Source of the DNA: an uncultured Schlesneria sp.
Lineage (GTDB): Bacteria > Planctomycetota > Planctomycetia > Planctomycetales > Planctomycetaceae
Direction: 5' to 3'
Length of the DNA stretch: 64,000 nt
Assembly (NCBI GenBank): GCA_903858935.1
Contig: CAIOKO010000111.1
Span: 1-64,000, forward strand
The notes beneath the pieces were generated by a model. The model was given only the letters and a program-made list of their open reading frames with translations. It made no database searches and was not told where the DNA came from. Below are positions 1 through 64,000 of the stretch, in pieces (positions within the stretch are counted from its first letter, which is position 1; each line of letters starts with the position of its first letter). Both the position numbers and the translations under genes were made by a program.

Positions 1-4
1 ACCT

Positions 5-404
5 CGTCCATTCTCAACTTATCTTCGGCAAGGTGAGGCTTCCATCAACCCGTCTTAGCTTTTCTGGGTTCATCGTCGTAGGGTGCGGTCGAGTCTTCGA
101 GGCCCACCAAACATTCGCAAAAAGGTTGGCAAAGTTCGGCATAGTTGGCCAAGTTCCTGTTTTTAATGGGGTTTTCACGAATGTGAAGTTGGCCAACTTC
201 GTCCGTTCTCGACTTATCTTCGGCAGGATAAGGCTTCCACCAACCCGTCTTGGCTTTTCTCGGTTCGTCGTAGTAGGGTGCGGTCGAGTCTTCGAGGCCC
301 ACCAAACATTCGCAAAAAGGTTGGCAAAGTTCGACATAGTTGGCCAAGTTCCCATTTTTGATTGGGTTTTCGCGAATGCGAAGTTGGCCAACTTCGCATT
401 CGCT
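5..404. repeat. Two tandem copies of a 195-bp unit ending in a 32-bp palindrome
   Basis: The stretch 5-199 is repeated at 200-394 with a few substitutions, a period of 195 bp. Each unit ends in the perfect palindrome GAAGTTGGCCAACTTC (185-200 and 380-395). In the second copy the palindrome widens to a perfect 32-bp inverted repeat (372-403). Variants of the core (GTTGGCAAAGTT, GTTGGCCAAGTT) recur inside each unit. All frames through the repeat are open on both strands, which I take as a by-product of the repeat, because the apparent proteins are just the duplicated unit read through. No coding gene is called here. Confidence 0.85.
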
Positions 405-563
405 CATCGCTAAGCCTAACTGAACCGAAGGCGAAATTGATTCGCCGAAAACGGAAAATCGACGGACTCGAGCAAAGACACCATTCATTGCTTCGTTGAC
501 CCTGGACTATCCCGTAACGATTATCTTGTCGCTCCGTCGCGGGGAATATGTAGCAAACACATT

Positions 564-809
564 TTAACGACACAAACATAACACCGCAAGTGTCGCCAGT
601 AAACACTGTTTAGCAACTTGTTTCTTAACGTTTGGAAAGTGATCATGGAAATTGAGTTTTGTATCGCACGACCAACATCGCAGTGGCGACGCTAACGACT
701 TGAATTTAGGGCAGTTACGCCAAAGCCGCTTCAATAAAGCTTCTTTCCAATCCCCGTCGTAGTCGCGTCCTCGCCGTTCTTGCGACCTCTCGTCAATGTA
801 TTCGGTCAT
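564..809 (-). pseudogene. Possible N-terminal relic of an Rpn-type (DUF4351) nuclease
   Basis: An 81-codon frame begins with a stretch containing RDYDGDWKEALLK. The D-x-DG-x-WKEAL signature resembles the N-terminus of Rpn/PD-(D/E)XK recombination-promoting nucleases, which are mobile-element-associated and often decayed. After this motif the frame no longer resembles the family, and I could not find a continuation in the other two frames. It lies between the tandem repeat and the Roco-TIR gene. The call rests on about ten residues, so a chance match is quite possible. The rest of 405-856 shows nothing else I can name. Confidence 0.25.
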
Positions 810-856
810 CAGTGAATCATGCCGACGCGGCCATATTTGGATTCGGCTCGGATCAC

Positions 857-3433
857 TCAGTCTGCTGAACGCCTCAGGCCGGTCGGCCCCCTGGCGGAAA
901 TAAGGCTGTTTCGCGATCGCTTCGAGTCACTTGTTTCGCGGCGCTTCTTGACGGCCAGTTCAATGCCGCGTTCGATGAGTTCCCAAGCGGTATCGTGCGA
1001 ACGATAGGAGACAAGCGTTTTACCTTTAAACGGTAACAACTCGAATTTGGCAAAATCCTCTTTCTCGTACGTACATCGTTTGAGCAGCACCGGCACGATG
1101 TCAGCAAGGCCATAAGCATGCTGCTGCATGGAGATCGGTCGCTCTTCGGTGCTGATATATGCGGAGGCGAGAAAGTCGCGGCTCACCATGTAGATGACGA
1201 TCTCCGCTTCCATGAGTCGCTTTTTGATCGTCTCATCCCAATCCTCCCCTGGAACCAGGTCGGTATCTCGCCACGCCGTAATGTAGCCGCGATTGGCAAG
1301 AATCCGCAGGGTCGGGAGCAGCCGTTTCACCATTTGTTCGTCGGCGTGCGCGTAGCAGACGAATAGCGGTAATGCGCGTTCCACTTCACCCCTCTTAGCT
1401 TTCGCCACGGTTGCTTCGGGGCTTTCCACTTCTTCCAGCGTTCGCTTCGGATTGATCGTTACCGTCTCGCCGCCGACTCGTTTCTCGGTCCGCTCGTCCG
1501 TGCCTCGGTCGTCGCGCAGCACCTCCCACTCCGACCAGACACCAGGATTCTCTTCACTCTCGACCCACGTGGTGACCGGGTTCTTTCCGTTGAGGATCTG
1601 CATCTCCGCCTGAACATATTCCGTCAGCCAGACCCGGTCGTCACGTCCACCCAGAGCAAACAGATCCGTTAACCTTCCCTCCGGGTCGGCCCGCACGAGC
1701 GCTTCGGCCCCTCCTCGCCTCAAAACGACGCCGCGCTGCCACCGTGGCTGCCCGTCGCTGAGCGTGTGCGAACGAACGACGAACTGTGGGATTAATCCTG
1801 GCGGACGGAGCCCGTCGTATCGGAACTGAACGTGCCGTGCTTCCGGCTTCAGGAACTTCTTCAGTTCCTGTGGCTGGTTGGCGCTCAGCAGGCCAGGGAC
1901 CAGGTACTGCTCGTCGACGTCATTGAGCGCGAAGCAAAGTTCGAATTTCACCATCAGCTTCAGCAGATACTCGTGCATCTCTGGCGGATATTCGCGTTTT
2001 CCAGGCAAAGCTTTGGGAAGATCGCTGCGGCGCAGCACGCCACCAGTCTTCTTTTTCTTTATCCATCGCAGAATCTTGTAGATCCCGTCAACCAGCCATT
2101 GCGGCTTCAACACACTGGTGTCGCGCAGGCGGGGGTCGTTCCGATAATTGAGCGCGATTCCCAGACAATTGAGTATGTCCGCAAGCGTTTCCTGCTGATC
2201 GATCTGCGTCACTTTTTCTGCTGTGCAGATCGCTTGATATTCGTCGAATCTGACGTAGTTCGCCTTCTGCTGTTCGAGACGCTCGCGCACCTGGGACCAG
2301 CGCCGATCGATTTTCTGCCGCACGCTGGGCATCGAGCGTGCGAGTTTTGCGATTTCTTGACGCAATTGTTGGATTCCGAACGACGGATCACAGTCGGTCT
2401 TCAGTACCCCCTTCACTTCAGGGTAGTTCTCTTTCAGATAGTGCTCGTCGATGTCAAACGGGTGAGCCTTTATCTGGTTCAGCACGATCAATACCGGCGA
2501 ACCTGGACCGTAAGTCCGAACAAGCCGAAGCCAATACTCGGCCTCGGGTTCGGCTCGGCCCTGTCTGCCAATCAGTACGATGACATAGATGCTCCGTTCG
2601 GAAAAGAAAAACTGGTGCGTGTGGTGCAGAAACTCTTGACCGCCGAAATCGCAGACGTGGGCGCGGATCATCGACTTGCCGCTGGGGAGTTCAAGTACAT
2701 GCCGTTCAATACCGGGTGTTTCTTTTTCCCGCTCGTCGTGCGGTTCACCTCGCAGGGCTTTGCTGAGACACGTCTTGCCGACGCGTCCATGCCCCACCAA
2801 GAGCAGCTTCACTTCATTCAACGGCTCAGAGCTTTTCCTCTTTGCACCGAAGTAGGCATCCAAAATCATCGCTGGATTGTCAGTCCCGAGAATCTCTTGA
2901 TTCAATCCCAGCTTCGGATTTCCGAACAAGGATAGTAGGTCGAGGGATTTTTGGAGATCCCTTAAAGTTACTGGCAGCGACGTGAGTTGATTCATATACA
3001 AGTAAATTGTCTTGAGAGACTTGATTTGACCAATCTCTGGCGGGATTTTAGTGATCTGGTTGTTACCGACATCAAGAAACTTCAAGGCAGTGAGCGCGCC
3101 AATCTCCGGCGGCAGCGTTGAGAGTTGGTTATCGCGGACTATGAGAATCTCTAACGCGGTAAGCGAGCCGATCTCCCGTGGCAGCGTTACGAGTTGGTTA
3201 ACGTTGAGATCGATCTCCGTTAACGCGATAAGCGAGCCGATCTCCAGTGGGAGCGCTGTGAGTTGGTTATCGCTGAGATCAATCCTCTTTAACGTGGTGA
3301 GATCGCCAACTCCTGGCGGCAGAGTAACGAGACCTAGGCCACTCAAATCGAGCGTCGTTGCACGATTTAACTTGGCAGTGGCGATTCGGCTACGGGCTTC
3401 GATGTGGCCGTTTGGAGAGGCTTTTTTCTTCAT
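857..3433 (-). CDS. LRR-Roc-COR-TIR multidomain protein (Roco family GTPase)
   Basis: An 858-residue protein. Residues about 25-170 are six or so 23-residue leucine-rich repeats (pattern LxxLPxxIGxLTxLxxLxLxxNQ). Residues about 205-365 are a Roc GTPase: P-loop GHGRVGKT at 214-221, DFGGQE at 262-267 and a degenerate NQIKAH in place of NKxD at 319-324. A COR-like region follows (about 390-640). Residues about 688-825 are a TIR domain (FVCYAHADE at 691-699, AWRDTDLVPGEDW at 720-732). Roco proteins couple GTP-driven dimerisation to an effector; bacterial TIR domains are often NADases in anti-phage defence or signalling. The TIR catalytic glutamate is not certain by eye, since S-x-DFLASAYIS carries a less usual context. 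The gene stands alone, with repeats on both sides. The ATG at 3433 has only a weak GTGGAA upstream. Its substrate and trigger are unknown. Confidence 0.9.
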   Translation of the reverse strand: MKKKASPNGHIEARSRIATAKLNRATTLDLSGLGLVTLPPGVGDLTTLKRIDLSDNQLTALPLEIGSLIALTEIDLNVNQLVTLPREIGSLTALEILIVRDNQLSTLPPEIGALTALKFLDVGNNQITKIPPEIGQIKSLKTIYLYMNQLTSLPVTLRDLQKSLDLLSLFGNPKLGLNQEILGTDNPAMILDAYFGAKRKSSEPLNEVKLLLVGHGRVGKTCLSKALRGEPHDEREKETPGIERHVLELPSGKSMIRAHVCDFGGQEFLHHTHQFFFSERSIYVIVLIGRQGRAEPEAEYWLRLVRTYGPGSPVLIVLNQIKAHPFDIDEHYLKENYPEVKGVLKTDCDPSFGIQQLRQEIAKLARSMPSVRQKIDRRWSQVRERLEQQKANYVRFDEYQAICTAEKVTQIDQQETLADILNCLGIALNYRNDPRLRDTSVLKPQWLVDGIYKILRWIKKKKTGGVLRRSDLPKALPGKREYPPEMHEYLLKLMVKFELCFALNDVDEQYLVPGLLSANQPQELKKFLKPEARHVQFRYDGLRPPGLIPQFVVRSHTLSDGQPRWQRGVVLRRGGAEALVRADPEGRLTDLFALGGRDDRVWLTEYVQAEMQILNGKNPVTTWVESEENPGVWSEWEVLRDDRGTDERTEKRVGGETVTINPKRTLEEVESPEATVAKAKRGEVERALPLFVCYAHADEQMVKRLLPTLRILANRGYITAWRDTDLVPGEDWDETIKKRLMEAEIVIYMVSRDFLASAYISTEERPISMQQHAYGLADIVPVLLKRCTYEKEDFAKFELLPFKGKTLVSYRSHDTAWELIERGIELAVKKRRETSDSKRSRNSLISARGPTGLRRSAD

Positions 3434-3668
3434 GGACTTAGTTTTCCACTAAATTGCGGTAAATGCAAACGGGTCATTCTACCTTTCTTGATTTCGGAAC
3501 CGTCTCAGATTCGATCGCCGTCGGTCCGTGACATTTTGTGATCTCGATAATTCTTGTGCCGAAATGTTATTCAGAATTGCAACGGGAACGTCCGGTATTT
3601 CAAACGATGACTCCGCCGCATTGTTGATCCGTGATCAACATAATGGATACACACGACAATTAATCGCG

Positions 3669-3966
3669 CAGACGAGATGGAAACATTCTTCGCCCAGAAT
3701 GGGCCGACGGAAATCAGCCCAGCGGCAAGCTTGTCCTCAAGCGCCGCCCTGGGTCAGACGCCAACGACAACATGGGGTGCCCTGTAAGGGCACGGGAAGA
3801 TTCGATGGACGCCGATATCATAAAACGCTGGGAATTTTGTTCCGATTGTCGAATCCATGGTTCCGTTGCCCCTTCAGGGCAACCCGTCCAATTGTGGCTT
3901 GTGACCCAGGGCGGCGCTCGCGGACGAGCTTGCCGCTGGGCTCGTTTCCACTGCCCCATTCGGGGC
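3669..3966. repeat. Dispersed inverted-repeat element, copy 1
   Basis: Nested inverted arms: the arm at 3716-3754 (AGCCCAGCGGCAAGC...) is answered by 3903-3942 (...GCTTGCCGCTGGGCT), with outer arms around CCCAGAATGGGC (3691) and CCCCATTCGGGG (3954). An inner pair CCTGTAAGGGC / CCTTCAGGGC sits between them. The element is repeated 403 bp further on. There is no transposase; it looks like a palindromic MITE-like or REP-like unit. Frames through it are open on both strands but are explained by the symmetry. Confidence 0.85.
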
Positions 3967-4071
3967 AAAATACCGTGGAACGATGCGGCCTGCCAACGAC
4001 GGTTCTCGATGGTTCACGCCGTATTCTAGTTTCGAGTCGAACGCAATAGACGAAAACGACAATAACTCGTG

Positions 4072-4380
4072 CAGACGAGATGGAAACATTCTTCGCCCAG
4101 AATGGGCCGACGGAAATCAGCCCAGCGGCAAGCTCGTCCTCCAGCGCCGCCCTGGGTAAGACGCCAACGACGATACGGCGTGCCCTGTAAGGGCACTGGA
4201 AGATTCTGTGGTCGCAAATATCTAAAACGCGGCGAATTTGTCTCGAGTTTTAGGTCCAATCGCCGACTCCATGGTTCCGTTAGCCTTCACGGCAACCCGT
4301 CCGGTTGTGGCTCGTGACCCAGGGCGGCACTCGATGACGAGCTTGTCGCTGGGCTGGTTTCTGCTGCCATTTTTGGGGCA
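4072..4380. repeat. Dispersed inverted-repeat element, copy 2
   Basis: Second copy of the element at 3669. The arms are at 4119-4157 and 4316-4355, with the same entry sequence CAGACGAGATGGAAACATTC at 4072. The left arms of the two copies are nearly identical while the central and right parts have diverged, which suggests an old duplication with the left side kept. Together the two copies fill most of the gene-free stretch 3434-4529; I see no gene in the remainder. Confidence 0.85.
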
Positions 4381-4529
4381 ATGTTCGACATCGCAACGAC
4401 GCCACCGGACTCACATCGGACCGTCATCCCGTTGGGACTTTGGATTGAACGGATCCAGTTTTTTCGTCGTTTCACGAAATCGGTTCGACGTTAATTATTT
4501 TTCGCGTTTGCGTGTCATAGCGCACACCG

Positions 4530-6221
4530 CTATCGCGGTGTGATCTTCGGCCAGTCCAATTCGACACCGTCCTTTCGGAGTGTCTCCTGGAAATCGGCGA
4601 GCAACTTGTTGTCCTTTCGCACTTGCCGGGGTGGCTCTTTGCGCTGCAGGCAGAAGGCGGCGAGGGCGCCTGCGGCTTCGCCGATGCCCCATTCGACGGG
4701 ATGCAGGCGGTAACACCCGTTCGTGATGTGCGTCACACCGATGTTCTTGCAGCAGGCGAGAAGGTTTTCCACTCGCTGGGGAATCAGGGCACCGAGCGGA
4801 ATCTGGAATGGCAACGATGACACGTCAATATAATTGGTCCCCTCGGTGGAAGGATGCAGGTCAATCCGATAGCTGCCGACGCCGACCGTATCGGGAAAAC
4901 GTTCTGCCTTTACCTCTTCCTGCTTTTGGCCCGTGAGTTTCATACGTGCATCCGTGCCGACATGTTGCTCCAGCACGGTGAACTCCGCCTTAATGCGGCG
5001 CGATTCGCGTATGTAGGGGTATTTGGCCAGCCCGTCTGCGGTGCCGACGATGTCGTCACGCAGGCGTAACCCCTTCCAGCCTTGCTTGCCGTCTGAGCGA
5101 GGTGCTTCGGTTTGCATCCAGTAAAGCAGCGACAGGCTCAGTTGTTTTGCGCGGTTTAAATGTTTCTCAGCCTCTTCGGCGCTGACATCAATCAGGTTGC
5201 CTAACCAGTAATCGTTTTGCGGCCAATTGACGAGACAGATATCGCCCGGATAGACACCCTGTTTGAAATTCTTGCGATCAGCAATCCGGCGGTAACGCCA
5301 CAGGTTCAGTCCTTCAGTCGTCGCCCCCGTCGGATCGAAGGCCACCCTTCGTTCTTTCAACGTCACGGGATCGGACATCTGCCAACTGAGAAGCGCGCCT
5401 GGCCAGGCTGGTTTCAGATCCGGGACGTACTTCTGCCAGAAGTCGTATTCCGTCGGCTTTTCGATCGTGTGGTCCTCGCCGTCGAGATAATCGATCGCGA
5501 AACAGACTGTGAACGCCTGCTGATCCGCTGGCCTGGCCTCAGCAGGTGCATGCGGCTCGCCGGTTTCTTTTTGTGACTCGGCACCGACGACATATTCCGT
5601 CTTTGACAGCGGTAGCAGGTCACCCAACTCCGTCGCGTCGAGGAAATAGTTAGCACTCAGTTCGATATCACGGCCCGTCTCGAGATCGTGCATGCGTACT
5701 GACCGAATACGATCCCGGTCAACATCGGCCCCGGTAAGCTTGTGTCGAGTCAGCAGAATAATACGTCGACTGCTGATATAGGGGGCCAGAAGATCGCTCA
5801 GCACGGCGAGCGCGACGCGTGGCTCGTGGCAAAGACGCGACACGGCACCGTTGCCGGGATTCAGTTCTTCAACAGCCCGTGCCTCGGGCGTAAGCGGATA
5901 ATGTTGACGGTAAAAATCCCGGACGTCTTTGCGAAATCGTCGATAAAGACGCGTGGCACCGAAGGATTCAATCCAGGGATGTTCGTCAGGAGGTACCGCT
6001 TGTGAGGTGAGTTGCCCTCCGATCCAGTCGGTTTCATCGGTCAAAATGACCTGACGGCCTGACCGCGCTGCCGCAAGAGCCGCAGCACACCCGCCGATGC
6101 CCCCGCCGACGATCACGATGTCCGCACGCAACTCTTTCGCACGCGAACCGTCAGCACGCAATACGGAAGTGTAAGTGAAAGGCAATAGCGCAGCGGTCTT
6201 CAGAAAGGTCCGGCGGCTCAC
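4530..6221 (-). CDS. Tat-exported FAD-dependent oxidoreductase
   Basis: 563 residues from a GTG at 6221. This start is preferred over the longer frame because GGAG lies 8 nt upstream and the protein then begins directly with a twin-arginine signal (SRRTFLKTAALL). A Rossmann dinucleotide site DIVIVGGGIGGCAAALAAA follows at about residues 34-52. The C-terminal segment with VENLLACCKNIGVTHI and GIGEAAGALAAFC matches the FAD-binding end of the FAD_oxidored (PF12831) family, members of which are exported in planctomycetes and often sit near polysaccharide genes. It probably folds in the cytoplasm with FAD and is exported folded. The substrate is unknown. It follows the HEAT-repeat gene on the same strand after about 200 bp containing two hairpins. 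Confidence 0.88.
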   Translation of the reverse strand: MSRRTFLKTAALLPFTYTSVLRADGSRAKELRADIVIVGGGIGGCAAALAAARSGRQVILTDETDWIGGQLTSQAVPPDEHPWIESFGATRLYRRFRKDVRDFYRQHYPLTPEARAVEELNPGNGAVSRLCHEPRVALAVLSDLLAPYISSRRIILLTRHKLTGADVDRDRIRSVRMHDLETGRDIELSANYFLDATELGDLLPLSKTEYVVGAESQKETGEPHAPAEARPADQQAFTVCFAIDYLDGEDHTIEKPTEYDFWQKYVPDLKPAWPGALLSWQMSDPVTLKERRVAFDPTGATTEGLNLWRYRRIADRKNFKQGVYPGDICLVNWPQNDYWLGNLIDVSAEEAEKHLNRAKQLSLSLLYWMQTEAPRSDGKQGWKGLRLRDDIVGTADGLAKYPYIRESRRIKAEFTVLEQHVGTDARMKLTGQKQEEVKAERFPDTVGVGSYRIDLHPSTEGTNYIDVSSLPFQIPLGALIPQRVENLLACCKNIGVTHITNGCYRLHPVEWGIGEAAGALAAFCLQRKEPPRQVRKDNKLLADFQETLRKDGVELDWPKITPR

Positions 6222-6374
6222 GGCAATATCTCCCGCGTATTGATCATTTGGACGATTCAACAGAAATACGGTCTCTGTCTATCGTATCAATTTCGGGCTT
6301 ATCTGCTAGAAGCCTGGATGAGGGCTGACTCGGTATCCCTACTTGGGAGACCGTGACGGTTTTGCTGGACAGTT

Positions 6375-6421
6375 CCGACGCTAGCAGCGTCGGCCACGTG
6401 TCCGACGCTGCCAGCATCGGA
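6375..6421. terminator. Two adjacent hairpins between the HEAT gene and the FAD oxidoreductase
   Basis: CCGACGCT-AGC-AGCGTCGG (6375-6393) is a perfect 8-bp stem. A second hairpin TCCGACGCT-GCC-AGCATCGGA (6401-6421) has one mismatch and nearly the same stem sequence. The pair lies just beyond the stop of the upstream minus-strand gene (6428), where a terminator or RNA-processing site would be expected. There is no U-tract, so intrinsic termination is uncertain. Confidence 0.5.
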
Positions 6422-6427
6422 CCGGGA

Positions 6428-8644
6428 TCAGTTTGCGCGTTGCGGCGGAAATTGACGAAGGCGTTCGCTGACAACCGTCGCATTCGGGCGTAACGATCCG
6501 ATTACGCTCGCTAGAGCTGATTTTACCGTCGGATTGTCGGTGTTCTTCCAGCCTGAATGAAGATCAAACACTTCGTCGTTTGTCAGCATCAGACCATAGT
6601 GTTGAATATGGTACGCCAACTGATTGGCTGCGATCTGTCTGATATTCTCTTCAACTTGTGAATTCAGCGCGACATCCGAAAGCCGACGCTGGGCTGATGG
6701 GGTGCCGATTCCAGCCAGACCAATCAATGCATTCTGGGCAATACCTGGATCTTCTACCGCAGCTCCGATTTCCTTCTCGGCCTGCGAGATATCGAAGATT
6801 TTAGAGAGACTCCCATTACCAATCATCGCCAGCCAATAGGCTGCGGCATTCTTCTGAAGCGTCCGTTCTTGTGGCGAAAGTGCTGGTGTCTTCAAACTCT
6901 TGACGAAGGGGAGTGCCTGATCAAGGAAGTCACTCGAAGTGGCGGATTCGGCGACGAACGTCGCAGGGGCGTTTCGAGCAACCGCTCGTGCCACCTCATT
7001 CCGCATTTTTCCCTGTCCGTAGATCGCGATTGGAATTGACGCTGTTCGTGCATCAGCACGAAGGTTTGCCAACGTCTGGGTCAAATCCCAGCGCTGACAG
7101 TTAACATGCACCACAATCAGTTCGACCCCGGTGGTCAATGCCGCTTGCTCAAATCCATCCCGTCCGGAAGAGGCGACGTACGCTAGAAGGCCACCGTCCC
7201 TGAGAAATCCCGCTGTGGAACTGGCTCGGCGATTATCCGCGTCAATTACGATTGCACGTGATTGCTGCGAATCCGTAATCGCCCGCGAAAGGATGCCAAC
7301 GACACGGTTTGCACCTGTGAATGGCTTTGAGGGATCCAGTTTCAGGATCGTCGTCGCGGCCGCAAATTGAACGCGGGGATCAGTTGAATTAAGTGCGGCA
7401 ACGACCGGAGACTTCAACACACCAGTCGAAACGAGCTGCTCACGGGTTCCAATCTGAGAAAGGACTTCCAACGCCGCGACAGCCGTGGTCGCCCGACCAG
7501 CATCAAGAGCCTCTTCCAGGACCTTAGACATCGTTTCTTCGCCAGCAGTCAATCCAAGGTACATGGCCGAGCCAGGTGCTGCTGACCGAGGTGCGTCCCA
7601 ACCCTGACGCAGAACTTCGAGCCCTAAAAGCGATGCGAGATACTGTCGCTGAGGATCCGGCTGCTCAGGGGATAGTGCGAGCGACTGACGCGCGAATCGC
7701 GTTGACAAGAAGAGAGAGGCGATTTCCGGCGTGAGCGACCGTTCGACAACAGTCCCTTCTTTGTCCGACCATGCCCATAGATTAACTGCACCCCGCTCGT
7801 CGACAGGGAGCAACTCTGGCGAGCGATAAAGGAGCTTCGCCAATCGTTTGAGTTCGTTTGAGGCGGTGACGGACGAGAGTTGTTTTCCCGAGTTCTTCAA
7901 GAGCTTCGTAAGTGCCCGTCTTGCTGCTGCAGTAACGCCTGGCGGCTGATGTTCATCGAAGGCCGGAGACCATAAGTGAGGTATAGCTTCGCTGGCGTCT
8001 AACCATCCCAGTGTGTCGATCACTGCGGCGCGAATTCGAGGTTCGGGAGAATCAAGTGCCCCCAAGAGTGGTGCGACGACCTGGTTACCCATTCTCGCCA
8101 GTGCGACGACGAACGCATCCTGCTGGTCGATCATCTCGGCTTTCGACATCTGCTTGATCATTTCAAGGACAACACGTGCCCCGGCATTTTTCAATTCGGC
8201 GATTGCGAGATCCCGTTCGGTTGGCCCCTGGGTCAGACGCTGAATCAGAGAATCAACGTACTGGGGATCTTCAGCCTGTTTTCGCGCTGCGTTATTCAAG
8301 CTTTCCAGCAGCTTTTTGGATCGCGGTTGCAGTTCTGGCGATGCGGCGAGTTTCAGGAACTCAGCAGTGCCATGTTTATCACGAAGCTTGATCAGCATCG
8401 AATCGTCGGGCGACGTTGCGTCAAACTGTTCCAGATATTGCGCGGCCAGGTCCGGTCGAGCCAGATCGTATGTCAGCAAAGCTGCGGCAAACATCTCCTC
8501 AGGAGTCGTCGGCTCCTTCAGCAGAGGCGATCGTTCGATGACCGCCTTTTTCGCGGGTGGCTGTGCGTTAACCGATCCGCCACTCATGAACATGGTGGTA
8601 GAGAATGCACAAAGAAAAAGACAGACATTCCGCATTCGGGCCAT
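6428..8644 (-). CDS. Exported HEAT-repeat protein with a degenerate receiver domain
   Basis: 738 residues from ATG 8644, chosen because GGAG lies 8 nt upstream and because the protein then opens with a signal peptide (MRNVCLFLCAFSTTMFM, cleavage near VNA-Q). HEAT-like alpha repeats occur at about residues 120-260 and again at about 370-450 and 600-730. Between them, about residues 463-583, is a CheY-like fold (AIVIDAD; ELIVVHVN; IPIAIYGQGK). The aspartate that would take phosphate is replaced in ELIVVHVN, so ordinary phosphorelay is unlikely. A receiver-type domain outside the cytoplasm is unusual but exported proteins of this architecture do recur in planctomycetes. The role is probably as a binding scaffold. 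It precedes the FAD oxidoreductase, possibly as one unit. Confidence 0.8.
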   Translation of the reverse strand: MARMRNVCLFLCAFSTTMFMSGGSVNAQPPAKKAVIERSPLLKEPTTPEEMFAAALLTYDLARPDLAAQYLEQFDATSPDDSMLIKLRDKHGTAEFLKLAASPELQPRSKKLLESLNNAARKQAEDPQYVDSLIQRLTQGPTERDLAIAELKNAGARVVLEMIKQMSKAEMIDQQDAFVVALARMGNQVVAPLLGALDSPEPRIRAAVIDTLGWLDASEAIPHLWSPAFDEHQPPGVTAAARRALTKLLKNSGKQLSSVTASNELKRLAKLLYRSPELLPVDERGAVNLWAWSDKEGTVVERSLTPEIASLFLSTRFARQSLALSPEQPDPQRQYLASLLGLEVLRQGWDAPRSAAPGSAMYLGLTAGEETMSKVLEEALDAGRATTAVAALEVLSQIGTREQLVSTGVLKSPVVAALNSTDPRVQFAAATTILKLDPSKPFTGANRVVGILSRAITDSQQSRAIVIDADNRRASSTAGFLRDGGLLAYVASSGRDGFEQAALTTGVELIVVHVNCQRWDLTQTLANLRADARTASIPIAIYGQGKMRNEVARAVARNAPATFVAESATSSDFLDQALPFVKSLKTPALSPQERTLQKNAAAYWLAMIGNGSLSKIFDISQAEKEIGAAVEDPGIAQNALIGLAGIGTPSAQRRLSDVALNSQVEENIRQIAANQLAYHIQHYGLMLTNDEVFDLHSGWKNTDNPTVKSALASVIGSLRPNATVVSERLRQFPPQRAN

Positions 8645-9007
8645 TTCGCAGACTCCGGTTTTGTGCATGGTCACGTCACTCAATCCATTGAGCATCGATC
8701 ACGTTGCACTCACAAGACACCCCATTCCGAATTTCCGACAATTTCATCCTACGATCGCGAGCATAGGGATCACAATGACAAAATTGGTCGCATTGCGTAA
8801 CAGAATTGCCCCGCAATCGAATCGACCACCGGGTGTGCAGGACATTGCGGATAAACCGCAATGAGATCCTCAAACACAGACCAAGTTGTTCGTTATGCCG
8901 GTGAATCCACCGGTGACGGATATCCGCATGGTATCGATTATGCGGCTTATCCTGATTGCGGTGACGGCGAGATCTCAACCGGCAAGATCCGCCGACCCGC
9001 AAGAGGC
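8645..9007. other. Gene-free stretch upstream of the HEAT gene
   Basis: 363 bp with no convincing coding frame. A small hairpin CCGGTG-AATC-CACCGG (8898-8913) lies about 95 bp past the stop of lipoprotein A and could be part of its terminator. The promoter of the HEAT gene should lie here, but I cannot point to boxes. Confidence 0.4.
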
Positions 9008-9418
9008 CTAACCCCCAGTCCCGCTCGCCTTGTTGTAATCCTGCTCGCGAAAAACGAGCAACGGATCTTTCCCGACAACGAGGTACTTGATCTCGGCTTC
9101 TTCCTTATCCTCTTCCAGTTTCATCTTGACCAGAAAGATTTTCGGACCATCGGAAGGAACCTCGTCGAGAATCTCATAAGATTCGAGCTTTTTACCATTT
9201 TGCCATCGAGCGTCGAAGACATTGACAGGAACAGTGAAGTCCTCCACCGGTCCATGTTTGGCGCCAGACTTCCAATGTCCCAATGCCGCTTCCAGAGCGC
9301 CCCGCGCCATATTCGCTTGCGGAATATACTTTTTCTCTGGCGGACCACCGCAGCCGATAAACAGGCCGAGAATGACCATCAATGGAATAACTCGTGACAG
9401 GTTTTGTTTCTCAGGCAT
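9008..9418 (-). CDS. Small lipoprotein A, paralogue of the one at 15535
   Basis: 136 residues from ATG 9418 (AGAGTGGA upstream; the longer frame adds eight residues). The leader RVIPLMVILGLFIGC ends in a lipobox (LFIGC). The mature part carries YIPQANMARGALEAALGHWK, then SYEIL-type ESYEILDEVP, then KYLVVGKDPLLVFREQDY. The same three blocks appear in the protein at 15535-16005 (SYEILGEVP, RYIVVGIDPLWVFRQEDY). The family is unknown to me. One copy lies on each side of the CusA/CusB genes, suggesting a part in the same envelope process, perhaps metal handling or assembly. It is separated from cusA by inverted-repeat element A, so it may be transcribed separately. Confidence 0.8.
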   Translation of the reverse strand: MPEKQNLSRVIPLMVILGLFIGCGGPPEKKYIPQANMARGALEAALGHWKSGAKHGPVEDFTVPVNVFDARWQNGKKLESYEILDEVPSDGPKIFLVKMKLEEDKEEAEIKYLVVGKDPLLVFREQDYNKASGTGG

Positions 9419-9529
9419 AAAAGATCCACTCTTTCGTTTCAAAGCGTACTTGATTCAATTCCGATGCTTAGGCTGAATTCTCGACAATCGTTAAGAGCTT
9501 ACATTCCAGGGAGGCTATGTCCCTTTTAA

Positions 9530-9740
9530 TGCAGCCATCATCGCTCCGCGAGATGAGCATTGTTCGAGAATTCGTTAAATTAAAATGTGACTGTTTTCAA
9601 AAAGACGAATTTAAATGATGTATTTGTTACGATGCTACGGCAACGTTTGAATCGTTTCCGACGTATGCTCACAACGCGGAGCGATGATGGCTACTTTGGT
9701 AGAAATCTTGAAACCAGATTCATTGGGTCTAGTTTCAAAC
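9530..9740. repeat. Inverted-repeat element A (second copy at 19917)
   Basis: The left arm AGCCATCATCGCTCCGCG (9533-9550, continuing to 9559) is answered by the right arm 9666-9692 (...CGCGGAGCGATGATGGCT). The right flank ends in a hairpin with stem TTGAAACCAGA / TCTAGTTTCAA (9708-9738, one mismatch). The block 9613-9735 aligns with 20003-20125 over about 120 bp. Element A lies between the stop of cusA (9751) and lipoprotein A, where a transcription terminator would be expected. No protein is encoded; it could be a mobile palindromic unit adopted as a terminator. Confidence 0.85.
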
Positions 9741-9750
9741 TCGACGGAGT

Positions 9751-12700
9751 CTAATCTTGACGACGTTCAATGTCCTCAATTGAAGAGAAGGGTCTTTTTT
9801 CGTTGAAACTTTCGGCATTGCCCGGATTCCGATCTTGTGTTGAAACTGAATGTCGACTGAGCCAGCGGCGACGGCGGATACGATAGAACAGTACTGGCAA
9901 CAGCAGATCTATTACTTCGTCCGCAATAAGAATTCCGCCAAGGACCGGTGCCGCCATGGGCCGGATGACCTCCGCACCAATTCCATCGCTCCAAAGCATG
10001 GGAGCCAATCCGAGAATTGTCGTTGCTTCGGTCAGAAGTTTTGGGCGGAGCCGGTGGACTGCACCATTGAGGACGGCCTGTTTCAGTTCGGGAAGAGTCA
10101 TCCGTTCAAGTCCACCTGCCAGATCGACCGCCTCCCTCAAGTACACCAACATCACGATTCCCGTTGCCGCAGCCATTCCGAAACAGGCAATATATCCGAC
10201 GCCCACTGCCACGGAGAATTTGTAGCCCAGAATCCACTGGCAGATCAGACCACCGGCAAGGGCACCGGGTGCCGACAGCAACATCAGCGCTGCGTCAGTC
10301 CAATCCCGATAGGTACAATACAACATCGCGAAGATGATCAGCAGAACGATCGGTATCAGGAATAACAGCGAACTTCTGGTTCGTTCCGCATGCTCGAACT
10401 GGCCCGTCCATTCGACGAAGACACCAGATGGCAATGAGACCTGCCTGGCGACAACAGCGCGAGCTTCATTAACAAATTCGAACGGGCTGCGTTCGCGAAC
10501 GTTCATCCTCACATAATTTCGCAGCCAGCCATTTTCACTTTTAATCGTCGCTGGCCCTTCGGTGACCTGAATGTCGGCGACGGCTCCCAATGGAACCGTA
10601 TTTGAATCTGACAAGCTGCTGATCTGGTGACCATTCGAATTTGTATTTGCCCATCTATGTGACAGATGGCCGGTCTTATCATCTATCCAGGATAGAGTGA
10701 CGTTTTTGCGGCATGGGACGGGCAGATATCTCAACGATTCTTCATCTTGCTCAACAGACGGTGAACTTGTCTGCAGACGGACTGCAATTCGTTCACGTCC
10801 ATCCAGAATATGATCGACGATTCGACCCGACAGTGCCGTATCAAGGACTGCCTGAAGATCGGGAAGACTGACACCATGCTCTGCGGCTCGTGCAAGGTCG
10901 GGTGTGACGAAAATCAACCCCTTGCCTCGAATGGGGTCAGCGACCACGTCACCAGCTCCCGAGAGGTCCTTTAAAACCAGCGCGATCTGTTCCGAGACGC
11001 GAACGACATCATTCAGATTTCGTCCAAGAACGCGTACTCCCACTTCGGCATTGATCCCCGTGGTCAGCATGTCGACCCGATTCTGAATCGGCCGCGTCCA
11101 GACGTTGGTCCATCCCGGCATCTTTAAAGCCCGATCCATTTCTCCCTCAAACGCAGTCAGGCTGGCTGCGTCATGTTGCCAAAGAAGCAGCGACCGTGAA
11201 AACTCGTCAGAAAGACGACGACAGATCGAATCAAATCGGGGATGCGGATCGATCAACGGAAGCACAGACAGCGAAGGTAATCCATGGTGTGTTTCATCGT
11301 CATGAGATTGCAGCAGGGTACTTCGAGACTTCATGATCTGCGAGTACCTCTCGACGAGTGCATCGTCAGTGAACTTTCCCATGGAAAAGCATTCGTCGGC
11401 AACCAATCTTAACCACGTTGGTGCCGTTCGCTGGTGAAGCGTTCTGTCTAAATTGAAAACATGTTGATGCCAATATCGAGAATGTTCACGTTGTACCACA
11501 GCCAGGACCCGCGTCTTGCTAGTTGATTGTTCCAGTCCGAACGCCGCGCCGATCGTGACCATGAATTCAAGCGATGAACCCACGAAAGACACTTTCTTTG
11601 CATTTTCATCATGTAAAAGCTGATGATGTTCCAGCGACTCCAGAACCAATGGCCAGAGCCTGGAAATGGACTCCATTGATGGTGACTGGGCTAATTCTCG
11701 TGTCTCCAACATGGGTATTTCCGTGAGAACCACCGTGACATCCGCCGGTGATAACGTACGAGTCAATTGTCCGCTTGCCTTCAATTGCTGCCCGATTTGT
11801 TCGATCAGAACTCGACAAAGATCCTGCTGCAGTTGATGACAAAAAACGTTTGTCAGCTGAAATGCCGCCTCACGCTGAATTGCATCGAAACGAAACTGAA
11901 CCGCGTCAATAATCGTCTTCATTTCCTCGGGAGAAACGGCTTCAGCGAGCTTTGCTTCGCCCAGTTCATGGACCATTTGCTCCGTCATTCGCCCGGCATC
12001 GGCACGCAAGAGGCGGCGTTTTGGCCACATTTCGCGAGGTCGGAATTCGACCATCGTTTCGATCATGTCGAGCGGCGCGGGATCAAAAGGAGTTTCCGCT
12101 CGACCCGCTTTTCCAGTGACCATCGCCACCTCGGGAAATCGGCAAAGAACCATATTCCGGGCCTTCAAATCATCTGCAGACTGAGTGATCGATGCACGGG
12201 GAATGGTAATTGGCATATCCATCACCATTCCTTCGTCGAGCGGGATCCGCATCTCAATCCCCAGCGGTTTCATCAAGTTCTGGCCGATGATCGCCATCAC
12301 GATTAACGCGACGGCATTTCTCATCGCTCGCCAATTCGCGCCTGACGACACCGCTTCCCAAAGGATTAGTGTGAGGGACCCGAATAAGACCGATCGAAAG
12401 ACGAAGTCATTCCCCAGTGGAATCGATGCGAGCACCAGAGTCATACTCATAAAATAGATGAGGGGACCGGGTCGATCCATCAGCCATGAGAGCATCGGCC
12501 GATAGACACCGATGACACTTCGCACGATCGCACTGTCAGATTCATCTTTGATTCGTCCACGTACGAGAAATGTGCAGAGAGCCGGCACAAGCGTTACCGC
12601 CAGAAAGGCGACTGAAATGAGTGCAAGCGACTTTGTCAAAGCTAAGGGGCGATACATGCGGCCATCGATTCCACCAAGAGCAAACACTGGTGTAAATGAC

Positions 12701-14079
12701 ACAAGCATGACAAGAACAGAACAAAACACGGGCCAACCAACAGTCTGACAGGCTGCTGCGATCGTGTCTGTTACATCGCCCTGAACCGGATCGTCACCGA
12801 ATCTTAATCGCAATCGATGCATCACGTTTTCCGTCATGACGATCGACGAATCGACAAGCACTCCGATCGAGATCACGATCCCCGCAAGCGACATGATATT
12901 GGTCTGGACGTCGATCACGCCGGTCGTGCGCAACAACCACATGCAGAGAAATGTTCCGAGCACCGAGAGTGGAAGTGTCAGAGCAATGACGACCCAGGCT
13001 CGAAAGTGACGTAGAACAACCAGCACGCAAATGCCTGCAACAAGAATCGCTTCGATCAACGCTCGCGTCACCGTCCTGACCGCACCAAGAATTAACGGCG
13101 TCCGATCATAACAGGGGATAATTCTTACATCTTTGGGCAGGCCTCGGGCGACTTCCTGCAGTCTCGCTCGGACCTGTCGCGTCACCTCCAGGGGGTTGTG
13201 CCCATAGCGCAAATGGACGATCCCCGCGACAACTTCATTTCCGTCCTTTTCAAACATCCCTCGCCGAATAGCTGGCCCCCAGGCCACTTTGGCAACATCT
13301 TTCAGTGGCAGGCTCCCTCCGGCAGGGAGTGGAATGAGCCGCTGCTCCCACGAGCTGATCTGATTCGAACGTTCATTGTCGGAATGAAATTGAACAACGA
13401 ATTCGGCATTTCCCTTATGAACGACGTGGCCACCGACATTCGAAGTGGATCGCGATAGCTCGTCGTAAAGGTTTAGCACTGTCAGGCCGTATGCTGCCAA
13501 CAACCCTGAATCAACCTGGATTTTCAGTTCAGCGACAAAACCACCGACACTGGCAACTTCAGCAACTCCGGCGACAGACCTTAATTGAGGAGCAATCGTC
13601 CAATCTTGTAATCGGCGAAGCTCGGTCAGATCATGTCCGACACCTTCGACGGTGTACCAGTAGATCTGGCCCGTCGGAATACCATCAGCAGCCAGTCGTG
13701 GAATCACTCCTTCAGGCAGTCGAACCTCAGTTGAGGTCAGTCGTTCCTGGACCTTTTGCCGAGCCGCTCCGAAGGAAATATAGTCCTCGAAAATGACATG
13801 GAGCATCGAATAGCCCATGTCGCTCGAACCACGAACGACACGCACTCCATCAAGCCCCTGCAATTGCAGCGACAGTGGATACGTCACGTGATCTTCGACT
13901 TCCTGCGGCCCATGCCCTGGCCAGCTGGTGAAGACGATCACTTGATTTTCAGACAAGTCAGGCACGGCGTCCATCGGTGTGTGAACGGCAGCGTAGATTC
14001 CGGTCAACGCACAAACGATCGCAGCGAGAACCACGACTGTTCGGTATTGAATCGAGAACTTGATCAGGCCGGAAATCAT
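9751..14079 (-). CDS. cusA: Heavy-metal RND efflux pump, CusA/CzcA family, with large insertion
   Basis: 1442 residues; CusA/CzcA proteins are usually about 1030-1060. It drives proton-coupled export of metal cations across the envelope. Family signatures: DAVPDLSENQVIVFTSWPG (38-56), the TM4 relay residues D410 and E417 (VLVDSSIVMTEN), LDEGMVMDMP (614-623), AETPFDPAPL (661-670) and NRVDMLTTGIN (1000-1010). Two departures are visible. Between the post-TM7 region and LDEG there are about 50 extra, mostly hydrophobic residues (about 540-600). Between the end of the RPREMW segment (about 686) and the resumption of the family at about 985 there are about 290 extra residues, partly helical and histidine-containing. 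The adaptor gene is 135 bp upstream. No outer-membrane factor gene is present. The metal cannot be read from sequence; the pump could be copper/silver or cobalt/zinc/cadmium type. Confidence 0.93.
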   Translation of the reverse strand: MISGLIKFSIQYRTVVVLAAIVCALTGIYAAVHTPMDAVPDLSENQVIVFTSWPGHGPQEVEDHVTYPLSLQLQGLDGVRVVRGSSDMGYSMLHVIFEDYISFGAARQKVQERLTSTEVRLPEGVIPRLAADGIPTGQIYWYTVEGVGHDLTELRRLQDWTIAPQLRSVAGVAEVASVGGFVAELKIQVDSGLLAAYGLTVLNLYDELSRSTSNVGGHVVHKGNAEFVVQFHSDNERSNQISSWEQRLIPLPAGGSLPLKDVAKVAWGPAIRRGMFEKDGNEVVAGIVHLRYGHNPLEVTRQVRARLQEVARGLPKDVRIIPCYDRTPLILGAVRTVTRALIEAILVAGICVLVVLRHFRAWVVIALTLPLSVLGTFLCMWLLRTTGVIDVQTNIMSLAGIVISIGVLVDSSIVMTENVMHRLRLRFGDDPVQGDVTDTIAAACQTVGWPVFCSVLVMLVSFTPVFALGGIDGRMYRPLALTKSLALISVAFLAVTLVPALCTFLVRGRIKDESDSAIVRSVIGVYRPMLSWLMDRPGPLIYFMSMTLVLASIPLGNDFVFRSVLFGSLTLILWEAVSSGANWRAMRNAVALIVMAIIGQNLMKPLGIEMRIPLDEGMVMDMPITIPRASITQSADDLKARNMVLCRFPEVAMVTGKAGRAETPFDPAPLDMIETMVEFRPREMWPKRRLLRADAGRMTEQMVHELGEAKLAEAVSPEEMKTIIDAVQFRFDAIQREAAFQLTNVFCHQLQQDLCRVLIEQIGQQLKASGQLTRTLSPADVTVVLTEIPMLETRELAQSPSMESISRLWPLVLESLEHHQLLHDENAKKVSFVGSSLEFMVTIGAAFGLEQSTSKTRVLAVVQREHSRYWHQHVFNLDRTLHQRTAPTWLRLVADECFSMGKFTDDALVERYSQIMKSRSTLLQSHDDETHHGLPSLSVLPLIDPHPRFDSICRRLSDEFSRSLLLWQHDAASLTAFEGEMDRALKMPGWTNVWTRPIQNRVDMLTTGINAEVGVRVLGRNLNDVVRVSEQIALVLKDLSGAGDVVADPIRGKGLIFVTPDLARAAEHGVSLPDLQAVLDTALSGRIVDHILDGRERIAVRLQTSSPSVEQDEESLRYLPVPCRKNVTLSWIDDKTGHLSHRWANTNSNGHQISSLSDSNTVPLGAVADIQVTEGPATIKSENGWLRNYVRMNVRERSPFEFVNEARAVVARQVSLPSGVFVEWTGQFEHAERTRSSLLFLIPIVLLIIFAMLYCTYRDWTDAALMLLSAPGALAGGLICQWILGYKFSVAVGVGYIACFGMAAATGIVMLVYLREAVDLAGGLERMTLPELKQAVLNGAVHRLRPKLLTEATTILGLAPMLWSDGIGAEVIRPMAAPVLGGILIADEVIDLLLPVLFYRIRRRRWLSRHSVSTQDRNPGNAESFNEKRPFSSIEDIERRQD

Positions 14080-14213
14080 TGGAACCCGTGAACCTTACTT
14101 AGTGCTGACAACAAACAGGAAGCGACCTTGCCTTGTCTCGTTTTCATTACACACACGAACATTAACTCGTGTTCGGGCGAAGCGCCGAATATAAATTCTC
14201 GGCTTAATACAAA

Positions 14214-15449
14214 TTACCTTGCCCCAAGCCTTGCGAGGTACTTTTCGGGATCGTCCCTTAATCTTTGAGTACAACCGGCACAGCAGACGAAGATTTTCTT
14301 CCCGGAAACCATGACCGGAACGGGACCACCCATCGAATCTAATGAGAGTTCGGTCACAGGACAGATCCGTTGTTTGTCGACAAGCGTCTGTTCCTCACGC
14401 GACAACTGGTGCTTCGCCGTATTTCTCTTTGTTACGGGTAAAACCGACTCATTCGACGCAGCCGGCACCAACGGTTTCGACTTCGGCTCATTCTGGTTCG
14501 CACCAAAATAACCCGCAGCGAGCCCTGGGTTCAGCCGCGTCTCGGCGTCGATCAGAAACGCGCCAGCTGTGGCGACATGTTGGCCAGCCTTCAACCCATT
14601 GGTGACGGGATAATAACCACCACAACGTTTTCCCAGCTCGACGGCGACTCCGTCGAACAGACCGGGCATTGTTTCCACGTAGACCAGTCGTTCTCGACCA
14701 CGATCAACGACAGCAGACTCAGGAACGGCGAGTACCTGAGCTTCGCCACCTGCAGCAAGCGAAACCGTCGCTTTTGCAATATCCCCAGCCGAAAACTTCC
14801 CTGAATTATCCATTGCGAATCGAATTTGATGATGCCCATCAACAACTTCGAGAAGCGCGGTTGCAGAAGCCTGCTCATGTCTGGAGACGAGTTGGACATC
14901 TGCCGTATTCGTTGCTGAAAAGAGCAAAGCATCGGACTCAGCAATTGTCGCGTGAAATCCAAGTGCGCCCTCGTTCGTCTGTCGTAAAACACCCGTAAAT
15001 GTTTGCTCAAGTTTCAGCGTTCGAGGCTCGACCAGGGACGTTCTGATCCCCGCCAGTTGAATTCGATACGGAGAAAGCTGCATCCGAGCGATCACCCCTT
15101 CGGGCAGCATCTGAGCTTCCATTTTCTTGCGAGGAACAAGATCCATATTGCAGATCGGACAAATTGCGGGCCAGACCGAGACGACACCTGCGTCCATTGG
15201 ACAAAAGTATTCGTGCGAACTCGATACGGCACCACTTGCATGACGGTGTCCGGCCCATATCCATCGATCCCACGCACCTCGTATCAGCGGCCATTGACTG
15301 GCGACCAGGCCAGCAATCGCGACGACCAGGAAGAAACGTAGTCGTACCCGGGCCACTTCAATCCACCAGGGCAGATTGCTTAGAGCGGCAACCGACGGCA
15401 CGTCATTCTTGCTGTCGGTTGCCGTGGAACTCGATTGATCTGACGACAT
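14214..15449 (-). CDS. cusB: CusB-like RND adaptor with N-terminal HMBD and C-terminal YHS-like metal domain
   Basis: 411 residues from ATG 15449 (AAGGA about 10 nt upstream). After a cytoplasmic tail, one membrane segment (FFLVVAIAGLVA) anchors it. Residues about 81-103 are a heavy-metal-binding domain (YFCPMD, CPICNMDLVP). Residues about 110-290 hold the beta-rich adaptor part (TFTGVL, VLAVPESAVVDRGRERLVYV, GLKAGQHVATAGAFLIDAE). The usual lipoyl/alpha-helical hairpin block seems absent: TFTGVLRQTNEG runs straight into beta-barrel-like sequence. The C-terminus (about 363-411) is a YHS/TRASH-like domain (CPVTEL, FVCCAGCTQRL). It would hand metal to the pump encoded just downstream. The call as RND adaptor is firm; the missing hairpin is inference by eye. 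Confidence 0.85.
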   Translation of the reverse strand: MSSDQSSSTATDSKNDVPSVAALSNLPWWIEVARVRLRFFLVVAIAGLVASQWPLIRGAWDRWIWAGHRHASGAVSSSHEYFCPMDAGVVSVWPAICPICNMDLVPRKKMEAQMLPEGVIARMQLSPYRIQLAGIRTSLVEPRTLKLEQTFTGVLRQTNEGALGFHATIAESDALLFSATNTADVQLVSRHEQASATALLEVVDGHHQIRFAMDNSGKFSAGDIAKATVSLAAGGEAQVLAVPESAVVDRGRERLVYVETMPGLFDGVAVELGKRCGGYYPVTNGLKAGQHVATAGAFLIDAETRLNPGLAAGYFGANQNEPKSKPLVPAASNESVLPVTKRNTAKHQLSREEQTLVDKQRICPVTELSLDSMGGPVPVMVSGKKIFVCCAGCTQRLRDDPEKYLARLGAR

Positions 15450-15534
15450 GAAGCAAATCCTTGCCGAACATATGACACTCAGCAGCATGAATTCATGAGG
15501 GAAGGGGAGTCAGCCCACTCATTATCCGTCTCAT

Positions 15535-16005
15535 TTACTCGCCTGTCGGGGTATCCTTTTTCTTCTCTTCCATCGGGTGCTCCCAATGCGACAGCAGATC
15601 GTAATCCTCCTGGCGAAAGACCCAGAGAGGATCAATCCCGACGACGATGTACCGTAGTCGCTCGGTGGTTTCCGAGCCGTTCAGTTTCGCTTTCACAGCA
15701 AAACATCGCGGTGCATTTCCAGGAACTTCACCCAGGATCTCATAACTGATGACCTGCTGACCCGGTTGACGATGCGAGTCAACCACATGAACGGCAGGCT
15801 TCTTAACCCCCTGGACAAGGCCAACCGGCTCACCTTTTTTCCACGCTTCCATTCCGGCCTTCACGGCAGATTCGGCAACCGTCACCGATGGAATGAATTG
15901 GGAACTTCGATCAAACTCGCCGCAGCCACATGAGTTTAAGCAAGTGACGAGCAGCGCAACTCGAAAGGAAAGTCCACGGTGAATGGGATCGCAAGCAACT
16001 GTCAT
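15535..16005 (-). CDS. Small lipoprotein B, paralogue of the one at 9008
   Basis: 156 residues from ATG 16005, preferred over the longer start at 16026 because GTGGA lies 7 nt upstream and the leader is then compact. The lipobox is near LVTCLNSC. Shared blocks with lipoprotein A: FIPSVTVAESAVKAGMEAWK, SYEILGEVP and RYIVVGIDPLWVFRQEDYD. The C-terminus is charged (EEKKKDTPTGE). It sits 22 bp after the DUF1559 gene and about 85 bp before cusB on the same strand, so it is probably in one transcript with the efflux genes. The function is unknown. Confidence 0.8.
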   Translation of the reverse strand: MTVACDPIHRGLSFRVALLVTCLNSCGCGEFDRSSQFIPSVTVAESAVKAGMEAWKKGEPVGLVQGVKKPAVHVVDSHRQPGQQVISYEILGEVPGNAPRCFAVKAKLNGSETTERLRYIVVGIDPLWVFRQEDYDLLSHWEHPMEEKKKDTPTGE

Positions 16006-16027
16006 TAAGGAATCCACAATTGCCATT

Positions 16028-17065
16028 TCAGAATGGCGAGTTCACTGTTTCACTTCCTGCCCGGGTACCCAACGCCCGCCAGACAGTCAGGTCGACGTTG
16101 TCGCTGACAAAGTGCACAGCTCCATCACCTGTCATGCAGTGAACGCCGCCGACGTGTCGGCTCGCCGCCGAAACTTGCATGGCCATGTTCGTCATCGTCC
16201 CGGGAAAACCTGTTCCGGCACAGCTCTTCGAATTCGGTACCGCAACGTGATTGTAAAGTGAGCAACAGTTCTCACCCATGACCCAACTGTAGCCCCATTT
16301 ACTTGTTAAAGGGGTTGCTGTTGCAGCGTTAAGTGCCTGGCATGCCTGGTATGTTGTATCAAGCGAGGTTTGATGCGGTATGACGAATAAGTCGGCCTTC
16401 GGATCAGGAATGCCATGCCCTCGAATCTTTTCACTGAAGAAACACGTTGAGCTGGAGCCATCCGTGATGTCTCGCATCCGGCATTGACTTAAATAGTAAA
16501 AGACTCCGGTCTGAACTTCGCTGGGCGAATTGTCTGTGCTTGCGCCCGGTTGGTCACTCCGATCGCAAAGCCAGCCCCCCTGGTTTGCGGCGTAATTATT
16601 CTGACCAGTCCAGGCATCATTGACGGCCGAGTCTGACGGACAAATGAATAATGGGATGACCGTACGACACTGGGCCGAGTTTATTCCCGTAGGACTGCTG
16701 TAGGCCGGCATAAAGGCAATCACGCCCCCCATTCCCGGAGTTTCGGGGGGAGCACTAAAGTTGATTGAGTTATACAGCGGTGCCTGATCGATGTACGGCA
16801 GGATCATTGCATGTTGCGACCAACGTGCGTACGCCGCAGCTCCCGTATAGCTGGCACCTTTTCCGAACGGAAAAACGGTAAAAGCCTCGTGGTAGTTATG
16901 CAGGGCAAGCGCAAGCTGTTTGATGTTGCTTTTGCACTGCGTCCTTCGAGCCGCTTCTCGGGCTTGCTGCACGGCGGGAAGCAACAACGCAATCAAGACC
17001 GCAATAATCGCGATCACTACCAAAAGCTCGATTAAGGTAAAACCCCGCGAACGCGTACGGTTCAT
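16028..17065 (-). CDS. DUF1559 pseudopilin-like exported protein
   Basis: 345 residues from ATG 17065 (GGAG 8 nt upstream). The N-terminus has the prepilin-type motif SRGFTLIELLVVIAIIAVLI followed by LLLPAVQQAREAARR, the hallmark of the DUF1559 family that is greatly expanded in Planctomycetes. The C-terminal H-x9-DG-like end is present (HVGGVHCMTGDGAVHFVSD). Cysteines are numerous. The protein should be inserted by the prepilin peptidase/type II-like route and exposed outside the inner membrane. It is first in the row leading to lipoprotein B, cusB and cusA, suggesting it belongs with the efflux module. The precise role of DUF1559 proteins is unknown. Confidence 0.92.
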   Translation of the reverse strand: MNRTRSRGFTLIELLVVIAIIAVLIALLLPAVQQAREAARRTQCKSNIKQLALALHNYHEAFTVFPFGKGASYTGAAAYARWSQHAMILPYIDQAPLYNSINFSAPPETPGMGGVIAFMPAYSSPTGINSAQCRTVIPLFICPSDSAVNDAWTGQNNYAANQGGWLCDRSDQPGASTDNSPSEVQTGVFYYLSQCRMRDITDGSSSTCFFSEKIRGHGIPDPKADLFVIPHQTSLDTTYQACQALNAATATPLTSKWGYSWVMGENCCSLYNHVAVPNSKSCAGTGFPGTMTNMAMQVSAASRHVGGVHCMTGDGAVHFVSDNVDLTVWRALGTRAGSETVNSPF

Positions 17066-17638
17066 GGCGAAACTCCATTTATCAAAAAGGGAAATCAACG
17101 TCCGACTGAAATCGGGAAAAAACTGAACTTAAATCACAATCTTTCAGTTCGGCTCCGTTCGATTCTATTCAGAACGGACTTATTCTTCGATACGAACTGA
17201 CCTTGATTTGGCGTCGTAACCAAATGTTGCCTGTTGATTGAGCTTTCGGCGACATTGTGCGCGGCGGGGACTAGCAGAGAAATCATCACCGCCGTTAATA
17301 GAGAAACGCAAGAAATCTCGAACAAGATCGAGTTATGGGGTGCGGGGTTGGTGGAATACATCATGAAATTCCCATTCGGTAAACGTGAAAAGCCAGAAGG
17401 ATTAGTCATGGAAACGATGCATGAACGTCAAATGGCAATTCGACATCCAAGTCGTTGACCGGGAAGCTTGTCGCATGAATTCTCAATTGAGTGGGATGGC
17501 ATCTCACTGCCGTTTCCCGAATTGAGAACTTCTACAACGGGTTCATCCCATACGAATTTCGCGAAGTCACCAGGACTGCAAAGGCGGCAGTCGGACCTGC
17601 GTTCAATTCGCAGGAGCCTCGCATGCAAACTCCAACCA
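17066..17638. other. Gene-poor stretch between the DUF1559 gene and the Cys-containing exported protein
   Basis: 573 bp. A weak minus-strand frame at 17134-17409 (91 codons, one hydrophobic stretch ISCVSLLTAVMISLLVPA) lacks a visible ribosome-binding site and a recognisable family, so I do not call it. A compound hairpin with outer arms TCTCAATT / AATTGAGA and an inner near-perfect stem lies at about 17479-17527, downstream of the minus-strand gene at 17639, and could end its transcript. The promoter of the efflux row should be here. Confidence 0.4.
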
Positions 17639-18097
17639 TCAGGCTTTTGGCGGACGTTCCAGCCGAAAAGGAACCTCAGGCAAAACGATCGCTTCAGCAG
17701 AGTGAACCCTATAGGAAGCTTGCTCTGGAGCGTTTATCGAAAGGCTGGCGAACCAGACCCAATGATCTTGAAAATCAACCGATACAATTGGCGTTGATAG
17801 GGGTACCTGCACCGGACCACCATGACATGACGGACCGCGACACGGCAAGCGGAGTGGAATTCGCGGAGTTGTGGAATCCTGTTCGGCAGGATTTCCCGCT
17901 GCCCGCAGATCAACAGAGTGATGGTGCGAAAGATAGTCACCGCATGTGGCGTGCGCCTTCGATGAACCGAGCGCGAAAAAAAACAGGACGATAACGAGCG
18001 GCAACAGCGCTGCTGAATTTCGTCGAATAAGACGAATTCCTGCCTGTTCATGACTCGTTAAGGTTGGTTTCAAAAACATCTCCAGAAATGACGACAC
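17639..18097 (-). CDS. Exported Cys-containing hypothetical protein
   Basis: 152 residues, GTG start. A strong signal peptide (LLPLVIVLFFFALGSSKAHA) is followed by the mature N-terminus TCGDYLSHHHS. A CRGPSCHGG motif lies about residue 87. The cysteine pair and histidine-rich start would suit metal binding, and the gene lies upstream of the metal-efflux row on the same strand. I do not recognise a named family, though short exported proteins beginning with a CGDYL-like motif occur in planctomycetes. Metal binding is inference only. Confidence 0.6.
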   Translation of the reverse strand: MSSFLEMFLKPTLTSHEQAGIRLIRRNSAALLPLVIVLFFFALGSSKAHATCGDYLSHHHSVDLRAAGNPAEQDSTTPRIPLRLPCRGPSCHGGPVQVPLSTPIVSVDFQDHWVWFASLSINAPEQASYRVHSAEAIVLPEVPFRLERPPKA

Positions 18098-18499
18098 GTC
18101 ACTCTATCGATACAAAACCTTGTTGGGCAAGAGATTTCCCGCAGAATATCGAAAAAACCACCAGTTGCATCGAATGGTAATAGAGAATCGAGGCCTCATT
18201 AACAATGTCTGGCCGATCGTGTTTTCACTGACTCCACATTTCGTTGAATGGAAAACATTCCCCATCGTGTTTGCTCGCTTCCATTTGGACTAATATTTCG
18301 CTGTGATCAGCCGGGACGACCGTATTTTTTGATGTTATAACCGCTCACAGACATGACAGGTTGACAGACCTGTTTTCACGGGCAAACGAAGACACCTACG
18401 TCATTTGCTCATCCGGGTTCGACGTTTTCCGCGATGAAAATGGGGCAGTCCCCGGCCCGTGAACGGTTACTTTGATGTTGAACCATTTGGAACTGCGCT
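18098..18499. promoter_or_regulatory. Divergent intergenic region
   Basis: 402 bp between the Cys-containing exported protein (minus) and the alcohol dehydrogenase (plus); both promoters must lie here. An inverted repeat CAGGTTGACAGACCTG around 18357-18372 is a candidate operator or overlapping -35 element (TTGACA). I cannot identify a matching -10 box with confidence. No small gene is evident. Confidence 0.35.
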
Positions 18500-19711
18500 A
18501 TGCAACGACGAGATTACTGGAATTTTTATTCGGCCGGCCGAATCGTGTTTGGTTCTGGTGTTGTCCGCCGACTCGACCAGTTTATTCAGCCCTGGAAAGC
18601 GAAGAATGTTCTGATCGTCACCGACTCGATACTGACCAGAGTCGGAGTTGTGGCGCAAGTGGAATCCCCGTTAAAAGCGGCGGGAATTTCTGTCTCGGTC
18701 TTTGACGGAGGTGAACCCGAGCCTTCATTCGCGATCGCTGATAAAGCGATTGAGTTGGCACGTACGGTGAAACCTGACGTCATCATTGGGGTCGGCGGGG
18801 GCAGCAATCTGGACCTCGCGAAGATCGTTGCGAATATCCTGACACATGGCGGCCACTACAAAGACTACTTCGGTTATGGAAAAGTTCCCGGTCCAATTAT
18901 GCCACTGGTCTGTATTCCGACCACTGCCGGAACTGGAAGCGAAGTCTCGCACGCAGCCGTCTTAACAGACACGGTGAATCAGACGAAAATCAGTTGCCTC
19001 AGCCATTACTTGCGCCCCCAACTTGCGGTTGTTGACCCGAAGCTGACTCTCACTTGTCCTCCCAGAGCCTCTGCCGATAGCGGTATTGATGCGTTGACGC
19101 ATGCCATCGAAGCTTTTACGGCTGTCCGATTCGATGAACTGGACGTTCCTGCCGACGAGCCATTTCCCTACGACGGTAAGCAACCGATTGGTGATTGCCT
19201 TGCCGAGCGAGCGATCGAACTTATCGGTCGACACCTGGTCAAGGCAGTTCTCGAGCCCGACAATCTTGCGGCTCGCGAAGGGATGGCGCTCGCAGCCACG
19301 CTGGCAGGACTGGCGTTTTCGAATAATGCGGTTGCAGTTGTGCATGCCCTGGAATACCCGATCGGTGGTGCACTTCACTGTTCACACGGAGCTGGAAACG
19401 GACTGCTGCTACCGTATGTCATGCGATTCAATCTCCCTTCACGAACCGCTGAATTCGCACGGATCGCGCAACTGCTGGGTGAGGACACCACTGGTTTGAC
19501 GGAATCCTCTGCAGCGGAACTCGCCATTACGGCTGTCGAACGTTTGCGCTCCGCGATTGGAATTCCTCAACGGATTCGGGAATTGGGAGGAACGGCTGAC
19601 CAGCTTCCGACGTTTGCAAAAAAATCATTCGAGATTAAACGTCTGATGCTTTTAAACGGACGTCAGCCCAGCGAGGCCGACCTGCTTGGAATTCTGCAAG
19701 CCGCATTTTGA
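18500..19711 (+). CDS. Iron-containing alcohol dehydrogenase
   Basis: 403 residues, close to the usual 380-400 of the group III (Fe-ADH) family. It oxidises or reduces alcohols/aldehydes with NAD(P)(H) in the cytoplasm. The nucleotide site GVGGGSNLD is at 97-105 and the phosphate-binding TTAGTGSEVS at 141-150. Metal ligands are all present: D197, H201, H282 and H296 (spacing 14 between the last two, as in the family). GGAA lies 8 nt before the ATG. The physiological substrate cannot be told. It stands alone and ends in front of inverted-repeat element B, which supplies strong terminator hairpins. Confidence 0.93.
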   Translation: MQRRDYWNFYSAGRIVFGSGVVRRLDQFIQPWKAKNVLIVTDSILTRVGVVAQVESPLKAAGISVSVFDGGEPEPSFAIADKAIELARTVKPDVIIGVGGGSNLDLAKIVANILTHGGHYKDYFGYGKVPGPIMPLVCIPTTAGTGSEVSHAAVLTDTVNQTKISCLSHYLRPQLAVVDPKLTLTCPPRASADSGIDALTHAIEAFTAVRFDELDVPADEPFPYDGKQPIGDCLAERAIELIGRHLVKAVLEPDNLAAREGMALAATLAGLAFSNNAVAVVHALEYPIGGALHCSHGAGNGLLLPYVMRFNLPSRTAEFARIAQLLGEDTTGLTESSAAELAITAVERLRSAIGIPQRIRELGGTADQLPTFAKKSFEIKRLMLLNGRQPSEADLLGILQAAF

Positions 19712-19945
19712 TCACGTGGCGTACTCATGTTTTATTTTTGCGTGCCGCGACGATTTTGCACCGGGAGATCGAGTGGCATTCGGATTTCTTTCACGACGAC
19801 AAAGGGTGCCACGGTTTTACCCTCTGCGGTAAGGCCGCGCTCTTCGGAGCCTTTTATCGAACCATAAAGAGACGGCCTTGTCGAAGTCTCCCAGAGAGGA
19901 TTCACCTCAGACCAAAGTAGCCATCATCGATCCGCGTGATGACCA

Positions 19946-19990
19946 TTTTTTGAGAACCTGCCAATTTTCAATTCGCAGGTTCTCAAAAAA
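19946..19990. terminator. Bidirectional rho-independent terminator between converging genes
   Basis: TTTTTTGAGAACCTGC (19946-19961) and GCAGGTTCTCAAAAAA (19975-19990) form a perfect 16-bp stem with a 13-nt loop, flanked by A/T tracts so that it has a U-run in both directions. It is well placed to stop the alcohol dehydrogenase (plus) and the VOC gene (minus). Confidence 0.9.
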
Positions 19991-20092
19991 GGAATTCAAA
20001 CCAAATATTTGTCACGATGCTAAGGCAACGCTTGAGTCGTTTCCGACGCATGCTCATCACGCGGAGCGATGATGGCTACTTTTGCAGAAATC

Positions 20093-20123
20093 GTGAAACT
20101 TGACTCTTTGAGTCAAGTTTCAC
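20093..20123. terminator. Second strong hairpin, right edge of element B
   Basis: GTGAAACTTGACT (20093-20105) and AGTCAAGTTTCAC (20111-20123) form a perfect 13-bp stem with loop CTTTG. It is the counterpart of the imperfect hairpin at 9708-9738 in element A and lies about 70 bp beyond the stop of the minus-strand VOC gene. Confidence 0.75.
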
Positions 20124-20190
20124 GTTCCAAGAAGTCCAAAACCGTGGAACCCCGAATTCCGGCGACTATCCCGCTCTCGAGGCGCAATTC

Positions 20191-20760
20191 TTACTTCGCC
20201 CAAGGACCAACGAGTTCGATCAGATTTCCATCGGGATCGCGGTAGTTCGCCAATGCGAGCCCAGCAGGAAATCCTTCTGGCAGCGGAACCGGGCATTTTG
20301 CAATCGGTTTTCCACCCGCTTTGGTCGCCTTATCGACGGCAAAGTTCAGGTTTTTGACCGGAATTGTCAGATACCGGAATCCGTACGATGCGTGAATGAA
20401 TGTGTTGTCAACACGGGCACCGGGCGCGGTCTTGAACTGCATCAATTTCAGCTTTGTCGCAGTCTCGCCCTGTCCAAGGACAAGGACGTGTACGTCGAGA
20501 TCAAGCTTGTTAGAAAGCCCCGTGTCCAAGCCAAACTGACCTGGTACTTTGAATCCTGTCACTTCGGTAAAGCCGAGAATTTCTTTATAGAACTTCAGCG
20601 ATTTCTCGATGTCGCTGACAACCATGCCGACGTCGATCGTCTGGCTGGCAAAGTTTGAATCACTGTCCGCTTTTTGATTTGCGAATCCGCCGAGCGCGAA
20701 TGCGCCGACAATGACACCTGTCAAACAAACAACTCGAAGCCAGACACGGGCGCGTTTCAT
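20191..20760 (-). CDS. Exported VOC (glyoxalase/bleomycin-resistance fold) protein
   Basis: 189 residues from ATG 20760. The longer frame to 20868 is rejected because the signal peptide VWLRVVCLTGVIVGAFALGG begins right after this ATG. The VOC domain begins with IDVGMVVSDIEKSLKFYKEI (first beta-alpha unit) and ends with NYRDPDGNLIELVGP, the usual metal-ligand-bearing end of the fold. Export of a VOC protein is unusual for glyoxalase I proper, so a binding or ring-cleavage role outside the cytoplasm is as likely. It follows queF on the same strand. Confidence 0.85.
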   Translation of the reverse strand: MKRARVWLRVVCLTGVIVGAFALGGFANQKADSDSNFASQTIDVGMVVSDIEKSLKFYKEILGFTEVTGFKVPGQFGLDTGLSNKLDLDVHVLVLGQGETATKLKLMQFKTAPGARVDNTFIHASYGFRYLTIPVKNLNFAVDKATKAGGKPIAKCPVPLPEGFPAGLALANYRDPDGNLIELVGPWAK

Positions 20761-20868
20761 TGGGTTTCTTTCTGATGAAAAAAAGGGAAGAACATGCTTC
20801 AAAACGAGAGTACAATGACACGATCGAAGCGATCTTTCACGGATTGTGCTCCCGCCACAGTCACTCAT

Positions 20869-21228
20869 TTATTTGAGCGGTTGAGCAGTATAACTCACAA
20901 TGACATTCGTGCGGATGCCTCCACGCGGCGTGAACGCCCCGACCAGCGTCATTGATCGAGGAAGCGTCACGGCCACAAGGTCGTCCAGGATCTGGTTTGT
21001 GACCGCTTCGTAAAACGCCCCATGATTGCGGTACTGCTGCAGATACATCTTCAATGATTTGAGCTCATAACAAAGCTGGTCCGGCACATAAGTCAGAGTC
21101 AAAACGCCGAAATCCGGCTGTCCTGTTTTTGGACAGAGCGACGTGAATTCAGGACAGATCGTTTCGATCGAATAGTCCCGCTGTGGGTAGGGGTTCGGGA
21201 ATGTTTCCAGTAAATCAATGAAGGACAT
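20869..21228 (-). CDS. queF: NADPH-dependent 7-cyano-7-deazaguanine reductase QueF
   Basis: 119 residues, the short unimodular form of QueF. It reduces preQ0 to preQ1 with NADPH in queuosine tRNA-modification synthesis. The nucleophile C32 lies in [14 protein letters not shown] (28-41) and the family motif ELKSLKMYL is at 55-63, followed by YRNHGAF. The C-terminal [11 protein letters not shown] is also typical. GTGAGA lies just upstream of the ATG. The partner genes queC, queD and queE are not in the window, so it is an orphan locus. I looked for a preQ1 riboswitch in the roughly 140 bp upstream and saw none. Confidence 0.95.
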
Positions 21229-21371
21229 CGTCTCACGTTTTCAAAAGGGAGAAAAATCAATTTGCCAAACATTTCATCATGCAGGGCCATCGTCGTTTTA
21301 TTGTAGTCGACCCGTAAAATTCCAACCGATACCCGACGTTGTTTGTGACGGAATACAGAGAGTTGAACAAC

Positions 21372-22730
21372 CTATCGAATCGGTGGCAAGCGTCCGCCTC
21401 GTTCAATAAATCGTCCGGAAAGTCCGCCCCCGCGTATGGGTAGAATGACCGTACTGTTTTTCATGCCACTGTAGGAAACCATCTCACCTGACTCCTTTCC
21501 GGGGACCAGAATCAGTCGAACGGCGGCGGGCCTTCTGTTCAGGACGGCAACCGAGACCTGATCCGCAATAATCGCGGAAAGCGTAGCGACATCAGTGTCA
21601 CCTGGGAGACAAATCAGATCGAGCCCATTTGTTCCCGCACTCGCCGCCAGACAAAGTTGATCGAATGTGAGAGTTCCCGACTGCGTTGCCGCAGCGAGCG
21701 ATTCATCTTCCAGTACGGAAAGCATGATGCGCGAATAAGCCCCTGCGGCACACGACGCGAACGCAGAACCGGCCCGCATGGCACTGAGAATCATTGTGAG
21801 GGCCGTGGCGGTCCCCGGTGCACCGACTCGTTCAATACCCAGTAACGGTAACAGGTCGACAACGCTGTCTCCCGGTCGATGGGTCGGAGCGAGTGTCACG
21901 TCAATGCTGCCGAAATCGGCACCCAGTCGATCAGCGATTTCACGCCCGACCAATTCCGCCGTTCGAGTCGCCTGAAAAACCGCTGTTTGAATGACTGAAG
22001 CCAATTCGTCTAAACGGGAATTTGGCTGTTCGAGCAATCGCTGTTCAAGCGCATGTCGGATAATCGCCGCCGCGCCGACACCAACATGCACAACCAGGTC
22101 GCCCCAGCCATCGCCGAGACAGGCTCCGGTCAAATGAGGATGGCCGGTCGAGTCATTGGCGAGCACAGCAAGTTTTGCGGCGGCATCGCCATTCCGATGG
22201 CTGGATGCTTCTGCCGCCTTAATCAACGTCTCGGCAACCAGAGTGATCGCCTCCATATTGACGCCATTTTCGGTCGACCCGACATGCACAGACGCGCGTA
22301 ATCGTTCCGTCTGGCTGAGCGCCTCGGGCAGACTGGCAATCAATTGCCGGGCACTGTGAGTCATACCATGCTGCACGTCGGCAGCGTACCCTCCTATTCG
22401 TTCGGCATGCACGTTGGCTGCAGCACCATCCAGCGTTTTGGCAATGTTCACAAAGTCGGCAGCATGAAAACCCTGAGCAACGCGGTCGATCGGCGTAACG
22501 CACAATCGCCGCTGCAGTACCGGAACCCCCATCAGAGACGCAACCTCAGTACAGACGGCATTCATTCGCCCCGCTTTAGCAACGATTCGCTGGTAAATGC
22601 CATCGCACAATTTATGAAAGTTGCGATCGGCACAATCAGAGATATTGATCCCCAGAGTGACCGTGCGAACATCCAGCGGCAACTGTCGAAGTTGTTGAAG
22701 AGCCGAGAAAAACCCCGTTCGTTGATCCAT
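21372..22730 (-). CDS. UPF0210 / DUF711 family protein
   Basis: 452 residues, the normal length of the UPF0210 (PFL-like, DUF711) family. Typical stretches are VRTVTLGINISDC near the start, FVNIAKTLDGAA, ASVHVGSTENGVNMEAI, GDGWGDLVVHVGVGAAA and the glycine-rich end ILPIRGGGLSGRFIERGGR. The enzymatic role is not established. Members are commonly encoded next to a small ACT-domain protein (UPF0237), exactly as here, where that gene lies 81 bp upstream on the same strand. A regulatory or amino-acid-sensing pair is inferred. Confidence 0.93.
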   Translation of the reverse strand: MDQRTGFFSALQQLRQLPLDVRTVTLGINISDCADRNFHKLCDGIYQRIVAKAGRMNAVCTEVASLMGVPVLQRRLCVTPIDRVAQGFHAADFVNIAKTLDGAAANVHAERIGGYAADVQHGMTHSARQLIASLPEALSQTERLRASVHVGSTENGVNMEAITLVAETLIKAAEASSHRNGDAAAKLAVLANDSTGHPHLTGACLGDGWGDLVVHVGVGAAAIIRHALEQRLLEQPNSRLDELASVIQTAVFQATRTAELVGREIADRLGADFGSIDVTLAPTHRPGDSVVDLLPLLGIERVGAPGTATALTMILSAMRAGSAFASCAAGAYSRIMLSVLEDESLAAATQSGTLTFDQLCLAASAGTNGLDLICLPGDTDVATLSAIIADQVSVAVLNRRPAAVRLILVPGKESGEMVSYSGMKNSTVILPIRGGGLSGRFIERGGRLPPIR

Positions 22731-22811
22731 AATTGTCGCTCAGTTGGTCTATCTTTTGATGAATGCGATGCGAAAACAGGAATACGGCCCACACAATTTA
22801 AAACAGGGCGT

Positions 22812-23405
22812 CTAATGACCTGCCGTGTTAAACCCAACCGGTTCAGGATGTGCCAATCCGGCGATCACCCGGCGATGTTGTAATGAGACCGTGATACCGT
22901 CATTGCGAAATTCGTTACGAAGTTCTTCACACAAATGCAGCGCGTCGATCCCTGGTGGAACTGAAAGCTCCATCGCCGCCAGAAACAACTGACTCGACCC
23001 TTCTTGCAGGCGACCTTGAAGATCGATCAGGTCAATCCCATCCTGCGCCAGGCGGTGAGCAAGAAAACGAAGGATGCCGGGCCGATCCGGTCCCGAAAGG
23101 GTCAGCACGTACCGCTCTTTGGGTGTCGGTTCGGTTTCGCCATCAAACCCCATCTCGACAGAGGGATCGCGGAGCGTCACTTCGGCACCGAAAGCGCGGC
23201 AGACTGCACGGATGTGGTCAATGATCACCTCGGGGTCCTGATCTTCAGGAAACTCGGTCGCCATCATCATCGCAAAAAACTTTTGAATGACGACCTGGCT
23301 GACATCCAGCATATTGCCGCCAAGTTCGTCGAGAGCGTTCGCGAGCGCGGCCAGGATCCCTGTCCGATTCGCTGCGACGACCGTCATGATGTAAAGTTTC
23401 GCCAT
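22812..23405 (-). CDS. Two-ACT-domain protein (UPF0237 / GcvR-like)
   Basis: 197 residues. A first ACT domain is at about 1-85 (YIMTVVAANRTGILAALANA), a second at about 100-180 (RYVLTLSGPDRPGILRFLAH). ACT domains bind amino acids and this layout resembles the glycine-cleavage regulator GcvR and the UPF0237 proteins. No DNA-binding domain is present, so it would act through a partner. The partner is probably the UPF0210 protein encoded directly downstream, a conserved pair across bacteria. The ribosome-binding site is weak. Confidence 0.9.
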   Translation of the reverse strand: MAKLYIMTVVAANRTGILAALANALDELGGNMLDVSQVVIQKFFAMMMATEFPEDQDPEVIIDHIRAVCRAFGAEVTLRDPSVEMGFDGETEPTPKERYVLTLSGPDRPGILRFLAHRLAQDGIDLIDLQGRLQEGSSQLFLAAMELSVPPGIDALHLCEELRNEFRNDGITVSLQHRRVIAGLAHPEPVGFNTAGH

Positions 23406-23457
23406 GATATTTTTCTAACGAGAAATCGATGAATCCGTAATCGAGACGACGAATGAC

Positions 23458-24246
23458 TCAGCCACCAACCAAGATTCGTTGAATGAATTTCAATCCCTGA
23501 CGGACATCATAACCAGGATCGCTACCCTGAGTGCGGATCGATGTCAGCCAGCCTCGATAGTCCATTTCACCAAGAGTTGCCAGGACTTCAATCCAGTCAA
23601 CATTCCCCTGTCCAACCGCTTCTTCCTGACCGCCGTCAATTCCTGCGTCGCCGTCCCTTAGCTGAAAATGCAACACCAGGTTGTGAAGTAGCCGAAGTGA
23701 TTCAGCCACCGGTCGCCGCGTCATGGCAAAATGAGCCGGATCGAAATCGATACCAATCGGCCCGGTTTTGATTTCGTCCAACAGTGTTCGAAGCGTTTCC
23801 GCCGAATCATTTGACGGAGTGATCGCCAGGGCCGTTCCGATATGGTTGGCCTGTTTTGCCAGATCACCCAGTGCTTCAACCAGCAATTTTCGTTCTTTGG
23901 ATTCAGGATCTTCCGGAATCCGCCCGACGCGAAAACATAACGTGTTGGCCTTGATCGAATAAGCAAATCGCATTGCATCGCGAATGGCGGCGATGCGAAC
24001 ATCAATTTTGTCAGGCTCATACAAGGGATAATTGAGAGGAAACACAGCACTGGCAACGGTCAGTCCGTGCTCCCGGATCTGGTGTAGCAAGTCACGCCGC
24101 CCGGTTTCGGTCAACTCGCCGGCCTTGAGTTCGTTTCGGACGTCAAACTGTAAACCCTGCACGCCAAGTTCGGCCGCCGATTTGATCGACGCCACGAGTG
24201 GCTGAACAAAGCAACGAGTAGCAATGGCAAGTCGAAATTTTTGCAT
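23458..24246 (-). CDS. Sugar phosphate isomerase/epimerase-like TIM-barrel protein
   Basis: 262 residues from ATG 24246 (the frame extends 25 codons further but the family begins at MQKFRLAIATRCFVQPL). An AP-endonuclease-2/xylose-isomerase-like barrel: ELGVQGLQFDVRNEL at the first strands, TLCFRVGRIPEDPE, IGIDFDPAHFAM (metal-ligand D and H) and LHFQLRDGDAG, ending in YRGWLTSIR. Members isomerise or epimerise sugars or polyols in the cytoplasm with a divalent metal. The substrate is unknown. It precedes the ACT gene by about 50 bp on the same strand and may be co-transcribed. Confidence 0.88.
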   Translation of the reverse strand: MQKFRLAIATRCFVQPLVASIKSAAELGVQGLQFDVRNELKAGELTETGRRDLLHQIREHGLTVASAVFPLNYPLYEPDKIDVRIAAIRDAMRFAYSIKANTLCFRVGRIPEDPESKERKLLVEALGDLAKQANHIGTALAITPSNDSAETLRTLLDEIKTGPIGIDFDPAHFAMTRRPVAESLRLLHNLVLHFQLRDGDAGIDGGQEEAVGQGNVDWIEVLATLGEMDYRGWLTSIRTQGSDPGYDVRQGLKFIQRILVGG

Positions 24247-24743
24247 ATTCTGCGAAATCGTTCTGAATGAGATCTTTCCAATACATCCACAGTCTAACAA
24301 CCCGCAAGAATTTGCCCACAAAGGGAGCCTGACCCCATTGAAAGTGTGTTCAAATCTCCAACCCCAAGGTCGCAGGAGAGCGGTGTGAAGTAAGTTAACG
24401 GGTTCTTCGCGTTTTCCGCTGATCAGTCATTCCGTCGACTTTCGCAAATTTTCGCCGGTTTTGATCTTTGCAGCGATTGGATCATTTTTTAATCGGGCAA
24501 ATGTTGCGTCGAGATGACGGGTTACGGGTTCCCTCACTCAGCCGGTAATCGTGGACGCTCAATCGGATGTCATCATCCACGTTTGCAGCAGAATCCGCTT
24601 GCAAAGCGCCATCGCGCCATTATCGTAATATCTGCGATGGCAGAAAAACGGCCTGCTATCGCGAATATTCCTGATGATTTGTCAATATTCGTGATCAGTC
24701 GCGGCGATTGATTAGTTCGGCGCAACATTCGAGGCATGCTCAG
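24247..24743. other. Divergent intergenic region with a small hairpin
   Basis: 497 bp between the TIM-barrel gene (minus) and the SnoaL-like gene (plus). The inverted repeat CGAATATT / AATATTCG at 24662-24691 (14-nt spacer) lies about 50-80 bp before the SnoaL-like start and could be an operator. No coding frame is convincing. Confidence 0.35.
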
Positions 24744-25133
24744 ATGAGCGACGAAGACTCTATTCGCGAACTTCAGCGCAAGTGGTTCCAGGCAACCATG
24801 AACGGAGACGTTGCGGAAATTGCCGACTTGATGACGGATGATGTCGTTTTCCTCACTCCAGGTAGAACTCCGTTTGGGCGACAAGAATTCCTCGACTCGT
24901 TCAAGGCGATGAAGGAGCATGTTGTAATGAGTTGCGACGGCGAGTACATGGAAATTGTTGTAGATGGCGATTTGGCCTATGCAATAGCTCGCCTAGACAT
25001 CACCGTGACACCGAATAACGGAGGCAATACAAAACAACTTTCAGGGAATGCCCTGTCAGTATTCAGTCGTCTGCGGGATGGAAAATGGCGTTTGGCTCGC
25101 GACGCAAACTTGCTCACATCAAAATCGACATGA
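24744..25133 (+). CDS. SnoaL-like / DUF4440 (NTF2-fold) protein
   Basis: 129 residues from ATG 24744 (GAGG about 10 nt upstream; the longer frame adds 12 residues without family support). The start SIRELQRKWFQATMNGDVAE and the following DLMTDDVVFLTPG are typical of SnoaL-like/DUF4440 proteins, as is the ending KWRLARDANLL. These are small cone-shaped NTF2-fold proteins, often ligand-binding or enzymes such as cyclases and isomerases. No active residues allow a narrower call. The gene is one of three plus-strand small genes in cassette-like array. Confidence 0.88.
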   Translation: MSDEDSIRELQRKWFQATMNGDVAEIADLMTDDVVFLTPGRTPFGRQEFLDSFKAMKEHVVMSCDGEYMEIVVDGDLAYAIARLDITVTPNNGGNTKQLSGNALSVFSRLRDGKWRLARDANLLTSKST

Positions 25134-25144
25134 CTTTTGAAGTC

Positions 25145-25263
25145 CGGTAACGTGCAGAACGAGACGGTCAACTTGACCCGCAGTCGACGGTGATTCAAAG
25201 TAGCGGCGTGTTGTTTCGTTGCCCGACGTTGATCGCGGGCAAGTCGCCTTGAACGGTTAGCCC
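25145..25263 (+). repeat. attC-like imperfect palindrome between two small genes
   Basis: The left end CGGTAACG (25145) and right end CGGTTAGCC (25254-25262) resemble attC R'' and R' core sites. Inside, ACTTGACCCGC (25171-25181) pairs with GCGGGCAAGT (25235-25244) with one unpaired base on the left arm, as in attC L''/L' arms. The spacing between R'' and L'' is longer than in standard attC sites and no integrase is in the window. It may be an integron-cassette remnant or simply a terminator-like fold. Confidence 0.35.
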
Positions 25264-25278
25264 ATTGAGAACTTATCC

Positions 25279-25989
25279 ATGTCATCGGATTTCCCGTTTG
25301 TAATCGACCGCATTGCACTGACAGAGGACTGGTCACTGCATCTCCCCGGCGCATGCAAATTGCGGATGGAAGACGGCTCGATGGTTCTCTGGCGGCCGGG
25401 CTTCACGATCTGGCTGAACGCTTGGGGTAACGACACCGGCAAGTCGATCATTGACCTGAAGAAACACTTTGCCGAAACCGCTTCACCAGAAAAGTTCAAC
25501 GAGCGCGAGTACGAAGAGGACGGTCGGATCTATTACTCGTATCGGCTGGCTGAAGAATCAGACGATGAACGCGTGCCTGCGCTGAATGCATTCGTGTTTT
25601 CCAAGATTGGGCAATTGCAACTGTCGTTCTACTTCGACGATGAATCAGACGTTGAACTTGCCTACACAATTCATTCGAGTGCCAGCGGCGATCCAGCCAC
25701 CCTGCCGGATCACGGCATCTACTCGCAATTATGTTTTGCCACAAACATGATCATGAAAGACAGACAGTCCGTCACATACATGTATCGGGAGGAACCTGAC
25801 AACGCAGATGACAGCGGCTGGCGATTTTTCTCCGGCCGAGAATCCCAGGAATATGTCGATGACCCCGACAATACAAAAGTTTATCCGATTGCATTTGTTG
25901 TCCAGACGACCCCTGAAATCGTCCCCCATTTGCTCGCGCCCGCCGGTTCACAATTCGAACACGACGGCGAAGAATTCGTGCCCGTGTGA
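25279..25989 (+). CDS. Protein with C-terminal DUF2185 (Imm33-like) domain
   Basis: 236 residues. Residues about 155-236 match DUF2185/Imm33: CFATNMIMKDRQSVTYMYRE, EPDNADDSGWRFFSGRES, and the end IVPHLLAPAGSQFEHDG. Members include immunity proteins of polymorphic toxin systems. Residues 1-150 form a separate alpha/beta domain beginning FVIDRIALTEDWSLHLPG; I do not recognise it. No toxin gene is beside it, so it may be an orphan immunity-type or general-purpose protein. It follows the attC-like fold by 15 bp. Confidence 0.85.
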   Translation: MSSDFPFVIDRIALTEDWSLHLPGACKLRMEDGSMVLWRPGFTIWLNAWGNDTGKSIIDLKKHFAETASPEKFNEREYEEDGRIYYSYRLAEESDDERVPALNAFVFSKIGQLQLSFYFDDESDVELAYTIHSSASGDPATLPDHGIYSQLCFATNMIMKDRQSVTYMYREEPDNADDSGWRFFSGRESQEYVDDPDNTKVYPIAFVVQTTPEIVPHLLAPAGSQFEHDGEEFVPV

Positions 25990-26134
25990 TAACAAAGTTG
26001 CCTGACTTATCATTCAACAAAGACGGCAAATACGCCGCCGACTAACGCTGGTGTTCGGCGGCAGAAATCGGCAGAAATTCACCACGAAGGTCCTGGCGCG
26101 AGGTTCGCCCGCAACCCCATTTTGAGAAGAGTTT

Positions 26135-26355
26135 GAACCACGAAACACACGAAACAAATTCAGTCAAGGCGAGCCGGGGTGCGTCAGCCCCCGGACTCTT
26201 TTTTCGGCGAATACGGATTGCCCGTCGTTTGAAGTAACCGACCCCGCGTTTGCGTGGTTCATTCCGTCGACGAGCGTGACGGACGAAGAGACCGGGGGCT
26301 GACGCACCCCGGCTCGCCTCGACTGTTTTTTTCGTGTATTTCGTGGCTCAGGTTC
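26135..26355. repeat. 220-bp inverted-repeat element with long arms
   Basis: Inner arms 26161-26200 (GGCGAGCCGGGGTGCGTCAG...) and 26286-26325 (...CTGACGCACCCCGGCTCGCC) are nearly perfectly complementary over 40 bp. Weaker outer arms continue as GAACCACGAAACACACGAAA (26135) against TTTCGTGTATTTCGTGGCTC (26330). The loop is 85 bp. No transposase is present. The core GAGCCGGGGTGCGTCAGCCC is of the type that recurs in planctomycete genomes, so this is probably a multi-copy MITE-like unit. The rest of 25990-26474 holds no gene that I can see. Confidence 0.9.
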
Positions 26356-26474
26356 TTCTCGTAATTGAGTTGCGGGCGAAGAACTTCGCTTCCCGAATGA
26401 GGCTGGGTATATTTACGACCAGGAGATCATGGGGCAGTTTCCCCCGGAACCGCTGGGATAATTGGAAATCCTGA

Positions 26475-26867
26475 ATGCACAACCACCCGACTTTTAAGGC
26501 TGCGTTCCCTTACCAGAACGATGTCTTAGCACTTCCGGTCACGGATCTCGATAACACTTCTGCCTGGTACTCCAAAAACTTCGGAATGGTTGAAGTTCAA
26601 CGGCACGACCTACCTGTCCAGACAGTGATTCTAGAACGAGATCGTACGCGCATTGGCTTTGCGATCAACGGCGGCGATGCGTCTCAGGACGGTGCGGCAG
26701 TACTCGTGTCGGGGATCCAGAAACTCAAGGAGGAATTCGAGTCAAACGGAGTGAAGGTCGCCAACTGGCGTGTGGATGAGCGGAATGGCAAAAAGCTCCA
26801 GGTCTTTTTTGTCATTGCTCCAGACGGGCTTTGCTATTACTTCCACGAACCGATTGACGAGTCATAG
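26475..26867 (+). CDS. VOC (glyoxalase/dioxygenase-fold) protein
   Basis: 130 residues, a single VOC module pair. It begins with VLALPVTDLDNTSAWYSKNF (first beta-alpha-beta unit) and closes with VFFVIAPDGLCYYFHEP, where the final E/H positions carry metal ligands in active members. No signal peptide, so cytoplasmic. The substrate is unknown; bleomycin/fosfomycin-type resistance or dioxygenase functions are possible. It is the third of the small plus-strand genes after 24.7 kb. Confidence 0.88.
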   Translation: MHNHPTFKAAFPYQNDVLALPVTDLDNTSAWYSKNFGMVEVQRHDLPVQTVILERDRTRIGFAINGGDASQDGAAVLVSGIQKLKEEFESNGVKVANWRVDERNGKKLQVFFVIAPDGLCYYFHEPIDES

Positions 26868-26986
26868 CCGAGCGACGCAAATATCTCACCGAGGTTTCTT
26901 AAGACAGCGTCTTGTCGGAGTCTCGTGAATTTGGCGAAGAACTCGAAGAGGGCAAAACGACAAAAACACGGTATCCAAATTTACCA

Positions 26987-27865
26987 CTACTTTCTCACGG
27001 CATCCGAATTTTGGCCACTAAGGCCAATCAGCGGAGCCGGGAGGACGCGAATCGAACTTGCCCGAGAAGGAACGTGAGCATGGTTGGACAGTGGCGAAAT
27101 GCTGGTCGAGTTCTGAGGTCCTTTGACGGGAATGACATTCACATCACGCTTAGGATCGGCCTTTGATTTTAAGCCACCGACCTTTACCAGTTTCGCCACA
27201 TCTTTCACCGTCGCCGCCCGGCCGATGTAGGGTTCAATATCGACGATCTTGCCCAGAACGATTCCCACAAGCTTGCCTTCCGAGGTGAAAACGCCTGAAC
27301 CGCTGCGACCCTCTTGCGGTGGATTTGAATAGAGATATTCACTGTTTTCGATCTTATGCAGCGAATGCAACTCAATCGAAAACGTTCCATCCTTCTGCCG
27401 GCCAACACTCGTCAATTCATCCTCTGGAGAAGGATGCCTGTCAGTGAGAACGGCTTCCGAATGGGGATTTGACCAATTGACGGACAGCAGGGCCAAATCA
27501 TGGGCTTCATCGACATTCACGACCTTCGCTGTTGCTGACTCGCCATCGCAATCGACGGTGAATTCCGAAAATCCATCAACAACATGTGCACAAGTCACGA
27601 TCCCATCCGCTGTATTGACCCCGGATGCCAATGCTGATCTGGTGTTCTTTGCGCGAAGCTTGACCGCGTACTTTAAAAGATTTGCGGAACGAACCCGAAT
27701 TGAATCACCCGGCCGAACGTCATCGTCAGGCTGGTCGAGTAACCTGGGTGCTGTTGTGGCTCGAAGAGAAAACACCTCGTCCTCGGCAAACGAGAGTCTC
27801 TCACCACTGATAACAAGCACTTCAGCAAGAAGAAAACAGACTGCATGTCTCGTTAAGAACGGCAT
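26987..27865 (-). CDS. Exported trypsin-like serine protease
   Basis: 292 residues from ATG 27865, chosen over a TTG at 27880 because GGAGG lies 7 nt upstream. The signal peptide is HAVCFLLAEVLVISGERLSFA. Catalytic triad of a PF13365-type protease, in the longer-frame numbering: H99 (GIVTCAHVVDG), D128 (EAHDLALLSV) and S193 (EGRSGSGVF). The serine context has GSG rather than the usual GGP. No PDZ domain follows, and the tail from about residue 245 is low-complexity. It would act in the periplasm; the target is unknown. It lies opposite the VOC gene in convergent orientation. Confidence 0.87.
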   Translation of the reverse strand: MPFLTRHAVCFLLAEVLVISGERLSFAEDEVFSLRATTAPRLLDQPDDDVRPGDSIRVRSANLLKYAVKLRAKNTRSALASGVNTADGIVTCAHVVDGFSEFTVDCDGESATAKVVNVDEAHDLALLSVNWSNPHSEAVLTDRHPSPEDELTSVGRQKDGTFSIELHSLHKIENSEYLYSNPPQEGRSGSGVFTSEGKLVGIVLGKIVDIEPYIGRAATVKDVAKLVKVGGLKSKADPKRDVNVIPVKGPQNSTSISPLSNHAHVPSRASSIRVLPAPLIGLSGQNSDAVRK

Positions 27866-28427
27866 TCCTTGCCTCCCCAACTAATCTGTCAAAGCCCTCG
27901 CCTATGTCAGCCGCCATCCTGGGCATGATCGATAGCGGTAAAACGCGATCCCCATTCTCCAACTTCGCATGGCCCGGCACGAACAATTCTTTGAACCGGA
28001 TTCGATCCACCAAAAATTGCGGCATCGAATGACGAGTCAACCTGTCAGTCAACTCGAGTTGTATCCTGAATCCATCAATTCGACCAGATGAGTTTGACTG
28101 GTATGGAAAAGTGGTAAAGCAGAAATCGCATAAACCCATTGACATTCCCTTTATTTAGAGAGTTATTTTCTTCGCGGATCTGCGGCAGATTCAATTGACG
28201 CAATCTATTTCGTGCTTTGAATGAATTCGATTTAAGGTCAAAAGCGTTTGTTGGTCCACGGGGTACGTGAACTGGGCTATCGACCCGCCGTTCTAATGCG
28301 GTTATCCCAATCACCCGCCGTACGGAGTTGCGTCAACAGTTCACTCGATCCTACGATGTCAGAACGATCCGCAGTGCTCAATGACGACATTGCCGAAACC
28401 GATAATCGTCTGTGTTAGAAGGTCGAA
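27866..28427. promoter_or_regulatory. Divergent intergenic region
   Basis: 562 bp between the protease (minus) and the LRR protein (plus), where both promoters must lie. A frame of 107 codons on the minus strand (27822-28145) has an acceptable AGGGA before an ATG but overlaps the protease start, has no recognisable family and is not called. No strong promoter boxes or hairpins stand out. Confidence 0.3.
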
Positions 28428-29489
28428 ATGGTCCGCAAGTTTTTTGTGCTACTCAGCATGGCGATGGCATTTTTTTGCCATATTGCGGATGCCCAGGACG
28501 ATGGCGACGAAGACCGGGCCATCAAAAAACTTGGGTTGCTCGGCGCGTTAGTCGAGCGTGACGAGCAGTTACCTGAAAAGCCCGTCGTCCTTGTCTGGTT
28601 CAATGAAAATTGTCGGTTTAACGATAAGTACATTCACCTTCTGAAGCCGTTGAAGTACCTGACGGCCGTAGAATGCCGCTTTCGCAGCTTTGAGGACGGC
28701 GCCAAGTTTACCGACGCCGGCGTTGCCTCGTGGAAAGAACTGACAGGGCTCAAACTGCTGAATCTTAATCACACGGCGATTACCGATTCAGGAATCAGAG
28801 GCCTGTGCGACCTCAAGAACCTGACATCGCTTGATTTGAGTATGACACGCATCACAAACGTGGGCGTCGCTTATTTGAAGGAAATGAAAAACCTGAAAAG
28901 TCTCCGTTTGCAAGACGTTAAGGTCAGCGGTAAAGGCCTCAAAGAATTGCGGGAACTAACACATCTGACCGACCTTGATCTTCAGGACACGGTGCTTCTC
29001 GAAGGTGGCCTGATCGGTCTGGGTGAACTGAAACAATTGAAATCGCTGAATCTTGGATTTGTAGGACTGAAGAACGAGGATCTGAAGGAGTTAAGCAAAC
29101 TGACGAACCTGGAAACGCTGCTGGTGAACTACTCACAAATCACCGATACCGGCCTTGTACACCTGAAGGAACTCAAAAACCTCAAATGGCTGGCATTGCA
29201 GGGGAACAATATCTCGGACAAAGGGCTGTCAGAACTGGCTGGGCTGACAAACCTGACGAAATTCAGTATCGGCGATTGCCAAGTCACCGACGCCAGTGTC
29301 AAACACCTGGCAGAACTGAAGAACCTGACATCGCTCAGCATCCGCCTGACACAGATCACCGACACGGGCTTGGAGAAGCTTGTTGGGTTCCGGAACCTGA
29401 AAACACTCACAATCACAGGGACAAAAATCTCTGCCGACGAAATTTCGAAACAAAGGCGGAATCGGCCAGACCTGGAAATCATTCACTAA
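28428..29489 (+). CDS. Exported leucine-rich-repeat protein
   Basis: 353 residues, AGAAGG 6 nt before the ATG. The signal peptide is VRKFFVLLSMAMAFFCHIADA. About ten 24-residue repeats of the RNI-like type (LxxLxLxxTxITDxGLxxLxxLxN) fill residues about 104-353, for instance LTSLDLSMTRITNVGVAYL. Such solenoids bind proteins. Planctomycetes encode many exported LRR proteins of this type, usually without a known partner. The repeats are very regular, with a high share of K/N at turn positions. It is a single-gene unit. Confidence 0.92.
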   Translation: MVRKFFVLLSMAMAFFCHIADAQDDGDEDRAIKKLGLLGALVERDEQLPEKPVVLVWFNENCRFNDKYIHLLKPLKYLTAVECRFRSFEDGAKFTDAGVASWKELTGLKLLNLNHTAITDSGIRGLCDLKNLTSLDLSMTRITNVGVAYLKEMKNLKSLRLQDVKVSGKGLKELRELTHLTDLDLQDTVLLEGGLIGLGELKQLKSLNLGFVGLKNEDLKELSKLTNLETLLVNYSQITDTGLVHLKELKNLKWLALQGNNISDKGLSELAGLTNLTKFSIGDCQVTDASVKHLAELKNLTSLSIRLTQITDTGLEKLVGFRNLKTLTITGTKISADEISKQRRNRPDLEIIH

Positions 29490-29582
29490 ATCGAGGCGCA
29501 GACATTTTTACCATCGAAAGATCAGGAAGAGAGTTAATTCGTCTCACGTATTCTCGTGTCATGCGACCAAGTCGAATGATCG

Positions 29583-30617
29583 CTAGAAACTTTCGCGACC
29601 TGTCGGGACAGTGGGTGTTACGCCATTTGTTTTATGACGAAGTTCTTTGCTGTCCGAATAAATCCATCGGCGGGCACGATTGATTCCGCCCAAGGGACGA
29701 TGTTCTGGCAAGAAATTCCATGGTGACCAGTCCGTGTTTTCGACGAATTGCATCTGTGCTTCAGAATCGAAGCGTTGAGGATAAATCGAAATCGTTGCCA
29801 GGCGTACGGGATCGGACGTCCATTCGATCGTTGGATCTTCCACGGGCATCGAGCTGGCATCCGTTTGTGGATTGATTGCGAAATCAAAATTCACGCCGAT
29901 TTTTTGTCTGGTCAATTGCTCGGTCATCGCCTCTCGAAGGGAGTTCTCTGAATTCGACAAGACAAGATCTGGCTGAGGCTGGTCTTGCTTCGCTGAAGGG
30001 TACGCAAAATATTTAACAGCACCGGTACCAAGCTGGTACGGAGTTGTACTCCAATACGACATCTTTAACGGGCTTTGTGTCGCGATCGAGTTAAATCCCT
30101 TCAGCTTCGGATGAGTGGTTTCAGCCAGCTGCGCAGATGGCGTGCCCGATGACGAGGCTATCAAAAACTCCAAGGTATGTTGCACATTTCGAGCGAAAAA
30201 GATGGGATGGTCGATGAGAAGGAAATCCTGATTTAAAGCGGGGGCATTTTCGTCGTGAGCCGTGAAGACTTTAATCGCCATACCACGAACATTGGCGACG
30301 CGATCATCAAAGGATCGGCCATTCGAGAATCGAATCAGTGCCCGAAACGTACGAGGCTCGCTAAAAAGGCCAATCCGGTATTGTGCTGGAATGTCATCCG
30401 CAATTCGAAATGTCGCCCAGACTCCGGCAATGGCCTTGGGGTGTTCACCCCGCAAGCCAGGCCCAGGACTGACTTGATGAACTTTGAGGTGTAATTGTCG
30501 CAGCGCGGCAATTGCCTTCTCTTCATCAACTGGCGGATACTCCAAGCCGATCTGCGGGTTACTCACGCCGTCTAAGTTTGAAGAATCGATTTGCGATTCC
30601 GGCTGACTGCTACCCAT
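29583..30617 (-). CDS. Catalase-like haem protein (catalase superfamily)
   Basis: 344 residues from ATG 30617, preferred because GGAAGG lies 5 nt upstream. An alternative GTG at 30671 would overlap the cytochrome stop as GTGA. Family features: GEHPKAIAGVWATFRIAD near residue 60, ALIRFSNG then VRGMAIKVF, the block NQDFLLIDHPIFFAR, and near the end EHRPLGGINRARRWIY. These match the catalase-related (SrpA-like) family, which keeps the haem fold but is shorter than monofunctional catalase (about 480 or more). No signal peptide is evident. It follows the cytochrome gene by about 50 bp on the same strand, so the two may work together in peroxide handling or in a haem-linked oxidation. Confidence 0.82.
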   Translation of the reverse strand: MGSSQPESQIDSSNLDGVSNPQIGLEYPPVDEEKAIAALRQLHLKVHQVSPGPGLRGEHPKAIAGVWATFRIADDIPAQYRIGLFSEPRTFRALIRFSNGRSFDDRVANVRGMAIKVFTAHDENAPALNQDFLLIDHPIFFARNVQHTLEFLIASSSGTPSAQLAETTHPKLKGFNSIATQSPLKMSYWSTTPYQLGTGAVKYFAYPSAKQDQPQPDLVLSNSENSLREAMTEQLTRQKIGVNFDFAINPQTDASSMPVEDPTIEWTSDPVRLATISIYPQRFDSEAQMQFVENTDWSPWNFLPEHRPLGGINRARRWIYSDSKELRHKTNGVTPTVPTGRESF

Positions 30618-30667
30618 GATTGCCTTCCCGTTGATGGTAGAATATTTTTCTTTCGAAAGCCGCATTT

Positions 30668-33600
30668 TCACAGCGTCTTCAAATACTCAATCAAATCAAA
30701 CAGAGCCTCGGAATTTTCAGAGCCGCTCCAGTCGAGTCGAACTTTGTGTTCACCGGGCTTCTCGGCTCCACTCCAGTCCATGCGAAGAATATTTCCATTG
30801 TCATCGACGGTCAAATTTTTATCGTGTCCTCGGTTTGAAGAGCTGTCCCAGGCCGTATTAAACACCGAGACCGTTGGATCGACTTCCTTGAGTTGATCGA
30901 TCTGCTCACTGCTCCACAACCAGCCGACGTGTTTCAGGTCGTAGCTGATCGAACCTCGAGCAAACGTTGCGGGCCTCTCACCGGGAACCAGCAGATGGTA
31001 CAGCGTTGGCACCGATCCATTGTGGAGATAGGGAGCACGAGACCATGTTCCTTCCAGGGCGTTGGTCACGTACCCCTGATTAGCTAACTCTGACCGATCA
31101 AACACGATGTCATTGGGGTGAAGATCATGGGGACGGTATGTCTTTCCATTTGCATCCTTCGTTTCGTACGCTTCGGGGACGCTTGCCACGAAATGCTTCA
31201 AGAACAGTTGCAACGCATCAGCGTTGAGAACTTGCGAGCGATTGGGATCGGTTCCAATCTGTTCGGCAAACGTGGTGTTCTCGCCCTTATAGACAATATC
31301 GTTGTGATCTTTGTGACACATGCCGCAGTTGGTCTCGAAAAGCTTTCGACCACGTTCGACTCGGGTCATGTCGACGTCAAACGGGTAAGCGGGAGCAGGT
31401 AACGCGTGAATAAACCCGGCAGTAATGTCCGCATTAACGACGTTGACCTGCCTGGGATCCCCTGCAACGGCCAGACTCGCTGCGACATTCCGATAAAACG
31501 GAGATTTCACACTTCCATCAATTTGGGCGATATTGCGAGCCCCTTGATTGAACGTGCTGACAATGTCGGTCACGGTCGCCTTTTTTATCGGGAGTGCCGG
31601 GAACGTCATCTCAGCGAATTTTTGTAGAGTCTCATTGGGGCCAATCGAGGCCACCGTGTCGAGCAAACACAGGCGCGGGATCAAATCGCCGCTCCCATCG
31701 GATTGACCCGGACTTCCACCGTCCAGAGGAGGTGCGTTCTCCTTTGAATAACTAGTCGCTTTTTGCTTGTCGACCGCCAGTTTGCTGAGAGAAATCTGCA
31801 TGGCAAACCCGGCAAGAATTTCGACGGCAACATCCTTCGGCTCGGTAATGGCCAAAAGCCCTCGTTCTTTGACTTCGGCAGCGGCATCAAGACCCCGATA
31901 TTGACCGTAATAGTAATTCGCTGGCTTGGAAGCGATGATTTCGCGAATTCGTCCAGCCGTTTTTGCAATATTTTCTGGCGAATTCAAGAACTCGCTGACC
32001 GTTCGCTCAAAGGCATGCCGCCAGCGTCTGACATCGAATTGCGTGTTGGGTGCTCCGACTAATGCCCGATAGTTAACGGCCTCTCCATCAAGGATGCGAA
32101 CGCGTCCGATATGACAGGCGCCGCAAGTGAGTGCAACCCCTTTTAGTGGACCTGCCGGATGCCCCTCAACCATCGAATCCCAGCTTAATCCGAGCGGTAA
32201 AGGCCGGTCTGGCTCGGTGGGGCTGGGGATCAATCCGAAGCGTGAAAATTTTTCGTCAGGTGTTCCCCAGATCTCAGGAGCAAGATCAGGAAACGAGCGG
32301 AGCAGAATGACGGGGACACCCGCAAACCCATCGGTGGCGTTGGCAAACCAGTCATAGCCTTCGGCATTCGCACTCAGATAATCGAGATGAGTCTTCTCCG
32401 TTGCCGCTTGAATTTCAGCCCACGGGCGGGAACTTTTCTGGTCAACGGTTTTCGGTGTTGCGGCATCGCGGGAAAGGGAGGGAGTCTGGTGAACTTTCAG
32501 ATATTCAATCAAAGCCCAACGATCGTCATCGGACAAGTCCGTACCAATTTCATGCCCTGTGTTATGGTTGCCAGGGATCGTTGTATCGACTTTTGTCAGC
32601 TTCTTCTGGGAATTATGCTTGTCGGTCATCGTTGGGAAATCTTTTGGATTCCACTCGAAACCGACTTCTTTCGGCAGGAAGTCTTGTGGGCCGACGACAA
32701 ATTCGGTTGGCCGATCCTTTGCCGGTAGTAATAAGTGATAAAGCGTCGGAACCGACCCATTATGCAGGTAAGGCGCGGTCGCCCAAATTCCATCCAGGGG
32801 CTTGGCCGGATAGACCTTTCCGTCATTATCATGCATCGGGTCTCGCCATTTGACGGGACGACGGGGACTTTCCAGTTCTTCCATCAAACGCTGATTTTCA
32901 GGGGACATTGTCGACTTGGCGGTGGCCTGTAATTTTTCGAGAAGACCTCCGATAGCGGTCGCAAATCCGGCTTGTGAGCCATCAGGCAGAAAGACAGGCT
33001 TGGCAAAATTGAGTGCGTCGGATCGATCCGTACCGGCTTCTTCGAGAGTAAAGTGTTCAAACTTCAAAAGGCCTTTTTCGTCCCGCTCCGAAGGATTGTG
33101 ACAGACGGCACATTTGTCTTTGTAAATCGCCCAACCTCGCTTTTGTTTGACGGGATCGATTTTTCCTAAAACCTCCTCAGGCCATTCGGGCGTCGCGATA
33201 TGCGGGATTTGCTGCTCAATCTTCATCTGATTGACAATATTGACCGAGGTAACGTTGTCGTGTGTGAACGTCGCTCCGACACCGATTGATTCACCAATAC
33301 TGCGTTGAATGACGGAGTTCGTGTTGGAATTCCAGTGCAACCAGGCAAACTGTTCGATATTCCATAACGGTGGAACGCTTACCGGTGCGTTAACCGGTTC
33401 CATGTTTCGATGCTCAGCAGTTCCCTTTGTTGCATCAAGTTCTCCGAATAACTCAACCCGAGCCGTTCCGAAATCGTCTGCTCGGCCATAACCAGCCGAA
33501 AGGCGGTGCCCGGGCTCCGCCAACCAACCTCGCATCTTGAGGAATCGGAGACGGTATTCGATCAACTCGCGGCATTCCTCAAGCCTGGACAGGATGTCCG

Positions 33601-34441
33601 TGATTGCACTCAGACGATGGTCTTCCGCCAGTTTTTTAAGCGAACTGTCAGCTCGATGTGTCAGCTGATGTAACTTTGCTGCGATGCTCGCCAGCAAGGT
33701 TTTATCAACAGATGGTGGTTTTACGTCAGTCAGGATCGACGCGAAACGTTCTTCAATGTGTTCAACCAATGCCTTGCCAAAGGGGCCGTCGTCTATAATT
33801 CGGTGAAAATCTTCAAGACCATGTAACGTTTTGCCATCTCGCTCAACGACTTCATGCAACAATCGCTTGAGAAATGCAACCAGTTCTTTTTTATCTTTCA
33901 GCGTCTTTTGCATTGACTTCGCGATGGCGTCTCCCAGGGCATCCACATAGAACAGTCCTGAACCACCTTCGATTCGAACTGTTTTGTCCCCAAAGCGAAT
34001 ATCTGAAGTGTGGCAGGCGGCGCAGGTAAAGCCGAACATTTTAGTCGGCTTTATTCCGACTGTGTTCAAAACAATTCCGACAGGATAGCCATTGGGATTG
34101 TTCTCAGACTTTTCACCAGGAAGCAATCCGAACCGCTCCAGGTTCTCGAGATAAGGCCGATTCGTGTCGCTATCGATCAACGCTTTTACAACATCGTAGG
34201 GAAAGAAGCCGCTCCCTTGATCGAGATATTGAAACGTATCGGCCTCGAAGCCAGGTTTTCGATTGATGCTCGGTGGCACCGTCCGGTCGACAATTGCAGC
34301 AGCGGATTGTTGGTCAGTCACCGATTTAGCAACGTTGTCTGGCATCTTTTCCGCCGGCAAATCCGCCTTCTGGGTCTGTGGCTTTCCACATCCAACGGTC
34401 CACACCACGATAAGAAGAAGAACTTGATTGCAACATTTCAT
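30668..34441 (-). CDS. Tetrahaem lipoprotein made of two fused RoxA-like cytochrome modules
   Basis: 1257 residues. The lipoprotein leader ends in VVWTVGC. There are four CxxCH haem sites: C140-H144 (FTCAACHTSD), C444-H448 (KDKCAVCHNPS), C773-H777 (LTCGACHIGR) and C1039-H1043 (ETNCGMCHKDH). The protein falls into two similar halves: each starts with a DxF/GxFPYD- or LRSFPD-type opening, a first haem with GxxTCxACH, and later the phrase PYLHNGSVPTLYHLL (557-571 and again near 1170). This is the dihaem family that includes RoxA-type oxygenases and cytochrome c peroxidase relatives; here the unit is duplicated and fused. It is located in the periplasm, membrane-anchored. Substrate or electron partner is unknown. 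The catalase-like gene follows. Confidence 0.87.
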   Translation of the reverse strand: MKCCNQVLLLIVVWTVGCGKPQTQKADLPAEKMPDNVAKSVTDQQSAAAIVDRTVPPSINRKPGFEADTFQYLDQGSGFFPYDVVKALIDSDTNRPYLENLERFGLLPGEKSENNPNGYPVGIVLNTVGIKPTKMFGFTCAACHTSDIRFGDKTVRIEGGSGLFYVDALGDAIAKSMQKTLKDKKELVAFLKRLLHEVVERDGKTLHGLEDFHRIIDDGPFGKALVEHIEERFASILTDVKPPSVDKTLLASIAAKLHQLTHRADSSLKKLAEDHRLSAITDILSRLEECRELIEYRLRFLKMRGWLAEPGHRLSAGYGRADDFGTARVELFGELDATKGTAEHRNMEPVNAPVSVPPLWNIEQFAWLHWNSNTNSVIQRSIGESIGVGATFTHDNVTSVNIVNQMKIEQQIPHIATPEWPEEVLGKIDPVKQKRGWAIYKDKCAVCHNPSERDEKGLLKFEHFTLEEAGTDRSDALNFAKPVFLPDGSQAGFATAIGGLLEKLQATAKSTMSPENQRLMEELESPRRPVKWRDPMHDNDGKVYPAKPLDGIWATAPYLHNGSVPTLYHLLLPAKDRPTEFVVGPQDFLPKEVGFEWNPKDFPTMTDKHNSQKKLTKVDTTIPGNHNTGHEIGTDLSDDDRWALIEYLKVHQTPSLSRDAATPKTVDQKSSRPWAEIQAATEKTHLDYLSANAEGYDWFANATDGFAGVPVILLRSFPDLAPEIWGTPDEKFSRFGLIPSPTEPDRPLPLGLSWDSMVEGHPAGPLKGVALTCGACHIGRVRILDGEAVNYRALVGAPNTQFDVRRWRHAFERTVSEFLNSPENIAKTAGRIREIIASKPANYYYGQYRGLDAAAEVKERGLLAITEPKDVAVEILAGFAMQISLSKLAVDKQKATSYSKENAPPLDGGSPGQSDGSGDLIPRLCLLDTVASIGPNETLQKFAEMTFPALPIKKATVTDIVSTFNQGARNIAQIDGSVKSPFYRNVAASLAVAGDPRQVNVVNADITAGFIHALPAPAYPFDVDMTRVERGRKLFETNCGMCHKDHNDIVYKGENTTFAEQIGTDPNRSQVLNADALQLFLKHFVASVPEAYETKDANGKTYRPHDLHPNDIVFDRSELANQGYVTNALEGTWSRAPYLHNGSVPTLYHLLVPGERPATFARGSISYDLKHVGWLWSSEQIDQLKEVDPTVSVFNTAWDSSSNRGHDKNLTVDDNGNILRMDWSGAEKPGEHKVRLDWSGSENSEALFDLIEYLKTL

Positions 34442-34658
34442 GTTGAGGATCCATTACCGTTTTTTTTGGGGAGGCATGAAACAGCGGGATCAACGTACAG
34501 CACAGAATCCGTCGCGCCAAGCGTCTGAAACGCGCTATTCTGCGTGAATCAGAAGCGGATTTATGCAGTTCCGTGGCCAACTTGCCGCACCGCTGTGTAT
34601 TGTTTTCAACTTGTCCGTTCATATTACCTTTCAGACTCGGCGTCAGAAGAGACCATCT

Positions 34659-35261
34659 GTGGCAGTTCAACCAATCGAGTTCAACACGAAGCGACTGGCC
34701 TTCCGAATCTGGCAGGACCGGCATCGCCCCCCGTTTGTCGCCATGAATTCAGATCCAGAGGTCATGCGATTCTTTCCCGCCCTCATGACGGCAGAACAGA
34801 CCAATGCAGGCGTCGATATCTGGCGCCAGCAGTTCCAGGAGCAAGGCTGGAGCAACTGGGCCATTGAGTTGCTCGATACCGGCGAGTTCATCGGCTTTAT
34901 CGGACTGTCGGTCCCAAGGCGGCAGCTTCCATTTAGTCCGTGTGTTGAAGTCGGCTGGCGTTTGAAGCTGTCCGCCTGGGGACACGGTTACGCGACAGAA
35001 GGCGCGAAAGCCTGCCTGCAACTTGGATTTGAACATTTGGGGCTGGACGAAATTGTTTCATTCACCGCTTTGATTAATCTGAGGTCGATCGCCGTGATGC
35101 AGCGGATTGGTATGATTAATTCTTTGTCCGATTTCGAGCATCCGGCAGTGCCGCAAGGTCACATATTGCGTCCTCACTGCCTCTATAAGATCGCCCGCAC
35201 GGATTGGCAACGCAACTCGGTCCCACTATCGATTACGATTGATGACAGGTGCCGCTGGTAA
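34659..35261 (+). CDS. GNAT N-acetyltransferase (Acetyltransf_3, RimJ/RimL type)
   Basis: 200 residues if started at GTG 34659 (AAGAG about 8 nt upstream), where the family begins (PIEFNTKRLAFRIWQDRH). The frame opens at 34563 but the extra 32 residues have no family resemblance. The acetyl-CoA-binding loop is AWGHGYATEGAKACLQLGF, and NLRSIAVMQRIGM is the usual late motif. These enzymes acetylate protein N-termini, aminoglycosides or small amines; the target is unknown. It is separated by 20 bp from the DUF6940-like gene and may be in one unit with it and the exonuclease. Confidence 0.9.
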   Translation: MAVQPIEFNTKRLAFRIWQDRHRPPFVAMNSDPEVMRFFPALMTAEQTNAGVDIWRQQFQEQGWSNWAIELLDTGEFIGFIGLSVPRRQLPFSPCVEVGWRLKLSAWGHGYATEGAKACLQLGFEHLGLDEIVSFTALINLRSIAVMQRIGMINSLSDFEHPAVPQGHILRPHCLYKIARTDWQRNSVPLSITIDDRCRW

Positions 35262-35280
35262 CTTCAGGAAATGGCAGGAC

Positions 35281-35898
35281 ATGTTTGAAGTAACAACAGA
35301 TCTTATTGAGAACAACCGAGTCATTAAACAGTCGATCACTCGCGAAGGTTCGCCGTTGACCTATGGAAATGTTCTTCAGCTCTGGGCAAGGGATGCAGGG
35401 TTTCGCGACTTCTTCATTTCACTATTAGTGAATTCTGACTTTGACGCGTTTCGCTGGGAGTCACGACCAGTCACGTTAAGCACGATCCATCGCCCCTACG
35501 AGTTTGCTCTTGTTAATGCGACGGAATTCCATTCTCGCAGTACCGACCCTGTTCCCTTCAGCGAATTCTTCAATGCTGAGGGGGTTGACGATGGAATTGT
35601 GACATTTGAAAATCTCGGCGGCGACGCGACGCTGATCGTCCCCTCACCAAGAACTGACCAGAGTGCCTACGGTCATCTTGCCGCGTTCGTTCGGCTCGCT
35701 CCTAAAAAACAGACCCATGCGTTGTGGCGGATCATTGGCGAGACGACCCGTTCACAACTTGGCGACAAGCCGATCTGGCTCAGTACCGCAGGTGGCGGAG
35801 TTGCATGGTTGCATGTTCGACTAGACTCGACGCCAAAATACTATTGCTACTCGCCGTTCAGATTTCATAGCGTCGCGTCACCGGAGGAATCGAAATGA
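35281..35898 (+). CDS. DUF6940-like protein
   Basis: 205 residues from ATG 35281. A longer start at 35239 would overlap the GNAT gene by 23 bp; AGGA about 10 nt upstream supports the shorter one. The ending PIWLSTAGGGVAWLHVRLDS followed by PKYYCYSPFRF is what I know as the C-terminal signature of DUF6940, a family of unknown function. The segment AYGHLAAFVRLAPKKQTHAL precedes it. No signal peptide. It overlaps the exonuclease gene by 4 bp (ATGA), a sign of translational coupling, so the two products probably work together. Nothing in the sequence indicates the activity. Confidence 0.8.
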   Translation: MFEVTTDLIENNRVIKQSITREGSPLTYGNVLQLWARDAGFRDFFISLLVNSDFDAFRWESRPVTLSTIHRPYEFALVNATEFHSRSTDPVPFSEFFNAEGVDDGIVTFENLGGDATLIVPSPRTDQSAYGHLAAFVRLAPKKQTHALWRIIGETTRSQLGDKPIWLSTAGGGVAWLHVRLDSTPKYYCYSPFRFHSVASPEESK

Positions 35899-36602
35899 TT
35901 CGTAAATACCTCGCGTTTGATATTGAAACCGCCAAGGAAATACCCGGCACCGACTTCAACTGGAAGCCACATCGCCCACTGGGAATTACGTGTATAGCGT
36001 CGCAGGCGGTCGGGGAAGAGGCCCCGCAAATCTGGATGTCAAAAACTACTTCGGGAACTCCGGCACCTCAAATGACTCAATCCGATGTTGCTGCATTTAT
36101 TCGGCATCTATCGATTGCAGTCGCCGAAGGTTTTGTCCCGTTGTCCTGGAATGGCCTGGGTTTTGACTTTGATGTTCTCGCCGAGGAATCAGGACTGATC
36201 GACGAATGCCGAACGCTGGCCCGTCAGCATGTCGACATGATGTTTCATGTGGTTTGCGAAAAAGGATTTCCTGTCTCGTTAAATAATGCTGCATCGGGTT
36301 TAGGAGTCCAGGGGAAACTGGCAGGCGTTGAAGGAATTACTGCACCAGGACTCTGGGGCAGTGGTCAATACGATCTCGTGACAAAATATGTCGCGCAGGA
36401 CGTCAGCGCAACACTCGCGGTCGCCTTGAAGTCCGAGAGCCAGAAATCCTTCGCCTGGACAACCCGCAAGGGAACGGTCAGCACGATGCCTCTCTCAAAA
36501 GGATGGCTCTGCGTCGACGATGCCAATCGCTTACCGTTGCCCGATACCTCGTGGATGTCAAAACCGCTGTCTCGAGATGACTATCTGTCATGGCTTCTGT
36601 GA
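35895..36602 (+). CDS. DEDDy-type 3'-5' exonuclease
   Basis: 235 residues. RNase H-like fold with Exo I D9 and E11 (LAFDIETA), Exo II D91/D93 (WNGLGFDFDVLAEE) and Exo III Y165-x3-D169 (KYVAQDVSATLA), giving the DEDDy set. A very good GGAGGA precedes the ATG inside the previous gene (ATGA overlap). It probably degrades DNA or RNA from the 3' end. No polymerase domain follows, so it is a stand-alone exonuclease. The last 15 bp overlap the end of the converging CocE gene. Confidence 0.85.
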   Translation: MIRKYLAFDIETAKEIPGTDFNWKPHRPLGITCIASQAVGEEAPQIWMSKTTSGTPAPQMTQSDVAAFIRHLSIAVAEGFVPLSWNGLGFDFDVLAEESGLIDECRTLARQHVDMMFHVVCEKGFPVSLNNAASGLGVQGKLAGVEGITAPGLWGSGQYDLVTKYVAQDVSATLAVALKSESQKSFAWTTRKGTVSTMPLSKGWLCVDDANRLPLPDTSWMSKPLSRDDYLSWLL

Positions 36603-38267
36603 TTTCACGATTACCGGAGCGATGATGCGGGACGCATTTTGGCGATTAACATGCAGGTTGTTTTTGGCAACAACTGCGTTGGCTGGAAATTCGAGCGTGA
36701 GCGGCTCGCCGGTGTTCGGATTTGGCTCATAGAACGGTGCTCCGGTGCTGGCAACAGTGATTCGAATGCGGTGTCCTTTGTTGAACACCTGACTCAGCCA
36801 ACCGACATCGAAGTTGACTTTCGTCACTTCGCCCGGCTTGAGAAAGACTTCGCGATCATACCCTTCGCGGTAGCGGGCACGGCGAACATAATCCATGATC
36901 AGAATTGATCGACCGTCCGGGTAAACATCGCTGACTCTCACAAAAAAGTCTGTGTCTTTGGCATTGGAAGAAACGAATAGCTCAGCCTGAACCTTTCCGG
37001 TCCATTCGACGGGTTCCGTCAGCAAATCGCTGGTGAAGGTACGGACTTCCGATTGCTGTTCAAATTCACGAGCGTCCTTCGCGCCTGGAAAGGCGATCGT
37101 GGGTATTGATGCCGGATGAAGAGGATCGGCCAACCATGTCACTAGCGCATCACTCGACGGAGATGATGCCTGACTGAGCGTTCCGTCCGCGTGGGGATAA
37201 TAGGCCGTTGGTGCCATAGGGATTGGCCAGTCGGAGGCCGTCCGCCATTCATGACCTGGAGTGTCGGCTTCGCCGACGGCTCCCATCACGTAGTAGCGGA
37301 TGGTTGGCTCTTTGGTGACTCCGTTATCAATCCCTTTCAGGTAGTGATCGAACCAGCGAATCATATGAGCATCCATCGCAAACTTTGCATTTTCGGGATA
37401 TGTCAGTTCGCCTGATTTGTTGGTTTCTTTAAATCGGCCGTGAAGCCAAGGCCCCAGGAGCAGTTGCTGTTTCCCCTGTGAATTCACTCCCCCGCGATGC
37501 TGTCGACCGATGTAACTGTCGACGGACCCGACACACATAAAGTCGTACCAGCTTCCGATCGTAAAGCAGGGGACGTTCATCTGGTCAAAGAACCGTGTGC
37601 AGTCTTCGTCGGCCCAGTAACTGTCGTAGGTTGGATGAGCAAACCATTCGGCCAGCAGTTCCCGATTCTGCTGGGGAACTCGTGCGACCTTATCGAGCGA
37701 TTTGAAACGTTCAGGACGAGTCGTTCCGCCGATTCGGTATCCTTCGTGAAATAGGCTCAACCCGGTATCAATCATGTACTGAGCAGTAAGATGAGGAGGG
37801 CGGGTGACTGCCAGAAAGTTCTGAGCGAAGCCCGCTTGCGAACTACCAAACGTCCCAACCTTTCCGGTTGACCAGGGTTGGGTCCCCAGCCATTCGACCA
37901 GATCGTAACCATCTTTACGCTCACCCCATCCGAGCGATCGATATCCCCGCCAGTCTCCTTCAGATTTTTGTGAACCTCGAAAGTTAGCCAGCACAGTCAC
38001 GTATCCTCCAGTCTTGGCCAGCTTAGCAAAGTACTGTTGCGTTCCCGGATCATTGGCATTTGCATACCGCTGTTCCAGCAACACGGGCCAGGGACCGGTT
38101 CCGGGCGGAGTATAGATGTATGCTGACAGACGCACTCCGTCGCGCATCGGGATCATCTCGTGCTTCTCGGTGACACCACCCAGATCAATCGGATCTGCGG
38201 CGTAAAGTTGTTGAGCTTGAAAGACAAAGGAGCAAGCAATGGCAAGTAGCAGACGGAAGGATGTCAT
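36588..38267 (-). CDS. Exported CocE/NonD family hydrolase
   Basis: 559 residues from ATG 38267 (AGGA 8 nt upstream). The signal peptide is FRLLLAIACSFVFQAQQLYA. An alpha/beta hydrolase domain (about 25-320) carries the nucleophile motif GSSQAG and RDGVRLSAYIYTPPG near its start. A C-terminal X-Pro-dipeptidase-like beta domain follows (about 380-540: VEWTGKVQAELFVSSNAKDT, GHRIRITVASTGAP). These serine hydrolases cleave esters or acyl-amides, as in cocaine esterase and glutaryl-7-ACA acylase. It is exported, so a secreted ester or peptide is the likely substrate. It converges on the exonuclease gene with a 15-bp overlap. Confidence 0.93.
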   Translation of the reverse strand: MTSFRLLLAIACSFVFQAQQLYAADPIDLGGVTEKHEMIPMRDGVRLSAYIYTPPGTGPWPVLLEQRYANANDPGTQQYFAKLAKTGGYVTVLANFRGSQKSEGDWRGYRSLGWGERKDGYDLVEWLGTQPWSTGKVGTFGSSQAGFAQNFLAVTRPPHLTAQYMIDTGLSLFHEGYRIGGTTRPERFKSLDKVARVPQQNRELLAEWFAHPTYDSYWADEDCTRFFDQMNVPCFTIGSWYDFMCVGSVDSYIGRQHRGGVNSQGKQQLLLGPWLHGRFKETNKSGELTYPENAKFAMDAHMIRWFDHYLKGIDNGVTKEPTIRYYVMGAVGEADTPGHEWRTASDWPIPMAPTAYYPHADGTLSQASSPSSDALVTWLADPLHPASIPTIAFPGAKDAREFEQQSEVRTFTSDLLTEPVEWTGKVQAELFVSSNAKDTDFFVRVSDVYPDGRSILIMDYVRRARYREGYDREVFLKPGEVTKVNFDVGWLSQVFNKGHRIRITVASTGAPFYEPNPNTGEPLTLEFPANAVVAKNNLHVNRQNASRIIAPVIVKSQKP

Positions 38268-38612
38268 CACAATTTTCCTGTTGAGTTTGAAGATTCTGCG
38301 ATCGCTTCCCTGAGGTTTTTCGCGAACAGTGGATTGGGGGCCTTTTCAACGTTCGCAAAACTCGCGTCAATCATGACCTTGCGAGTTATGGTTTGGAAAT
38401 GTCCAGAGCCGCTCGTAAATCCGTTATATTCGAATTTGTCACGGCAAGCGCCATTTAACGACTTACATACATGTGATCACGCAGCCCGAAACGACGTCAA
38501 TAAAACTGTGCACAAATTTCGATTTCCACCCGATTACGACGTTTTGAGTCGGTGTTATCGATCCGTTTCAGTTGAATCTGGTTCGTCACCTTCGTACCGT
38601 GGAGGAGATTCC
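38268..38612. promoter_or_regulatory. Divergent intergenic region before dcd
   Basis: About 345 bp between the CocE hydrolase (minus) and dcd (plus), holding both promoters. An in-frame extension of dcd back to 38334 is possible but lacks resemblance to the family. I see no hairpin, repeat or small gene. Confidence 0.3.
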
Positions 38613-39227
38613 GTGCGAGCGGCCAACTCCATTCCTCATGCATTGCAACCGTTAATGATCCTGACCGGCGAAGAAATCAAGGCTCAGTTGGGGAAGAATA
38701 TCGTGATCGAACCATTCGATCCGTCGATGCTCAACCCCAACAGCTATAACCTCAGCCTGCACGACGAGTTGCTGGTTTACGAGGAAATTGTGCTCGACGT
38801 TCGTCGACCGAACCGCTATCGACGTCACATCATTCCGCCGGAAGGACTCGTTCTTCATCCTGGGCAGTTATACCTCGGCCGGACTGTGGAACGAACCGAA
38901 ACACATAATCTCGTGCCGATGCTTGAGGGACGATCGTCAATTGGACGACTCGGGTTGTTCGCACACGTCAGCGCCGGATTTGGCGATGTTGGTTTTTGCG
39001 GTTATTGGACGCTTGAATTGTACGCCATTCACCCCATACGCATTTACCCTGGCCTGCCAATCTGCCAGATTTTTTACCATACGATCGTCGGCGATGTCTC
39101 GGAGTATCGGGGCGGGAAATATCAAAACAACCGCGACATTCAACCGAGCCTTTTCTTTAAGGAACTGCAACCCCCCCAGAAAGACCCGCAAATGCGTTTG
39201 TCTTTTGGCCAGGAATTGTCCGAATAG
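38613..39227 (+). CDS. dcd: dCTP deaminase
   Basis: 204 residues from GTG 38613, where GGAGGAG lies 5-6 nt upstream; this is the best Shine-Dalgarno in the neighbourhood. The family itself begins at MILTGEEIKAQL (ATG 38655), which would give 190 residues but has no ribosome-binding site, so a 14-residue N-terminal extension is likely. Deaminates dCTP to dUTP for dTTP synthesis. Key stretches: DPSMLNPNSYNLSLHDEL, EGRSSIGRLGLFAHVSAG and GYWTLELYAIHP with the catalytic glutamate. Length fits a homotrimeric Dcd. A CTCGGA-stem hairpin follows at about 39234-39253. Confidence 0.93.
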   Translation: MRAANSIPHALQPLMILTGEEIKAQLGKNIVIEPFDPSMLNPNSYNLSLHDELLVYEEIVLDVRRPNRYRRHIIPPEGLVLHPGQLYLGRTVERTETHNLVPMLEGRSSIGRLGLFAHVSAGFGDVGFCGYWTLELYAIHPIRIYPGLPICQIFYHTIVGDVSEYRGGKYQNNRDIQPSLFFKELQPPQKDPQMRLSFGQELSE

Positions 39228-39233
39228 CCGAAA

Positions 39234-39253
39234 TCTCGGAAAGAGTGTTCCGA
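39234..39253 (+). terminator. Small hairpin after dcd
   Basis: CTCGGA and TCCGAG form a 6-bp stem around an 8-nt loop directly after the dcd stop. There is no U-tract. A weak terminator candidate. The rest of 39228-39519 upstream of metH was checked for a cobalamin or SAM/SAH riboswitch and I recognised none. Confidence 0.4.
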
Positions 39254-39519
39254 GAAGTTCGATTCAAACTTCGTTGAGACTCAAAGTCCATAATTGAAGA
39301 AGTTCTGACAGCGATTGTCTCGACGTGAGCGCCCCGTCGGATCTACAATACCGCTCAGGTGTCTGGCACACGTCTCAATGAACGCGAAATAAACTGATTA
39401 TTTCGTTAATATCAGATGAAGTTCTCGAACCACTTTTCGAGCACTCGTGTCGATTCGCGTAAACTGTGACATCCCGCCTGAAACATTGTTTTTACCCGCC
39501 TCATTTAAGCGACATCTTG

Positions 39520-42500
39520 ATGCCGACCCGACCAACTGGTTATTTCGAACAACTTCTTTCTGAACGAATTCTCGTGCTCGACGGCGCGATGGGGACGATG
39601 ATTCAGAGATATTCGCCGACAGAAGCAGATTATCGCGGCGAACGGTTCTCAAAACATCCGATCGATCTTAAGAATGCTGGCGATGTGCTGGTACTGACAC
39701 AGCCAAAAATGATCAGCGAGATCCACTGCCAATACCTGGCGGCTGGCGCTGACATTATCGAAACAGATTCGTTCAATGCCAATATCATCTCGATGGAAGA
39801 GTTCGGGTTAGCCGAGTTCACTCGCGAAATCAATGTGACTGCAGCAAGACTCGCCCGAGCGGCGTGCGACCAATTCACAGCCACGACCCCGAACAAACCT
39901 CGCTTCGTTGCAGGAAGTATTGGACCGACGAAGGTGTTGTTGTCATTCAATGCCGACAAACCGGGATATCGACCTGTGACATTCGATCAGATGGTCGATT
40001 CTTATGCCATCCAGATTCGAGGGCTGATCGAAGGTGGTGTCGACCTTCTGTTGCCAGAGACGTCCTTTGATACGCTGAACATGAAGGCGTGCCTCTTCGC
40101 GATCGAAGATGTTTTCGCTGAACTGGGTGTCCGGCTGCCGGTGATGGTCTCAGGTACGATTTTCAACGGCGGGCGCACGCTTACCGGTCAGTCAGTCGAA
40201 GCGTTCTGGACCTCGGTTTCTCATGCCCACATGTTGACGATCGGACTGAATTGCGCTTTGGGTCCAAAGCAGATGCGGGAGCACGTTGAAACACTGGCAA
40301 ACCTTGCGCCGAAATATATCAGCTGTTATCCCAATGCGGGGATGCCAGACGGGTTTGGTGGGTTCGATTCCAATCCGGCTGAAGTCGCGGCCAACTTGCG
40401 TGAGTTCGCACAAAACGGCTGGGTGAATATCGTGGGTGGATGTTGTGGAACGAACCCCGACTTCATCAAGGCGATCGCTGAAGCGGTTAACGGTGTTCCT
40501 CCGCGCCGAATACCGGACATCCCTCCCATTTCGTCCTACTGCGGTAAAGAACGGGTTGATCTGCGCCCGAGCGCCAATTTCATGATGATTGGCGAGCGAA
40601 CCAACGTGACTGGTTCGCGCAAGTTTGCGCGTCTGATTAAAGAAGGGAAATTCGACGACGCCCTGGCCGTTGCTCGCGAACAGGTTGAAGGGGGCGCGAA
40701 CATGATCGACGTCAACATGGACGAAGGGCTGCTCGACAGCCAGGCGGCCATGACGACCTTTGTGAATCTGATCTCTGACGACCCCGACGTGAACAAGGTT
40801 CCCGTCATGGTCGATAGCTCGAAATTCAGCGTGATTGAAGCAGGCCTGAAATGCCTTGACGGTAAAGGGGTCGTAAATTCGATCAGCATGAAGGAAGGGG
40901 AAGCTGCGTTCCTCGCTCAAGCCAGACGCATTCGGCGATACGGCGCGGCAGTCGTGGTCATGGCCTTTGATGAAAAGGGGCAAGCCACCGACTGTGCAGA
41001 TAAGGTTCGAATCTGCAAGCGAGCCTATGATCTGCTGACGAAGCAGGCGGGTTTCCCCCCTGAAGATATCATTTTCGATGCAAATATTCTGACCGTCGGC
41101 ACGGGGATGGAAGAGCATTCCAATTATGCCGTCGAATTCATCGATGCACTGCGCCGGATCAAATCAGAATGCCCCGGTGCTAAAACGTCCGGTGGTGTCA
41201 GCAATGTTTCCTTTTCGTTCCGTGGCAATGATGTCGTCCGCGAAGCCATGAACGCCGCATTCCTGTTTCACGCGATTCAGGCGGGGCTCGACATGGGCAT
41301 CGTCAACGCGGGCCAACTCGAAGTCTACGAAGAAATCGATAAAGAACTGATCGTCTACATCGAAGACGTCCTGCTTAACCGCCGACCCGATGCGACCGAA
41401 CGGCTGATCTCGTTCTCTGAAAAATTCAAACACGGGGCGAAAGAGACAACGGAAGATGCCATTGAAGAATGGCGACTCGGTTCGGTAGAAGATCGTCTGA
41501 AGCATGCACTGCTGAAAGGGATTACTGACCATATCGACCTCGACACCGAAGAGGCACGCCTTAAGTACGGCAAGCCGCTGGACATCATCCAGGGACCGTT
41601 GATGGACGGTATGAATGTCGTGGGTGAACTGTTCGGTGCGGGGAAGATGTTCCTGCCTCAAGTCGTGAAAAGTGCTCGCGTCATGAAGAAGGCGGTCGCG
41701 TACCTCGAGCCCTTCATGGAAGCTGAACGAGTTGCCGCCGAAGCAGCTCTTGCACCAGGAGAAACCGCTGCGGTCGTCGATACGACTCGTGGCCGAGGTC
41801 GAGTCGTGCTGGCCACCGTTAAAGGTGATGTTCACGATATCGGCAAGAACATTGTCGGCGTGGTCTTGCGTTGCAACAGTTTCGACGTGATCGACCTGGG
41901 GGTAATGGTTTCGTGCGACAAGATTCTGGAAGCCGCAAAAGCGAAGGGTGCTGATGTGATCGGCCTCAGTGGCCTGATCACTCCGTCGCTAGACGAAATG
42001 GTACACGTCGCCAAGGAAATGCAGCGACTGGACTTTTCGATTCCCTTGATCATCGGCGGAGCGACAACGTCAGCCAAGCATACAGCGGTGAAGATTGCCC
42101 AGCATTACAAGCACCCCGTCGTCCACGTGGTTGATGCGTCGTTGTCGGTTCCGGTGGTCGAGAACCTGCTCGACGCGGAACGAAGAACGGACTTTATTGA
42201 AAAGAATCTTAGCTCGCAATCGCGCGATCGATCGAATTACGAAGCGATGCAATCCAATCGCAAACTGGTTCCCTATACCGAATCGCTGGCTCGTCGGTTT
42301 GCGACCGACTGGGCGAAAATCCAAATTGATACCCCGGCATTTCTCGGCACGAAATTGCTCGACGACGTTCCGTTAAGCGAATTGATTCCGTATATCGACT
42401 GGTCACCATTCTTCCAAACGTGGGAGCTGAAAGGGAAATACCCGAAGATCTTTAACGATCCGGTTGTGGGTGAGCAGGCTCGAAAGGTTTTTGACGATGC

Positions 42501-43257
42501 TCAGGCACTTCTCAAGCGAATCGTGGACGAAAAACTGCTGACGGCTAAAGGGGTCTACGGTTTCTGGCCTGCCGTATCCGAAGGGGATGATATTGTTGTC
42601 TCTGGCGTCTCCAATGGAAGGATCGACCCAAACGTACCGTCGTATCGATTCTCGATGCTTCGCCAGCAATGGGAGCGGCAGGGTCAAAATGACTTCCGTT
42701 CGCTCGCTGACTACATCGCGCCCATCGAATCCGGCCGTAAGGATTATCTGGGCGCCTTTGCCGTCACGACCGGGATTGGTTGTGATGAACTGGCTGACAG
42801 ATTCCAGAATGAACTGCACGACGATTACCTGTCGATCATGACCAAAGCGTTAGCCGATCGATTGGCCGAAGCGTTCGCCGAATACCTTCACAAGCAAGCT
42901 CGCGATGCCTGGGGTTATGGCAAGAACGAAAAACTCTCGACCGACGATCTGATCGATGAGAAATATCGCGGCATTCGACCCGCCCACGGTTATCCTGCAT
43001 GTCCAGATCACACCGAAAAGACGAAGCTGTTTAAGCTTCTGGACGCCGAACGGCAAACGGGAATTCGATTGACAGAGAGCTATGCGATGCACCCGGCATC
43101 GAGTGTCAGCGGCCTGTATTTCGCGCATCCTGAGGCGCGATATTTCGCAGTCGATAAAATCACGAAGGATCAGGTTGAGGATTACGCCCGGCGAAAAGGA
43201 ATGCCGCTTAATACGCTGGAGAGGTGGCTATCACCCAACCTCGCATACGATACGTAA
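39520..43257 (+). CDS. metH: Cobalamin-dependent methionine synthase
   Basis: 1245 residues from ATG 39520 (E. coli MetH is 1227); the frame extends 18 codons further upstream. It transfers the methyl group of 5-methyltetrahydrofolate to homocysteine via methylcobalamin. Modules in order: homocysteine domain with zinc ligands C245 (GLNCALGP) and C308-C309 ([10 protein letters not shown]); pterin domain ([14 protein letters not shown] onward); cobalamin domain with D770-x-H772-x-x-G775 (DVHDIGKN); C-terminal activation domain binding AdoMet ([15 protein letters not shown], about residue 1150). All four modules are intact. It is followed after 34 bp by modB. The organism therefore needs, or can make, cobalamin. 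Confidence 0.97.
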
Positions 43258-43291
43258 TTAAACGAAACCTTATGATGGTGGAGTCAGGAAC

Positions 43292-43954
43292 GTGGAATGG
43301 GGCGCGGTCTGGCTGACGATGCGACTGGCCACGATCGTCACGGCGATTCTATTCCTTTTGGGCCTTCCTCTGGCTTATTGGTTAGCCATGACACGATGGC
43401 GATGCCGTTTCCTGATTGAGGCCATCGTGGCCTTGCCGCTCGTCCTGCCACCCACGGTGCTGGGGTTTTATCTTCTTCTGGCGATGGGACCTCATGGCCC
43501 TTTGGGTCAGATGGCAGACCGCATGTTTGGGATGCGGTTACCGTTTTCTTTTACCGGGATTCTGATCGGGGCAGTCTTATTCAATCTGCCATTCGCCGTG
43601 CGCCCCTTTTCCGCTGCATTTTCGGGAATGAATCGGCAATTGATTGAAGCCTCGTGGTGTCTGGGCGTGTCAAGGTTCGAAACATTTCGCCGAGTCACAT
43701 TGCCGCTTTGCTGGCCTGGCATTCTCACGGGACTGATTCTGACATTTGCTCATACTGTGGGTGAGTTCGGGGTCGTCTTGATGGTCGGTGGGAATATCCC
43801 TGGCGTCACACGAACGCTATCGATCTCAATCTACGATTCGGTACAGGGCCTCGACTACGCGTCCGCGGGAAAGGCGGCTTCCGTTTTGCTGGCGTTTTCG
43901 TTGATCGTGTTATGTGTGACGCAGTGGTTTGGGCAGCGAGGTGAAGCGACATGA
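43292..43954 (+). CDS. modB: Molybdate ABC transporter permease ModB
   Basis: 220 residues, GTG start with GGAG 8 nt upstream. Five to six membrane segments with the permease signature around EASWCLGVSRFETFRRVTLP and GILTGLILTFAHTVGEFGVV; LPLVLPPTVLGFYLL is characteristic of ModB/CysT-type permeases. With ModC it forms the inner-membrane channel for molybdate or tungstate. The binding-protein gene modA, normally first in the operon, is missing here. It overlaps modC by 4 bp (ATGA). Confidence 0.93.
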   Translation: MEWGAVWLTMRLATIVTAILFLLGLPLAYWLAMTRWRCRFLIEAIVALPLVLPPTVLGFYLLLAMGPHGPLGQMADRMFGMRLPFSFTGILIGAVLFNLPFAVRPFSAAFSGMNRQLIEASWCLGVSRFETFRRVTLPLCWPGILTGLILTFAHTVGEFGVVLMVGGNIPGVTRTLSISIYDSVQGLDYASAGKAASVLLAFSLIVLCVTQWFGQRGEAT

Positions 43955-45042
43955 CAACTAATCTTGTCGCGCGCTTTGAAAAGCGATTCGTGCGCGGTCC
44001 CACAATCGATATTGATTTCGCGCAGTCAACGACGGGCTTTTCAGTAACGGCATTGATCGGCCCGTCCGGGTGCGGCAAGACGACAATGTTGCGTTGTGTG
44101 GCAGGCCTTGAAACTCCAGAACATGGAACAATCCAGTTTTGTAATCAGACGTGGTTCAACAATAAAACGAAGACCAATCTTTCCCCCCAACAGCGGGATA
44201 TCGGATTCTTGTTTCAAGGTTATGCGTTGTTTCCGCACATGACGGTTGAAGACAACATTGGATTTGGTTTGCGGCATCAATCCGACGTCGAACGACGGTC
44301 ACGTGTGACCGAGATCGTCAAACAGTTCGACCTGACGGGGCTTGAACGACGCTTTCCCGGTCAGCTTTCTGGCGGACAACAGCAGCGAGTTGCGCTCGGT
44401 CGAGTCTTGGCCCGTAGGCCTCGCCTTTTGTTATTAGATGAACCGCTGTCTGCACTGGATACGATGCTGCGAGAACAATTGCGAGTCGAGATGCGTCAAA
44501 TGCTCGGCGAATTTCAAACGCCTGTTATTCTGGTTACCCATGACCGAGTTGAAGCCATTTCTCTCGCAGACCGAATCGCGGTAATGGATGCCGGAAAGAT
44601 CGAGCAGATTGGCTCGATCCAGGATGTTTTCTCTCGCCCAAGAAACGCGAAACTGGCGCGACTTGTCGGAGTTGAAACGGTCGCGGCGGGAGAAATCGTC
44701 GAGACAAACGAGGGACTTGCCACTGTACGTGTCGGTTTCGCGACAATATTGGCTGTCGCTCCCACCCAACCGACGCACCTCGTACACGTCTGCATCAAAG
44801 GGGAAGACGTTTCCCTGAGTACAGAGTCAAATGACATGACGACAGTCCGTAACCAGTTACCGGCCATCATTAAGTCTTTGACTCCGGAGGGACCTCTGAT
44901 CCGAGTCGTACTCGATTGTGGTTTTGAGCTCACATCTCTGATTACACGCCCGGCCAGCGAAGACTTGCAGCTAAAGGTTGATGAGCGAGTCACCGCAATG
45001 ATCAAAGCCCCGGCAATCCATTTGATTCCTCGCACAGTGTGA
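43951..45042 (+). CDS. modC: Molybdate ABC transporter ATP-binding protein ModC
   Basis: 363 residues, the usual 350-360. Walker A GPSGCGKTT at 37-45, Q-loop DIGFLFQGYALFPHM, signature LSGGQQQRVALGRVLARRP, Walker B LLLLDEPLSALD, H-loop VILVTHDRVEA. A C-terminal TOBE/MOP-like region (about 290-363) binds the oxyanion and regulates transport. Translationally coupled to modB. It energises molybdate uptake from the periplasm. The match to ModC rather than CysA/PotA rests on the ModB partner. Confidence 0.92.
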   Translation: MTTNLVARFEKRFVRGPTIDIDFAQSTTGFSVTALIGPSGCGKTTMLRCVAGLETPEHGTIQFCNQTWFNNKTKTNLSPQQRDIGFLFQGYALFPHMTVEDNIGFGLRHQSDVERRSRVTEIVKQFDLTGLERRFPGQLSGGQQQRVALGRVLARRPRLLLLDEPLSALDTMLREQLRVEMRQMLGEFQTPVILVTHDRVEAISLADRIAVMDAGKIEQIGSIQDVFSRPRNAKLARLVGVETVAAGEIVETNEGLATVRVGFATILAVAPTQPTHLVHVCIKGEDVSLSTESNDMTTVRNQLPAIIKSLTPEGPLIRVVLDCGFELTSLITRPASEDLQLKVDERVTAMIKAPAIHLIPRTV

Positions 45043-45152
45043 CTTGGCGCACATGGCCAAAAGAGGATTACCAATCACTTCGTCTCAGAGCAGCTTTGTG
45101 TCTTCGAGGAGAACTCTAAAATTTCGTTCTCGATTTTGATGAGGGAAAATAA

Positions 45153-45791
45153 ATGACGATTAGAGTTTCATTAGTGGCTTTATTGTTCGCAACAATGACT
45201 GTTACTTCTTGCGGCGTATCAGGGAAGAGCCCGATTGGCAGTAGTCCAGGGGAGCGATTGCCGGAATGGGAAACGAATTTCACCTTCAACGGTAAATCAA
45301 TTCACCCCGCAATCATACACGCGTTCGAAGGATGGATCAGCGATGGGGGACCAATCGTTGTAGCAATCGATGTTGCGGCCGCAGAAGGAACAAATCAATA
45401 CGCGGCCCCCGTCAGCCAATACGAGGATTTTGTCGGATATACCTTGCCCAATACCGACCCCGAAGAATCCTATGGATATCGATGGGTCGGGAGGATGGCC
45501 GATGGGACTCACGTGGTAAGAGGGACGCTTATCACTGGGGGGACTGGGAGATTCGAGACGCTCTTCTTTTTCCGATTCTCAGTAGACGATGGGTATGCCG
45601 TTGCCAGCCAATCTCGTCCAAGGATTATCCTTAATGTCACCGGGTGGCACTCCATGGGTGACCGTGCCAATCCGACCGTCAATATCGTTGACGACCACGT
45701 CGATGTGATTCCCCAACAGGCTTCCGAGAACCACTTTGCCGGAAACGCGACCGTCGCGACGTTATACCCGGCAGGTAAGAAGGGCAAATGA
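45153..45791 (+). CDS. Hypothetical lipoprotein
   Basis: 212 residues, GAGGG 8 nt before the ATG. The leader RVSLVALLFATMTVTSC ends in a lipobox. The mature part is rich in aromatic and glycine residues, for example YGYRWVGRMADGTHVVRG and RFETLFFFRFSVDDGYAV; probably all-beta. No known domain recognised. Separated from modC by about 110 bp, with a weak hairpin at 45043-45059, so probably its own unit. Function unknown. Confidence 0.75.
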   Translation: MTIRVSLVALLFATMTVTSCGVSGKSPIGSSPGERLPEWETNFTFNGKSIHPAIIHAFEGWISDGGPIVVAIDVAAAEGTNQYAAPVSQYEDFVGYTLPNTDPEESYGYRWVGRMADGTHVVRGTLITGGTGRFETLFFFRFSVDDGYAVASQSRPRIILNVTGWHSMGDRANPTVNIVDDHVDVIPQQASENHFAGNATVATLYPAGKKGK

Positions 45792-45969
45792 ATCAGAAAA
45801 ACGTCAGCCAAATTCCCGGGTCATAACACCGGAAAACAGCATATTTACTGGCACGATTCCTTTGCATATTTCTTGAATCGGGACGATTTTTCATACGACA
45901 GCGCACGAATTCGAGACGCCATTTCAGGGACTGCTCCAGTATTTGCTTTACCAATTCAAGACGACAACA

Positions 45970-46293
45970 TCATTTGCGTTGCCGGCAAATCTGAGCGTTC
46001 AGGGACTCCGTAAGTGACTTCGGGGTCATCTTGGGAATATCGCTCGGTAACAGTTCGAGAATCACCGGTGGCATCAAACCGGGGACCACAAGTCGGATCC
46101 TTCTCCCCTCGCTCGCAGTTCCGCCCGCCCAAATCGGTTGATCCGTACCACCAAGCACTTTGCTGATGAAACGGACGACGATCTCTTCGAACGTGGCCAG
46201 CTTTTGCTCCTCGGCGGAGTTCAACATCGTGTAACTCATCTTGTTCGTTTTCACGTCTGTAATTATGGCTCTCCTTAGTTGTAGTTTGTTCAT
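45970..46293 (-). CDS. Small hypothetical protein
   Basis: 107 residues from ATG 46293; a TTG at 46323 is an alternative. It begins NKLQLRRAIITDVKTNK and has RRIRLVVPGLMPPVILELLP near its end. No signal peptide or membrane segment. It follows two frames that overlap each other by a few bases, which suggests an operon with the LRR protein, but no family is recognised. The reading frame might also be non-coding. Confidence 0.45.
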   Translation of the reverse strand: MNKLQLRRAIITDVKTNKMSYTMLNSAEEQKLATFEEIVVRFISKVLGGTDQPIWAGGTASEGRRIRLVVPGLMPPVILELLPSDIPKMTPKSLTESLNAQICRQRK

Positions 46294-46312
46294 GGCAAGA
46301 TTGCCCGCAAAT

Positions 46313-46558
46313 TCATATCGCAACTGATTGTACGCAAAACAGTCCTCGGAGACACGTGTCCTTTGTGAGATCCAGGAGACGGATCTCCAAAAAAGGACGC
46401 CGGGTACAACGACTTAACTCCAGCTTTTTCGTCGATGCAATGTCTTCGAGCACCCGATCAAGCGGTGTCCTTTGAGCGTTAGGGTGAAGCACGGAGTCCG
46501 GAAACTCGCGCAACCATGTTGGCAGTTTTCCTGAGGATTCAGGGAATTTCTTCGTCAA
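46313..46558 (-). CDS. Doubtful small protein downstream of the LRR gene
   Basis: 81 codons opening with TTG, which overlaps the LRR stop codon (TTGA), and ending just before the next frame. The sequence (KLPTWLREFPDSVLHPNAQ, then KLELSRCTRRPFLEIRLLDL) has leucines but no leucine-rich repeat and no known domain. Only the coupled spacing supports it; it could be a shadow or a decayed 3' part of the neighbouring LRR gene. Confidence 0.25.
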   Translation of the reverse strand: MTKKFPESSGKLPTWLREFPDSVLHPNAQRTPLDRVLEDIASTKKLELSRCTRRPFLEIRLLDLTKDTCLRGLFCVQSVAI

Positions 46559-47250
46559 GGACTGATTGTGCAGCAGGGTAGTGATTTTTGAACTTCGCCT
46601 TTGTTATCCGGCGTGACGCTGAAACTAAGTCGCTTCAATTCCGGCATCCCCTTCAGGTGTTCAAGTCCAACTTCCGTCACAACAGTCGCCCCAAGGTCGA
46701 GTTCGCTGATGCTCATCCCCTTGAGATGCTCGAGTCCGGCATCCGAAATCTGTGTGTGAGAAAGATTTAGTTGGTGTAATCGAGTCAGTTCTCTCAGAAT
46801 TTCCAATCCAGCATCTGAAACCTGCGTTCCATAAAGCGAAAGACTTTCGAGTTTGTTGAGTCCCCGCAGATGTTTGAGATCAGCGTCTGCGACATCTGAA
46901 TTAGTCAGATACAGCTCCTCAAGGTGTCGCAACTTATTGATATCTTCGATAAGCCCACTTGGGTTTTTACAATGATCTAAGTGAATTAGAACGATAGGAC
47001 GGGTCGACCGGAAAGGGTAGAGGGAATTCCAGCCGGTTGGAAGCATTCCGCTACGAGCTGCAATGCCACCTGCATCAATGATCTTCCGTGCGATGAGTTC
47101 TTCCTTCTGGTATTCGGCAAACGCCTGCCACCTGATACTCGAACTGATGACAAAAATCAGAATTAATCCAATGACAGCCGATCCGAAATAAGAACGAAAA
47201 ACACGGAGTAATGCAGACAGTTTGCGAGGCGTCTTTTCAATTGTGTCCAT
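46555..47250 (-). CDS. Membrane-anchored leucine-rich-repeat protein
   Basis: 231 residues from ATG 47250 (GGGGAG directly upstream; a GTG at 47319 would overlap the sulfatase stop). One membrane segment at about residues 22-40 (SAVIGLILIFVISSS). Residues about 105-215 are four to five RNI-like repeats (LESLSLYGTQVSDAGLEIL, LHQLNLSHTQISDAGLEHL). It resembles the LRR part of the protein at 28428 but is shorter, with the anchor at the N-terminus. Binding partner unknown. It follows the sulfatase by about 60 bp on the same strand. Confidence 0.82.
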   Translation of the reverse strand: MDTIEKTPRKLSALLRVFRSYFGSAVIGLILIFVISSSIRWQAFAEYQKEELIARKIIDAGGIAARSGMLPTGWNSLYPFRSTRPIVLIHLDHCKNPSGLIEDINKLRHLEELYLTNSDVADADLKHLRGLNKLESLSLYGTQVSDAGLEILRELTRLHQLNLSHTQISDAGLEHLKGMSISELDLGATVVTEVGLEHLKGMPELKRLSFSVTPDNKGEVQKSLPCCTISP

Positions 47251-47311
47251 TCTCCCCGACGTCCAATGATAATGTTCGGCATCTTCATCCGACCTCCTTA
47301 CGATCCCCGAC

Positions 47312-48796
47312 TCAATCACTGTCCCTGCCGTTCCGAATGCGTTCCAGCGTCCCCTTCAACTGCAAGACGATCTCCGGATGTCGGCCCACGAGGTTCATCG
47401 TCTCGCCAAGATCCGTGTCCAGATCATACAACTGGTTCGGTTGTGAGTTCTTCGCTGCGGCTTCGGTGCCGGGGATCAGTTTCCAGCGTCCCATTCGGAT
47501 AGCCAGACCGTTCGCGTGCGCGATGATATGGTCACGACCAACTTCGGTCTCGCCTAGTAGAGCCGGGGAAAGATCGCGGCTGTCGGGACTTGCAGTCGGG
47601 TCTGATTTCGCGCCGACCAGTTTCCCGAGAGTGGCGCACAGATCGACCTGGCAGATCATCGCTGGCGAGTCGCCCGGCTTGACCTTGCCCGGCCATCGAG
47701 CGAGGAACGGCACTCGCGTCCCCCCTTCGTTGAGACTGTATTTGCCCCCCTTCAGCGGACCGCCCGGCTTGTGATCGCCGAGAGCTTCGACAGCTCGGTC
47801 CTTGTAACCGTCATCGAGCACCGGGCCGTTGTCGCTCGACAACAGCACCAACGTCTTCTCGGTGAGACCGAGTTCATCGAGCGTCCGCATTACCTCGCCG
47901 ACGCACCAGTCGAACTGAACCAATGCGTCGCCGCGCGGTCCCATTGCACTCTTGCCAACGAACCGAGGATGTGGCATCCGTGGGACGTGGATGTCGTGTG
48001 TCGAGAAATAAAGGAAGAATGGCCGCTCCTTGTGGCGTGCGATGAAATCGACCGCGCGCCGCGTGAAGACGTCGGCCATGTCCTCGTCCTTCCACAACGC
48101 GTTCTTGCCCCCCTTCATATAACCAATGCGACCGACGCCATTGACGACTGCCATATTGTGGCCGTGACTCCAATCAAGCGTGAGCAAGTTCCGCTGGTCG
48201 ACGCCGTTGGGTTCGCCCGGAAACGGCGTGTTGTAGCTGACAGAGATCGGATCGGCCGAATCGAGCCCAAACACTCTTTGATTTTCAAGATAGACGCAGG
48301 GGACGCGGTCGCCTGTCGCGGCGAGGATGAATGATTCGTCGAATCCGACTTCAAACGGACCGGGCGAGAGATCGCCGTTCCAATTTTGTCCGCCAGTTTC
48401 CTTGCCGATTCCAAGATGCCACTTACCGACGACACCGGTCCGAAGACCGGCATCTCGCATCAAGCGAGGCAGAGTCGCCCTCCCAGGTTCAACAATCAGA
48501 GCGGCGTCGCCGGGCAGAATTCCGGTCCCCTTGCGGCGGAAGGCGTACTCGCCCGTGAGCATTGAATACCGAGAAGGAGTGCAAGTGGCCGAAGTACAAT
48601 ACCCCGACGTGAACCTCCGCCCCTCCCGCGCAAGCCGATCGACATGCGGCGTCTTGGCACCGGTCCCGCCGTAGCAACCAAGATCGCCGTAGCCAATGTC
48701 GTCAGCGTAGATCACGATAATGTTCGGCGGCGCAGCCCACAACGTACTTCCGAGCAGCGTCGCTATGACGGCGGCGATGATTCTGAGACAAGGCAT
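47312..48796 (-). CDS. Exported sulfatase (formylglycine-dependent)
   Basis: 494 residues from ATG 48796 (GGAA 8 nt upstream; 26 further codons of open frame were dropped). The signal peptide is RIIAAVIATLLGSTLWA. The sulfatase start has IVIYADDIGYGDLGCYGG with metal ligands DD. The catalytic cysteine is C72 in the CxPSR motif (CTPSRYSMLTGEY), converted to formylglycine by the matching maturase. Later VGKWHLG and LLSSDNGPV match the family. It hydrolyses sulfate esters, probably on algal or mucin-type polysaccharides, outside the cytoplasm. The maturase gene is not in the window. It is the only sulfatase here. Confidence 0.95.
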   Translation of the reverse strand: MPCLRIIAAVIATLLGSTLWAAPPNIIVIYADDIGYGDLGCYGGTGAKTPHVDRLAREGRRFTSGYCTSATCTPSRYSMLTGEYAFRRKGTGILPGDAALIVEPGRATLPRLMRDAGLRTGVVGKWHLGIGKETGGQNWNGDLSPGPFEVGFDESFILAATGDRVPCVYLENQRVFGLDSADPISVSYNTPFPGEPNGVDQRNLLTLDWSHGHNMAVVNGVGRIGYMKGGKNALWKDEDMADVFTRRAVDFIARHKERPFFLYFSTHDIHVPRMPHPRFVGKSAMGPRGDALVQFDWCVGEVMRTLDELGLTEKTLVLLSSDNGPVLDDGYKDRAVEALGDHKPGGPLKGGKYSLNEGGTRVPFLARWPGKVKPGDSPAMICQVDLCATLGKLVGAKSDPTASPDSRDLSPALLGETEVGRDHIIAHANGLAIRMGRWKLIPGTEAAAKNSQPNQLYDLDTDLGETMNLVGRHPEIVLQLKGTLERIRNGRDSD

Positions 48797-48892
48797 CCGG
48801 GAGTTCCTTTGTAAACGAGATAACAGGACAGGCAGCGACCGGTGCTGCAGACTGTCAATTTGTCGATGGATCATACGCCCGATGAGAGCCGG

Positions 48893-49993
48893 TTACTGCA
48901 GCTCCTCAATTGTGATCGTCAGTGTGCATTCTGCGGGCATGTTACCTCCGAAATTGGTCACTTCCAGGATCCAAAAGCGACCAGCGAGCTCTTTGATATC
49001 GTCTCTGGAAATCTCCGCTTTGATCTTGAGTGTTTCACCCTGGCGGGCGTCCATCCGTGTCCAGTGATTTCGGCCTTCATCCTTCCCCATAAATAGGAGC
49101 ATCATCGAATTTGAGCCTTTATGATCAAGCCGTGCATGGAATGCTTTGGCTTCAGTGAATTGAAAGTAAAAAGTCTTATTAAACGGCTGATCGGTACTGT
49201 CATGCGGGGCCAGTTTGAATTCGTAAGTTCCCGGCTTAGTCACTTCCCATCGCGCTGTCGAGTACGTCTCGAATTTTCGTTCCTGCAGTGCCAGGCACGC
49301 GTCACGCACCAGGTCAGCATAGGCGGGCGTCCACTTCGTTGCCGGAGCTGGAATTCCAATCAAAATGCAGTTGCCCTGACGGACGATCGGTGCATAGTTC
49401 ATATCAGTTGTCCATCTTGCGATCGAATCGACAACAGATGCCAGTGGTCCGTGTGGCGGTATAAAAACAGCGAAGAGGTCCAGCTTGACGGCATTCGGCT
49501 CGGCGATAGCTGTTTCCCTAAATGCCAAGAGCGGATCTGTGTGTTTCGGCTCCCCCAACAAGTCGCTTTTACAGACTGTCAAACTTGGTGGTCCCTCGAC
49601 ACCGTGCATACAAGCCCCACCGTTGATCTCCAGGCCGAGTTGTCCGAAGAGCTGTGCCGCGCCGTAACCGATCCCAACGATCTTGCGTTTTTTGAGTGAC
49701 TCCAGCGTCCCCATTTCAAGCCTCGGCAGTTCACGGGCAGGAAGTACCAGGACCAAAACGTCAGCTTCTGATTCGACGGCCTGTTCTATCGTCTGTGCTT
49801 TGACGAATCGCTCTCGCTTCCCGTTGCTGTACAGCGCACGAAACAGTGACGATCCCAGCTCCGAATCGGCTTCAGATGCATATACGACAAATCGAGGAGG
49901 GACAGATTTACTTTCGGTATCAGGATCGGCGGCAGAAAGTGAAATCACTCGAACGGTAATGATCAAACAACAGGCAAGTACCGAAGTTCTCAT
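48893..49993 (-). CDS. Exported hypothetical protein
   Basis: 366 residues from ATG 49993 (AAGGA about 10 nt upstream; the longer frame has no signal peptide). The leader is RTSVLACCLIITVRVISLSA. The N-terminal half has a Rossmann-like or GATase-like pattern (RFVVYASEADSELGSSLF, ADVLVLVLPARELPRL, IVGIGYGAAQLFGQLGLEI). The C-terminal part is beta-rich and resembles a carbohydrate-binding or pre-peptidase domain (KPGTYEFKLAPHDSTDQPF, HWTRMDARQGETLKIKAE). Not recognised as a named family. It precedes the sulfatase on the same strand by about 95 bp and may share its promoter, perhaps in polysaccharide handling. Confidence 0.65.
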   Translation of the reverse strand: MRTSVLACCLIITVRVISLSAADPDTESKSVPPRFVVYASEADSELGSSLFRALYSNGKRERFVKAQTIEQAVESEADVLVLVLPARELPRLEMGTLESLKKRKIVGIGYGAAQLFGQLGLEINGGACMHGVEGPPSLTVCKSDLLGEPKHTDPLLAFRETAIAEPNAVKLDLFAVFIPPHGPLASVVDSIARWTTDMNYAPIVRQGNCILIGIPAPATKWTPAYADLVRDACLALQERKFETYSTARWEVTKPGTYEFKLAPHDSTDQPFNKTFYFQFTEAKAFHARLDHKGSNSMMLLFMGKDEGRNHWTRMDARQGETLKIKAEISRDDIKELAGRFWILEVTNFGGNMPAECTLTITIEELQ

Positions 49994-50597
49994 TGCATAT
50001 CGTCCTTCGCGGCGATGGATAGAAGAATTACGCGCCTGCCAAAAGTAACGAAGCCGGGAACGGAAGTCATCCCAGCCCCCCCCTAAGGATTCAACCCCTG
50101 GATGTTCCATTCGTTTCGCAGTAGATGTCGCTCACCAGTTTCAATAGACCAAGGAAGCGTCGTCATTGGGTACCGACAATGTCGGTATCGGGAACGGAAG
50201 CGATGGCCGCGCACGTTGAAGGCAGTACGATCCATATATTCTGTTGTGTCGATTACCACTTTCAGATCGTTGTGCGTCAAACACAGGAACGGGGGAACAC
50301 CTGGTACACCCGACCTGGTGCGGTTCGAATTTCAGCGTCACAAGAGAGAACACCGAATAGCGTTTTCTAAAGTCACCGATGCCACGGCATACTGTGTCGT
50401 TTGTCGTGGCCAGTATTCACTCGATGCTTAAACAGGAATCGTTTTATCCAGCGATTGCGCACGATTTTATTGGTTGCAACCCCTTGCAATTACCAATACG
50501 ATCAAGGTCTTGCTTTCGCACACACATCAATTGACGAGCGTCTCTGTACGCCTTTTCGTTTCGTAACTTAATCACTGTGGGCATAGTCTTGCGACAG
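49994..50597. promoter_or_regulatory. Divergent intergenic region
   Basis: 604 bp between the exported hypothetical gene (minus) and the three-gene operon (plus), which need promoters here. A small inverted repeat CCGACA-A-TGTCGG lies around 50171-50184. Short frames in the region show no family resemblance. Nothing else is recognised. Confidence 0.3.
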
Positions 50598-53165
50598 ATG
50601 TTTGCCAGAAGAATCGCAATATCGATCTTGTTATTGGCAATGATGACCGGGGAAAGTCCGTGCGTTAGAGCTCAGAGCGAATCGATCACCAACTCGGCAC
50701 GTAACGCGGCCGGGGACGCCGCGCAACAGAACTCCAAAGTTCGTTTTTCATTGGAACCCCACTCCACACTCGGCGTTTATCCCTTGGTGTCGGACCATTG
50801 GTGCGACTTACATCTGCGCCTGGAGAACGGAGGCGATTCATCCCATGATTTGTTGTGCACCTCTTACTTCGAGGCCGACCCCACTTTGCAGTACGGTCGG
50901 CAGGTGTGGCTACCACCGCATGCTCGATTAACGTTGTCGCACCGGGCTTTGATTCCGCACGTCGCGCAAGACAAAGCCGCATCGATCAACGTAAGCTCTC
51001 TGGTGATCGAACGAACGACGGGAGCGGAAGTGCTGCTGAAAAACGAATCGGAACAGCTCCGACATGATCGAACGATGATACTGACGCCGCCATTGCGAAA
51101 CACAGGAATTGTCTTCGGTGGCAGCGGGAAATCGGACGCGTTGCAGGATGTGCTCAACATCGTTATCGCCTGTCGAGTGACCCAGCGTCTGAACAACAAC
51201 GTCACGATCCTGGCAGATGATTTTCTTCCGACAGACGAAAACAGCCTGCGTTATCTGGATCATCTCGTGGTGGCCGACAATCGGCTGACCGATGACTACG
51301 CCGCGTTAACGGCGGTGCGCCGCTGGCTACATGGCGGCGGACGTTTGTGGGTCATGCTCGACCGTGTGAATCCCGAATTGCTGGAGCGATTGTTAGGGGA
51401 TGATTTTCATGGCCATGTGGCCGATCGTGTCAGTTTAACATCGGTCCGCACCGACGGCGGTCCGACATTTAAGAATCCGGAGGGGGAAGCGGGCGAAACC
51501 TTAACGTTTGATGAGCCGGTTGACATGGTGCGGCTGCATATTTCAGGAATGAAAGTGTGGAACACCCTCGATGGATGGCCGGCTGCGCTGACGATGCCTT
51601 ATGGTGAGGGAAGCCTTTTCATCACCACGGTCGGACCGCGGGCCTGGATCAGGGAGACTCCTCCCAGCACGCCAGAGAACAATGACCCTCTGCAGAAATC
51701 TGCTTTCATCCCTCGTACTCCGATGGAAGATCTCTCAACCCAGATTCTTGCCAAACGCGAGTCACCGCTACTGCTGAGTTCAGATGTTGAATCGCTGGCC
51801 CAGGAATACATCTCTTACAAGATTCCAAACAGGACGCTGATTGCCGGAACGATGAGCGGATTTCTGGTGACGCTGCTTCTGCTGGGCATTCTTTTGTGGT
51901 GGCAGCAACGCCTGGAACACTTCGGCTGGAGCGGATCGCTGCTGGCAACATTGGCTAGCCTCGTGTTACTGGGAATCGGTCAATCGAGCCGGCAGGGAAT
52001 TCCCCCCACCGAAGCCAGCTTCCAACTGGCTCAGTCGATCAGTGGTACGGACGATGTCCGGAGCCAGGGGGCGGTTGCCATTTATCGTCCTGAACCGGCA
52101 AAGGTGGCAATCCACACTCGCCAGGGTGGCGTGATTGGAACAGACATGAAAATGATGGACGGGATGACGCTTCGGATGATTACAACCGATCTTCTGACGT
52201 TCCATATGGAAGGACTGCCGCAGCGGAGCGGTTTGCAACTCTTTACCGAGTCCACATCTCGTTCGAATTCCCAACGGTACGAAGCCCGTGCAACTTTGAA
52301 CGCCGACGGCCTGACTGGGCGATTCACTGCAAATTCCGGTGCTGGAGCGGATGCGATGTTGGCCTCGCGGTTCGGACGCATCGGAGTGCAGATGTTGGCT
52401 GATGGAACATGGTCCGGAGGCATTGAGGATATATTTGCCGCCGATCAATACCTTGCTGCAAACTTTTTAGGAACCGAACAGGAACACCGCCGTGACATCC
52501 TTGAAATGCTGTTTGACAAAAAGAACTGGAAGAACATGCTGCAACGGCCGCAACTTCTGGTTTGGCTGAAAGAATGGCCTCAGGGATTTGAGTTTGGCGA
52601 CGGTTTGACTCGTCAGGGTCAGACATTGCTCGTTTTACCGGTGGATATTACGCGACCGGCAGTGGGGACTCGGATGCAGATCCCGGCTCCTTTAATCCCG
52701 TTTGGTACTCGAATGCCTCCCGACGGGAGTGTGCCGTCCGGCTGCTGGGACGACAACTCGGGAAAATGGCAGGAGCGATCCAGCCCTTGTACCACATGGC
52801 TCAGCTTTCAAATCCCCCCTGCGCTACTGCCAGTGAAAGCGATAAAAGCACATCTGACAATCAAGGTTACCGGGGCAATTGACCGCATCGAAGTCTTGAG
52901 CGTGAAGAATAACGCCGTCATTAATCTTCAGAAGCTGATAAATCCTGTCGGTACGGTGCAAATGGAGATCGCCGATGCCACAGTACTGGACCTGAGCGAA
53001 GAGGGTGAATTGGTGATCGGAATCAGCGTCGGCGATCCCGACCAGGCAGGAACTAACAACAACGTCACCAATTCTAAGGTGGGCGCGACGTCGGACTATT
53101 GGAAAATTGAATCGTTAGGATTGAGCCTCTGGGCGAATACCACTGAGAAGATGGAAAACGATTGA
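50598..53165 (+). CDS. Large exported protein with two central membrane segments
   Basis: 855 residues from ATG 50598 (the frame opens 7 codons earlier at a GTG). The N-terminus FARRIAISILLLAMMTGESP is a signal peptide. Residues about 40-410 lie outside the membrane, and two membrane segments at about 421-443 and 452-470 (FLVTLLLLGILLWWQQ, LLATLASLVLLGIG) separate a second, mostly beta-rich domain (about 480-855). VVADNRLTDDYAALTAVRRW recalls the GATase-like part of GldG/ABC-associated proteins, but the match is weak. First of three genes with an ABC-2 permease and a HEAT protein, so it may be the substrate-handling part of that exporter. Confidence 0.7.
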   Translation: MFARRIAISILLLAMMTGESPCVRAQSESITNSARNAAGDAAQQNSKVRFSLEPHSTLGVYPLVSDHWCDLHLRLENGGDSSHDLLCTSYFEADPTLQYGRQVWLPPHARLTLSHRALIPHVAQDKAASINVSSLVIERTTGAEVLLKNESEQLRHDRTMILTPPLRNTGIVFGGSGKSDALQDVLNIVIACRVTQRLNNNVTILADDFLPTDENSLRYLDHLVVADNRLTDDYAALTAVRRWLHGGGRLWVMLDRVNPELLERLLGDDFHGHVADRVSLTSVRTDGGPTFKNPEGEAGETLTFDEPVDMVRLHISGMKVWNTLDGWPAALTMPYGEGSLFITTVGPRAWIRETPPSTPENNDPLQKSAFIPRTPMEDLSTQILAKRESPLLLSSDVESLAQEYISYKIPNRTLIAGTMSGFLVTLLLLGILLWWQQRLEHFGWSGSLLATLASLVLLGIGQSSRQGIPPTEASFQLAQSISGTDDVRSQGAVAIYRPEPAKVAIHTRQGGVIGTDMKMMDGMTLRMITTDLLTFHMEGLPQRSGLQLFTESTSRSNSQRYEARATLNADGLTGRFTANSGAGADAMLASRFGRIGVQMLADGTWSGGIEDIFAADQYLAANFLGTEQEHRRDILEMLFDKKNWKNMLQRPQLLVWLKEWPQGFEFGDGLTRQGQTLLVLPVDITRPAVGTRMQIPAPLIPFGTRMPPDGSVPSGCWDDNSGKWQERSSPCTTWLSFQIPPALLPVKAIKAHLTIKVTGAIDRIEVLSVKNNAVINLQKLINPVGTVQMEIADATVLDLSEEGELVIGISVGDPDQAGTNNNVTNSKVGATSDYWKIESLGLSLWANTTEKMEND

Positions 53166-53291
53166 AGTCGTGTGTTCAGAGGACGCGGCATCGTGAAGTG
53201 CAGATTGATTTGGAAGAAGAGTTCATGATGTTGGCATGTCCTGAGAAATCTGTTCGTGACGGGCAGGCAGAAGGCGGCAGAGGTATGCAAA

Positions 53292-54950
53292 ATGTTTAGT
53301 GCCTTGCTGCGAAGAGAATTAATTTCCTTTCTGCGCCGCCGGCGAATGATCGCTTTCCAGATCGGTTTGGCAGCGTTGTTCGGCCTGTTGGTCATCATTC
53401 GATGGCCGACGGACGGCAATGCCGCCCTCAGCGGCTTGCAATCGCAACAGATTTTTCGATTGTTCGCATATGGATTGATGGCCATGATGCTGTTGCTGCT
53501 GCCCGTTTTTCCGGCGACCAGCATTGTCAGCGAGAAAAAACGCGGCACCTTGCAATTGCTTTTCAATACGCCATTCGGCTCGACCAGGATTTTCTCGGCA
53601 AAGTTGTTGGCGGTGATGTCGCTGGGGGGGATGATACTCGCCATGAGTCTGCCTGCAGCCGCGGCCTGTTATTGCATGGGGGGACTGTCGTTATTCGGTG
53701 ACATCGGCAAGGTGTACCAATTGCTAGTGCTGGTAGCATTGCAATATGCGGCCTTGGGCTTGCTCGTCAGCAGTTATGCGCAGTCAGTCGATTCCGCCGT
53801 GCGGATTACTTATGGCATTGTATTGGGCGTGAGTGTATTGACGCTGATCCCTCAATATTTTTTCCAGGGAACGCAGGGCCACTTGGCAGTTTTAAGCGAA
53901 ACTCTCCAGTGCGTCTCACCTCTGGCTGCCCTGGCTGCTGTCACCGGGACGACTAACATCGGAGGCCAGGGACTGATGGCCAAAATGGACGTCCTGGGGC
54001 GTTTCACGATTGCGGCGATCTTTAGCACAGTGGTGGCATCGATTTGGACAATCAGCCGGTTAAACCACAAGATCTTTGATCAATCCCGCGATGCAGGGAC
54101 GATGAGCGACGATTTGTCGACGCGAAGTAAAATGCTGCGGCGACTTTTCTTTCTCGTCGATCCGCAGAAGCGGTCCGCCGGCATTCCTTCCTTTTTGAAT
54201 CCCGTGATGGTCAAGGAATTTCGATGTCGCCGATTCGGTCGACTGCATTGGTTACTCCGGCTCGTGGCTGTTTGTATGGTCCTCTCGCTGGGTCTTACTT
54301 ATGCCACCACTGCCGGCACATTTGACTGGGGTGTGGAAACAATCGGCGCCATCATGGTGGTCCTTCAAGTTGCGCTGATTATCTTGATTGCCCCCAGTTT
54401 GTCGGCTGGACTGATCAGTGTTGAACGGGAATCTGGGGGCTGGCTGCTTTTGCAGACGACGCCCCTGGGTTTCCGCCGGATCGTCTGGGGGAAACTCTTA
54501 AGTGCGCTAATTCCACTGATTCTGCTGCTCGGCGCGACAATGCCCGGCTACCTGGTGATGGCCTACATCCAACCCGGTATGGCACTGCAAGTGCAACGCG
54601 TTCTCATTTGCCTCTTACTGACATCGGTGTTCGCAATGATGATCAGCGCGGCAGTAGGGAGCTGTTTTGTGCGCACTGCGGCCGCAACTGCGGGGGCATA
54701 CAGTGCGTTGCTCGTCCTCAGCGCCGCCCCCATGATGGTGTGGATGGGACGGAACGCACCCTTCGGACACGATACGGTGGAAGCGGCGCTTTCGACAAGT
54801 TCGATTGGCGCCGCACTCTCCGTAATACAATTTCCAGGCTTCGAAAACTACGATTTGATTCCCGTGAATTGGTGGTTTCTTGGGACCGCTTCCGCTGCGG
54901 CATTACTGTTGCTCTTGGCCCAAGCGTATCGCATTTCCAAACCTCAGTGA
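53292..54950 (+). CDS. Tandem-fused ABC-2 type permease
   Basis: 552 residues from ATG 53292 (GAGG about 8 nt upstream). Twelve or so membrane segments in two similar halves. The first half begins FSALLRRELISFLRRRRM with IVSEKKRGTLQLLFNTPFGS; the second at about residue 300 begins NPVMVKEFRCRRFGRL and has SVERESGGWLLLQTTPLGFR. Each half carries the S-E-[KR]-[ER]-xGTL/GWL-like cytoplasmic loop of ABC-2 permeases, so one chain replaces the usual dimer. An ATPase must come from elsewhere; an ABC ATPase of the right type is encoded at 61107. Cargo unknown. Confidence 0.87.
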   Translation: MFSALLRRELISFLRRRRMIAFQIGLAALFGLLVIIRWPTDGNAALSGLQSQQIFRLFAYGLMAMMLLLLPVFPATSIVSEKKRGTLQLLFNTPFGSTRIFSAKLLAVMSLGGMILAMSLPAAAACYCMGGLSLFGDIGKVYQLLVLVALQYAALGLLVSSYAQSVDSAVRITYGIVLGVSVLTLIPQYFFQGTQGHLAVLSETLQCVSPLAALAAVTGTTNIGGQGLMAKMDVLGRFTIAAIFSTVVASIWTISRLNHKIFDQSRDAGTMSDDLSTRSKMLRRLFFLVDPQKRSAGIPSFLNPVMVKEFRCRRFGRLHWLLRLVAVCMVLSLGLTYATTAGTFDWGVETIGAIMVVLQVALIILIAPSLSAGLISVERESGGWLLLQTTPLGFRRIVWGKLLSALIPLILLLGATMPGYLVMAYIQPGMALQVQRVLICLLLTSVFAMMISAAVGSCFVRTAAATAGAYSALLVLSAAPMMVWMGRNAPFGHDTVEAALSTSSIGAALSVIQFPGFENYDLIPVNWWFLGTASAAALLLLLAQAYRISKPQ

Positions 54951-54959
54951 GACGTTTCG

Positions 54960-56720
54960 ATGTGGTTGAGTCAATGGAGGGGGCAGTTGCTCGCGATCGG
55001 GTTGTTCGTTATTTGCTACGGAACAGCAACGCCGAGTAACGCCGAGATTCGGACTGAATTCTTGATGGATTTTGAACCGAAGCTGAACATTCCTGATCCA
55101 GTAAAGCATTTCAGCCCGGCTCTCAAGTCATTATGGCTGGAGGCGCTGGAGCGCCCTGACGCAGACATGCAACGACTGGCCGCAGAAACTGTTGCACGGG
55201 GACATCAGTACGGAGTCCCAGATTTGATGGACGCAGTTCCCCGGTTGGAAACAATCCTGCAGGCCGACAAATCTCATCCGGCAACCCGCTTTGCCGCTGC
55301 GCGTGCCTTAATTGTGCTGGAATCTCGCAACTCGAGCGACATGTTGTTCCAGGTCTCTCAAAAATACGAAGCGGACTTGCGTCAGTTGATCGAACCGGCC
55401 CTGGCGAAATGGAGTTCTGCAAAGGCGATTACGCTCTGGAAAGCGCGTCTTGAAAATCCAGAGACGCGTTCAAGAGATCTGATTCTGGCACTGCGGGGAT
55501 TAGCACAAGTACGTGACTCGACGGCGACACCTCTACTGTTGTCAATTATACACGATGAATCTCGCAGTGCCGACATCCGATTGGAGGCGGCGGCGGCGGC
55601 GGGTCAATGCGCGGCTTCCGGACTGGAACCCGATGCTGCACGACTAGCCCATCGCAAATCCAGAAAACAGTCGGTTCATTCGATTTGTGCGTGCCGATTA
55701 TTGGCCCGCCATACCAGCGAGGAAGCGAGGACGCTTTTGATAGAATTGACAGGTCATCCGCAATCGAGTGTTGCTGCCTGTGCGTTCAATCAATTACTGG
55801 AAATTGATTCGTCGCTGGTCTTACCGTTGGTGGAGACGGCGTTAAACCATACCGATCCGACTGTTCGTCGAGCCGGTGCATCGGCCTGTTTAGCCCATCC
55901 GACCCCGGAACGGATCGCCTCCGTGGCGCGTTTGCTGGCCGATCCGCATCCCAGTGTGCGGCGCGAAGTCTGCGAGAAAATCTTCCGCTTGTCGGACCAA
56001 TCTTTACTGATCGAATCCATCCGTGCCAGCGCCGTCACCTTGCTGTCGCAAGAGGCCTGGCAAGGACAGGAACAGGCCGCGTTGCTCGTGGGGATGCTGG
56101 AACATCAACCGGCGTCGAATCGTCTTATCGAATTGCTGGAATCGCCGCGCGCAGAAGTCGGTATTTCGTCCGCCTGGGCACTCCGTAAAATTGCCGTGCC
56201 GGAAACCATTCCGGGGATCATTGACAAGGTCCAACGCCAAACGGAGCGGCGCAGACATGTGAACGATCCACTGCTGGACGAGCAGGTTGCACACCTCTGT
56301 GAGGCACTCGGGGTTCTGAAGGCGGACAATGCAATACCGCTTCTCGAGCGATACATTCCCAAAGATCCATATATGGGAGATCACTCGCGTTGCGCGGCAA
56401 TCTGGGCGATCGGTTTCATCAGGGAAGCAAAGCGTGATGCTGAACTGGAAGACAAGTTACGCGCTCGGATCAGAGATTTTTCCGATGTTGCCCCCGAAGT
56501 CGATTCGGTCAAAGAGAAGTGTGCGGTAACGCTGGCTCGCATGAAGGCCGTGGACCTGGCACCGGAAATGCGAGGAATCGCTGAGTCAGACGCGATTGGA
56601 ACTCGGCTTGGCGTCGCTTTGAGATGGGCCGTGAAGGAAATGACGGGAGATGATTTGCCACCGGTGAAGCCACCGCGTCTCCCCTCCGGTAACTGGTTTC
56701 TTGAGCCTTACAACCGATAA
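54960..56720 (+). CDS. Exported HEAT-repeat protein
   Basis: 586 residues. The signal peptide is QLLAIGLFVICYGTATPSNA. About ten HEAT repeats cover residues 50-560 (for example ATRFAAARALIVLESRNS, DPTVRRAGASACLAHPTPE and SRAEVGISSAWALRKIAV). Such solenoids bind proteins. It starts 9 bp after the permease stop and is surely co-transcribed with it, so it probably belongs to the same envelope assembly, on the periplasmic side. No enzyme domain is seen. Confidence 0.88.
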   Translation: MWLSQWRGQLLAIGLFVICYGTATPSNAEIRTEFLMDFEPKLNIPDPVKHFSPALKSLWLEALERPDADMQRLAAETVARGHQYGVPDLMDAVPRLETILQADKSHPATRFAAARALIVLESRNSSDMLFQVSQKYEADLRQLIEPALAKWSSAKAITLWKARLENPETRSRDLILALRGLAQVRDSTATPLLLSIIHDESRSADIRLEAAAAAGQCAASGLEPDAARLAHRKSRKQSVHSICACRLLARHTSEEARTLLIELTGHPQSSVAACAFNQLLEIDSSLVLPLVETALNHTDPTVRRAGASACLAHPTPERIASVARLLADPHPSVRREVCEKIFRLSDQSLLIESIRASAVTLLSQEAWQGQEQAALLVGMLEHQPASNRLIELLESPRAEVGISSAWALRKIAVPETIPGIIDKVQRQTERRRHVNDPLLDEQVAHLCEALGVLKADNAIPLLERYIPKDPYMGDHSRCAAIWAIGFIREAKRDAELEDKLRARIRDFSDVAPEVDSVKEKCAVTLARMKAVDLAPEMRGIAESDAIGTRLGVALRWAVKEMTGDDLPPVKPPRLPSGNWFLEPYNR

Positions 56721-56784
56721 CTGACCGAAACGTTGACTGATGTCCGTCGCTTTGTCCCGGCTTTATCAAATGACAATCAAAGCG

Positions 56785-58500
56785 TTACTGTTTACGACTT
56801 CGATTGTGGAGCAAATCAATTGAGGCTGAAATACGGGGATCATATTTCAAAGCCTCCGCAAATCTGAATTCTGCGTCATCTTTATTATTTGAAAACCACG
56901 AATGTTCGCCGAGCTTGAAATTTGCAAGAGCTCGATGTCTTGATGTTTTGGCATTTTCAAGAGCATTCAGATAATACTTCAGAGCGACGTCAGCGTTGCC
57001 CCGATAGAAATGAATGCCCCCCAGCGTAATCAGGATGTCCGAGTCGTCCGGGAAGTGTTCTGACAATGCTTCGAGACGCTGAATTGCGTCGTCGTTGTTT
57101 CCGAAATTCGCCTGCAGAATCGCAAATCTCAGTTGTGTATTTCGATCCTGCGGGACAGTCTCCGCGACGATTCGAGCTTGATCATACTGGGAGTAAATCC
57201 AGCTCCGCTCCTCTTCGTCTTTTGGGAGAATTGAATTTCCCATCAAGGATTGAGCATAGAACTTTTCAAGTTCATTCTTGTGCGAGGTCGTCATCGGGGG
57301 AGCGAGCAGGTCCTCTGAAAACAGCAAACTCAGCATGCCAATCGCAGGAATCCACTTGACGAAATGGGGAATTCTGAGCTTTGTCCACTGCAAGCTTGGC
57401 GAAACGTTTTTCTCCGAAGCAATTCCCAGACTAACGACGTTTGCTTGATCTCGTACTTTCCAGATGAATCCATCGAAATAATAGTGCAGGATCGTCGAGG
57501 TAAACATGATGGCGTAAAAGATCCGGCTGATCACTCCATCAAGTACCAGCGGCGCGACAAGGCCTAATGCACCATATGCGGTGATCAATCCCAGGTAGAG
57601 CAGAACCATACCGCGGCGGAAGACGTACCTAATAAAATGGCCCAGATGCGGGTTGATGCTCACGCGGCGGCAATTGAACAACCAGACGATGGCCAAGTAT
57701 TGTACGTCATGACAGATATCGAAAATGGCAACGCTCAGCAGCAAATTATCAACATAAGTCATCACAAACCACCAGAGCCCAAGAGTCGTAAAAAGCATCG
57801 CCAACTTGAGCAAACTCGGCTTTGGTCCTCGATAACACTGAATGAGATAATTCGTAAAAAAACCAATCAATACGATTGTGAAAACGGCAAGCCCGCCCCA
57901 CTGGATCGCCTGTAACAAACCCGATGAAATCTGAGGACCACCCAATGAGTGCCACAGTGCGAGATTAACCGCGATCTGTTGTGGTCGTATCAATTGAGGC
58001 AGAACAAATCCGAAAAGACAAAGTAACCAGTCCCAGTAAGCTGTGACGGCAGAAACTGAACCGACTTTTGCATCATAGATTCGCACGAATCCATACAACT
58101 GCATCAACGCATGCCAAGTCGCCCACACCAGAACGATGGCGCGATACAAGTCATAGTGATAAAAGTAAAGTGGAAAATACGCGACAAAGAGCAGCGGAGG
58201 GGTCAGAACGAATCGCCAGTAGAACCGCAAAAACAGCTCTCGATCACCATAGGCACGCATCATTCCTGGAAGATGATGACCCAGTGCAAAAAACGCGGTG
58301 ACAATCACAGAGATTGTTTCCGCCGATACTCCTACCCGAGATGAATACAGCAGGAGGACTGCAGGAGTCGAAATCAGTGGCGTCAAAATAATGAGAAGGA
58401 AATCAACCCACGGGCCAACAATCCATTGTCGCGAGGGATTGGGTGCGACCGGACTGTTTGACGCAGGGTCATTTACCCTGCTGGCAGGAACTGTCGCCAT
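56785..58500 (-). CDS. Polytopic membrane protein with C-terminal TPR repeats
   Basis: 571 residues from ATG 58500 (GAGG 6-7 nt upstream). About ten membrane segments in residues 30-400 (for instance DFLLIILTPLISTPAVLLL, AIVLVWATWHALMQLYGFV, VVMTYVDNLL-type segments), with histidine-rich turns such as GHHLPGMMRAYGDRE and ICHDVQYL. The C-terminal about 110 residues are two to three TPR units (DDAIQRLEALSEHFPDDSDI, GNADVALKYYLNALENAK). A family of unknown role in planctomycetes. It converges with the HEAT gene at 56720. The histidines inside membrane segments could bind a metal or haem; that is inference. Confidence 0.78.
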   Translation of the reverse strand: MATVPASRVNDPASNSPVAPNPSRQWIVGPWVDFLLIILTPLISTPAVLLLYSSRVGVSAETISVIVTAFFALGHHLPGMMRAYGDRELFLRFYWRFVLTPPLLFVAYFPLYFYHYDLYRAIVLVWATWHALMQLYGFVRIYDAKVGSVSAVTAYWDWLLCLFGFVLPQLIRPQQIAVNLALWHSLGGPQISSGLLQAIQWGGLAVFTIVLIGFFTNYLIQCYRGPKPSLLKLAMLFTTLGLWWFVMTYVDNLLLSVAIFDICHDVQYLAIVWLFNCRRVSINPHLGHFIRYVFRRGMVLLYLGLITAYGALGLVAPLVLDGVISRIFYAIMFTSTILHYYFDGFIWKVRDQANVVSLGIASEKNVSPSLQWTKLRIPHFVKWIPAIGMLSLLFSEDLLAPPMTTSHKNELEKFYAQSLMGNSILPKDEEERSWIYSQYDQARIVAETVPQDRNTQLRFAILQANFGNNDDAIQRLEALSEHFPDDSDILITLGGIHFYRGNADVALKYYLNALENAKTSRHRALANFKLGEHSWFSNNKDDAEFRFAEALKYDPRISASIDLLHNRSRKQ

Positions 58501-58604
58501 TGCATACCTCAAAAACGATTGTGAGCCCCTGTTTCAGCCCATCTCATGCACCGCACTGGATGTCTTCTTATTACAAGGACTCACAATTTCACCGTCACTT
58601 TTTC

Positions 58605-59069
58605 CTACTTCGTCACCAGGTCGTAATTGACATCATCGTCTGGAGCCCCTGCTTCGACCTTTAATTCGAACTTATTCTTCGTGGGATCTTGAAATTTACC
58701 CTTAAACAAATCGACCCCTGTTCCATTCTTCTTCGGATTCGGAATGTGAGTAAAACCCACCAAATATGTCCCAGGCTCTACCCCGTCGCAAGCCAGGTAT
58801 GTTGACCAGCAATATTTGCCATCCTCGTCCGTTCGACACTCCTTAATCGGACTACCGGCATTGCCCCCGCGATACAAGAAAAGATTGACTCCCGCGGCAG
58901 GGCTTCCGTTGATACTCACAACCCCACCAATGGCCACAACTTCCTTCAGTTCTCCGCCAGCCATGGACTTCAACCGCTCTTTGGAAACATCTTTCTTATT
59001 GTCATTCATGCAACCCGAAAACGACACGAGCCCCACTAAACAGGCCATAACAACGTGATGCAGTTTCAC
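58605..59069 (-). CDS. Lipoprotein with transthyretin/carboxypeptidase-regulatory-like domain
   Basis: 154 residues from GTG 59069 (GGGAA 7-8 nt upstream). The leader ends in VSFSGC (lipobox). The mature part (VVAIGGVVSINGSPAAGVNL, TDEDGKYCWSTYLACDGVEP, GTYLVGFT) has the beta-sandwich pattern of carboxypeptidase-regulatory/transthyretin-like modules. It follows the DUF1559 gene on the same strand, with a strong hairpin between them. The pairing DUF1559 plus such a lipoprotein is common in planctomycetes, which suggests a functional pair at the cell surface. Function unknown. Confidence 0.82.
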   Translation of the reverse strand: MKLHHVVMACLVGLVSFSGCMNDNKKDVSKERLKSMAGGELKEVVAIGGVVSINGSPAAGVNLFLYRGGNAGSPIKECRTDEDGKYCWSTYLACDGVEPGTYLVGFTHIPNPKKNGTGVDLFKGKFQDPTKNKFELKVEAGAPDDDVNYDLVTK

Positions 59070-59114
59070 AATTTCGTTCCCAATTCGAGAGATAATACCT
59101 GCTTTTAATAAAGA

Positions 59115-59152
59115 TCGCGCACCAACCCGAATCTTTTCGAATTGGTGCGCGA
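59115..59152 (-). terminator. Strong hairpin between DUF1559 and lipoprotein genes
   Basis: TCGCGCACCAA (59115-59125) and TTGGTGCGCGA (59142-59152) form a perfect 11-bp stem; a shorter inner stem CGAA/TTCG narrows the loop. It lies between the stop of the DUF1559 gene and the start of the lipoprotein. It may attenuate or process the transcript so that the two are made in unequal amounts. Confidence 0.65.
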
Positions 59153-59208
59153 CATCACGAAATGATTACGAGACTCCACAAGTCAGAAATCAGCAGATGA
59201 ATAATAAA

Positions 59209-60318
59209 TTAGAATTCACCCACAGGGTTACCGTCATTGAAGAGCACAAGACGGGTCATCGTCTCGAGATTGATGTTTTGACTGATAAACCGAACAGTGC
59301 CGTCAGCCATCGCGAAATGCGCACCGCCTACGTGGAAACTGTAATAGTTGCTGTAGTTCAAGCAGTTAATCGCACATCCACCATCGGACTCGCTGACATT
59401 GTGTATCGATCCGGGAGCCCGACCACGGATATCGGTTCCGGTGGACCATTGCCAGTCGGTCCATGCCGGACCCATCTGACGCTGGGGATTTCCCGTTGGA
59501 CACCCATCACAGAGCGGACCAGTCGGTTTCCCCATGGCCCACATTTTGCCACCTGGCGCTGAATTTTCACCAACAAGAATCGTATTCGATGTGCCGTCGA
59601 TAACCTGGGCGACTTTTACTCCAGCGCAACCGGCGCCGTTGGCCGAGTTAATATCCAGCATCCCCGCAAATTGGCCGTAATTGATCCCATTGACGGTTCC
59701 GTGCATATTGCCGCGAGGCCATTTACCAACGTAATCCAGGGCGCCACCGGCGTGGTAGGTAACCGGTGTCGGGCTGATCCAGTCCTCTTGATACGCCGAG
59801 TACAAGTTGCCGGTGTGCGGGCTCGACGGACAAATGTATCCCGGAATGACCGCTTTGGCAGCAGCCACACTTTGTTGTGCAGTATAGGGTGAACCCGTCA
59901 GGTAGTTCATCACTGATCCCGTTGCAAGCGTCGGGTCAGTATATTGCATGTTCACCGAGAAATTGATCGTGTTGTAGAGGGGGGCCTGATCGATAAACGG
60001 AAGCGCAAATTCCGGCCAGGCGTGGAAATTGGCATCGTCTTTCGAACTGGGAATCCCTTCACCAATACTGACGTTTGGACCATCAAGAATCAGTAGTGCC
60101 GGAATAAACCGTCCATGAGTACTTTCATAATTGTGAAACGCCAAACCCATCTGCTTCAAATTGTTTTTACATTGTGCCCGTCGAGCAGCTTCGCGAGCTT
60201 GCTGCACCGCCGGCAACAGCAAGGCAATGAGAACTGCAATGATCGCAATGACGACGAGCAATTCAATGAGTGTGAATGCCCGTTGCCGCATCCTTGGACT
60301 TACGTTTGAATGAACCAT
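59209..60318 (-). CDS. DUF1559 pseudopilin-like exported protein
   Basis: 369 residues from ATG 60318, fixed by a strong AAAGGAG 8 nt upstream. The N-terminus has the prepilin motif RAFTLIELLVVIAIIAVLI followed by LLLPAVQQAREAARR. The central part has many aromatic and cysteine residues (GYICPSSPHTGNLY, CDGCPTGNPQ) and the C-terminus keeps the family's HVGGAHFAMADGTVRF block. It is a close relative in layout to the protein at 16028 but with a different central region. It is followed by a lipoprotein gene. Likely surface-located; role unknown. Confidence 0.94.
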   Translation of the reverse strand: MVHSNVSPRMRQRAFTLIELLVVIAIIAVLIALLLPAVQQAREAARRAQCKNNLKQMGLAFHNYESTHGRFIPALLILDGPNVSIGEGIPSSKDDANFHAWPEFALPFIDQAPLYNTINFSVNMQYTDPTLATGSVMNYLTGSPYTAQQSVAAAKAVIPGYICPSSPHTGNLYSAYQEDWISPTPVTYHAGGALDYVGKWPRGNMHGTVNGINYGQFAGMLDINSANGAGCAGVKVAQVIDGTSNTILVGENSAPGGKMWAMGKPTGPLCDGCPTGNPQRQMGPAWTDWQWSTGTDIRGRAPGSIHNVSESDGGCAINCLNYSNYYSFHVGGAHFAMADGTVRFISQNINLETMTRLVLFNDGNPVGEF

Positions 60319-61106
60319 AAAAGACGCTCCTTTAAAACCGAATGACAACCACAGAAAATCGGAAAACAAAATCCGATCGTTTGGAAAAAATCTGTCCGAC
60401 GAATTGAAATAGAGTGCTGACAGAAAACCGACTTAATAAGTTGACCCGAGTCGCCTGTATGATATGACCGCTGGATTTTAGCGACGACCTAAAGGAAATC
60501 AAAGCAAAAAGCTTAAATTTCGTGATAAAATACAGCCACACAAATCGCTAAATCATTTCACTACAGACACAGAGCATTATTGCACGCACACTCTTTCATA
60601 TAATTTACCTAAAAACCACTTTATATTCGCAAAAGACCAGCGAAATCTGGGAAACAGCCCAGCACAGTCGAGCTTGAGTGGATCTATTTGCCGCAATTCA
60701 ATACCGCGCCGCTATGACCACGAAATGTCGCTATGACAGCCAGTTGCCCTCCAGAACCAGACTCAACAACCCATGTGGAGTCCGGTTTGTAAGACTTCAA
60801 AAGTGATGACGACTCTCACCGAACATCCATCGCCTCAGCGGATGAATTCTTGTTAACAGTAAGGCTTACACACTGCGTCATGCATTTTCAGACGCGATCG
60901 CGTCGGCGAACCCAAGTGGCATCACCCAACAGGGCGCCTTACGCGACTCAAATGACTGCTGGACCGGTCCGGGAAAAAGCCATCTACCAAACCGGCTGAC
61001 ATTGCCAACCAGCAACGCCTCAATATTATACAACGCCCACCGATACACTCGTCTGCAACGAGCTGGGGTGAAGGAAATACTAATAAATTCTGCCTGATGA
61101 TATGAA
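60319..61106. other. A/T-richer gene-free stretch
   Basis: 788 bp between the DUF1559 gene (its start at 60318) and the ABC ATPase (stop at 61107), both on the minus strand. The composition is noticeably more A/T-rich from 60320 to about 60640. The promoter and 5' leader of the DUF1559 gene should be in the part nearest 60318. I find no RNA gene, repeat or small coding frame that I can support. Confidence 0.4.
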
Positions 61107-62117
61107 CTAGACGCTATCCACAGCTTTGCCTCGAGCGGAATCAGGCTCTTGCGGCCGAGTGAACGAGATAAATGCCTCCTCCAGGTCTGTCTGAACTTCT
61201 CGAAACTGAGTGACATTTGCACCCGAAAGGATGAGCTGTTTTAACAAGCCCCCTAACTCTCGTTCAGGCATTGCGGTACGAAACCGAACAACCGCTTCGG
61301 TGAGTGATTCCGTCACTTCGGCAGCAGGCTCAAGAGACTGGCGAATCACCGTTGCTGCACTGGCGACCTCTTCAGAGGCAAGGAATTGAACTTCAATTGT
61401 CCGTTTCTGGCTGACCTGGCGTCCAATCTCTTCGATTGTGCCAAACGCCCGCAATTTTCCATGAGTGATAATGGCGACTTGTTGGCAGATTCTGGCCAGT
61501 TCTGGAAGGATATGGCTTGTGACGACAAGGGTTTTGCCTTGCCGTGCCAGCTCAATCAAAAGATCACGCATTTCGATGCGAGCTTGCGGATCGAGTCCAT
61601 TCACAGGCTCGTCAAGAATCAAGACTTTCGGGTCGTGCAACAACGTCCGAGCCAGACCGACGCGCTGCTGCATACCATGACTTAAACTCTCGACATAGCG
61701 ATCTTTCATGTATGCCGTACCCGTCATGTCCATGATCTCGGCAATCCGTTTGGCCCGAACCTCAACAGGAATTGAAAATGCCGCACCGAAGAAATCAAGG
61801 TATTCTCGAACCCGCATGTTGTCATACGAGCCAAACTTATCGGGCATGTAACCAACGAGTCGCTTAATCTGCTCCGAATCGCTGACGCAATCCACACCCG
61901 CTATCGTTGCCGAGCCTGAAGTGGGCTTAATCAGCCCCACAAGAATCTTAATTGTCGTTGTTTTACCCGCACCATTGGGACCAATCAGACCCAGGATCTG
62001 ACCGGCCCTCAGAGACAAACTCACACCGTCCAGTGCGGTGAATGTCCCGTAGCGTTTCGTTAAGTTTTCGAGGCAAACGACGGGTTCGCCGCCAGCGTTT
62101 TCCGACGGAGGATTCAT
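61107..62117 (-). CDS. ABC transporter ATP-binding protein (ABC-2 / CcmA type)
   Basis: 336 residues. Walker A IGPNGAGKTTTIKIL at about 44-58, Q-loop GYMPDKFG, signature LSHGMQQRVGLAR, Walker B VLILDEPVNGLD, H-loop VTSHILPEL. A C-terminal extension of about 100 residues (from about 230) resembles the regulatory tail of drug- or polysaccharide-export ATPases. No permease gene is next to it; the fused permease at 53292, on the other strand, is the only ABC-2 partner in the window. A 55-residue small gene ends 15 bp upstream, so it is likely second in its transcript. Confidence 0.93.
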   Translation of the reverse strand: MNPPSENAGGEPVVCLENLTKRYGTFTALDGVSLSLRAGQILGLIGPNGAGKTTTIKILVGLIKPTSGSATIAGVDCVSDSEQIKRLVGYMPDKFGSYDNMRVREYLDFFGAAFSIPVEVRAKRIAEIMDMTGTAYMKDRYVESLSHGMQQRVGLARTLLHDPKVLILDEPVNGLDPQARIEMRDLLIELARQGKTLVVTSHILPELARICQQVAIITHGKLRAFGTIEEIGRQVSQKRTIEVQFLASEEVASAATVIRQSLEPAAEVTESLTEAVVRFRTAMPERELGGLLKQLILSGANVTQFREVQTDLEEAFISFTRPQEPDSARGKAVDSV

Positions 62118-62132
62118 GTTCTTCTACCAATC

Positions 62133-62300
62133 CTATATTGAGCCTATCCAGCCTCGTGCGCCAATCGCGACAACAAGATCAAGGACATCCTGAGGGGCGA
62201 TCTCTTTCCAATCCCAACCTGCAAGAAATCCGGTGAAGAGCTCATTCGGGGGCATCGGCAACGTTCGGTCATCGCGAAGCGGCCTGGATTCATGCTTCAT
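62133..62300 (-). CDS. Small protein of 55 residues upstream of the ABC ATPase
   Basis: A 56-codon frame ATG 62300 to TAG 62133 (55 residues), reading MKHESRPLRDDRTLP, then ELFTGFLAGWDWKEIAPQ and DLVVAIGARGWIGSI. TGGA lies about 7 nt upstream. It ends 15 bp before the ABC ATPase start, with GGTAGAAG between, so translation would pass directly into the ATPase. Amphipathic ends and two tryptophans suggest a small regulatory or membrane-associated partner. No known family; the frame is short enough that chance remains possible. Confidence 0.6.
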   Translation of the reverse strand: MKHESRPLRDDRTLPMPPNELFTGFLAGWDWKEIAPQDVLDLVVAIGARGWIGSI

Positions 62301-62497
62301 GAAATCCAGTCTCGCGCGTTACGATGTTCACTGCAACCGTCGAGAACTCTCTCCATAGATTTTTGAAATGGAGATTCAATTCGCCTCATTGTTCGAGTAA
62401 AGATGTGCTTGACGAATCTCGAATCATTTCCAAAACGAATCGCCCTGAACATACTGAATCGTACAACCACCCGCAACGATACAATGGTGAAACAATC

Positions 62498-63823
62498 ATG
62501 TCCTTGAATCATCCGGCGACCTCTTCGACCGATACACTCGAAAACGTATCGAAACCTTTGGCTTTACCCGGACGTGTCGGCTCACTTGACCAGTTCCGGG
62601 GCTACGCTGTTGCCACAATGTTTATCGTAAATTTCTGCGGAGACTTAAAGGCGATTCCAGACTGGATCAAGCATCATGACACGTTTTTCAGTTACGCCGA
62701 CTCCATCATGCCTGGCTTCCTTTTCGCCGCAGGCTTCTCATACCGTCTGACGATGCTTCGCCGTATTCCGCGGGACGGGGCAGCCGTGGCATATCGCCAC
62801 GCGGTGTGGCGCGGATTAGGATTAGTGGCCGTGTCACTGGCGATGTATGGATTTAACGGTGTCATCGCCAAGTCATGGAACGACATCAACCCGAATCAAA
62901 TCTGGGACTTCGTTGCAGGGCTGATTAAGGCAAACCTCTGGGAAACACTGGCGGTGATTGGAGTCAGTCAGATCGTCGTGCTTCCATTTATCGGCGCGCG
63001 AACTTCCGTCATCGTGTTGGGAATGCTGGGCCTTCTAGCCGGTCACATGCTGTTCAGTTATTCATTCAATTTCGCGTTTATCTTTGGTCAACCAAACTGG
63101 CTGGACGCCTATTGGGGCGCGGCAAAACAGGGATGCTGGGACGGCGGAGTGTTTGGGACTATGTCCTGGGGGGCGATTATGCTGGCGGGTGCCCTTGCTC
63201 ATGACCTTGTCATCGGTCAACGGCCAGGACATGCGGCTTTCCGCTTGCTTGCCTGTGGGACCTTAATGATGGTTGTCGCATACGGCTTGTCTTGCCTCTC
63301 GACGGTTTATGATGTTCCGCCCGACACCCCTCCACAACCGCGTGACATCGCCGTATCGCCAGTATTTCCAACTAGCGATCAACTGAGCACCAGCACGATC
63401 CGGTTGGCCGAACCACCTTTCTTTGCCCCGCCACCAAAAACGGCTGGCGAGTTGAATCGATTACAGGAGGAAGGAAAAGCACCATCACCGCCGCGTCTGC
63501 GGCCTTACAACTATTGGATGATGAGCAAGCGAATTGTCACGATGCCGTTCTCCCTGTTCGCAGCAGGCTTCTCCATGGCGATCCTGGCAGCTTTCACCGT
63601 TCTTACGGACATCTACGGCGTAACGATTGGACTGTTTCGCACCTTCGGTACGAACGCATTGGCTGCCTACTTCCTGCACCATGCGATCGAAATGGCCGTG
63701 CATGGCATCGTCCCTAAAGATTCTCCGCTTTGGTGGTGCCTGATCGGCCTGGCGATTTTTTACTTCACAACCTATGTTTTTGTCCGTTTCCTCGAGAAGC
63801 AGAAAGTGTTTATACGATTGTAG
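62498..63823 (+). CDS. HGSNAT-like / DUF5009 multi-pass acyltransferase
   Basis: 441 residues from ATG 62498 (GGTGA 9 nt upstream; the frame opens 58 codons earlier without family resemblance). The start [20 protein letters not shown] is the hallmark of heparan-alpha-glucosaminide N-acetyltransferase-like (DUF5009) proteins, which acetylate sugars across a membrane. About ten membrane segments, with [19 protein letters not shown], then a proline-rich cytoplasmic loop (about 270-335), and a last TM pair with [18 protein letters not shown], where the histidines may be catalytic. Probably modifies an exported glycan. Its neighbour on the other strand is the small gene at 62133, so the two share a divergent promoter region. 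Confidence 0.85.
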
Positions 63824-64000
63824 TTTTGCAAAGGATGGACGGTGCCGCTTAATACGACGCGTCGATGTTTAAATCACTTCCCGCACCGCTGTGACCTTCG
63901 GGGTGGGTATCGATCAGGCAGAACCGACCACGCTACTTGCATAAAAGTCGCAGCAGACCTCCCAACCTGCCACTTGGAAGTCCGTTGACGTAAGGCGATC
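63824..64000. other. Right edge of the window
   Basis: 177 bp after the acyltransferase stop, with no coding frame that can be supported and no repeat. A gene may begin outside the window. Confidence 0.5.

Follow-up and report, generated by a model that had tools for sequence, protein, structure and literature searches.

The Cus system of Escherichia coli is described as a tripartite complex that reaches across both membranes. Its RND pump, CusA, carries the methionines M573, M623 and M672 together with E625, D405 and K984, and the site of its CusF protein consists of one His, two Met and one Trp (PMC7558416). Among related adaptors, BesA of Borrelia is without an alpha-hairpin and keeps lipoyl, barrel and membrane-proximal (MP) domains; besC belongs to the same transcript, and according to the BesABC paper additional domains of BesB or BesC offer no compensation (PMC3807786). 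DUF1559 proteins form, as described, a large family that seems confined to Planctomycetes and whose function is unknown; Planctopirus limnophila has 68 paralogues, two of them essential (PMC10632474). Our search of open-access titles and abstract openings, which covered planctomycete RND/CusA variants, hairpin-less adaptors and DUF1559, returned no account of a system like the one below.

The window analysed here, a stretch of 64,000 nucleotides from an uncultured Schlesneria sp. (GCA_903858935.1, contig CAIOKO010000111.1), encodes a pump with equivalents of these CusA residues and an adaptor whose MP part resembles CusB and SilB (Table 1). Unlike CusCFBA, it has no linked CusC-type gene and its adaptor has neither lipoyl domain nor hairpin, whereas a hinge insert of ~290 residues, two lipoproteins and a DUF1559 protein are present; the genes flanking pump and adaptor had been overlooked by the original prediction. 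We put at about 0.5 the probability that this is a five-gene Cu(I)/Ag(I) RND system of the Planctomycetaceae that would work without a TolC-type duct, combining a stub adaptor with metal acceptors in the envelope.

Table 1. Features of the operon and their coordinates in the window
Feature	Coordinates	Strand	Basis
DUF1559 (PF07596) protein, type IV pilin-like N-terminus, GENCC motif	16028..17098	-	Pfam
Lipoprotein 1 (Lipo1), 163 aa, C-terminal HWEHPM motif	15535..16026	-	
Stub adaptor: N-terminal TM anchor, HMBD, barrel-like segment, membrane-proximal domain, YHS/TRASH-like Cys site	14214..15488	-	
HMBD heavy-metal-binding domain, adaptor residues 94-119	15132..15209	-	PF19335
Barrel-like segment kept by adaptor, ~residues 160-243	14760..15011	-	Low-confidence AF2, Foldseek, profile alignment
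Membrane-proximal (MP) domain, adaptor residues 255-321	14526..14726	-	MP profile, CusB/SilB similarity
Adaptor C-terminal CPVT...CCAGC site, YHS/TRASH-like	14217..14363	-	Weak matches below cut-off
CusA-family RND pump, 1442 aa	9751..14079	-	TIGR00914, residue mapping
Extra hydrophobic segment after TM7, pump residues 556-603, possible TM hairpin	12271..12414	-	
~290-residue insert, PC1-PC2 hinge, pump residues 687-978	11146..12021	-	
Extra DC-region loop, pump residues 1131-1161, without Met	10597..10689	-	
Lipoprotein 2 (Lipo2), 144 aa, Lipo1 paralogue, without HWxH	9008..9442	-	

The pump scores 789.8 bits against TIGR00914 (CusA/CzcA HME-RND permease; curated cut-off 701.45), and alignment to E. 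coli CusA (3t51) pairs its residues 1-555 with CusA 8-561, 604-686 with 562-644, 979-1130 with 654-806 and 1162-1412 with 803-1052. Residues 687-978 are left without a counterpart, so that ~292 residues stand where CusA has nine (645-653), between PC1 and PC2 and not at the apex of the pump, and a further ~48 residues follow TM7 and peak in hydrophobicity at 559-577 and 590-608; the block of ~290 residues and the ~50 hydrophobic residues in a 1442-residue protein had both been predicted, and the alignment bears them out. The extra TM segment is also present in many hairpin-bearing systems, with four changes of state on the tree discussed below, and was ruled out as part of a duct-less design. 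Since the hinge insert is 65-73% identical across three uncultured Schlesneria genomes and recurs across the phylum, it is not a product of chance. AF2 predicts it at low confidence to be all-helical; the runs for insert and adaptor used only four sequences and gave poor mean pLDDT values (48.1 and 40.7). One of 21 members gave a weak Pfam match (Pro_dh-DNA_bdg, E 0.0069), and identity with a known domain was rejected, the best PDB profile match being a designed helical repeat protein at E 0.42.

The adaptor frame comprises 424 residues from its first ATG (15488) and 411 from the start at 15449. Besides matching the MP profile, its C-terminal part (residues 221-322) matches CusB 295-394; the alignment of residues 95-166 to CusB 46-112, at 4.8 bits, is too weak to count alone. 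The distance from AGIRT to VPESA is 107 residues, as compared to 265-267 in most measured hairpin-bearing planctomycete adaptors, and a lipoyl-hairpin profile has no match in this adaptor; the lipoyl domain is thus missing besides the hairpin, whose absence, without that of the lipoyl domain, had been recognised in the original prediction. Profile-profile alignment places the whole lipoyl-hairpin-lipoyl stretch among what is absent from the adaptor of the clade described below. An HMBD is retained (29.2 bits; gathering cut-off 23.6), as is a barrel-like segment, seen as beta structure in the low-confidence AF2 model, for which Foldseek found ZneB best (E 5.4e-3) and also matched MacA, EmrA and BesA, none at E <= 0.001. 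The proposed C-terminal metal site is present as a cysteine cluster, and its YHS-like character is left weak by a PF04945 match (E 0.009, 16.4 bits) that falls under the gathering cut-off of 30.3.

The window's system belongs to a group of 25 pumps from the Planctomycetaceae, here called clade A, that share the loss of hairpin, lipoyl domain and linked outer-membrane factor (OMF) and in which the order of five genes (DUF1559 pilin-like protein, Lipo1, stub adaptor, pump, Lipo2) is conserved. All 24 clade-A adaptors in view are without lipoyl domain and hairpin, and seven of them are also without the barrel, which has been lost in two subclades. Another 36 planctomycete pumps that were examined bear the hinge insert as well (hhalign between the two groups, E 2.1e-38), and the 31 of these with an adaptor in view all match the lipoyl-hairpin profile, two of them split over two frames. 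The tree shows one change in hairpin state and two in barrel state, and since clade A is of single origin, the loss of the hairpin, the loss of the OMF and the linkage to lipoproteins count as one correlated event. This tree holds insert pumps, insertless CusA relatives having been seen and left out, and is the product of a quick search, for which the program flagged odd composition and the joining of long branches. L055-L057 were set aside as repeats of L052-L054; the first tree was made without the too-short L068 and L078, the second piece of L067 and a single fragment from each of the L074 and L083 stretches; the second tree and the counts exclude L146 (52% filled), beside which two OMFs but no adaptor are seen; L154 yielded no pump frame; and G390, G392, G427 and G440 have further likely clade-A copies beyond those covered in full.

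The other insert systems, such as L087, L133 and L143, resemble clade A in the homologous insert, the methionine triad and an HMBD-bearing adaptor, and are unlike it in their lipoyl-hairpin adaptors of mostly 500-970 residues, their Met-containing DC loop, the near-constant length of their DN region and the lack of a lipoprotein pair. The DN region (CusA 205-265) is lengthened by 2 to 59 residues in 24/24 clade-A pumps, the window's own change being small (+2), whereas it shows a net change of -1 residue in 31 of the 34 others; in the DC loop (CusA 786-806), 18/24 clade-A pumps have no Met and 31/33 others have at least two. Divergence of these exit-side regions in the very clade whose adaptors are all stubs agrees with the original proposal that pump and adaptor were reshaped together for work without a duct. 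Gene content, domain losses, the conserved triad, the diverged docking regions and the linked motifs can all be read directly from the sequences. The further proposal, that the insert replaces the hairpin and itself forms the duct, draws on the size of the insert, its tentatively helical prediction and its company with stub adaptors in clade A, and we consider it very improbable: the insert occurs with hairpin adaptors (31/31) and with OMFs (23 of 36 stretches), which makes it compatible with the standard arrangement, and it sits at the hinge, where the opening of the CusA cleft was measured by cryo-EM as N651-R705 (PMC8092243). Occurrence in non-planctomycete pumps that use CusC had been named as evidence to the contrary; as worded this did not turn up, every insert pump found being planctomycete, yet the reasoning behind it goes against the proposal, given the hairpin adaptors and OMFs of the other insert systems. 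The check for the insert outside Planctomycetota consisted of a tblastn search of 72,556 plasmid records, which gave no match, and one single-sequence scan of genome contigs, which gave three loci, all from Schlesneria. The adaptor matches 244 plasmid records, none spanning 80% of it; three that were inspected hold adaptors of 505-516 residues beside pumps of 1065-1068 residues, and these adaptors are not stubs.

No OMF (PF02321, E <= 0.01) is encoded on the window's contig, in keeping with the earlier statement that none lies nearby, and the genome-wide check gave 27 PF02321 matches (14 open frames by hand count) on other contigs of the same genome. Among clade-A stretches an OMF occurs in one of 25 (L074), on the opposite strand and adjoining another, insertless pump; of the 23 found with the other insert pumps, 17 lie on the pump's strand, and where at least 5 kb is available on both sides the count is 13/15. 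It counts against the duct-less reading that an OMF gene at another locus could supply its product in trans. The stub adaptor might then act as in Borrelia and still stabilise direct docking of the pump to a TolC-family protein recruited from another contig; BesABC, with its hairpin-less adaptor, was judged a functional tripartite pump (PMC3807786), and direct RND-OMF contact is possible in deep-interpenetration models (PMC4446572). We regard this as unlikely, since BesA retains its lipoyl domain and has its channel gene in the same transcript, whereas clade A has lost the lipoyl domain throughout and in part the barrel, has no linked OMF and has diverged in the DN and DC regions.

With respect to transport, the pump keeps equivalents of the M573/M623/M672 triad, E625, D405, K482, K984 and T987, and has Ala for E939, so that the proton relay D405-E939-K984-T987 is incomplete. 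The triad is absent from all 13 other RND frames of the window's genome and is MMM in every insert pump with those columns present. Few residues of the CusA methionine relay remain, and in most other insert pumps this relay is incomplete as well. Position 939 is Ala or Ser in 24/24 clade-A pumps covering it and Glu in 30/33 others; E939 has also gone from three pumps with hairpin adaptors, for two of which an OMF can be seen, so that its loss was ruled out as a marker of clade A, and the incomplete methionine relay does not mark the clade either. A Glu stands at CusA position 988 in all 12 planctomycete rows listed, six of them clade A, in an alignment whose groups were sorted by residue 939 and which is thus no test of E939 as a marker. 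The clade-wide replacement of E939 could point to a sensor, transceptor or energetically crippled pump, in which metal bound at the triad is sensed by way of the two lipoproteins and the DUF1559 protein and not transported; with D405, K482, K984 and T987 retained, Glu at 988 and E939 lost also from OMF-accompanied pumps, we think this improbable.

The window's DUF1559 protein matches PF07596 at 171.8 bits (E 3.9e-50; gathering cut-off 23.3) and N_methyl at E 8.2e-9, and such a gene lies upstream of Lipo1 in 21/21 clade-A loci whose contig reaches that far; Lipo1 is present in 23/23 loci within reach, Lipo2 in 25/25, and neither has a match in the 36 other insert-pump stretches. The two lipoproteins are paralogues (phmmer 2.2e-23). 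Lipo1 belongs to no Pfam family, two families gave one weak match each among 26 Lipo1/Lipo2 members, a PDB search with their profile gave nothing up to E 10, and the CusF family is absent from the Pfam matches of 10 window proteins. HWxH, which in its H-W-H-M form in Lipo1 is reminiscent of the CusF site, occurs in 20/23 Lipo1 (three are without it), 0/25 Lipo2 and 0/10 unlinked copies, and GENCC in 20/20 linked DUF1559 proteins and 0/19 others, two of which have CC in another context. The counts for both motifs, made in related sequences, came after the motifs had been spotted; the GENCC count leaves out the L069 fragment, and the 19 are 20 rows less L155, which duplicates the gene in the window. 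The motifs are soft-metal-like and possibly bind copper. In the unlinked Planctomycetaceae pairs a small lipoprotein gene likewise follows the DUF1559 gene (10/10 copies checked), HWxH and GENCC are lacking, and no CusA, CusB or CusC relative at E <= 1e-10 lies within 7-12 kb around them; as a general planctomycete module, such a pair need not concern metal when it lies beside the pump. Were the system a periplasmic copper-loading machine, supplying metal that a cuproenzyme or a structure of the envelope would use, and not serving detoxification, one could understand why four proteins or domains of the operon bear candidate metal sites and why clade-A and hairpin-bearing insert systems coexist in four genomes (G358, G382, G361 and G386). 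Pfam recognised no cuproenzyme among 18 window proteins scanned, and we rate this reading as rather improbable.

For the duct-less system that we favour, the substrate, the direction of transport and the protein receiving the metal are what we infer. Cu(I) would probably be loaded through the periplasmic cleft, whose hinge bears the insert, since the triad and D405/K984/T987 are kept and few methionine-relay residues remain. The adaptor appears reduced to a membrane-anchored subunit that retains the MP domain and, as candidate sites for metal, the HMBD and the YHS/TRASH-like cluster; presumably unable to bridge to an outer-membrane channel, it would most likely be chaperone-like, a subunit for metal delivery or gating. 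Metal leaving the trimer would probably be handed to, or exchanged with, Lipo1 (HWxHxM), the CC-bearing DUF1559 protein and Lipo2, with no duct, which suggests that copper is passed on within the cell envelope and not piped out. A more specific version, which we offer tentatively and as the doubtful part of the proposal, is a proton-driven RND pump that has given up export across the envelope and delivers Cu(I)/Ag(I) to dedicated envelope acceptors, a CusF-like lipoprotein and the pilin-like DUF1559 protein, its adaptor serving as metallochaperone and a pseudopilin-lipoprotein module standing in for the TolC duct.

What is new in clade A is its loss of hairpin, lipoyl domain and linked OMF, and not the insert itself. 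An RND adaptor can here be traced through the loss of its lipoyl domain, its hairpin and, twice, its barrel, while the MP domain and metal sites stay, which makes two questions testable: how little of such an adaptor the pump needs at minimum, and whether an outer-membrane factor is dispensable for an RND metal pump. For one linked member of the DUF1559 family, metal handling becomes a candidate biochemical context.

The extra block reported for the window's CusA-family RND pump is real. The pump scores 789.8 bits against TIGR00914 (cut-off 701.45) and aligns to CusA (3t51) in four collinear blocks; residues 687-978 are unmatched in CusA, which has nine residues there (645-653), and about 48 additional residues follow TM7. 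By MAFFT alignment the insert amounts to 283 residues net and the extra stretch after TM7, with two hydrophobic peaks (559-577 and 590-608), to 48. The partner adaptor resembles the C-terminal part of CusB/SilB, carries an HMBD match (Pfam), and spans 107 residues from AGIRT to VPESA, as against mostly 265-267 in the hairpin-bearing planctomycete adaptors measured (407 at locus L075). An AF2 model of the adaptor from four sequences (mean pLDDT 40.7, the beta segment mostly 60-77) weakly suggests that the long hairpin is absent, for which the length argument is the stronger one. The closest match to the beta segment was ZneB; viral fibre folds and others followed, along with MacA, EmrA and BesA, and no match reached E <= 0.001. 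The four-sequence AF2 model of the insert consists entirely of helices (mean pLDDT 48.1).

Features of the window and of other planctomycete loci (L-numbers)
Feature	Location	Coordinates	Strand	Length	Remarks
RND pump ORF	window	9751..14079	-	1442 aa	
Stub adaptor	window			424 aa	411 aa from the originally predicted start
Second DUF1559 protein	window	59212-60432	-		lacks GENCC
LRR-Roc-COR-TIR protein	window	857-3433	-	858 aa	ROCO/NLR-like architecture in a bacterium (Pfam)
Cytochrome c-like protein	window	30668-34441	-	1257 aa	RoxA-like and other cytochrome c matches
Clade-A pump	L067	7014-11296		900 and 573 aa	two overlapping frames, split inside the insert (frameshift or assembly error)
Hairpin-bearing adaptor	L094	10631-12556			extra Cys-rich, metal-binding-like module before MP domain
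Hairpin-bearing adaptor	L075	4723-6660			extra Cys-rich, metal-binding-like module before MP domain
Hairpin-bearing adaptor	L080	5343-7667			extra Cys-rich, metal-binding-like module repeated at C-terminus

Insert matches occur in 45 of 170 genomes of the order at E <= 0.1 (35 at E <= 1e-3). Searching 392 phylum genomes with a 21-sequence insert profile at E <= 1e-3 gave 24 with a match, of which G182 and G206 match over a 15-residue tail. In the available text of a cryo-EM paper (PMC8092243), a helix joins PC1 to PC2 of CusA and the N651-R705 separation is the cleft distance, which places the insert at the hinge of the cleft. Among 149 phylum genomes queried with E. coli CusA, normal-length insertless relatives were found in G072, G052 and G004 (55, 53 and 48% identity), and the alignment of further relatives, in frames of 1070-1163 aa, is interrupted near CusA 638, so insertions of various lengths may occur at the hinge. 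Among the fully examined pumps, net insert size runs from 98 to 368 residues.

A tree of 70 RND pumps was built on CusA columns with the insert columns left out, from a quick search that gave long-branch warnings; its sole insertless pump with the triad is E. coli CusA. In this tree all 61 insert pumps are united (100% SH-aLRT). Within them, 25 Planctomycetaceae pumps including the window's form a group with 100% support (clade A), and the 36 others are joined at 85%. The triad reads MMM in all insert pumps in which these columns are covered, and by hhalign the clade-A insert is homologous to that of the other pumps (E 2.1e-38, with the clade-A piece L067 kept out of the others' set). The adaptors divide along the same line: a lipoyl-hairpin profile matched none of the 24 clade-A adaptors in view and all 31 in view among the other loci (28 were used in the alignment, those of L089 and L145 being split over two frames and that of L135 cut by a contig end); none was in view at L079, L086, L139, L141 and L144. 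A barrel-like segment is present in 17 of the 24 clade-A adaptors, and the seven without it fall into two subclades, requiring two changes on the tree. The original prediction was that pump and adaptor might have been reshaped together to work without a conventional tripartite duct, the insert perhaps replacing the hairpin. The insert and the hairpin-less adaptor stand, but the insert is not the key to the finding, since outside clade A it accompanies adaptors that, wherever in view, keep their lipoyl-hairpin. Four genomes (G358, G382, G361, G386) hold both kinds of system, which argues for a division of labour between them.

What accompanies the stub adaptor is a fixed gene order on one strand: a DUF1559 protein, a lipoprotein (Lipo1), adaptor and pump, and a paralogous lipoprotein (Lipo2). 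Wherever the contig reaches them, Lipo1 (23/23), DUF1559 (21/21) and Lipo2 (25/25) are present at clade-A loci, Lipo2 also at two partial loci (L068, L078); no lipoprotein match was found in the other 36 insert-pump stretches. Across the phylum the lipoprotein profile matched 7 of 294 genomes. The DUF1559-lipoprotein pair is a general module, because DUF1559 lies directly upstream in all ten unlinked matches whose surroundings were inspected, this genome contributing two; away from RND pumps, the gene pair, DUF1559 and then a small lipoprotein, recurs in and near Planctomycetaceae (L167-L176). Two motifs, spotted before being counted, mark the linked copies: HWxH in 20 of 23 Lipo1 (19 reading HWxHxM), as against 0/25 Lipo2 and 0/10 unlinked lipoproteins, and GENCC in 20/20 linked DUF1559 proteins, as against 0/19 others; among the latter, two have a CC at another position. 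The HWEHPM of Lipo1 recalls the Cu(I) site of CusF, whose ligands according to PMC7558416 are a His, a Trp and two Met; we regard the likeness as no more than a lead.

The groups also differ on the exit side. With a profile built from nine PF02321 proteins of this genome plus CusC, an outer-membrane factor was found in 1 of 25 clade-A stretches versus 23 of the other 36, and in 17 of those 23 it shares the strand of the pump. Where the stretch extends 5 kb or more in both directions from the pump, the counts are 1/10 and 13/15; at 14 of 24 clade-A loci and at L082 the flanks are shorter, and absence is weaker evidence. The sole clade-A case (L074) lies on the opposite strand and adjoins an insertless pump. 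In this genome (99.96% complete), PF02321 gives 27 matches, all of them on contigs other than the window's. CusA 205-265, which we take to be the DN docking region, changes in net length by -1 in 31 of 34 others (the rest 0, 1 and 2) and by +2 to +59 in all 24 clade-A pumps scored (only +2 in the window's), while the DC-region loop (CusA 786-806) has at least two Met in 31 of 33 others and is free of Met in 18 of 24 clade-A pumps; shared ancestry inflates both comparisons, and the rank-test p is not one for independent events. The simplest reading of this divergence is relaxed constraint from docking a duct. In the same 31 other pumps (e.g., L087, L143) the Met-containing loop is of low complexity, and it is possibly a Cu(I) exit relay.

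Within the window pump, D405, K984, T987, K482, M573, M623, E625 and M672 (CusA numbering) are all retained, and E939, a member of the D405-E939-K984-T987 proton relay in the available text of PMC8092243, is Ala. By tree labels this position is A or S in 24/24 clade-A pumps covering it and E in 30/33 others (L148 has S, L151 G, L153 Q). The same text assigns the transmembrane methionine pairs of CusA to uptake from the cytoplasm; since, of the methionine-pair residues checked, M271, M403, M486, M501, M755 and M1009 are lost and only M391 and M410 kept, our preferred guess is that metal enters through the periplasmic cleft. The relay methionines are also gone from most other insert pumps. None of the 13 other RND frames of the genome has the triad. 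Two P-type ATPases score above the Cu-ATPase cut-off and would make copper export to the periplasm available, so the duct-less pump could act after them. The function, direction and metal acceptor of the clade-A system are all things that we infer; on this reading, what was a tripartite Cu(I)/Ag(I) exporter appears, in one planctomycete clade, to have become an envelope system of five genes that works without a duct.
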